Source: an uncultured Bacteroidales bacterium (GTDB lineage: Bacteria; Bacteroidota; Bacteroidia; Bacteroidales; Muribaculaceae). From it: a stretch of 35,083 nucleotides of DNA. Positions within the stretch are counted from its first letter, which is position 1; the number at the start of each line of letters is the position of its first letter. Shown in pieces: positions 1 through 35,083 of the stretch. A program made the position numbers and the translations under genes. The notes below the pieces were generated by a model. The model did not search any database. It was not told the DNA's origin and saw nothing but the letters and a program-made list of their open reading frames with translations. The DNA lies in the NCBI GenBank assembly GCA_947646295.1, contig CANSGE010000002.1, forward strand, positions 1 through 35,083. The letters run 5' to 3'.

Positions 1-774
1 GATACCGAGACCGAGGATGTAGGGGATCTTGTCGACGATCTCGCTCCATGTGGTGCATGTGAGGGCGCCGATGAGCATACCCACTATGACGCCGAGCAAG
101 AGAGGCTCGCCGAGCACGCCGAATTTCTTCTTCATGCCTTCGGCGTCGATCTCGAGGCGTGAGATACCGGGGATTTTGTCGAGGCCTTTGTTGATAGCCC
201 ATGCGAAAGGCACGAAGCCTGCGCAGAAAGGCTGCGGGATGGAGATGCCGTCCATATCCTTGTAGAAGCTCTGGAAGCGCTTGGCGGTCATATCGGCTAT
301 CACGAGGGTGACGATGTAGCAGATCACCGCGCCGAAGAATCCCCATGCGATGGAGTCGGAGGCGAAATATATCACAGCACCGATGAATGCGAAGTGCCAA
401 TAGTTCCAGAGGTCGATATTGACAGTGCGGGTGGTGCGGGTGAGGAGCATGAGCAGATTGACGCCCAGGCATACCGGGATGATGAAAGCGCCCACTGCTG
501 TGTTGTAGGCCACCGATGCGGCTGCGGGCCAGCCCATGTCGAATACTTTAAGCTGCAGATCGTAGAGATCGACCACAGCATTGAGTGCGGGTCCGAGTGC
601 GGAGGTGAGCAGCGCGGTCACGATGGAGAGACCCACGAAGCCGACACCCACCTTGAGTCCGGCCTTGAGCGCGTCGCCGAATTTGATACCGATGCACACG
701 CCCAGGACGGTGAAGATGACGGGCATCATGACGGCAGCGCCGAGCCCGATGATGTAAGCGAATACTTGTTCCAT
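1..774 (-). CDS. Galactitol-type PTS EIIC (GatC-like) permease, 3' end truncated by window edge
   Basis: Manual minus-strand translation from ATG at 774..772: MEQVFAYIIGLGAAVMMPVIFTVLGVCIGIKFGDALKAGLKVGVGFVGLSIVTALLTSALGPALNAVVDLYDLQLKVFDMGWPAAASVAYNTAVGAF..LLMLLTRTTRTVNIDLWNYWHFAFIGAVIYFA..; open to base 1. Resembles remembered E. coli GatC features (GD..KAGL..G.GFVG, D.GWP, LLTR.TR.VNVD.WN.WH..F.GA). Absent from the supplied ORF track because it has no stop inside the window. Confidence 0.8.
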   Translation of the reverse strand, partial: MEQVFAYIIGLGAAVMMPVIFTVLGVCIGIKFGDALKAGLKVGVGFVGLSIVTALLTSALGPALNAVVDLYDLQLKVFDMGWPAAASVAYNTAVGAFIIPVCLGVNLLMLLTRTTRTVNIDLWNYWHFAFIGAVIYFASDSIAWGFFGAVICYIVTLVIADMTAKRFQSFYKDMDGISIPQPFCAGFVPFAWAINKGLDKIPGISRLEIDAEGMKKKFGVLGEPLLLGVIVGMLIGALTCTTWSEIVDKIPYILGLGI

Positions 775-1928
775 TATTTGAGAGAGATTTTGAGAGGTTG
801 GTCAATAGCAGCGGCGGCCTGGTCCACGAGGCGGCTCCAGGTGATAGAGTCGGGTACGAAACCCTTTGACCATCCCGAGCCCCATGCGTAGCTGAAGCTC
901 TCGCCGGGAGCCACGGTGCCCTCGGCCAGGATGTGTGCCACTGCCTCGCCGGCCGGGGAGGGCAGCGGCCGCAGAGCGAGCGAATCGGCCTGCGGGGCCA
1001 CCATTCCGAGCCAGATTGTGCCGTGACCCGCATCGGGATTGTCGGTGGGGTCGGCATAAGTGGCAGATTTAGTATATTGATTGAGACTGTAGATGTCGGC
1101 TGTGGCGCGGTGTACCACGATACCCGCGGCTATGGGAGCGGGATGGCTCAGGCCGCGGTAGCGCACTTCGGTGCGGTTGAGATCGGCAAAGGCGTCGAGG
1201 GTGATGATGCGCTCTTCCACGACGGAGTCGCCTGCAAATTGCACGGGATTGTAGGTGAGGCGCACGGCGAAACGCAGGGGGCCGTTGTCGAGTATTTCAT
1301 ATGATGCGAAGCTGCGGGGATATACGAGCGCACCGGTGGAGTCGACCAGCGCGGCTGTACCTCCGCCCAGTGTCGGGCCTACGGAGTAGACGTCCATGCC
1401 GTCGCCGTGATCCTCATGATAAGATACCGGGCTGGTGAGGTGTTTGCGATAGCGGCGCGCCACCACGGGATGCGCCACTGACTTTGTCCATACGTCGTAG
1501 CCGTATGCGTGCTCGCCGCGGGCCTGAAGCTCGGGGCCGTAGGCGCGGTAAGCGGCGCGGTCGTTTTCCCAGGCGAAGTCATCGTAGCGCTCGGGGTAGA
1601 AACCGCCGCAGGCGATTGTATCGGCCACGGCCGTCGAGGCGCCGGGCGCGATGGTGAACACGGCAGAGTCGCCGGCGGCGAGCTCCACTGCGAAAACCAC
1701 GAGGCTGTCGTGTGTGATCTGGTAAGGCACGCCGGCACCCTCGGCATCGGTGATGCTGAAGGTGTCGCCTGTGCGTGAGGTGATGTCGGCCAAGCTTACG
1801 CTCGCAAGCTCATGGCGGTCGAAAGCCGAAGGATTTTCGACCGTGAGCGTCAGGTCACGGCTTTTCTCACAGGAAGTGGCCGCGATGGTAAGCGCTATGG
1901 CTGCCGGCAGTAGGATTGACTGTTTCAT
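774..1928 (-). CDS. DUF4861-like lipoprotein
   Basis: 384 aa; lipobox-like AATSC near N-terminus; AYGYDVWTKS and KHLTSPVSYHEDHGDGMDVYSVGPTLGGG resemble DUF4861-type proteins found in uronate/GAG loci. TAATG overlap with the downstream gene and ATGA overlap with the upstream gene. Confidence 0.7.
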   Translation of the reverse strand: MKQSILLPAAIALTIAATSCEKSRDLTLTVENPSAFDRHELASVSLADITSRTGDTFSITDAEGAGVPYQITHDSLVVFAVELAAGDSAVFTIAPGASTAVADTIACGGFYPERYDDFAWENDRAAYRAYGPELQARGEHAYGYDVWTKSVAHPVVARRYRKHLTSPVSYHEDHGDGMDVYSVGPTLGGGTAALVDSTGALVYPRSFASYEILDNGPLRFAVRLTYNPVQFAGDSVVEERIITLDAFADLNRTEVRYRGLSHPAPIAAGIVVHRATADIYSLNQYTKSATYADPTDNPDAGHGTIWLGMVAPQADSLALRPLPSPAGEAVAHILAEGTVAPGESFSYAWGSGWSKGFVPDSITWSRLVDQAAAAIDQPLKISLK

Positions 1929-2725
1929 TTGGGCTGTTTACCGATATAGGCGAGGATGCCGCCATCCACGTAGAGCACGTGACCGTTTACGAAATTTGAA
2001 GCGTCGGAAGCGAGGAATACAGCGGGGCCCATGAGGTCTTCGGGCGTACCCCAACGTTCGGCTGGAGTCTTGGCGATGATAAACTGGTCGAAGGGGTGAC
2101 GCGAGCCGTCGGGCTGGATCTCGCGCAGGGGAGCTGTCTGTTCGGTGGCGATGTAGCCCGGGCCGATGCCGTTGCACTGGATATTGTTGGCACCGTATTC
2201 GGAGCAGATGTTGCGGGTGAGCATCTTGAGGCCACCCTTGGCGGCTGCGTAGGCGCTCACGGTCTCGCGGCCGAGCTCGCTCATCATCGAGCAGATGTTG
2301 ATGATCTTGCCGTGGCCCTTGCGGATCATGCCGGGGATCACAGCCTTGGCGCAGATAAATGGAACGATGAGATCGACGTCGACCACGCGGCGGAAATCTT
2401 CGACGTCCATGTTTTCCATGGGGATACGCTTGATGATACCGGCGTTATTGACGAGGATGTCGATGGTACCTACCGTCTTCTCGATATCAGCCACCATAGC
2501 GCGGACGGCTTCTTCATCGGTCACGTCGCAGAGGTAGCCCTTGGCGTCGATACCGAGTTCCTTATAGGCTGCGAGGCCACGGTCGACGGTTTCCTGACGC
2601 GAGCAGTTGAATACGATTTTAGCGCCGGCTTCAGCGAAAGCGCGGGCGATGGCGAGACCGATGCCGTAGGCGGCTCCGGTGACGAGGGCTACCTTGCCCT
2701 CGAGAGAAAAAGAATTGAGTATCAT
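1925..2725 (-). CDS. kduD: KduD-like short-chain dehydrogenase (2-dehydro-3-deoxy-D-gluconate 5-dehydrogenase family)
   Basis: 266 aa SDR; FSLEGKVALVTGAAYGIGLAIA (Rossmann TGxxxGIG), NNAG, YxxxK (YAAAK), DGG near C-terminus; context of GAG/uronate catabolism. Confidence 0.78.
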   Translation of the reverse strand: MILNSFSLEGKVALVTGAAYGIGLAIARAFAEAGAKIVFNCSRQETVDRGLAAYKELGIDAKGYLCDVTDEEAVRAMVADIEKTVGTIDILVNNAGIIKRIPMENMDVEDFRRVVDVDLIVPFICAKAVIPGMIRKGHGKIINICSMMSELGRETVSAYAAAKGGLKMLTRNICSEYGANNIQCNGIGPGYIATEQTAPLREIQPDGSRHPFDQFIIAKTPAERWGTPEDLMGPAVFLASDASNFVNGHVLYVDGGILAYIGKQPK

Positions 2726-2727
2726 GA

Positions 2728-4029
2728 TCAGGAGTTTTGAGAGTCGATTTTTTCAAAAAGTTTTACAGCGTCGATATATGCGAGCATACCTTGTGCCACC
2801 TGACGGGCATTCTGCATCGCATGTACGACTGTGGCAGGGCGGTTTGTGACGTCGCCGCCTGCGAAAACGCCCTTGCGTGTGGTCATGCCGAATGGTTCGT
2901 CGCGGTTGATCACGTAGCCTTTGTCGTCGACGTCGATACCGGTAGTGGTGCTGACGATGCGTGCGGCAGGGGCGCTGCCGACGGCCATGAGCACACGGTC
3001 GGCAGGTTCGTTGTGGGGCTCACCGGCAGTCAGGGTGTTGATGGCGGTGACTTTGCCGTCGGTGCCGATGATTTCGGTGAGGGATGTATCCCAGCGGAAT
3101 TTCACGCCTTCCTCCACGGCAGCGTCGTACTCTGAGCGTAGGGCTGCCATGCGGGAGATGTCGCGGTGGTAGAGGATGGTGACCTCGGCGGCTCCGCAGC
3201 GTATGCAAGTACGGGCGGCGTCGATGGCGGTGTTGCCGCAGCCTATCACGAATACACGGTGGCCGGGCATCACGGTGACTTCCTCGCGGCTGATGTATCC
3301 GGCGTTGAAGAGGCTCACGCGGCGGAGAAACCAGATGGCCTGGCGCACGCCTTCGAGCTGATTGCCGGGCACGTCGAGCATCTTGGGTTTGCCCGTGCCG
3401 GTGCCGATGAATATGGCGTCGAATCCCTGGGCGAAAAGGTCGTCGATGGTGAAATCGCGTCCGATGGTGACACCATTGTGGATGGTGACGCCGAGGCGTT
3501 CGATTTTGGAAATTTCGTTGCGTACGACTTCTTTAGGGAGGCGATATTCGGGGATGCCGTACATGAGCACGCCTCCGGCTTCGCGTTCCATCTCGAAAAT
3601 CTCCACGGCCACACCTTTGCGGGCGAGTTCTCCGGCTATGGTGAGTCCTGCGGGTCCGCTGCCTATCACAGCAGCGCGTCCGCGTGTCTTTTCCATGATA
3701 TTTTCATGGGTGAGATTCATAGCGGCATCGAAATCAGCCACAAATTCCTCGAGACGGCCGATGCTCACGGGGCGGTCTTTGCGGCCCATCACACAGCTGC
3801 CCTCGCACTGGCGCTCATGGGCGCAGACGCGTCCGCACACGGCGGGAAGATTGCTTTTGGCATTGATGATGGAGAGCGCGTTGCCGAAATTGCCCATCGC
3901 GAGCTCGTGAATCCAGTCGGGGATATCATTTTCGACCGGACAAGCCTTACGACACTGGGGCACTTTGCAGTTGAGGCAGCGTTTGGCCTCAGCGATTGCG
4001 CGGGCGGGAGTGAGATCGGAGTTATGCAT
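2728..4029 (-). CDS. GltD-like FAD/NAD(P)-dependent oxidoreductase (glutamate synthase small-subunit / NfnB-type fold)
   Basis: 433 aa; N-terminal Cys clusters CLNCKVPQCRKACP and CGRVCAHERQCEGSC; FAD motif GSGPAGL; NAD(P) motif GCGNTAIDAARTC; C-terminal FAGGDV. Confidence 0.85.
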   Translation of the reverse strand: MHNSDLTPARAIAEAKRCLNCKVPQCRKACPVENDIPDWIHELAMGNFGNALSIINAKSNLPAVCGRVCAHERQCEGSCVMGRKDRPVSIGRLEEFVADFDAAMNLTHENIMEKTRGRAAVIGSGPAGLTIAGELARKGVAVEIFEMEREAGGVLMYGIPEYRLPKEVVRNEISKIERLGVTIHNGVTIGRDFTIDDLFAQGFDAIFIGTGTGKPKMLDVPGNQLEGVRQAIWFLRRVSLFNAGYISREEVTVMPGHRVFVIGCGNTAIDAARTCIRCGAAEVTILYHRDISRMAALRSEYDAAVEEGVKFRWDTSLTEIIGTDGKVTAINTLTAGEPHNEPADRVLMAVGSAPAARIVSTTTGIDVDDKGYVINRDEPFGMTTRKGVFAGGDVTNRPATVVHAMQNARQVAQGMLAYIDAVKLFEKIDSQNS

Positions 4030-4045
4030 ATTGTTTCAGAGTTAG

Positions 4046-4081
4046 AAAAAGAGAGGCCGCCGCGTCGACGCAGGCGGCCTC
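4046..4081 (-). terminator. Intrinsic-terminator-like hairpin (minus strand) between the secreted-protein gene and the GltD-like gene
   Basis: Perfect 9-bp arms gaggccgcc (4053-4061) / ggcggcctc (4073-4081), extended by palindromic gcgtcgacgc in the loop; on the minus strand followed by TTTTT (aaaaa 4046-4050 on plus). Confidence 0.75.
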
Positions 4082-4144
4082 AGGTCTAATGATGGAAAAT
4101 CTTTTTTACCTTAAAATTGCTTGGAACTGAGTGTTTAGAAGCTA

Positions 4145-5620
4145 TCAAATAATAATCTTAGTTGCTTTTCCGTTGCTCACGCGTATCACGAGGCCCATGC
4201 CATCGGCGGGCTGGATGCGGATACCGTTGAGGTTGTAGTATACTGCGTCGGCGTCGTCATCGGCTTCGATACCATCGATACCGGTGAGATCCTGCTGTGT
4301 TGATTCGATCACGAAGGCATTGCCGCTTTCAGGCTCAGGCATCTCGGTAAATGTACCGTTGGCGCTGCTGCCTACTTTCACGCTCATCTTGGCTGTGTAG
4401 TTGCCGGCTTCGATATCGGGCACTTCAAACACACCTGTGAGATGATAGGGCGCTATGGGTGTCACCTCTGCGGGAGCTTCTTCAGTATCGCCGGTGTCTT
4501 CACCTTCTGTCTCGGCAACTGGAGCGGCCAGATCGCTGTAACGGATCACCTGAGTGTGCAGAGTTTCTTCACCATTTTCAGCTGTCAATGCCACCTGCAG
4601 TGTCACTGCTCCAGCGAGTATATCATAATTGAGTACGTGCAGATCGTAATGGAATCTTGCGGTATTATTTTCAACTTCGATATTGGTGAAATTCTGCTTG
4701 TTTGCCACCAGGAGGAGTTTTGTCTTATCATTGAATTTGAGATCCCAACGAGCTACTTCAGATTTATCTTTGCCTTTACCGCTTACTGAAGCAGTAATAG
4801 TAAGATTAGCATTGATGCTGAGATTTCCGGGAATAGTGAGCTGACCATTTTCGATATTGACAGATTGAGATTCACCATCTTTGTCCTTATACGTCATTTT
4901 TCCGCTAAGAGTACCATCCTCTTCCCATTCGAAACGTATCACCTGACCTTCCACGAGGAAGTCGCCGGATTCGACGTTGCAGGTAGGCATGTTCCACTTA
5001 GGTTCAACTTTGGGAGTGCAGGTGAATTCCATACCGATAGCGTGGATTCGGTAATTAGTTGCTGTGGCATCCTCGAATTTATTGGTATTAGCATTTACAA
5101 TCTTGTAAACTGTGCCTGCAGTCTGATAGGCGCCGTCAATTTCGAATACGATGTCATCGTTGGCAGAGGCTACCGTGATAGAACCTATTTTTGTATCGCC
5201 GGCATAGACGTCAAATACAGCGTTTTTTGTGCTTCCGCTTGATTTGATTGCAAACTTGCTGCAGTTATAGCCGGGAAGTGTAAATTGAAGATATGCTCCA
5301 TTGTATGCGAGGATCTGATAAACATTGTTAGTAGAATTGTAGGCAGCGTCATAGCCGACGTACTGGACAGCAGCACCATCTTGTACGCTCCACTGAGCTG
5401 ACAAGGTACACTCTCCGGTTAGATGTTTATTATCGTTATGCTTGCCATTGCTGATTTTGTCATTTTTTCCGGCTGCTACGAAATCGTCGGAGATGGTGAT
5501 GGTGCCATCAGCGTTTTCAGTGATTACTTCTGCGGGGGTGGCAGTTTCTTCAGTCGCGTCTTGAGCGAAAGCCGGGAAGACCGCTGCTACGCAAGCGAGT
5601 GAAAGTAAAAATTTTTTCAT
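4145..5620 (-). CDS. Secreted protein of unknown function with possible C-terminal sorting-like tail
   Basis: 491 aa; signal peptide MKKFLLSLACVAAVFPAFAQ; no recognised catalytic motif; C-terminus DAVYYNLNGIRIQPADGMGLVIRVSNGKATKIII. Confidence 0.75.
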   Translation of the reverse strand: MKKFLLSLACVAAVFPAFAQDATEETATPAEVITENADGTITISDDFVAAGKNDKISNGKHNDNKHLTGECTLSAQWSVQDGAAVQYVGYDAAYNSTNNVYQILAYNGAYLQFTLPGYNCSKFAIKSSGSTKNAVFDVYAGDTKIGSITVASANDDIVFEIDGAYQTAGTVYKIVNANTNKFEDATATNYRIHAIGMEFTCTPKVEPKWNMPTCNVESGDFLVEGQVIRFEWEEDGTLSGKMTYKDKDGESQSVNIENGQLTIPGNLSINANLTITASVSGKGKDKSEVARWDLKFNDKTKLLLVANKQNFTNIEVENNTARFHYDLHVLNYDILAGAVTLQVALTAENGEETLHTQVIRYSDLAAPVAETEGEDTGDTEEAPAEVTPIAPYHLTGVFEVPDIEAGNYTAKMSVKVGSSANGTFTEMPEPESGNAFVIESTQQDLTGIDGIEADDDADAVYYNLNGIRIQPADGMGLVIRVSNGKATKIII

Positions 5621-5662
5621 AGTTTTATTACGGTTAATTTTTTTTGTGCTATACGATCATTT

Positions 5663-6967
5663 TTACGAAATGAATTCTTCGACGGGAGCGAGGCCCTTCT
5701 TCACACGCGCGAGACGGTTGAGAGCTTCGAGGAAATAGTAGTCGGCATAGTTGAGCGGGGTATCGATCTCGGAGCCGTGGGGGAGTGAGCCTACAGAGTG
5801 CTTGAGCACGAAGCCGCAGTTGGTGCCCTGCTCGGCGAGATAGTCGGCTGAGGCGAGGCTGCGTAGGATCTGCTCGGCATAGTCGGTGTAGCGCTGTTCC
5901 TTGAGGATGTAGCCAAGCTCGATCATGCCTGAAGCGATCACGGCTGCTGCTGAAGCGTCGCGGGGGGTGTCGGCGCCGGCACGGGCATCGAGATCCCAAT
6001 AGGGTATTTTGTCGGCGGGGGTATTGCGTGCCATGATCATCTCGGCTACCGCTACGGCCTTGTCACGGAATTCGTCGACACCGGTCTCGCGGAAAGTCTC
6101 GGTGAAGCCGTAGAGAGCCCAGCCCTGACCGCGTGCCCAGGCGGAGTCGTCGTTTTTGCCCTGGAATGTACCTGCGCTCTCCACTGTGCCGTCAGCCTTG
6201 TAGCTCACCACGTGGTAGCAGGTGTGGTCGGGACGGAAGTGATGGGCGAGAGTGGTGCGGGCGTGCTTGATGGCCACGTCTTTGTATTTCGAATCGCCGG
6301 TGAGCTTTGTGGCATTGAAGAGGAGCTGGAGGTTCATCATATTGTCGATGATGACGGGATAGTTCCATTCGCCGAAGTCCCATGAGCGTATGCATCCGAT
6401 TTCGGGATTGAAACGCGCGATAAGATTGTCGGCTGTGCGCACCATCACCTCGCGGATGGAGTCGGCGGGAGCGAGACGCAGCGCATTGCCGTAGCTGCAG
6501 TTGATCATGAAGCCGAGGTCATGCGTGTCGGTCATGTACGATGCGGGGAGCATCTTATTGGTATAACGCACGGCGCGCTCGCGCAGAGTGGTGTCGCCGG
6601 TCATCTCGTAAGCGAGCCAGAGCGATCCGGGGAAGAATCCGGCCGTCCAGTCGGCGGCGTCGCAAAGACGCAGGGTGCGGTATTCGGCGAGCGAGGGATG
6701 CTCGAGGAGTTCTACTTTGAAATTGGAGTGTGCGGTCTGGAGCTGGTCTTCGAGCTGCTCGAGCGAATAGTCGGTCATGAGCGAGCGGGGGAAGAGACCA
6801 GTGGAGTCGACGTCGTCGGCCGTCTGACGGAGCTGCGCTACAGCAGTGGTCAGAGCATTGGCATACCAATCATCGGACTGCGCTTTCTCTGTACCCGCGC
6901 AACCGTAAGTGATTGCGACGAGGAGAGCGGCTCCTGACATGGCGAGTATAGATTTTGATACGTGCAT
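5663..6967 (-). CDS. GH88-family unsaturated glucuronyl hydrolase, lipoprotein
   Basis: 434 aa; lipobox-like ITYGC; DWTAGFFPGSLWLAYEMTGD, HDLGFMINCSYG, NYPVIIDNMMNLQLLFNATKLTGD, DDSAWARGQGWALYGFTETFRETG, PYWDLDA, DASAAAVIASGMIEL. Confidence 0.92.
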   Translation of the reverse strand: MHVSKSILAMSGAALLVAITYGCAGTEKAQSDDWYANALTTAVAQLRQTADDVDSTGLFPRSLMTDYSLEQLEDQLQTAHSNFKVELLEHPSLAEYRTLRLCDAADWTAGFFPGSLWLAYEMTGDTTLRERAVRYTNKMLPASYMTDTHDLGFMINCSYGNALRLAPADSIREVMVRTADNLIARFNPEIGCIRSWDFGEWNYPVIIDNMMNLQLLFNATKLTGDSKYKDVAIKHARTTLAHHFRPDHTCYHVVSYKADGTVESAGTFQGKNDDSAWARGQGWALYGFTETFRETGVDEFRDKAVAVAEMIMARNTPADKIPYWDLDARAGADTPRDASAAAVIASGMIELGYILKEQRYTDYAEQILRSLASADYLAEQGTNCGFVLKHSVGSLPHGSEIDTPLNYADYYFLEALNRLARVKKGLAPVEEFIS

Positions 6968-7007
6968 GATGTTTTGCGGTATATTGATTTAGAGATTTTC
7001 GATGTCG

Positions 7008-7015
7008 CAAAGTTA
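7008..7015 (-). promoter_or_regulatory. Bacteroidetes -7 box (TAACTTTG) upstream of the minus-strand GH88 gene
   Basis: Plus strand caaagtta = minus TAACTTTG, matching TAnnTTTG; about 40 nt upstream of the GH88 start at 6967. Confidence 0.6.
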
Positions 7016-7061
7016 CATCATGGGGCCTCCGGAGCTGCCGCAGGGGTGTGTATACGTGTTT

Positions 7062-7098
7062 AGAAATTGTGCAAAAGTGATTAAAATGTGTGCAAAGA
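7062..7098 (-). promoter_or_regulatory. Candidate HTCS operator: two half-sites at 21-bp spacing upstream of GH88
   Basis: Minus strand CTTTTGCACAATTTCT (7077..7062) and TCTTTGCACACATTTT (7098..7083), offset exactly 21 bp; proximal half-site is 46 nt from the -7 box. Confidence 0.5.
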
Positions 7099-7176
7099 CG
7101 CGGAAAATACGATGTTTTCGGTGTTCATCGGACTACTTCGGGCGATGCGGCTGGCCGTAGAGGAGAGCGGATGGAA

Positions 7177-7467
7177 GACCAGAAAACATAAAAACTATAA
7201 GCTGACGCGCACGAGCCGGGACGCCATATTTTTTTGTTTTATGGGTTTATGGTCTTTAAGTGGCAGCGAGAACGAACGGACGACAAGAAATACATAAAAC
7301 AATAAGCTGACGCACATGAGCCTGCACGCCATATTTTTTTTGTTTTATGGGTTTATGGTCTTTGAATAGGCCTGGAGACCGGACAGATGACCAGAAATCC
7401 ATAAAACTATAAGCTGACGCGCACGAGCCGGGGCGCCAGCTTATTGGGGTTTTATGGGTTTAGGGTC
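7177..7467. repeat. Three tandem imperfect-palindrome repeat units (~79 bp each, period 105-107 bp)
   Basis: Units at 7177-7254, 7282-7360, 7389-7467, each of form GAC(C/A)AGAAA..CATAAAA..TAAGCTGACGC...GTTTTATGGGTTTA(T/G)GGTCTTT with complementary arms. Confidence 0.8.
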
Positions 7468-7493
7468 TTTGAAGCAGCCACGCGGCATCAGCC

Positions 7494-7533
7494 AATTGAA
7501 AATTGAAAACTGAAAATTGAAAATTAAAAATTA
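7494..7533. repeat. AT-rich short tandem repeat (aattgaaaattgaaaactgaaaattgaaaattaaaaatta)
   Basis: Roughly 10-nt repeating GAAAATT/GAAAACT units abutting the stop codon of the HTCS gene. Confidence 0.7.
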
Positions 7534-10500
7534 CACTTTGGTGTAGTCGGATGGCTGGTTACCGAAGAATTTCTTGAAGCTCGTAGAGAAGTAGGATGGA
7601 GTGCCATAGCCTACCATGGCGCTCACTTCGGCCACGGTGTAGCGGCCGGATTTGAGCAGCTCCAGAGCACGGTTCATGCGGATACGACGGATAAATTCGT
7701 TGGCCGATTCGCCGGTGAGAGCTTTGAGCTTGAGGTGCAGGTTGCTGCGGCTCATGAGCATCTCGCGGGCAAAAGCGTCGGTTGTAAACTCGGAATCGTC
7801 GAGATGCGCCTCGACGGTCTTGAGCGCTCCGGCGAGAAATTCTTCGTCGAGCGGATTCATCGACATCTTGGCCGGCTCAAGGTCGGGCGTATCCGTATAG
7901 TAGCGGATAGCGCTGGCACGGGTGCGGAAGCGGTTGGCTATCTTGGCGCGCAGCAGCGACATAGAGAATGGCTTGGGCAGATAGTCGTCGGCACCAACTT
8001 TCATGGCGTCGAGCTGATCGCGCACATCGGATTTGGCCGAGAGCATCATCACGGGGATGTGTGAGGTGCGGATATTGCGCTTGATGGCGCGGCACAGCTG
8101 GAGACCATCGGTGCGCGGCATCATTACGTCGGTGATGATCATGTCGGGAGCTTCATCATCGAGCATCTTGAGGGCTTCCTCGCCGTCGCGGGCCATGATG
8201 ATGCGGTAATCGGCCGCAAGAGCCTCGCGCATGTATTTGAGTATGGTGTCGTTGTCGTCGACGAGCATGATTGTACGCCGGTCGCCGCCTTCGGCCGACT
8301 CGGGGGCTGTCTCGTCAGCAGTGGCGGTATCCGACTCGGGGATGTACTGCACGGCGGTGGCTGCCGGAACGGCATCGCCATCAGCCGCACGCTCTCCCGG
8401 GGCGTAGGCGTCGATGGATACCGGGAGGGTGATGGTGAATGCCGTGCCCTGATCCGGGGCGCTCTCCACGGAGATAGTGCCGTGATGTAGTGTGACGAGG
8501 CGCTGTACAAGCGACAGGCCGATACCGCTGCCGTAGCTGTTTTCGTCGACCTTGTAGAAGCGGTCGAAGATATGCGGCAGCTTGGCCGGATCGATACCGT
8601 AACCGGTATCGCTTACCTTGATAATGAGCGATTTGCCATCGTCGGAAAGCGACGATGAGAGCTTCACGGAGCGACCGTCGGGGGTATGCTTGAAGGCATT
8701 GGAGAGGAGATTGCCGAGGATTATCGACATGTATGTGGGGTCAAGCGGGAGCTTCCCGTCGCCTACGGTCGAATCGATGCGGCAGTCGATGTTGCTGTGC
8801 TGCGCCTTGGAGCGGTAATTGGCCAGCTCGCAGGCGAGCATTTCGTTGACGTCCACCGGGCGCACGCGCAGGCGGAACATGCCGTTCTCAGCACGCTGAT
8901 AGTCAAGTATCTGATTGATGATATTGAGGATACGCATCGTATTGTTGCGTATGGTCTGGAGCTTGTCGAGCACCTTGGGCTCGGAGCGTTTCTGCTCGAT
9001 AAGCTCCGTGACCGGGAGCAGGATGAGTGTGAGCGGCGTGCGGAGCTCATGCGACATATTGACGAAGAAGTTGACTTTCATGTCGTTGAGTTCCTGGCGG
9101 CGTTCGTAGTCGCGCTTTTCAAAGTCGCGTTTCTGCTCGCGGAGGCGACGGAGGGTGAAACGCCGGAGCAACATCCACACAGCGAATGCTATGATGAGGA
9201 TACCGATGAGCTGCGCCCACCATTGCTGATACCAATAGGGCATGACGCGTACCTCGATGGAACTAACCGGACTCCATACGCCGTCGCTGTTGGCCGACTG
9301 CACATCGAAGCGGTATGTGCCGGGGCTGAGGTCGCGGTAGGTGGCGGAGTGCTCGGCGCCTACCTCTATCCAAGTATTGTCGACGCCTTCGAGGCGGTAA
9401 CGGAAGTGTTCGCTGCCGTCGGTATGATAGTTGAATGCAGTAAAATCAAAGGTTATCATCGACTGGCCGGGCTGAAGTACGACCTTTGTGCCGGTTTCGA
9501 GGGTATTGCGCAGGATGTGGGTATCGTCGCCGGGCGCTACCGGCACTCCGAACAGGCGGATGCCATTGATGAGCGGCGCCGCCGATATGGTGTCGGACAT
9601 GATGTCGCCGGGACGGAAGGTGACAATGCCCCCCACCCCGCCGAAATATAGGCGCGAGCCATCGCCTACGGATGCAATAGCCTTGGCATTAAACTGGCGG
9701 ACGCCGAGGAAATCGGACGCTCCGTAATTATGGAAAGTGCTGTCGGCTGGATTGTATTGCGACAGTCCGAGGCTTGTGCTGATCCAGAGGCGGCCGCTGT
9801 CGTCGGCTATGGCGCCGAGTACGACATTGTTGGGGAGACCCTCAGCCACAGTGAAGTGGCGCACATGCTTGAGAGAAGCGTCGGCCACGTACAGCCCCTG
9901 ACGGGTGGAGATGTAGAAATCGCCGGTGAGAGGATATTCGTAAATGTTGTTGACATATATACGCGCGAGTGCCGAAATATCTTTGGGGAGGTCGAGCGGC
10001 CGCACCGTCGCACCATCCTCGGCACAGATTGCAAATCCGGATTCGCCTGAGAGCCAGAGGCGTCCGTGCGAGTCGCGGTATATCTCGGTGATATTCTCGA
10101 GCGGAGCTGCCACGGGCTCGGCTGTATTGGATGCGGGGGAGTAGAGATATAGTCCGTCGAGCGTGCCGAGCCATAGGTGCCCGTCCTGAGCAGGCAGAAT
10201 CGCATAGAGCTTGGCCGGCCCGGGAAGCTCACGAAGCAGTCGGCGCGACTGGAGATCGAACACTGACAGGCCGCCGAGATGCGCTCCCACGTACAGTCGC
10301 CGGGCCTCACGGTCGACGTATACGGCCTTGACATCGGCGGAACGGAGGCCATCGGAACGTGTGATGTAAGAGAATGTCTCGTCGGCTGTATTGTATATGT
10401 TGAGGCCGCCTGCATTGGTGCCTATATAAATGTAATCGTCTGAGGGGACGATACATGAAACGACGTTGTCGTTGAGCGGAGGCATGCCTATGTTGCGGAA

Positions 10501-11508
10501 ACGGTTGCGCAACGGATGGTAATAGTTGATACCGCCGTACCACGTACCGATCCACATGCCGCCACTGCGGTCGGCGAAGATACTGCGCACGGAAGCATGT
10601 GAGAGGGGCGCGGCTCCGGCCGCACGCGGAGAGGCTGTGGCCGTGAACGTGCGCAGATCGCCCGTAGCGGGATTGTACACCGACAGGCCGTCGACGGTAC
10701 CTACCCAGAGACGATAGCCATGGTCAATCTCGAGCGAACGCACAAAGGGCGAACAGATACGGATGCCATCCGCCCCATCGAAACGCTCTGTGCGTCCTGT
10801 AGCCGTGGAGTGGCGCCATACACCGGCACCCTCGGTAGCTATCCAAAGGGTATCATCATCGGTGAGAAAGGCATTGACCGGGGCTGCGAATCCGGCCAGG
10901 GCTACCGGATGCTGATCGCCCGGCTTAATAGCATACGCGCCCGCTGGCGTACCTATATAATATGTGTCGCCTATCACGGCGAGAGCATTCACACTGCAGT
11001 CCTTGACCAATGTGGTGAAGTTACGCGAGGGAATATCGAAAATGTATACTCCACGGCCAGAGCCTACAAGCAGGCGGGTGGAGTCGATTGGCTCAACGGC
11101 ATTGAATTCAGAATTGTCGCCGGCAGGCAGAGAATTCGGCTCAAATGTATCGAGGAGACGATCGTAACGTGTGAGACTGCTGTGGGAGAGAATCCACAGA
11201 TTGCCGGCGCGGTCGGTGACCACCCGCTTGATGACATTGTCGGGGAGTGTGCCGGCGCGTCCTCCGGCCGAACGATACACCTTGAAAGTATGGCCGTCGT
11301 ATCGGTCGAGACCATCATGTGTGGCGATCCAGATATATCCGAGAGAGTCCTGGGTGATGGAGGGGACCGTGGTGTGCGAAAGTCCTTCATCGATGCCTAT
11401 GTGCCGGAATGACACCCATGGCTCAGCCGCATTCATCGCCGCGGAGAAGCAGGACAGCACCACTGCAAAGAGTACAAATATGATAGAGGATTTAAGTCTC
11501 ATGGTCAT
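7531..11508 (-). CDS. Hybrid two-component system (HTCS) sensor kinase / response regulator
   Basis: 1325 aa; periplasmic beta-propeller repeats (GNLWILS, LWIATEGAG, GGMWIGTWYGGI, GRLWISTSLGL), Y_Y_Y-type domain, HisKA (FFVNMSHELRTPLTLI), HATPase (GNLLSNAFKHTPDG, DTGYGID, GSGIGLSLV), receiver (IMLVDDNDTILKYM, DMIITDVMMPRTDG), C-terminal AraC HTH (SRSNLHLKLKALTGES..YGTPSYFSTSFKKFFGNQPSDY). Confidence 0.97.
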   Translation of the reverse strand: MTMRLKSSIIFVLFAVVLSCFSAAMNAAEPWVSFRHIGIDEGLSHTTVPSITQDSLGYIWIATHDGLDRYDGHTFKVYRSAGGRAGTLPDNVIKRVVTDRAGNLWILSHSSLTRYDRLLDTFEPNSLPAGDNSEFNAVEPIDSTRLLVGSGRGVYIFDIPSRNFTTLVKDCSVNALAVIGDTYYIGTPAGAYAIKPGDQHPVALAGFAAPVNAFLTDDDTLWIATEGAGVWRHSTATGRTERFDGADGIRICSPFVRSLEIDHGYRLWVGTVDGLSVYNPATGDLRTFTATASPRAAGAAPLSHASVRSIFADRSGGMWIGTWYGGINYYHPLRNRFRNIGMPPLNDNVVSCIVPSDDYIYIGTNAGGLNIYNTADETFSYITRSDGLRSADVKAVYVDREARRLYVGAHLGGLSVFDLQSRRLLRELPGPAKLYAILPAQDGHLWLGTLDGLYLYSPASNTAEPVAAPLENITEIYRDSHGRLWLSGESGFAICAEDGATVRPLDLPKDISALARIYVNNIYEYPLTGDFYISTRQGLYVADASLKHVRHFTVAEGLPNNVVLGAIADDSGRLWISTSLGLSQYNPADSTFHNYGASDFLGVRQFNAKAIASVGDGSRLYFGGVGGIVTFRPGDIMSDTISAAPLINGIRLFGVPVAPGDDTHILRNTLETGTKVVLQPGQSMITFDFTAFNYHTDGSEHFRYRLEGVDNTWIEVGAEHSATYRDLSPGTYRFDVQSANSDGVWSPVSSIEVRVMPYWYQQWWAQLIGILIIAFAVWMLLRRFTLRRLREQKRDFEKRDYERRQELNDMKVNFFVNMSHELRTPLTLILLPVTELIEQKRSEPKVLDKLQTIRNNTMRILNIINQILDYQRAENGMFRLRVRPVDVNEMLACELANYRSKAQHSNIDCRIDSTVGDGKLPLDPTYMSIILGNLLSNAFKHTPDGRSVKLSSSLSDDGKSLIIKVSDTGYGIDPAKLPHIFDRFYKVDENSYGSGIGLSLVQRLVTLHHGTISVESAPDQGTAFTITLPVSIDAYAPGERAADGDAVPAATAVQYIPESDTATADETAPESAEGGDRRTIMLVDDNDTILKYMREALAADYRIIMARDGEEALKMLDDEAPDMIITDVMMPRTDGLQLCRAIKRNIRTSHIPVMMLSAKSDVRDQLDAMKVGADDYLPKPFSMSLLRAKIANRFRTRASAIRYYTDTPDLEPAKMSMNPLDEEFLAGALKTVEAHLDDSEFTTDAFAREMLMSRSNLHLKLKALTGESANEFIRRIRMNRALELLKSGRYTVAEVSAMVGYGTPSYFSTSFKKFFGNQPSDYTKV

Positions 11509-11529
11509 TCAGATGGGATGTGTATGCTG

Positions 11530-11537
11530 CAAAGATA
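11530..11537 (-). promoter_or_regulatory. -7 box (TATCTTTG) for the HTCS gene
   Basis: Plus caaagata = minus TATCTTTG, matching TAnnTTTG, just upstream of the HTCS start. Confidence 0.45.
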
Positions 11538-11582
11538 ATTAATATTCCTTAAAAATGGGGAATGACGGGGTGAGAAAGCCGA

Positions 11583-11619
11583 TTTTTGGACAATTTTACC
11601 GTTTTATTACACAATATTA
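11583..11619 (+). promoter_or_regulatory. Candidate HTCS operator in the divergent HTCS/lyase intergenic region
   Basis: TTTTTGGACAATTTTA (11583-11598) and TTATTACACAATATTA (11604-11619), offset 21 bp, 12/16 identical; a weaker third half-site TTTCTTCGCTAATTCA may start at 11626. Confidence 0.5.
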
Positions 11620-11685
11620 TAAGAATTTCTTCGCTAATTCAATGATAATAAAACATGTGAAGACCGGAAGTCAGAGATTGGTACT

Positions 11686-11719
11686 TAACTTTGCAAACAC
11701 AATTTTAGAGATAACTTTG
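11686..11719 (+). promoter_or_regulatory. Two -7 boxes (TAACTTTG) in tandem upstream of the first lyase gene
   Basis: TAACTTTG at 11686-11693 and 11712-11719; the TTTG of the first is 18 nt from the second, resembling a -33 TTTG / -7 TAnnTTTG pair. Confidence 0.55.
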
Positions 11720-11733
11720 CAATTAACTACTGA

Positions 11734-14331
11734 ATGAATAGCCTTAAACTAATTACACTTGCCAGTGTATGTGTGAGTACTTGCCCGAACATCGTATCGG
11801 CGCAGGCCAATCTGCATATTGATGCCGTGAGCATGATGCACGAATCCCGCGAGACAGTACAACCCGCCTCGGGCAGCAGCACGGGTGACCGCTTTGTGTC
11901 GCTGCAATGGCCGCTCCCTGAAGAATTCCGCCAGATAGGCGCCCCGATGGACGGCTTCGAGAAAGAGCATCCCGCGCCCGACAAGACCAAGCTGAGATAT
12001 AAGGTACGGTTCGGCACCAATCCGGATCTTGCCGCGCCGTCCACCACGCGCGTGACTCTCTGGCCATTCTACAACGCTCACGAAATCACCGAGCCGGGCA
12101 CCTGGTATTGGCAATATGCATATACCGATGCGACAGGCCGCGACGAATGGAGCGAGGTATATTCATTCACCGTGGAGAAATCAGACAATCGCTACGCGCC
12201 GCCCTCGTTCGGCGAATTTATCTCGAAACTGCCCGCAAGCCACCCGCGCATCCTCACCGATGAAGCCCACCGCGACGCACTCATCGCCAATTCGCAGGGC
12301 AAAGCCGAGCGTCAATGGTACATCGAAGGGGCTGACAAGGTGCTCACCGTGCCGATGAAGACGCTCGACAACATCCCCACCGAGCATCTTGCCAATCTGT
12401 CAAACCAGATGCAGGTCAATTCATTCCTCACCCGCGAAAGCCGCAAGGTGATCGACGGCGAAGAGCGCAACATCGAGCTGCTCACCCGCGCATACGTGCT
12501 CACCGGCGAACGTAAATACGCCGACGAGGCACTCGCCCGCGTGCTGACCATGACACAATGGAACAACAATCCGCACGTGAAAGGCGACTTCAACGACGCC
12601 ACGCTGCTCTCAGTAAGCACGCTCGCCTATGATACTTTCCACGCCATGCTCACCGACGCCCAGAAAAAGACGCTGCTCAATACAATCAGCGACAAGCTGG
12701 GACATATGTACGCACATTACAACAATTACCTTGAGAATCATATCGCCGAAAACCATATCTGGCAGATGACTCTGCGCATCGCCACCTATGCGGCCCTTGC
12801 CACCTACGGCGAACTGCCCGAAAGCACTCTCTACGCCGACTATCTATATAATGTGTGGATAGCCCGCTTCCCCGGCCTCAACTCCGACGGTGCATGGCAC
12901 AACGGCGACTCGTATTATACCGTAAATACCCGCACACTCGTGGAACTGCCCTATATCATGGGACGCATCTCGGGTTTCAATTATTTCAGCGACCCGTGGT
13001 ACAACCGCAATGTGCTCTACGCCATCTATCAGCAGCCTCCCTTCTCAAAATCGGGCGGCAACGGCTCATCCCACCTCAAAGTGAAACGTCCGCTGCCGGT
13101 GCGTGTGGGTCAACTCGACGCTCTCGCCCGCATCTTGGACGATACTTATGCGGCCGATTACGTGCGCATCACCCAGGCTCAGGAACCTGAGATACTGAAG
13201 CGCACCCTCGGCGCCAAAGCCGGCGACCTGACATGGACTCGCCTGCAACTTGCCGCAGAACTGCCCCAAGGCGCCGGCCTTGCTGACCTGCCTGCCGGAC
13301 ATGTGTTCCCGCAGTCGGGCCTGGCTTCTTTCAACACCTCTCTGGGCGATACGCGCCACAATGCGATGTGGACATTCCGCAGCAGTCCCTACGGCTCGAC
13401 ATCCCACGCTCTGGCCAATCAGAACGCATTCAATACATTCTATGGCGGCGACCCGCTCTTCTACAGCAGCGGCCACCACATCGAATTCACCGACCTGCAC
13501 TCTATGACGAGCCACCGCGCCACCCGTGCCCACAATACCATATTGGTGGACGGTATGGGCCAGTGCATCGGTACGGAGGGATACGGTTGGATTCCACGCT
13601 CGTACACAGGCGAGGAAATAGGCTATGTGCTGGGCGATGCCTCAAATGCTTACGGAAAAGTGATATCTCCGCTGTGGATCGACCGCGGACGTCTCTCCGA
13701 CGTGGATTACACACCCGAAAACGGCTGGGATGAGAATCATCTCGTGAAATATCGCCGCCATATGGTGAATCTCGGCACGAGCGGGCTGCTGCTCATCTAT
13801 GACGAGCTGGAAGCTGACCGCCCCGTGGAATGGAGCTATCTGCTTCATACCGTGGAGCGACCCATGCAACTTGGCCGGGACGGCAGCCGCCTCCATGTGA
13901 CCGCGACAAACAGCACCGGCGCATCCGATGCGTGGCTCATAGGCTCGGGAAAGCTCTCCACTGACACCACCTCGCAATTCTTCAAACCGGCTGTCAACTG
14001 GCTCGTGCGCGAAGCCGACGGCACTTTCAAGCCGCTCCCCAACCACTGGCACTTCAAAGCCCGCAGCGAGAAGAGCCGCGGATACCGCTTCGCCACACTG
14101 ATCGACACCCATGACAAAGGTACGGCCGCACGTATCCCTGTGGACTCCGACGGCGCAGTGCGCTTCGGGGAGTGGACCGTGAGCGTGACCCTCGACCCTG
14201 AGGCAGCCCCGGCTTTCACCGCATCGCACCCCTCCGGCGCACGCATCGAATATCACGGCGAGGAAACACGTATCATCGACGGCGGCAAGGAATCGGTGCT
14301 CGTCGACGAGATACCCGAGCTGGAAATATAG
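11734..14331 (+). CDS. Heparinase II/III-like (DUF4962-type) polysaccharide lyase, secreted
   Basis: 865 aa; signal peptide ending ..VSAQAN; toroid region NNYLENHIAENHIWQMTLRI, GAWHNGDSYYTVNTRTLVELPY; C-terminal SSPYGSTSHALANQNAFNTFYGG..TRAHNTILVDGMGQ. Confidence 0.85.
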   Translation: MNSLKLITLASVCVSTCPNIVSAQANLHIDAVSMMHESRETVQPASGSSTGDRFVSLQWPLPEEFRQIGAPMDGFEKEHPAPDKTKLRYKVRFGTNPDLAAPSTTRVTLWPFYNAHEITEPGTWYWQYAYTDATGRDEWSEVYSFTVEKSDNRYAPPSFGEFISKLPASHPRILTDEAHRDALIANSQGKAERQWYIEGADKVLTVPMKTLDNIPTEHLANLSNQMQVNSFLTRESRKVIDGEERNIELLTRAYVLTGERKYADEALARVLTMTQWNNNPHVKGDFNDATLLSVSTLAYDTFHAMLTDAQKKTLLNTISDKLGHMYAHYNNYLENHIAENHIWQMTLRIATYAALATYGELPESTLYADYLYNVWIARFPGLNSDGAWHNGDSYYTVNTRTLVELPYIMGRISGFNYFSDPWYNRNVLYAIYQQPPFSKSGGNGSSHLKVKRPLPVRVGQLDALARILDDTYAADYVRITQAQEPEILKRTLGAKAGDLTWTRLQLAAELPQGAGLADLPAGHVFPQSGLASFNTSLGDTRHNAMWTFRSSPYGSTSHALANQNAFNTFYGGDPLFYSSGHHIEFTDLHSMTSHRATRAHNTILVDGMGQCIGTEGYGWIPRSYTGEEIGYVLGDASNAYGKVISPLWIDRGRLSDVDYTPENGWDENHLVKYRRHMVNLGTSGLLLIYDELEADRPVEWSYLLHTVERPMQLGRDGSRLHVTATNSTGASDAWLIGSGKLSTDTTSQFFKPAVNWLVREADGTFKPLPNHWHFKARSEKSRGYRFATLIDTHDKGTAARIPVDSDGAVRFGEWTVSVTLDPEAAPAFTASHPSGARIEYHGEETRIIDGGKESVLVDEIPELEI

Positions 14332-14363
14332 TAGAAATAAAATTTACACAAATAAACCATACC

Positions 14364-17300
14364 ATGAAGACAATAGTCTCGATAATTCTTTTTATTATAT
14401 GTATGCTTGCCCCGCCACAGGCGGCCTGCTTCAAGGTCTCGGGTGTCGTGAAAGACAACGAAGGCCTTGAAGTAATCGGCGGCAGCGTGACCATCAAGGG
14501 GGCGACGCAATCAGGCGTCATCACCGATATTGACGGTAAATATACCATCGAGGTGCCCTCGGCACAGAAATCCGTGCTCGTCTTCTCATCTGTGGGCATG
14601 ATGCCTGTGGAGGTGAAAGTCGATGGCAAATCGACAATCGATGTGACTCTTCAACCCAACAATCAGGTGCTGAATGAAGTGGTAGTGGTGGGCTACGGCA
14701 CCACACGCCGCAGCGACCTTACCGGCTCAGTGGTCTCCGTCAAGGCCAAAGACCTTGAGACAACACCCACCTCCGACCCTCTGCAGGCACTCGCGGGTAA
14801 AGCCGCAGGCGTGCAGATCACGCAGGACGACGGCGAACCCGGCGCCTCGATATCAGTGCGCGTGCGTGGCGGTATCTCTATCACTCAGAGCAACGAACCG
14901 CTCTACATCATCGACGGCTTCCCCTCCGAAGACGGTCTGGCAGGTATATCTCCCTCGGAAATCGAGACCATCGACGTACTGAAGGATGCCTCGGCCACAG
15001 CCATCTACGGTGCCCGCGGCGCCAACGGCGTCGTAGTGGTCACCACCAAGAAGGGCGCCGACTCTGATGCGACTCTTCAGGTGACTTTCGATGCTTACGC
15101 AGGCTTCCGCAAGGTATCGCGCAAGCTCGATGTACTCGACGTGCAGGAATTCCTCCTGCTCGACTACGAGCGCTCGCTGGCATTCAACGGCCAGAGCGGC
15201 GTGCTCGGATTCCAGAACCGCTACGGCTCATTCGCCGAGATCGCCACCAACTACGCCAACCGTCCCGGCATCGACTGGCAGAAGGAAGCCCTCGGGCGCA
15301 CCGCCTCCACCCAAAACTATCACGTAGGTATCACCGGCGGCGGCAAAGACCTGAAATACAATTTCAACTACAATTACAGCAAAGACCAGGGCGCTATGAT
15401 ATTGAGCGGTACCGACAAGCATACGGTATCATTGGGCGTACAGCAGAACAACCGCAAATGGCTCTCCCTCAACGTCAAGGCCACCTATACCGAACAGCGT
15501 ACATGGGGTATGGGCACATCTGACCAGAGCACCCGCTTCAACAAGATGGAGCACATACTGCAATATCGCCCCACCGCCGGCATCTACGGCGATGACAACA
15601 GCCTGCTCACCGGCAACGATATGCTCGAAGATGACGATCAGAACCCCATGCAGAGCCCTATCATCTCGGCTAACGAGGAAGAACGCGAACGCGTGACCCG
15701 CAATATCCTCATCAATGGCGGCGTGACCATCACGTTCAACAAGTATTTCACGTTCCGCAACAGCACCGGCTACCGCTACCAGATGGACCGCCGCGACGAG
15801 TTCTATGGCGAAAAATCCGTGATAGGCAAGCGCTCGAGCATCCAGAGCATCACGCAATACAGCGAAAGCTCCCAATTCCAGACCTCCAACGTGCTCACCT
15901 ACAACAACCGCCACAAATATCACAAACTGATAGTGATGCTCGGTCAGGAATGGGTGGACAACCGCGCCCGCTGGATGCGTGCCCTCGTGAAGAATTACCC
16001 CAACAACGATATCGGCTCCGCCGACGCTTCTCTGGGCACACCGGAGTCGGTGACATCAAATGTCAACTATGACAATAAGATACTCTCATTCTTCGGCCGC
16101 GTGAATTACAGCATCGGCGACAAATACCTCTTTACAGCTACAATGCGTGCCGACGGCTCGTCGAAATTCAGCAAACGCAACAAATGGGGCTACTTCCCCT
16201 CTGTATCGGCTGCCTGGCGCATCGGTCAGGAGGAAATCATAGAGCGCCTGGGCGTGTTCAGCGACCTGAAACTTCGCGCTGGTTACGGTCTGGCCGGCAA
16301 CAACCGCGTGGGCAGCTACCGTTCGCTCGATATTCTCACCTCAGCCGGATATCCCTCGGGCGACAACTGGCTCCCCGGCTACGCACCCTATGCCATCCCC
16401 GACGAAAACCTCAAATGGGAATCCAACGCGACTCTCAACGTAGGCCTCGATATGGGCTTCTTCAACCAGCGCCTTACCATCGCTCCGGAATTCTTCTACA
16501 ACCGCTCGTCGAACCTGCTGCTGAACTCCCGCGTGCCTACTTCATCGGGCTTCAAGAATATGCTCCGCAATGTGGGCCGCACCTCCAACCGCGGTCTTGA
16601 CCTGGCGATCAGCTCCACCAATATCGTGACTCGCGACTTCCAGTGGACCACCAACCTCAACTTCTCGGTGTACCGCAACCGCATCGAACAGCTCTCGGGC
16701 GAAGATTACTTCCTCGAAGAAGCCGCATTCGGCTACAACGACAAGACTCATATCATCGCCGTGGGCGGCCCCGTGGGTCAATTCTACGGATACCGCACGG
16801 TGGGTCTTTATCAGGTGGAAGACTTCAACTATGACCCTGCCACCAAGACCTACACTCTCAAAGATGACCAGCCGGTACCTCAATACAATACCGGCGTGCA
16901 GCCCGGTTACTGGAAATTCGAGGATACGGACGGCAACGGCGTGATCGACGAAAATGACAAGACTGTCATCGGCAATGCCAACCCGACCTTCTTCGGCGGC
17001 TTCACCAACACGTTCAACTGGCGTAATTTCGACGCATCCGTATTCTTCACGTTCAGCGTCGGAGGCAAGGTGCTCAATGCCACGAAGCTCACCAATTCAC
17101 AGGCCGGCAAGACCAACTACAACGTACTTGCCGTGATGGACAGCTCCAACCGCTGGATGACCATCGACGCCGCCGGCAACACCGTGACCGACCCCGCGAC
17201 TCTCGCAGCAATGAACGCCGGCAAGACCACCGCATCCATCTACGATACCGAGCAGGGTGACACATACATCCACTCATGGGCTGTGGAAGACGCCTCATAT

Positions 17301-17534
17301 CTGCGACTCAGCAATCTCACGGTAGGCTATACCATCCCCCGTAACATCCTGCGCAAAATCGCGATTGAAAAACTCCGCTTCTATTTCACGGCATCCAATC
17401 TCTTCGTGGTCACCGGCTACTCAGGCTTCGATCCCGAAGTATCGACCAAAGGCAATAATCTCACTCCCGGCGTTGACTTCGGTGCATATCCCCGCAACCG
17501 CTCATACGTATTCGGCTTAAATCTCTCATTCTGA
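14364..17534 (+). CDS. susC: SusC-like TonB-dependent outer membrane transporter
   Basis: 1056 aa; signal peptide; carboxypeptidase-regulatory-like domain (VSGVVKDNEGLEVIGGSVTIKG); LNEVVVVGYGTTRRSDLTGSV; plug RVRGG..YIIDGF..IETIDVLKDASATAIYGARGANGVVVVTTKKG; C-terminal aromatic LNLSF. Confidence 0.97.
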   Translation: MKTIVSIILFIICMLAPPQAACFKVSGVVKDNEGLEVIGGSVTIKGATQSGVITDIDGKYTIEVPSAQKSVLVFSSVGMMPVEVKVDGKSTIDVTLQPNNQVLNEVVVVGYGTTRRSDLTGSVVSVKAKDLETTPTSDPLQALAGKAAGVQITQDDGEPGASISVRVRGGISITQSNEPLYIIDGFPSEDGLAGISPSEIETIDVLKDASATAIYGARGANGVVVVTTKKGADSDATLQVTFDAYAGFRKVSRKLDVLDVQEFLLLDYERSLAFNGQSGVLGFQNRYGSFAEIATNYANRPGIDWQKEALGRTASTQNYHVGITGGGKDLKYNFNYNYSKDQGAMILSGTDKHTVSLGVQQNNRKWLSLNVKATYTEQRTWGMGTSDQSTRFNKMEHILQYRPTAGIYGDDNSLLTGNDMLEDDDQNPMQSPIISANEEERERVTRNILINGGVTITFNKYFTFRNSTGYRYQMDRRDEFYGEKSVIGKRSSIQSITQYSESSQFQTSNVLTYNNRHKYHKLIVMLGQEWVDNRARWMRALVKNYPNNDIGSADASLGTPESVTSNVNYDNKILSFFGRVNYSIGDKYLFTATMRADGSSKFSKRNKWGYFPSVSAAWRIGQEEIIERLGVFSDLKLRAGYGLAGNNRVGSYRSLDILTSAGYPSGDNWLPGYAPYAIPDENLKWESNATLNVGLDMGFFNQRLTIAPEFFYNRSSNLLLNSRVPTSSGFKNMLRNVGRTSNRGLDLAISSTNIVTRDFQWTTNLNFSVYRNRIEQLSGEDYFLEEAAFGYNDKTHIIAVGGPVGQFYGYRTVGLYQVEDFNYDPATKTYTLKDDQPVPQYNTGVQPGYWKFEDTDGNGVIDENDKTVIGNANPTFFGGFTNTFNWRNFDASVFFTFSVGGKVLNATKLTNSQAGKTNYNVLAVMDSSNRWMTIDAAGNTVTDPATLAAMNAGKTTASIYDTEQGDTYIHSWAVEDASYLRLSNLTVGYTIPRNILRKIAIEKLRFYFTASNLFVVTGYSGFDPEVSTKGNNLTPGVDFGAYPRNRSYVFGLNLSF

Positions 17535-17535
17535 C

Positions 17536-19200
17536 ATGGAAATCAATAAATATCTCAGTCTCATCCCGATGATGGCAGCCGCGCTGCTCTCGGGCGGATG
17601 CACCGACATAATCACTGAAGACCCCGATTCGTATTACGAACGTGACGAGTTCTTCACCACTCCCCAGAAAGCCGAAATGGCTGTCCTGGGCATATACAAC
17701 GGCCTGCCCGCCATCTATGGTGAAAAAGACGGCATGTCGCTGCCCTGCTCGGATGATATCTATTACGTGAACGGCACTACCGCCGATAATGGGCGCCGCG
17801 ACGTGGGCCACTACGTAGTGCGCACCAACAATACCTGGGTGAGCGGCGTCTGGGACGGTAAATACAATATCATCAACCGCGCCAATTACACCATCTCCGG
17901 TATTGAAAGCATGCCGGGCTGGCAGAGCGACCCTACGCTGCTGCGTCTGATTGCCGAGGCACGCTTCCTTCGCGCACAGTCGGCTCTCGATCTGGTGCGC
18001 TACTGGGGTGATGTACCCTTCAAGACAAAGCGCACCTCCGGATACGAGGAGGCTTACGGCCCCCGCGTACCGCGTGAGCAAATCTACGATCAAATCATTG
18101 AAGACCTCAATTTTGCCAAAGAAAACCTGCCTTGGGCCGACGAAGTAGGCACGCCCGAGCGCGCTAGCCAGGGCGCGGCACGCGGTATGTTGATGCGCGC
18201 GTTGCTCTCCCGCGCCGGATACAGCCTGCAGGCCGATGGCAAGCTGAGCCGCCCCGATGGCAAGACCCGCAACGAATGTTTCCGCGGTGTGGTGGACGAG
18301 TGGCTCGCTTTCGAGGCCAAAGGCTACCACACGTTCTACCCCGAGGGTTTCGAGGCTCTTTTCAAATCATTCTCACAGGAAATCCTCAATACCACCGAAA
18401 GTATTTTCGAAGTTGCATTCCTCGCAGGTAAAAACAACGGCTACTGGGGCACATATATGGGCCCCGCCGTAGCCGCTCCGCAGATTTCGTCGACCGAATC
18501 GAGCAAATACATGGGCCGTGCCAATGCCGTTTTCCGTGCCGTGCCCGAATGGCGCGCCTTCTATGAGGAAAAAGATGAACGCCGCGACGTGAGCATCTGC
18601 ACTCACAGCTTTACCTGGGATGAAACTATCAACAACCACAAGCTTACAGAACAGAAAAGTCCACGTAACTGGTATCCCGGCAAGTGGCGCCGCGAATGGA
18701 TGCCTCTTGGATACATCGACCCGAACAAGACCGACGTGAATTTCTGCTTGCTCCGATATGCCGACGTCGTACTGATGGCTGCCGAGGCTTATGGCGAAAT
18801 CGGCAATACCACCGAGGCCTGGCGACTCATCAATCTCGTGCGAGAGCGTGCCGGCGCCACTCAGGTCAATTCTGGCAACTACGCATCGATATACAAAGCT
18901 CCCAAAGTGTACAACCTGCCCTACATCGCCGATGGCGACGAAGCCGGTCGCATCCGCACCGCTATTTATTGGGAGCGTGGCTTCGAACTGGCCTTCGAGG
19001 GCATACGTAAGTTTGACCTCCTGCGCTGGGGTGTGCTCGGCGATGCCCTCAAGCTCTTCGGCGAAAATGTCGACAGCCGTATAATAAGCTACGTGGCCGG
19101 ACAAAACTTTGTCAAAGGCAAGCACGAGCTTCTGCCAATACCTCAGGACGAAATGCAAGTGAATCCCTATCTCGAAAACACCAATAACCCCGGATACTGA
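17536..19200 (+). CDS. susD: SusD-like outer membrane lipoprotein
   Basis: 554 aa; lipobox LLSGGC; EARFLRAQSALDLVRYWGDVPF; ADVVLMAAEAYGEIG; WERGFELAFEGIRKFDLLRWG; PIPQDEMQVNPYLENTNNPGY. Confidence 0.96.
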   Translation: MEINKYLSLIPMMAAALLSGGCTDIITEDPDSYYERDEFFTTPQKAEMAVLGIYNGLPAIYGEKDGMSLPCSDDIYYVNGTTADNGRRDVGHYVVRTNNTWVSGVWDGKYNIINRANYTISGIESMPGWQSDPTLLRLIAEARFLRAQSALDLVRYWGDVPFKTKRTSGYEEAYGPRVPREQIYDQIIEDLNFAKENLPWADEVGTPERASQGAARGMLMRALLSRAGYSLQADGKLSRPDGKTRNECFRGVVDEWLAFEAKGYHTFYPEGFEALFKSFSQEILNTTESIFEVAFLAGKNNGYWGTYMGPAVAAPQISSTESSKYMGRANAVFRAVPEWRAFYEEKDERRDVSICTHSFTWDETINNHKLTEQKSPRNWYPGKWRREWMPLGYIDPNKTDVNFCLLRYADVVLMAAEAYGEIGNTTEAWRLINLVRERAGATQVNSGNYASIYKAPKVYNLPYIADGDEAGRIRTAIYWERGFELAFEGIRKFDLLRWGVLGDALKLFGENVDSRIISYVAGQNFVKGKHELLPIPQDEMQVNPYLENTNNPGY

Positions 19201-20567
19201 TGAATAAAAACTTATTAACAGCCGCCTTAGGCGTGGCCGCCTCGGCTGCCACAGCAGTTAGCGCCGCCAACCAGCGCCCCAACATCATCTATATAATGAC
19301 CGACCAGCAGGCCGCCCAGGCTGTTGGTTATGCCAACGATGAGGTCAATACACCCAACATCGACCGTCTCGCTGCCCGCGGTGTGCGCTTCAACAACGCA
19401 TATTGCTCATTCCCACTCAGCGGACCGTCGCGCTCGGCGATGTTCACCGGCTACAACCCCGGTGCCGTGGGCCTGCGCATCAACGGCACTCCGCTCAACG
19501 ATACTCTCCGCGAAAACACTCTCGGACAGATCATGACCGATGGCGGCTACGAATCAGTATACGCCGGAAAATGGCACGTGCACACCAATCCTCTCCCCGC
19601 CAAGCATGCGTTCGGCTTCGAGCGTCTGCATGGCTTCGGCGACGAAGGCCTGGCTGAGAGCGTGGTGGAATATCTGCAACGCGACCACGAAAAGCCGTTC
19701 TTCCTGGTAGCATCGTTCAACAATCCTCACAACATCTGCCAATACGCACGATACCAGAATCTGCCCGACGGCGAAATCGAGGAGGTGCCCCTCGACTCCT
19801 GCCCCAACCTCCCCGCCAACTTTGCTGTGGCTCCCTACGATGCTGATGTCCTGCTCTCCGAAAAGAGCATGAGCTACCGCCTCTACCCAACTGAAAACTT
19901 CACACCCGATGACTGGCGCCGCTACCGCGGAGCATATTATAAGATGATAGAGAAAGTGGATGGCCAGATAGGTATGATCATAGATGAGATCGACCGACAG
20001 AATCTCTGGGAAAACACCGTCGTCATCTTCACCTCCGACCACGGCGACGGCATGGGCGCTCATCAGTGGAATCAGAAATCAGCACTCTATGAAGAGTGTG
20101 CCAACATACCTTTCGTGGTATGTGCGCCCGGCGGACGCAATGCAGGCACAGAGCTGCCTCAGCTCATCAACAACGGTATCGACCTCATGCCATCTATCTG
20201 CGACTGGGCCGGCATCGACGTACCCGGCGACCGCAGAGGTAAAAGTTTCCGCAAGATTGTGGAGCAGGCTCGCCCAGACGCACCGCATCAGGATTATGTG
20301 GTGACCGAGGCTCTCTTCGATCAGGGAGGCAGCACCCAGGGATGGATGGTGCGCACACCCGACTTCAAATATGTGCTCTACGATACCGGCAAAAACCGCG
20401 AGCAGCTCTACGACATGCGCAACGACCGCGGCGAGATGCGCAACCTCGCCGTAGAGGCTCGTTACCGCGACGAATTACAGCGACACCGCGACCTGCTACG
20501 CAAATGGATGACCGAAAACCCGCTCGACGGTAAAAACGCCCCTGTAAGCGTGATACCGCTGAAGTAA
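19200..20567 (+). CDS. Secreted S1-type sulfatase, serine-type active-site signature
   Basis: 455 aa; RPNIIYIMTDQQ; formylglycine-precursor motif S-G-P-S-R (19419-19433); VIFTSDHGDGMGAHQW. TGATG overlap with the susD stop. Confidence 0.93.
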   Translation: MNKNLLTAALGVAASAATAVSAANQRPNIIYIMTDQQAAQAVGYANDEVNTPNIDRLAARGVRFNNAYCSFPLSGPSRSAMFTGYNPGAVGLRINGTPLNDTLRENTLGQIMTDGGYESVYAGKWHVHTNPLPAKHAFGFERLHGFGDEGLAESVVEYLQRDHEKPFFLVASFNNPHNICQYARYQNLPDGEIEEVPLDSCPNLPANFAVAPYDADVLLSEKSMSYRLYPTENFTPDDWRRYRGAYYKMIEKVDGQIGMIIDEIDRQNLWENTVVIFTSDHGDGMGAHQWNQKSALYEECANIPFVVCAPGGRNAGTELPQLINNGIDLMPSICDWAGIDVPGDRRGKSFRKIVEQARPDAPHQDYVVTEALFDQGGSTQGWMVRTPDFKYVLYDTGKNREQLYDMRNDRGEMRNLAVEARYRDELQRHRDLLRKWMTENPLDGKNAPVSVIPLK

Positions 20568-20574
20568 AGCCTCG

Positions 20575-20611
20575 TTTTTGGACATTTATAAAGTTTTTTT
20601 CATCAAAAATT
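20575..20611 (+). promoter_or_regulatory. Candidate HTCS operator upstream of the second lyase transcription unit
   Basis: TTTTTGGACATTTATA (20575-20590) shares its first 10 nt with 11583-11592; second, weaker half-site TTTTTCATCAAAAATT (20596-20611) at 21-bp offset; 45 nt from the -7 box. Confidence 0.45.
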
Positions 20612-20622
20612 AAAACTTTATA
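20587..20622. repeat. AT-rich perfect inverted repeat in the sulfatase/lyase intergenic region
   Basis: TATAAAGTTTT (20587-20597) / AAAACTTTATA (20612-20622), 11-bp arms, 14-nt loop. Confidence 0.7.
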
Positions 20623-20656
20623 GCCTGTTTGGAACACCATTGCAAGTTTCTTGGCC

Positions 20657-20664
20657 TAACTTTG
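20657..20664 (+). promoter_or_regulatory. -7 box (TAACTTTG) for the second right-arm transcription unit
   Basis: TAACTTTG matches TAnnTTTG, 28 nt before the ATG at 20693. Confidence 0.6.
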
Positions 20665-20692
20665 CATCATCGACTTGAAGAACCTTAACCCC

Positions 20693-23308
20693 ATGATCAA
20701 CCAAGTAGCAAAAATAGTACTCGCAAGTGCGATCATCAGCCTCGCCCCCGTAAGCGCCTCCGCGCAGGACGACGCTGTGATCCGTCTCACCGATACATGC
20801 CTCATGCATGAAATGCGCGCGACACCTTCACCGGCCAACGGCTCGGTGGAGGCTGCCCGCAAGGTATCATTCCAATGGCCGCTTTCGGCCGACTGCCCCT
20901 ACGTGGATGCCCACAAGGCTTCGCGCAAAGACAAGACCTTGCTTCGCTACAAGCTCCGCTACTCCACCGACAAAGATATGAAAAATGACGTGGTGGAAGT
21001 CGAGACCCGCTGGCCGATGTTCAACCCCGACTCCGATCTCGCAGCCGGCACATGGTATTGGCAACACGGCTATGTGGTGCCCGACGACGGTTCGGTGATC
21101 TGGTCGCCGGTATTTTCGTTCACTGTCGAGAACGCCGACGGCAAATTCCTGCCACCTGCGTATAAGGAAATCCGCGCCAAAGTTCCGGCTGCCCATCCAC
21201 GCGTATACGTCGACGGCTCGACTCTCGATGCCTTCCGCACACGCAACGCCGGATCTATCGACGCCGAAATGTATCTGGCCGAGGCCGAAAAGCTCCTCAC
21301 CACGCCGATGAAATCGCCCGCCGATATCAAAAGCGACATGGCCGCGAAATTCGACAACGAAATGAAGCGCGATCAGATGATCACCCGCGAAAGCCGCCGC
21401 GTGATCGACCGCGAGGAGCAATCGCTCGACATCCTCGTGCGCGCATACATTTTATCGCAGGACGCCCGCTTCGCCGACGAGGCCATCAAACGCGCCGGAT
21501 ACATGCTCGAATGGGTAGGCGACAAAAATATAGCCGGCGACTTCAATTACGCCACATTCCTCTCGGTTTTCACCACAGTATATGATATGCTGAACGACCG
21601 CCTCGACGCCGGCATGAAGGGTCGCCTCGAAGATGCCATCCGCACTTCCGGAGCAGCAATGTACAAGGGCTTCAACAACCGTCTGGAAAACCACATCGCC
21701 GACAATCACGTATGGCAGATGACTCTGCGTATTTTCACGATGGGAGCGTTCACCATGCTCGACCATCTGCCCGAAGCCGAGGAATGGGCCGAATATGCCT
21801 ACAACGTATGGCTCTCACGTTTCCCCGGCCTCAACACCGACGGCGCCTGGCACAACGGCGACTCATACTTCGCCGTAAACTTCCGCACTCTCATCGAAGT
21901 GCCCTATTTCTACTCACGCATCTCAGGATTTGACTTCTTCTCAGATCCCTGGTACCACGCCAACGCTCTCTACACCCACTACGCACAGCCGCTCGGCTCG
22001 CACGCAAGCGGCCAGGGAAGTGCTCATGTGGATAAGGTCAAGCCCCACGCTACCCGTGCCGGATACATGGACGCCATTGCCAAAATGACAGGCGACCTCG
22101 TGGCAGCCGACTACACCCGCGGTTTCATCGGCAAAAATCCCAAAGCCATCCTGCGCGGCGCCACGGGCAAATCCAGCGGCCTCGAATGGTTCCGCCTCCA
22201 GTGCGACCGCCAGCTCCCCGAAGGCCAAGCACTCGCATCACTCCCTATGGGCTACATATTCCCGGAATCAGGCTTGGCTGTATTCAACACCAACAATGAG
22301 CGTGCATCACGCAGCGCACGCCTCACATTCCGCAGCTCTCCCTACGGCTCGACCTCTCATGCGCTGGCCAATCAGAATTCTTTCAACACATATTATGCCG
22401 GCAAGCCCATCTTCTACAGCTCGGGGCACCATACATCCTTCACCGACACCCACTCACTCCTGTGCGAACGCTCGGCGCGCGCTCACAATACCATCCTCGT
22501 CGACGGTATGGGACAGCGCATCGGCGTGGAAGGCTACGGATGGATACCCCGCTATTACGTAGGCGAGAAAATCGGCTACGTGCTCGGCGACGCTTCCAAT
22601 GCCTATGGACCCGTCACCTCCTCTCTGTGGCAGGATCGTGCCAAGAAAGCTGAAGTAGCCCTCACCCCTGAAAATGGCTGGGATGAAGTCGGCCTCAAGA
22701 CTTTCCGCCGCCACATTATCGAATTGGGCAAGACCGGCATGTCTGTAATCTACGACGAGCTGGAAGCCGACCAACCCCGCACATGGAGTTATCTGCTCCA
22801 TACAGTGCTCAATCCCATGGATGTCGACCGCACAAATCCGGCATTCGTGCGTGTGACCGGTAAGACCGATGTGGCCAAAAGCGACGCTTTCATCTTCTCC
22901 ACACTTGAGCTCACCTGCGATACCACCAGCACATTCTTTGCACCCGCCGACAACTGGCTCAAAGCCGATGCAAACGGCAATTTCGCAAAAAATCCCGATC
23001 ATTGGCATTTCTCGGCCACAACCCCTAAATCTAAAGTGTGCCGTTTCATCACGATCATCAATTCTTATCCCAATCCCAAAGAAGGACGCACCGCACCGGT
23101 ACCCCAGGTTCTGAAAGACGGCTCAATCAAACTCGGACGCTGGAATATCAAAGCCAACATCACAACTGAAGGTGCACCATCTTTCATAGTGAAAAATACC
23201 ACTCCTGAGGAAAATGTACGCGTGGAATATGATGGAGAGATCACCACTGTGATCGAAGACGGTAATGAATATGAACTCATAGACGACCTCCCCACCCTTG
23301 AAATCTAA
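20693..23308 (+). CDS. Heparinase II/III-like (DUF4962-type) polysaccharide lyase, secreted; paralogue of 11734-14331
   Basis: ORF track starts at a TTG (20675); the first ATG at 20693 gives a good signal peptide MINQVAKIVLASAIISLAPVSASAQ. Shares NHIADNHVWQMTLRIF, GAWHNGDSYFAVNFRTLIEVPY, SSPYGSTSHALANQNSFNTYYAG, RAHNTILVDGMGQRIGVEGYGWIPR with the first lyase. Confidence 0.85.
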   Translation: MINQVAKIVLASAIISLAPVSASAQDDAVIRLTDTCLMHEMRATPSPANGSVEAARKVSFQWPLSADCPYVDAHKASRKDKTLLRYKLRYSTDKDMKNDVVEVETRWPMFNPDSDLAAGTWYWQHGYVVPDDGSVIWSPVFSFTVENADGKFLPPAYKEIRAKVPAAHPRVYVDGSTLDAFRTRNAGSIDAEMYLAEAEKLLTTPMKSPADIKSDMAAKFDNEMKRDQMITRESRRVIDREEQSLDILVRAYILSQDARFADEAIKRAGYMLEWVGDKNIAGDFNYATFLSVFTTVYDMLNDRLDAGMKGRLEDAIRTSGAAMYKGFNNRLENHIADNHVWQMTLRIFTMGAFTMLDHLPEAEEWAEYAYNVWLSRFPGLNTDGAWHNGDSYFAVNFRTLIEVPYFYSRISGFDFFSDPWYHANALYTHYAQPLGSHASGQGSAHVDKVKPHATRAGYMDAIAKMTGDLVAADYTRGFIGKNPKAILRGATGKSSGLEWFRLQCDRQLPEGQALASLPMGYIFPESGLAVFNTNNERASRSARLTFRSSPYGSTSHALANQNSFNTYYAGKPIFYSSGHHTSFTDTHSLLCERSARAHNTILVDGMGQRIGVEGYGWIPRYYVGEKIGYVLGDASNAYGPVTSSLWQDRAKKAEVALTPENGWDEVGLKTFRRHIIELGKTGMSVIYDELEADQPRTWSYLLHTVLNPMDVDRTNPAFVRVTGKTDVAKSDAFIFSTLELTCDTTSTFFAPADNWLKADANGNFAKNPDHWHFSATTPKSKVCRFITIINSYPNPKEGRTAPVPQVLKDGSIKLGRWNIKANITTEGAPSFIVKNTTPEENVRVEYDGEITTVIEDGNEYELIDDLPTLEI

Positions 23309-23344
23309 ACCCTAAGCCAGTAAAAAATCATATCACATAAAACA

Positions 23345-24109
23345 ATGCGACTCAAATCCTTGCTAAGAAATATGCTGGTGGCGACAAGTGTTCTCGCCAT
23401 AAGTGCTCCCGGCATCGCCGTAGCAGCGGCTGCCCCGGACACTCAGCAGGTTTCGACACAGAACAAGCCTCAGCACTCGCGCACACGCCCCTCGAAGAAG
23501 AAAAAAGCTTCCACCGAGACCCCGGCGCAAAGCAGTGCCCCTCAATCTTCAGCGGCTGCAAAACAGAAAAAGAATAAAAAGAACGACAAAAAAGCAAAAC
23601 CTGCCACCGAAAGCGTATCGTCGAATTACCGCGCTTTCAAGATCAATGTCCCCTACGCAGCTTTTGCGATACAGAATCTCGCCTTCGAATGGCAGACCTC
23701 CCGCTCGATGACCGTCGATATCCCCGTGATGTGGAGCGTCAGCGACCTCACTGACCGCCATGGCATCCGCACTATTGCAATCCAACCCGAGGCCCGTTGG
23801 TGGCCCGGCGCCAATCCCGGCAACGGTCATTTCCTCGGAGCCAACATATCGGCCGGATGGTTCAACGTGCGCTGGCGCGACACCCGCTATCAAGCCGACG
23901 GCCTCCCCCTGCTCGGCGCAGGCATCAGCTACGGCTACCGTCTCAACTTTACTCCCAACTGGGGCGCCGAATTCAATATCGGCGCAGGCTATGCCTACAT
24001 GGAGTATGACCGATTCTACAATATCGACAACGGCGCCAAAATCGACCGTTGCTCACGTCACTATTTCGGACTCACCCGCGTAGGTGTGTCATTAGTTTAC
24101 CGTTTTTAA
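23345..24109 (+). CDS. DUF3575-like outer membrane protein with Lys-rich linker
   Basis: 254 aa; signal peptide; basic low-complexity linker (PSKKKKAST...KQKKNKKNDKKAK); beta-barrel-like C-terminus (IQPEARWWPG, LGANISAGWFNVRWRDTRYQADGLPLLGAGISYGYRLNFTPNWGAEFNIGAGYAYMEYDRF...LTRVGVSLVYRF). Confidence 0.7.
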   Translation: MRLKSLLRNMLVATSVLAISAPGIAVAAAAPDTQQVSTQNKPQHSRTRPSKKKKASTETPAQSSAPQSSAAAKQKKNKKNDKKAKPATESVSSNYRAFKINVPYAAFAIQNLAFEWQTSRSMTVDIPVMWSVSDLTDRHGIRTIAIQPEARWWPGANPGNGHFLGANISAGWFNVRWRDTRYQADGLPLLGAGISYGYRLNFTPNWGAEFNIGAGYAYMEYDRFYNIDNGAKIDRCSRHYFGLTRVGVSLVYRF

Positions 24110-24120
24110 TGCCATAAGCC

Positions 24121-25158
24121 ATGAAGAAATTTTTACTCAAAAGTCTGTGCATGGCCGCCGTGGCCCTATCGACACAGTCGTGCATCTTCCAGCACCCCGA
24201 CATGACTGCCGACGGCGAAATGGGTATCGATCCCACTGAAGTAGCCGTAGCAGCCGATATCACGCTCGATCTCACCATCCCCTCCATCAACGAGGATGAA
24301 GAAAGCTTCATCCAGCCCACCACCGAAGGCACTTCGTACAAGCGTCGACTCATCGTGGAAGCTCTCACCGAGGGACGCCGCCCGGTATCGCGCACCATGC
24401 TCTTCGATATCGCAGAAGACGAGCGCGAAGTCACCGTCCCGGTCACACTCCGCCTCACAGCCCGCGACTATACTTTCGCCGTGTGGAGCGATTATGTGTT
24501 CACAACCGAAAACGGCACCGTCGACAGCACATATTTCTACAACACCGACCTCATCCCCAACATTTTCATGGGCACAGCTTACCGCGGCAACAATGCGTAT
24601 AAGGATGCGGCTTTCGGCTGCACTCAGCTTACTCTTTCACAATACCGTTCGCAATGGAATGCCCGTGTCAACCTTGAAATGCCTCTCCAGCGCCCCGTCG
24701 GTCGCCTCCAGCTCAAAGCTACCGACACCCGCGCTTTCCTCGACCGCATCTCCTCCGGCCAGCTCTCGGGCGAGTCGTTCGCAGTGCGTGTAAGCTACCC
24801 CGGCTATCTGTGCATGGGCTACAACGTCGAGACCCGCACTCCTCGCCACTCGCTGATGTACATGAGCTACGAACATACATTCAGCACCAAGCGCATGACA
24901 GCCGAGGAGCCTTTCCTGCTCACTTTCGATTATCTCTTTGCCGATACTGACCACAATACCGAAATCCCAGTGCAGCTCGAGATCCTCGACTCTACCAAAA
25001 CCATTGTCATCGCATCATGCTCATTCACGGCCTACTGCCGCGCGGGCTACTGCACCACCATCAATTACGGATTCCTCAATTCATCCGACGACTCAGGCAT
25101 CACATTCGATCCCGACTACTCAGGTAGCAGCACAGTCGTAATCGTTCCGAAAAAATAA
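24121..25158 (+). CDS. Fimbrillin/FimB-Mfa2- or DUF6562-like surface lipoprotein
   Basis: 345 aa; lipobox-like ALSTQSC; YTFAVWSDYVF, YFYNTDLIPNIFMGTAYRGNNAYKDAAFG, MPLQRPVGRLQLKATD parallel the next gene. Confidence 0.6.
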   Translation: MKKFLLKSLCMAAVALSTQSCIFQHPDMTADGEMGIDPTEVAVAADITLDLTIPSINEDEESFIQPTTEGTSYKRRLIVEALTEGRRPVSRTMLFDIAEDEREVTVPVTLRLTARDYTFAVWSDYVFTTENGTVDSTYFYNTDLIPNIFMGTAYRGNNAYKDAAFGCTQLTLSQYRSQWNARVNLEMPLQRPVGRLQLKATDTRAFLDRISSGQLSGESFAVRVSYPGYLCMGYNVETRTPRHSLMYMSYEHTFSTKRMTAEEPFLLTFDYLFADTDHNTEIPVQLEILDSTKTIVIASCSFTAYCRAGYCTTINYGFLNSSDDSGITFDPDYSGSSTVVIVPKK

Positions 25159-25186
25159 CTCTTAACACATAAATAATAATACCGAT

Positions 25187-26782
25187 ATGAAACATTCATT
25201 TCTTTCAATGCTCGGCGCAGCTGCCATCCTCGGTGGCGCTACCTCATGCAGCCAGCAGATCGACGGCCCCGCAATCTCATCCGACGGCCTCACAACAATC
25301 AGCGTAAACATCCCCCTGAGCGACGGCACATCCCGCGCCGTGCCTGAAATCCCCGAAGGCTACACCCTCCGATGCATCATGCAGCTCGTCGACGCCAATG
25401 GAAATCCCATCGCCGACAGCCGCGAAGTAAAAGCTGTGGAAGCCGGCAGCGAAAATGTCGACTTCACATTCATCGCTCCCGCCGACGGCTACCAGGGTGC
25501 TATGTTCTGGGCCGACTATGTAAAGAGCATCGACGCCGATTACATCTACACAACCACTGACCTCAAGTCAATCGGCTACAATACCACCAACGCAGCCGAC
25601 GCTTTCAACAACGAGGCAGCCGACGCTTTCTATGGCTATATGCTCGCCGGCAACAAGAGCATCGCCCTCACACGTCCCTTCACCCGCATTACTTTCAAAA
25701 ACGCCGATGCTGAATATGCATCTTACACCACTGTGAAAGTGACCGACATGGCCGCTCCTACATCATTCAACGTGATGACCGGCAATACTGACGGTTACGC
25801 CACCGACCTCGCAAGCAATGAGCTTACCATCGGGCAAGACGGCACATGGTTCAGCGCTTACCTCTTCGTAGGCAACAACGCTGGCGCAAACCTCGGCGAA
25901 GGCAACGACATCGCTGTGGCACTCGGCGGCGCTACTTCGACATCCGTGACCATCAGCGGTGCCGATATCCCCCTCACCCGCAACTATGACATCACCGCCA
26001 TGATCAGCGCCACCCCCGGCGACGTCACCAACGTGACCGTAACATTCCCCGGCGGTATGGTCGACCCCAACGCTCCCCGCGACATCGCTCTCGGTGACTT
26101 CGTGAACGCCGACGGTACATACTCCGCAACATACGACGCCGCCAAAGCCGTAGCTATCGTATACGCTCTCGGCAATGGCGCCACTGAAAGCGGCAAAACA
26201 GTGGCTGCTTACGCTTTCGCACTCGAAAACGCCGGCCGCAAACTCGTGGATCAGGACAAAAATCTCGTAGCTTTCGCCGGTACTGAAGCCATCTCGGCAG
26301 AAACATTCGCCGATCCCGTGGCTGGTCCCGCTGAATGGCTCGCCTTTGAAACTATCGCCGGCGACAACAATAACATGGTGACCACACTCGCTACCTGGGC
26401 GCAGGCTCATCCTCTCACCGGCAGCAACCTCTCGGCCTGGTACGTAGGTTCGGCTTGGCAGATGGCTAACCTCGTGGGTGTGCTCTTCAACGGCGGCGAA
26501 TGGACTGTTAAAAACGGTAGCAAGCTCGAATATGACTTCCCCGCACGCGTAACAGCAGTTTACGATGCATTCTACACAGCTGTCCCCGATGGCCAGTTCA
26601 CACACAACGGCACGGTAGCCAACTTCCTCTCTTCTTCTCTCGGCGTAGCTCAGACTGACAATGGTGCTGAAGGCAAGATCGCCTGCGTGCAGGTCGACGA
26701 TGCAAACCACACTTTCGGTATCCTCGTCTCGGGTCTTTCAGGCACTTGCGCCATCCGCCCCGTACTTACAATCTACAAATAA
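25187..26782 (+). CDS. Fimbrillin/DUF6562-like surface lipoprotein with additional C-terminal domain
   Basis: 531 aa; lipobox-like GGATSC; GAMFWADYVKS, DAFYGYMLAGNKSIALTRPFTRITFKNAD; C-terminal GDFVNADGTYS..AVAIVYALG..GTCAIRPVLTIYK. Confidence 0.6.
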   Translation: MKHSFLSMLGAAAILGGATSCSQQIDGPAISSDGLTTISVNIPLSDGTSRAVPEIPEGYTLRCIMQLVDANGNPIADSREVKAVEAGSENVDFTFIAPADGYQGAMFWADYVKSIDADYIYTTTDLKSIGYNTTNAADAFNNEAADAFYGYMLAGNKSIALTRPFTRITFKNADAEYASYTTVKVTDMAAPTSFNVMTGNTDGYATDLASNELTIGQDGTWFSAYLFVGNNAGANLGEGNDIAVALGGATSTSVTISGADIPLTRNYDITAMISATPGDVTNVTVTFPGGMVDPNAPRDIALGDFVNADGTYSATYDAAKAVAIVYALGNGATESGKTVAAYAFALENAGRKLVDQDKNLVAFAGTEAISAETFADPVAGPAEWLAFETIAGDNNNMVTTLATWAQAHPLTGSNLSAWYVGSAWQMANLVGVLFNGGEWTVKNGSKLEYDFPARVTAVYDAFYTAVPDGQFTHNGTVANFLSSSLGVAQTDNGAEGKIACVQVDDANHTFGILVSGLSGTCAIRPVLTIYK

Positions 26783-26798
26783 GACTTATCAATTCCGG

Positions 26799-26825
26799 GA
26801 GGCTCCCCGGACCGCGGGGAGCCTC
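26799..26825 (+). terminator. Strong GC-rich hairpin between the fimbrillin-like gene and the lipoprotein lyase
   Basis: Perfect 11-bp arms gaggctccccg (26799-26809) / cggggagcctc (26815-26825), 5-nt loop; followed by tcttata, a weak U-tract. Confidence 0.6.
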
Positions 26826-26851
26826 TCTTATAAAAATACTCCATCTTTATC

Positions 26852-29356
26852 ATGTTGAATATCAGGCATATACACTCCATACTCGCGGCTCTTGCGATTT
26901 CTTTGGCCGCCTGCTCCGACGACACGCCCGTGCTACCCGACGAGCCCGTCACTCCCGAGCCCATGCCCGGCGACGAATTGCTCTACCACGACTATGTACG
27001 TGCCGATCTCTACCCCAAACTCAACAACGAGGTGTACCTCAACCCGCCGCCACTGCTCCTCCCTACCACGTGGCGCGGCGACTCCCTGGTGCAGTTTGAG
27101 GTCTCGGGAGATGCCGATTTCAGCAAAAACATCTTCATCAGCGAAGCCCGTCCCTGGTCGATGGCCTCACCACATAAGCGTCTTGAGCCCGGCCGCTGGT
27201 ACTGGCGCTACCGCAATATCGCCACCGATGGTACAGAAGGCCCATGGAGCGATGCCGTACCATTTGACGTTCCGGCCGATGCACCGGAGTTCGTCACCCC
27301 AACCATCGACGATTTCAACGCCGGTCTCCCCACCGGACACCCACGCCTCGACATATATATAAAGGACAATCTCGATGCCGCCCGCAGCAGCATCTCCGCC
27401 CACCCCGAATACAAGGCCATGATACAGCGTGCAAACGCCGCTGTGGCAGTCGATTTCTCTGATATTGCATCATATTACAACTCCAAAAACGGCACCGAGA
27501 CGCTTACTTACTCGGTATTGCATCTCTATACCGCCTGGATTCTGACTCAGAATGAGCAGTACGCAGCCAAGATGATGGAAATACTGGATATCATGATCCA
27601 GCGGCCGGCCACCGACGATGAGCTTTTCAAAGCCGACACAAACTTCCAGCCCATCAACATCGCACAGGCATACGCCCGCATCTACGACAGCCTCTTCGAC
27701 CGTCTCACACAAGGCCAGCGCGCGGCAGCCGAAAATCTCATGATACGCATCGTGCGTCGCCTCTTCAAAGCACAGTCCACCCAGGATGGCAACCTCTACG
27801 ACAGTCACTTCTGGCAGCACAACATGCTCGGAGTCTTCCAGTGCGCCTACATGCTGCACGATAAGCTTCCCTACCGCGACGAATGCCTCCGGGCGCTCGA
27901 CTATTACTATGAGCTGTGGTGCACTCGCGCTCCAGGCTCCGGCTACAACCGCGACGGAGTGTGGCACAACAGTGCCGCCTACTTCGACGCCAATATGGAC
28001 ACGCTCCATCTGATGCCTCTTCTCCTTTCTTACATCACCGGCTTCGATTTCCTCACACATCCGTGGTATCAGAATGCCGGCAAATCCATCCCCTACACAT
28101 GGCCCACCGGCTCCAAGAGCTGCGGGTTCGGCGACAACGCCGACGACGGCACACCATCACGCCTGCGCGCAGCAATGGCCGACTTCCTTGCCCGTCATAC
28201 CGGCGACGAATACGCCGGATGGTACGCCTATCAAAATGCTTCTCTGGTGCGGGCCGATTTCATATTCCGCCTCGACCGCATGGTCAACGGCTATGCTTAC
28301 TCAACAGCCATGCCCGACGACATCGCCAAACTCATATGGTACAAGGACACCGGCGAAGCCGTGATGCACAGCGACCTCTCCGACACCGACAATGACTTGG
28401 CCGTATCCTTCAAATCAAGTCGCTTCGGCTGCACACAGCATACTTACGCCAATCAGAACGCCTTCAATATCCTCTACCGCGGCCGCGAGGTATTCCGCAA
28501 CACCGGACACTACTTCCAATATGCATCGCCCCATCATATCATGGACTATCGTCACAGCCGCGCACACAATACCATCCTCGTCGATGGCATCGGCCAGGCT
28601 TTCGCGCCCGAAGCATACGGCAACATCGTCCGCGGCCTCGAATCCGACAATATCACCTACATCATGGGCGACGCCTCACACGCCTATACCGACAGCTGCT
28701 ACCTGCAGGTATGGATCAACAATTTCAAAACCGCAGGCCTCACCCAAAGCCGCGAAAACGGCTTCGGCACCACGCCCCTCTCCCGCTATCAGCGCCATGT
28801 GCTCATGCTCGGAAGCGAATTAGTGGTGATATACGACGATATCGAGACGTCATCACCAGCAGCAATCAACTGGCTGCTCAACAACCGCGAGGAGTTCTAC
28901 GTCGGCTCTGACGGCTCGACTTTCACCGTCGAAAACACCGAAAAGCGCTTTGCCGCCGACGGCCGCCTGCTCTCGTCCGTACCCTTCACCCCCTCATTCA
29001 GCACCGATTTCTACTATCCCACTCCGTCCAAACTCGAATATCCCGACCACTGGCACTATATGGCCACCACTGACCGCCGTCAGACCTTCCGCTTCCTCTT
29101 CGTGCTCAAGGTACGTGACCTCGACGAAGCTCCGGCCGTCATCGAGCCTGACGCATCCGGTGTGATCAGTATCGACGGATGGACTATCGCCGCCGGACTC
29201 GACGACAACACTCCCTCTCTCGAAATCGCTAACTCCGACCTTGGAGCCACATTCTCTCTCACGCCCTCTTCCGCTCGCGTACACGACCGTGTCGGCGGCC
29301 TCGCATCTGACCTTGAAACTAAAGATTACTTGCCAAAACATACCCGATCAAACTAA
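26852..29356 (+). CDS. Heparinase II/III-like polysaccharide lyase, surface lipoprotein (third paralogue)
   Basis: 834 aa; lipobox LAAC followed by acidic SDDTPVLPDEP; SSRFGCTQHTYANQNAFNILYRG, SRAHNTILVDGIGQAFAPEAYG align with the two other lyases. Confidence 0.83.
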   Translation: MLNIRHIHSILAALAISLAACSDDTPVLPDEPVTPEPMPGDELLYHDYVRADLYPKLNNEVYLNPPPLLLPTTWRGDSLVQFEVSGDADFSKNIFISEARPWSMASPHKRLEPGRWYWRYRNIATDGTEGPWSDAVPFDVPADAPEFVTPTIDDFNAGLPTGHPRLDIYIKDNLDAARSSISAHPEYKAMIQRANAAVAVDFSDIASYYNSKNGTETLTYSVLHLYTAWILTQNEQYAAKMMEILDIMIQRPATDDELFKADTNFQPINIAQAYARIYDSLFDRLTQGQRAAAENLMIRIVRRLFKAQSTQDGNLYDSHFWQHNMLGVFQCAYMLHDKLPYRDECLRALDYYYELWCTRAPGSGYNRDGVWHNSAAYFDANMDTLHLMPLLLSYITGFDFLTHPWYQNAGKSIPYTWPTGSKSCGFGDNADDGTPSRLRAAMADFLARHTGDEYAGWYAYQNASLVRADFIFRLDRMVNGYAYSTAMPDDIAKLIWYKDTGEAVMHSDLSDTDNDLAVSFKSSRFGCTQHTYANQNAFNILYRGREVFRNTGHYFQYASPHHIMDYRHSRAHNTILVDGIGQAFAPEAYGNIVRGLESDNITYIMGDASHAYTDSCYLQVWINNFKTAGLTQSRENGFGTTPLSRYQRHVLMLGSELVVIYDDIETSSPAAINWLLNNREEFYVGSDGSTFTVENTEKRFAADGRLLSSVPFTPSFSTDFYYPTPSKLEYPDHWHYMATTDRRQTFRFLFVLKVRDLDEAPAVIEPDASGVISIDGWTIAAGLDDNTPSLEIANSDLGATFSLTPSSARVHDRVGGLASDLETKDYLPKHTRSN

Positions 29357-29358
29357 TC

Positions 29359-32300
29359 ATGAAACTGAAATTTCTTGCATTGCTCCTCTGCCTGTGCACA
29401 TTTGGCCGGATGCATGCCGAGGAAAAAATATTCGCCGACTATTTCGATATCCCCGTCGGCAGTCCGGAAGGCACCGAAGTGACAGGACGTATCAACCTCG
29501 AGCGCAACAAGGACGTGGCCACCAATCCCGTACCCAAATCGTACAACTTCGAGATTATCCGCCAGAAAGAGGGACAGGATTATTTCGCCATTGACACCGA
29601 ATTTGACTCGGCAGGTCACATTTTCGGCGTGATTTACGTCAAAGACGGTGTCACACTCCCCGCCGACCGCGCCAAATACACTATCACCGTTTCACTCAAC
29701 GACGGTAAAAAACGTATCCAGAAATTTCCTGTCAAAATCAATGCCGTCAAGGAAACTCTCTGGCAGACGCTGTACGACCGCTACGTGCCACAGGTGATCA
29801 AAAATCCGCGCATGTACGGCAAAAAGAAGCTTTCCGACGACGAAGTCGCAGCTGCCATCGCCGATCTCAAAGGCAACAATTACCGTTTCAGCGACGAAGT
29901 ATGCTACACAAAACATCCCTCGGAATACCCCGGCCGACTCGATGAGATCGATCACTGGAAGGGTGGCACCATCGACTATGACTTCATGCGTGTGTGCGAC
30001 CGCATCGGCCAGCTCGGTTACGCCTATGTGATGTCGCCCGTCTACGGACCCGAAGGCGATCCCGCCAAACACGCCGAACTCCGTGACGTCATCGTCGAGG
30101 CCATACTCGCATACACCGACGTATTCCCCATCGCGGGCACCGACATGCTCATCGACGGCAAGCCCATCGGCACATGCACCGGCGACGGCTTCAGCCTCCT
30201 GCAGAAATACAATCTCGCCGGACATGAGATACCCACTCACCAGTGGACTCTCACCGACCCTCTGATGGTACCCGTGCTGCACCTCATGCCCGACATCCTC
30301 GACGGCATATCGCAAGGCGACGAAAAGATGAAACGCCTCCACGAAGCCCTCACCCGCTACCTGCAGGTATTCACATCCATCGTCGAAAGTCGCCGCGCCA
30401 TCGATAATCCCAAGGAACGCTGGGGACTCATCTCTGATCCCAATTATTCCGCCGGCGCCTGGACCGATGCCAACCTCGGTCACCGCTCACGCACCATGCT
30501 CGCCCTCCCCATCATCTGGGCCGACTACAACCGCCCCATGACATACGTACAGTACTGGTATGAGGATTTCTACCCCGAAAAGCCTTACGAAGGATTCAAT
30601 TACGCACATGGCTGGAGCCCTCACGGTGTGGTAGCCGACGTCGCCCACAGGATGACCATGAGCAACATCCCGGCCCATCACTATGCACAGTCCGGCTACC
30701 AGCCCGACGGCACTATCTCTCACCACGTGGCCAACGGCACCGACGCTGCGATGGCGGCCTACGGCTTCGAGTGGCTCACCGACCTCAATACCGGCTTCAA
30801 TTACTTCAAGAACACTCCCTTCGAGGTGCCCGGCGAAAATCTTGAATTTGAGCTTGACCGCATGCTCGACATCTACCCCATATTTTTCTATAAACAAGGC
30901 ATGGACAACCTCATCTCAGGTCGCTCATTCCTGCAGGATCCCACTCAATTCGTGCTACGCACCTATACCAAGGGCGCATCTTCACTCCTCAAGGCCGTGA
31001 GCAAGCGCAGCAAGCTCCAGCGCGCCGATTCGCTCCGTGCCATGGTCAAGAGTCTCAAGGCCAACACCCACGAGATGACGGCCACAGTGCCCTTCTGGGT
31101 CAACGAATACATCGTGCACCGTCAGGGCAACGAGGATGGCAAACAGCCATTCTTCGTATCGCTGAAACTCAAATCCGAACGCACCGTAGGCGCTGAAGAC
31201 TTCGATAAAAAAGTCCGCAAATCATGGCACATGGGCTACGGCATCATGCAGACCAAAGTCACCGGCCACGAATACGACGTACCCGTCCTCGCTCAGTTTG
31301 ACTGGCACGCTCTGCCCGGTCTCACCGAGGAATGGCGCTCTGATCCCCTCCCCCTCAAAGGCGGCGCCCAGGCATCAAAGCCCGGCGCCAATAAGATTGC
31401 CGGCGTCTTGGCCGACGGCACTGTAGGTATGGCCATCTATCACCACCTCACAAAGGAAAAATATAGCTCAGCCCAGGCTTTCAAGAGCTACGGTTTCGTA
31501 GGCGAGCATGCCATCTCGCAAGGCTCTGCCATCAGCCGTCATCGTCAGGGCACAGGTGAGAATATCACCACTTTCATCGAGCAGGGCGCTCTCTCATCGC
31601 CCCTCACGATCTGCGTCGACGGCAAGACCACAGTCATCCCCGCCGGCAGCTCCGAAAATCTCACTTTCACGTCATGCGCCCCCATGTGGATGCATATCGG
31701 CGAAAGAGGTTATGTCGTCATTCCCGACGGCTCGGCCACTCTCCGCGTAGCCACCGGCGACCATATCAATGTCACCGACCCCGCTTATAAATTCAAAGGC
31801 AAACGCGGCCCCGGCTTTATCCTTGCGCTTGATCACGGTGTAAATCCTGCCGCAGGCACCGACTCATACACCTATGCCGTGCTCCCCAACGCCACAGCAG
31901 AGCAGATGCCCGCACTGGCAGCCGACTTCGCCGCCGACTTCACTTTCGCCCGCGACGGCTCCAACGCCCACGCTCTCTCGTCGGCCAAGAATGGTCTGCA
32001 CCAGTTCGCTTTCTTCGCTCCGTCGTCCATCGAGACCGGTGGTCTGAAAGCCTCCGCCGACGCTCCCGCCCAGCTTATGCTCCGCGAGACTCCCGACGCC
32101 TACATTCTCGCAGCCGGAAACCCCGCACCCGACGACAAGAACAAGACCCGGCTCACTTTCACCCTCTCAAAACGCCTCCCCGCCGGCACTTATTCCTACC
32201 GCGTAGGTGGCATTTATCCCCTCGATGGCGAGACTGTCACCGTGGCCGATGAGGGCAAAGGCTCCCGCATCACCGTTGAGCTCCCCGACTTCCGCGACGA

Positions 32301-32370
32301 AGAAAAATACAACTATCAGACCGAACTCTACAACGCCGTTCCGGTGGTAATCACTATCCCTAAGAAATAA
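29359..32370 (+). CDS. PL8-like polysaccharide lyase (chondroitin/hyaluronan lyase type)
   Basis: 1003 aa; signal peptide ..GRMHA; NIPAHHYAQSGYQPDGTISHHVANGTDAAMAAYGFEWL (toroid His/Tyr region); C-terminal GFILALDHGVN..SYTYAVLPNATAEQMPALAADF..LHQFAFFAPSSIETGG resembles the PL8 C-terminal beta domains. Confidence 0.78.
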   Translation: MKLKFLALLLCLCTFGRMHAEEKIFADYFDIPVGSPEGTEVTGRINLERNKDVATNPVPKSYNFEIIRQKEGQDYFAIDTEFDSAGHIFGVIYVKDGVTLPADRAKYTITVSLNDGKKRIQKFPVKINAVKETLWQTLYDRYVPQVIKNPRMYGKKKLSDDEVAAAIADLKGNNYRFSDEVCYTKHPSEYPGRLDEIDHWKGGTIDYDFMRVCDRIGQLGYAYVMSPVYGPEGDPAKHAELRDVIVEAILAYTDVFPIAGTDMLIDGKPIGTCTGDGFSLLQKYNLAGHEIPTHQWTLTDPLMVPVLHLMPDILDGISQGDEKMKRLHEALTRYLQVFTSIVESRRAIDNPKERWGLISDPNYSAGAWTDANLGHRSRTMLALPIIWADYNRPMTYVQYWYEDFYPEKPYEGFNYAHGWSPHGVVADVAHRMTMSNIPAHHYAQSGYQPDGTISHHVANGTDAAMAAYGFEWLTDLNTGFNYFKNTPFEVPGENLEFELDRMLDIYPIFFYKQGMDNLISGRSFLQDPTQFVLRTYTKGASSLLKAVSKRSKLQRADSLRAMVKSLKANTHEMTATVPFWVNEYIVHRQGNEDGKQPFFVSLKLKSERTVGAEDFDKKVRKSWHMGYGIMQTKVTGHEYDVPVLAQFDWHALPGLTEEWRSDPLPLKGGAQASKPGANKIAGVLADGTVGMAIYHHLTKEKYSSAQAFKSYGFVGEHAISQGSAISRHRQGTGENITTFIEQGALSSPLTICVDGKTTVIPAGSSENLTFTSCAPMWMHIGERGYVVIPDGSATLRVATGDHINVTDPAYKFKGKRGPGFILALDHGVNPAAGTDSYTYAVLPNATAEQMPALAADFAADFTFARDGSNAHALSSAKNGLHQFAFFAPSSIETGGLKASADAPAQLMLRETPDAYILAAGNPAPDDKNKTRLTFTLSKRLPAGTYSYRVGGIYPLDGETVTVADEGKGSRITVELPDFRDEEKYNYQTELYNAVPVVITIPKK

Positions 32371-33746
32371 TGAAAACCATACAATTTGCCGCTCTCACAG
32401 CCGCTATAGCTGCTCCCGCCGCAGCGCAGGCTCAATCTGCCGAACGCCCCAACATCGTCATACTTCTCACTGATGACCAAGGCTACGGCGACCTACGTTG
32501 CTACGGCAACCCCAAGGTGACGACTCCCAATATCGACCGACTCGCCTCACAAGGCACTCTGTATACTGATTTCTATGCCGGTGCCGCCGCATCTACACCC
32601 TCTCGGGCCGGGCTGCTCACCGGCCGCTACGCCGAACGCGTAGGTGTGCCCGACGTGGTCGATGATACTTCCGACAATGGTCTCAAAGCCGACGAGCTCA
32701 CTATAGCGGATTACCTCAAGCAGCACGGATACGCTACCGGCATGTTCGGCAAATGGCACCTCGGATATCAGCCCGAGTACATGCCCAACCGCCACGGCTT
32801 CACCGAATTTTATGGGCTGCCCTACTCCATGGATATGTGGCCCTTCCATCCGGCGCCCGACCATGCTTACCGTGCGCTCCCTCTCTACGAAAACGAGGAA
32901 GTGCTCGAATACAATCCTCCCGTGGATGAAATGACCACGCGCCTCACCGACCGAGCCGTCGACTTCATCCGCCGCAGCGCCGATGGCCCCTTCTTCCTCT
33001 ATCTGCCATACACACAGCCTCACGTGCCGCTGGGCGTTTCCGATAAATTCCGCGGAAAATCAGGCGAAGGACTCTATGCCGATGTGCTCATGGAAATCGA
33101 CTGGTCTGTAGGTCAGATCGTCAATGCCATTGACAGCCTCGGGATCTCCGACAATACTCTCATCCTCTTCACCTCCGACAATGGTCCCTGGCTCAGCTAC
33201 GGCGACCACGCCGGCTCCACTCTCGGCTTGCGTGAAGGCAAAGGCACAACCTTCGAGGGCGGACAGCGCGTACCTCTCGTGGCACGCATGCCCGGAACTG
33301 TACCCGCAGGCAAGACTGACACCCGCTTCTTCTCGGCCCTCGACCTCGCGCCCACTATCATAGCTATGGCCGATGCAGGCATGCCCGGCAAAAACAATAA
33401 TTTCGACGGTCAGGACGTCACCGGAATCCTCACCGGAAAGAAGGCTGCGGCTCACAAGCCCTTCTTCTTCGTATACAACGGCAAGGTCGAGGCTGTCCGC
33501 GACGGCAAATACAAGTGTGTGGCACCCCACGCTTACCGCATCGTCACCGAGCCGGGACGCGGCGGATGCCCCGGACGCCAGATCATCGACGGCGCAAGCA
33601 CCGGGCTCGCCCTTTTCGACCTCGAAAAAGATCCATACGAGAAAAACGACATTTCTGCCTCAAAACCCGAAATCACCGCACGCCTCAATGCGCTCATCGA
33701 CGGTTTCCAGAAAGAGATGGACCGCGAAATGCAGCAATACCGATAA
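32370..33746 (+). CDS. Secreted S1-type sulfatase, serine-type active-site signature
   Basis: 458 aa; RPNIVILLTDDQGYGDLRCYGNPKVTTPNIDRLASQG; S-T-P-S-R motif (32592-32606); GMFGKWHLG; LILFTSDNGPW. TAATG overlap with the PL8-like gene. Confidence 0.94.
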   Translation: MKTIQFAALTAAIAAPAAAQAQSAERPNIVILLTDDQGYGDLRCYGNPKVTTPNIDRLASQGTLYTDFYAGAAASTPSRAGLLTGRYAERVGVPDVVDDTSDNGLKADELTIADYLKQHGYATGMFGKWHLGYQPEYMPNRHGFTEFYGLPYSMDMWPFHPAPDHAYRALPLYENEEVLEYNPPVDEMTTRLTDRAVDFIRRSADGPFFLYLPYTQPHVPLGVSDKFRGKSGEGLYADVLMEIDWSVGQIVNAIDSLGISDNTLILFTSDNGPWLSYGDHAGSTLGLREGKGTTFEGGQRVPLVARMPGTVPAGKTDTRFFSALDLAPTIIAMADAGMPGKNNNFDGQDVTGILTGKKAAAHKPFFFVYNGKVEAVRDGKYKCVAPHAYRIVTEPGRGGCPGRQIIDGASTGLALFDLEKDPYEKNDISASKPEITARLNALIDGFQKEMDREMQQYR

Positions 33747-33770
33747 AAAATCTGATTTATCGATACAAAA

Positions 33771-35083
33771 ATGAATTTTTCGAAGCAAATATTATCCCGT
33801 ATTATTATATGTGTGGCTGCCTTGGGGCTCTCTCTCCCCTCGGCAGCGGTAACTCCTGACTGGGTCGAGAACGCCTACCGCACTGCCGAGGCCCAGTCGG
33901 AGTATATGTACGACCGCGTGAAGACCGAGGGAAAGCTCCCCCGGTCTATCAAGCGCGGCTTAGTCGACCCGCAGGACTGGTGCACAGGCTTCTTCCCCGG
34001 CACCCTCTGGCTGCTGTACGGACATACAGGCGACAGCATCTGGCAGCAGCGCGCCCGCAACGCCTGCCATCTCATCGAGAACGAGCGCTTCAACGCCTTC
34101 GACCATGACCTCGGCTTCAAGATGCAATGCTCTTTCGGCACCGGCGTGTCACTCGTGCCCGATGAACACTACCGTGAAATCCTCTACCGCTCCGCCCGCA
34201 CTCTCGCTTCGCGATACAATCCTCGCGTAGGGCTTATCCAATCGTGGGAGGCTGATACGGCACGCGACTGGAAATTCCCTGTCATCATCGACAATATGAT
34301 GAATCTCGAATTGCTCATGGAGGCATGGAAACACACCGGCGACACAGCCCTGCGCGACATCGCCCTCGCTCATGCCGACAAGACCATGCGCTGCCACTAC
34401 CGCCCCAATATGTCTTGCCCGCACGTGGTCGACTACGACCCCTTGACAGGTGAGGTACGCAAATTCGACTGGAATAATGGCTCCGACGACGTCACCGTCT
34501 CCACATGGGGACGCGGACAGGCTTGGGGACTCTATGGCTTCACAATGATGTACCGCGAGACCGGCGACCGCCGCTATCTGCGCCATGCCGAGCGCATCGC
34601 CGACTTCCTCATCAGCCATCCGGGGCTGCCCGATGATATGGTACCTTACTGGGACTATACCGGAGCCGACCGCTCCCAGATCCGCGATGCGGCGGCTGCA
34701 GCTGTAATGGCTTCGGCACTTATGGAGCTGAGCTCCTGGTCGGTCGACGGACAGAAATATTTCGAAGCAGGCGAACGCCAGCTCAAAAGCCTCGCGTCGC
34801 CCGAATATCTTGCCACACCCGGAACTCACGACGGTTTTATAATCAAGCACGCTATAGGCAACTATCTGTGGAATAGCGAGCTGGAGGGAGGACTGTCATA
34901 TGCCGACTATTATTTCATGGAAGCTCTCGACCGCTACCTTAAGCTCATCAATGGCCGCACCCTCTACAATTCCGGCCGCATGTTGCACGCATCCAACGGC
35001 AATTGGTTCATTGAAGCACACGATCCCGCCACCACTGTGACTGAGCACGACGGCATGTTCGATATCACCACTCCCAAAGGATT
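33771..35083 (+). CDS. GH88-family unsaturated glucuronyl hydrolase with C-terminal extension, truncated by window edge
   Basis: Manual translation: MNFSKQILSRIIICVAALGLSLPSAAVTPDWVENAYRTAEAQSEYMYDRVKTEGKLPRS..DWCTGFFPGTLWLLYGHTGD..FDHDLGFKMQCSFG..FPVIIDNMMNLELLMEAWKHTGD..TVSTWGRGQAWGLYGFTMMYRETGD..VPYWDYTG..RDAAAAAVMASALMEL..LSYADYYFMEALDRYLKL, then NGNWFIEAHDPATTVTEHDGMFDITTPKG; open to the right edge and absent from the ORF track. Confidence 0.92.
   Translation, partial: MNFSKQILSRIIICVAALGLSLPSAAVTPDWVENAYRTAEAQSEYMYDRVKTEGKLPRSIKRGLVDPQDWCTGFFPGTLWLLYGHTGDSIWQQRARNACHLIENERFNAFDHDLGFKMQCSFGTGVSLVPDEHYREILYRSARTLASRYNPRVGLIQSWEADTARDWKFPVIIDNMMNLELLMEAWKHTGDTALRDIALAHADKTMRCHYRPNMSCPHVVDYDPLTGEVRKFDWNNGSDDVTVSTWGRGQAWGLYGFTMMYRETGDRRYLRHAERIADFLISHPGLPDDMVPYWDYTGADRSQIRDAAAAAVMASALMELSSWSVDGQKYFEAGERQLKSLASPEYLATPGTHDGFIIKHAIGNYLWNSELEGGLSYADYYFMEALDRYLKLINGRTLYNSGRMLHASNGNWFIEAHDPATTVTEHDGMFDITTPKG

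Follow-up and report, generated by a model that had tools for sequence, protein, structure and literature searches.

Paired half-sites spaced by 21 bp as probable operators of an adjacent HTCS in a polysaccharide utilisation locus of an uncultured Bacteroidales bacterium

At araI1-I2 of Escherichia coli, tandem direct half-sites 21 bp apart are read by paired AraC-type HTH domains, with I2 abutting the -35 element. For Bacteroides, Ravcheev et al. (2013, PMC3878776) give all 16 predicted HTCS motifs as direct repeats with a mean of 21 bp from centre to centre; HTCS_Man has 16-bp sites and a 5-bp spacer, and the proposal is that an HTCS dimer binds a single helix face at positions two turns apart. 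BT3334 is listed there as HTCS_Hya (chondroitin sulfate/hyaluronan). The operators described below share this architecture (two direct half-sites, 21 bp, 16-bp sites, 5-bp spacer) and are thus of a type already published for Bacteroides, found here in another lineage; they belong to a different family, and their motif was derived de novo, the comparison with the published type covering the architecture. SusR-type Bacteroides operators are likewise direct repeats in front of susC-type operons, but their sites are spaced by 67 or 77 bp, and the SusR DNA-binding domain is unrelated to that of the HTCS considered here. The accepted picture of HTCS operators is left unchanged; what is added is a sensor tied to predicted operators in an uncultured gut lineage, in which the literature searched yielded no HTCS operator.

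The locus, its regulator and three paired sites

The stretch analysed (the window, 35 kb) corresponds to contig C2 of a Bacteroidales genome assembled from a metagenome (2.2 Mb) and carries a polysaccharide utilisation locus (PUL) around an HTCS gene (7531..11508, minus strand). From ORFs and Pfam matches, three enzyme operons are predicted. The left operon (774..6967, minus strand), assigned to operator 3 and taken as a single unit from gaps of 42 and at most 115 nt, comprises GH88, orf491, FAD oxidoreductase, SDR and DUF4861 genes. Right operon 1 (11734..20567, plus strand), assigned to operator 1, encodes a DUF4962/Hepar_II_III lyase, SusC, SusD and a sulfatase, whilst right operon 2 (20675..33746, plus strand), assigned to operator 2, encodes a second lyase, DUF3575, DUF6562, orf531, a third lyase, a PL8-type lyase and a sulfatase. 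The names of these enzyme families hint at a substrate of the chondroitin/hyaluronan kind, a sulfated glycan with uronic acid; none of the lyases in the window reached NCBIfam equivalog cut-offs. In general enzyme type (lyases, GH88, sulfatases, SusC/D) the PUL resembles that of HTCS_Hya, and in a comparison with BT3334 by PUL content alone the GH88, the PL8-type and DUF4962 lyases and the sulfatases fit. The DUF3575, DUF6562 and orf531 genes within the second lyase operon (23345-26782) form a trio that several relatives, and a paralogous locus of the same genome, likewise carry downstream of a lyase gene.

Each apparent transcription unit of the window, the HTCS gene excepted, is preceded by a putative operator. 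Operator 1 (11583..11619, plus strand) lies in the divergent region and faces the first lyase-susC-susD-sulfatase operon; its half-sites, TTTTTGGACAATTTTA (11583-11598) and TTATTACACAATATTA (11604-11619), are identical at 12 of 16 positions. Operator 2 (20575..20611, plus strand) stands before the second lyase operon, with half-sites TTTTTGGACATTTATA (20575-20590) and TTTTTCATCAAAAATT (20596-20611) that agree at 9 of 16 positions, the proximal partner being a weak half-site. Operator 3 (7062..7098, minus strand), before GH88, consists of TCTTTGCACACATTTT (7098..7083) and CTTTTGCACAATTTCT (7077..7062). The half-sites are offset by exactly 21 bp in all three cases and have a consensus of approximately TTTnnACAAa-tTnaAA. 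A preliminary description had listed these six half-sites and their 21-bp offsets at the three promoters, and its sequences, coordinates and spacings are exact.

The adjacent HTCS combines, in a single chain and in order, a periplasmic beta-propeller/Y_Y_Y sensor (Reg_prop/Y_Y_Y), HisKA, HATPase, a receiver and an AraC-type HTH (assigned by Pfam and alignment). Its DNA-binding domain is an AraC-type HTH_18, as the preliminary description had supposed for the protein that binds the repeats, and has relatives in the PDB in 12aw (an HTCS) and 2k9s, the structure of the AraC DNA-binding domain. Unlike AraC, the HTCS is membrane-bound and controlled by phosphorylation, and in the operators described here 45-66 nt separate the end of the proximal half-site from the -7 box, so that it stays far upstream of any -33 element. 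The receiver carries the SHIP motif (RTSHIPVMMLSAK); the S/CHIP motif characterises receivers that silence the DNA-binding domain until phosphorylated (PMC11253607).

Judging from sequence comparison, it is very probable that the paired half-sites are operators of the adjacent HTCS, phased with respect to the promoter, and that they serve to activate the three enzyme operons. The periplasmic sensor would detect a glycan fragment, and the phosphorylated HTCS dimer would place two domains side by side on the same helix face, two turns (21 bp) apart, each half-site being read by one AraC-type DNA-binding domain; the three enzyme operons would then be activated. We observe directly the motif and its spacing, how it is conserved, that it is confined to genomes with this HTCS clade and that it stands at phased distances from TAnnTTTG, and from this we infer binding of the motif by the HTCS; the need for phosphorylation, the activation itself and a glycosaminoglycan-derived oligosaccharide as ligand are predicted likewise.

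Operator 1 might in addition repress or activate the HTCS gene itself. The HTCS start codon is 74 bp away from it, and a candidate -7 box of that gene on the other strand (TATCTTTG, 11530..11537, minus strand) is 45 nt away, but the operator points away from the gene, no operator in the correct orientation was found upstream of this candidate box, and the presumed counterpart in B. thetaiotaomicron, BT3334, was not induced on hyaluronan (PMC12877422). We therefore regard such autoregulation as unlikely.

Conservation and specificity of the pair

A scan of the named genomes returned a single close ortholog, the same contig as genome G070, in which the whole locus is present and the HTCS is 71% identical to that of the window. 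G070 has one pair per promoter at exactly 21 bp (ATTTTAGACAAATTTG/ATGTTGCACAATATTA, GTTTTACACATTTATA/TTTTTAATCAAATCTG and GATGTAGACGCTTTTT/CTTTTGCACAATTTCA). Operator 1 is conserved there at this spacing, operator 2 corresponds to GTTTTACACATTTATA-N5-TTTTTAATCAAATCTG, and for operator 3 CTTTTGCACAATTTC is kept with a partner 21 bp off, the distal partner at the GH88 promoter being weak. Between the 3' end of the HTCS gene and the GH88 operator the window also holds a 79-nt direct repeat in three copies, 105-107 bp apart (7162-7452), and the G070 ortholog is without this entire stretch.

A first matrix, made from only the twelve half-sites of the window and G070, was applied at a pair threshold of >17 to the intergenic regions of seven further same-family loci, none of which had contributed to it. 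In these loci the HTCS is 39-46% identical to that of the window over its full length and gene order differs. Twelve pairs were found at 21 bp, whereas the 26 other spacings (16 to 42) averaged 0.69 and never exceeded 3, and matrices with permuted columns gave a mean of 0.10 pairs and at most 2, so that 0 of 300 trials reached 12. The pairs stand before homologs of the GH88, lyase, sulfatase and SDR genes of the window. Orthologous loci thus retain the paired motif at exactly 21 bp, which is what the operator reading of the preliminary description had called for. In keeping with the type of HTCS operator of Ravcheev et al., enrichment in relatives occurs solely at 21 bp, operators lie upstream of all three enzyme operons of the HTCS-encoding PUL, and they are conserved before orthologous genes where an orthologous regulator is present and absent otherwise.

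Across eight loci from other families (HTCS 35-40% identical) the first matrix showed no enrichment; where such loci have a GH88 neighbour, their HTCS is merely 35-36% identical. The motif thus belongs to the clade of the window's family, and in those other loci it has drifted or the link between HTCS and operator fails. In one genus (four loci: L206, L205, L167 and L168) a conserved intergenic stretch, TAGACAATTTTAATCTTTTTCGAAATAAAATTG (TAGACAATnTTnATnTTTTT...ATAAAATTnATATT), directly follows the HTCS stop codon and may represent this operator after drift. Among the loci that share the motif, the DNA-binding domain is 67-95% identical and the sensor 33-65%; for the seven distant loci compared with the window the values are 67-78% and 33-40%. 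The predicted reading head is thus retained while the sensor has diverged. The preliminary description had linked the repeats to this HTCS by inference only, and that link gains support from the conservation of the pair, its confinement to the clade and the conserved DNA-binding domain.

With a matrix built from relatives without any window sequence, exactly three pairs scored >12 in the 35-kb window, namely operators 1, 2 and 3 (33.0, 25.1 and 30.0), and one pair, located within an ORF, scored >18 in 378 kb of the same genome. The strongest background pair (24.4, contig C15) was discarded as it lies inside an ORF. Single half-sites were too unspecific to be of use (76 matches with up to 3 mismatches in the genome, 46 in a reversed control), so that only the pair is informative. 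A loose pair pattern gave 17 matches in the genome and 23 in the control; of the former, the window contig has 4 and that of the paralog 2. Rarity elsewhere in the genome, on which the operator reading depended, is therefore borne out for the paired motif.

Moreover, a 43-position profile (model R1) was made from 18 operators. Its sites were picked by the first-matrix scans, and the scores of operators 1, 2 and 3 (25.6, 26.8 and 30.6 bits) are thus not independent; since training sites score high by construction, the informative results are the spacing test, the absences and two matches outside the training set. Over 49 genomes of the genus, matches >20 bits were confined to the six that carry the HTCS clade, the best score in the remaining 43 being 19.7 bits. 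One untrained match (G029:C194), with a -7 box at 55 nt, directly precedes homologs of the FAD oxidoreductase (69%) and SDR (84%) of the window, and the other (G012) lies 57 nt from a -7 box, before a sulfatase homolog. The 43-bp model finds further members of the predicted regulon.

A second HTCS locus of the same genome (G000 contig C87, L162, 122-9881) encodes an HTCS 45% identical to that of the window (67% in the DNA-binding domain), together with a DUF4962 lyase, DUF3575, DUF6562 and an orf531 homolog. Its lyase gene has a related pair, again with a 21-bp offset and showing CAACA cores, ATTTTCAACA.../AAATTCAACA... (ATTTTCAACACACCCG-N5-AAATTCAACATATTTG), and the two HTCSs may therefore cross-talk. 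This pair lends something to the idea that the sites belong to another regulator encoded elsewhere (Crp-like, SusR-like or a second HTCS) that merely co-occurs with the PUL, as does the fact that co-occurrence is no proof of which protein binds. We nevertheless hold this to be highly improbable, because the HTCS is the regulator that always adjoins the sites and because direct repeats two turns apart match the HTCS motifs of Ravcheev et al. (PMC3878776), and not Crp palindromes or SusR repeats of 67-77 bp. It is scarcely credible, too, that the repeats are AT-rich UP-like elements, or a feature of Bacteroidales promoters in general, in phase with the helix for contact with RNA polymerase and tied to no specific regulator. 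The sites are indeed AT-rich, upstream of -7 boxes and in phase with them, but the motif has an invariant core (TT, AC/CA), its confinement to genomes with the HTCS clade contradicts a general feature, and the 558 kb surrounding 40 unrelated same-family HTCS genes, which have the same promoter type, contain no pair >18.

Distance from the pair to the -7 box

The three predicted promoters of the window have a TAACTTTG -7 box, at 11686..11693 (plus strand, first lyase), 20657..20664 (plus strand, second lyase) and 7008..7015 (minus strand, GH88). The proximal half-sites of operators 1, 2 and 3 lie 66, 45 and 46 nt from these boxes, the distances given in the preliminary description, and the 45 nt of operator 2 recur in G070. 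In 19 promoters with a pair, the proximal half-site was found 45, 45, 46, 55, 55, 57 (several) or 66 (ten) nt from TAnnTTTG; one of the 19 boxes is TAACTTCG, so that the 66-nt class holds 9 promoters, or 10 when this box is included. The G012 sulfatase site (57 nt) is left out of this list and agrees with it. The classes (45-46, 55-57 and 66 nt) are separated by steps of one helical turn.

Circular statistics on the 19 promoters gave a Rayleigh R of 0.92 at 10.5 bp, a value reached by 0 of 20000 uniform sets; for the eight gene groups into which the promoters were collapsed, it was reached by 9 of 50000 random sets. TAnnTTTG occurs in 17% of 130-nt intergenic pieces, and in 1% at one of the six distances in these classes. 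The evidence for the phase rule is strong, although the three classes were read off the data and orthologous promoters are not fully independent. The distances of 45-46, 55-57 and 66 nt place the operators 4 to 6 turns of the helix ahead of the -7 box, and at each of them a bound dimer would be turned towards one and the same side of RNA polymerase.

At the divergent promoter, the preliminary description had noted the 66 nt correctly, but had read it as a gap, one period longer than the other two distances, that a weak third half-site might fill. As 66 nt is the commonest class in relatives, the puzzle is settled without such a site. Least probable of all, then, is a divergent promoter with three half-sites and an HTCS oligomer reaching to within 45 nt, since, for all that 66 equals 45 + 21 and that a few relatives are weakly motif-like one period downstream (scores 0 to 1), the supposed third site of the window scores -17.7, like background (mean -16.7), and the 66-nt class occurs in its 9 or 10 promoters without one.

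In the window the GH88 operator stands 46 nt from its -7 box, but in G070 the distance is 66 nt, which shows that operators can shift by two turns. We lean, if only slightly, towards a discrete helical-phase grammar for HTCS operators (45, 56 or 66 nt), in which their position can change by a turn or two from one orthologous promoter to another. If true, this would point to a flexible polymerase contact made from one helix face, and would make promoters of uncultured Bacteroidales readable from sequence alone; the positional rule could also help to match HTCSs to promoters in related genomes. At the 40 unrelated loci with an HTCS from this family, self-similarity at 21 bp was seen in 27 of 92 promoters, against 3.6 +- 1.8 in shuffles. 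The 21-bp spacing is therefore general at unrelated HTCS loci, which extends the published rule, and since the frame of each motif there is unfixed, their -7 distances are not comparable. The part of PMC3878776 consulted makes no mention of a phased distance to the -7 box, and no description of one for HTCSs was found in the literature searched, whose scope took in few subscription journals; the phase rule may thus be new.

Lastly, two further elements were observed at the divergent promoter. A second TAACTTTG box (11712-11719), at 92-93 nt from operator 1, follows 26 nt past the first and is found in the same place in G070; of the two, the box at 11686 is the predicted start of the first lyase operon. 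The sequence CGCTAATTCAATGATAATAA (11633-11652), which lies between operator 1 and the -7 box, is identical in the window and G070. This element was seen in none of the more distant relatives; it is better conserved than operator 1 itself and is possibly the site of another regulator.
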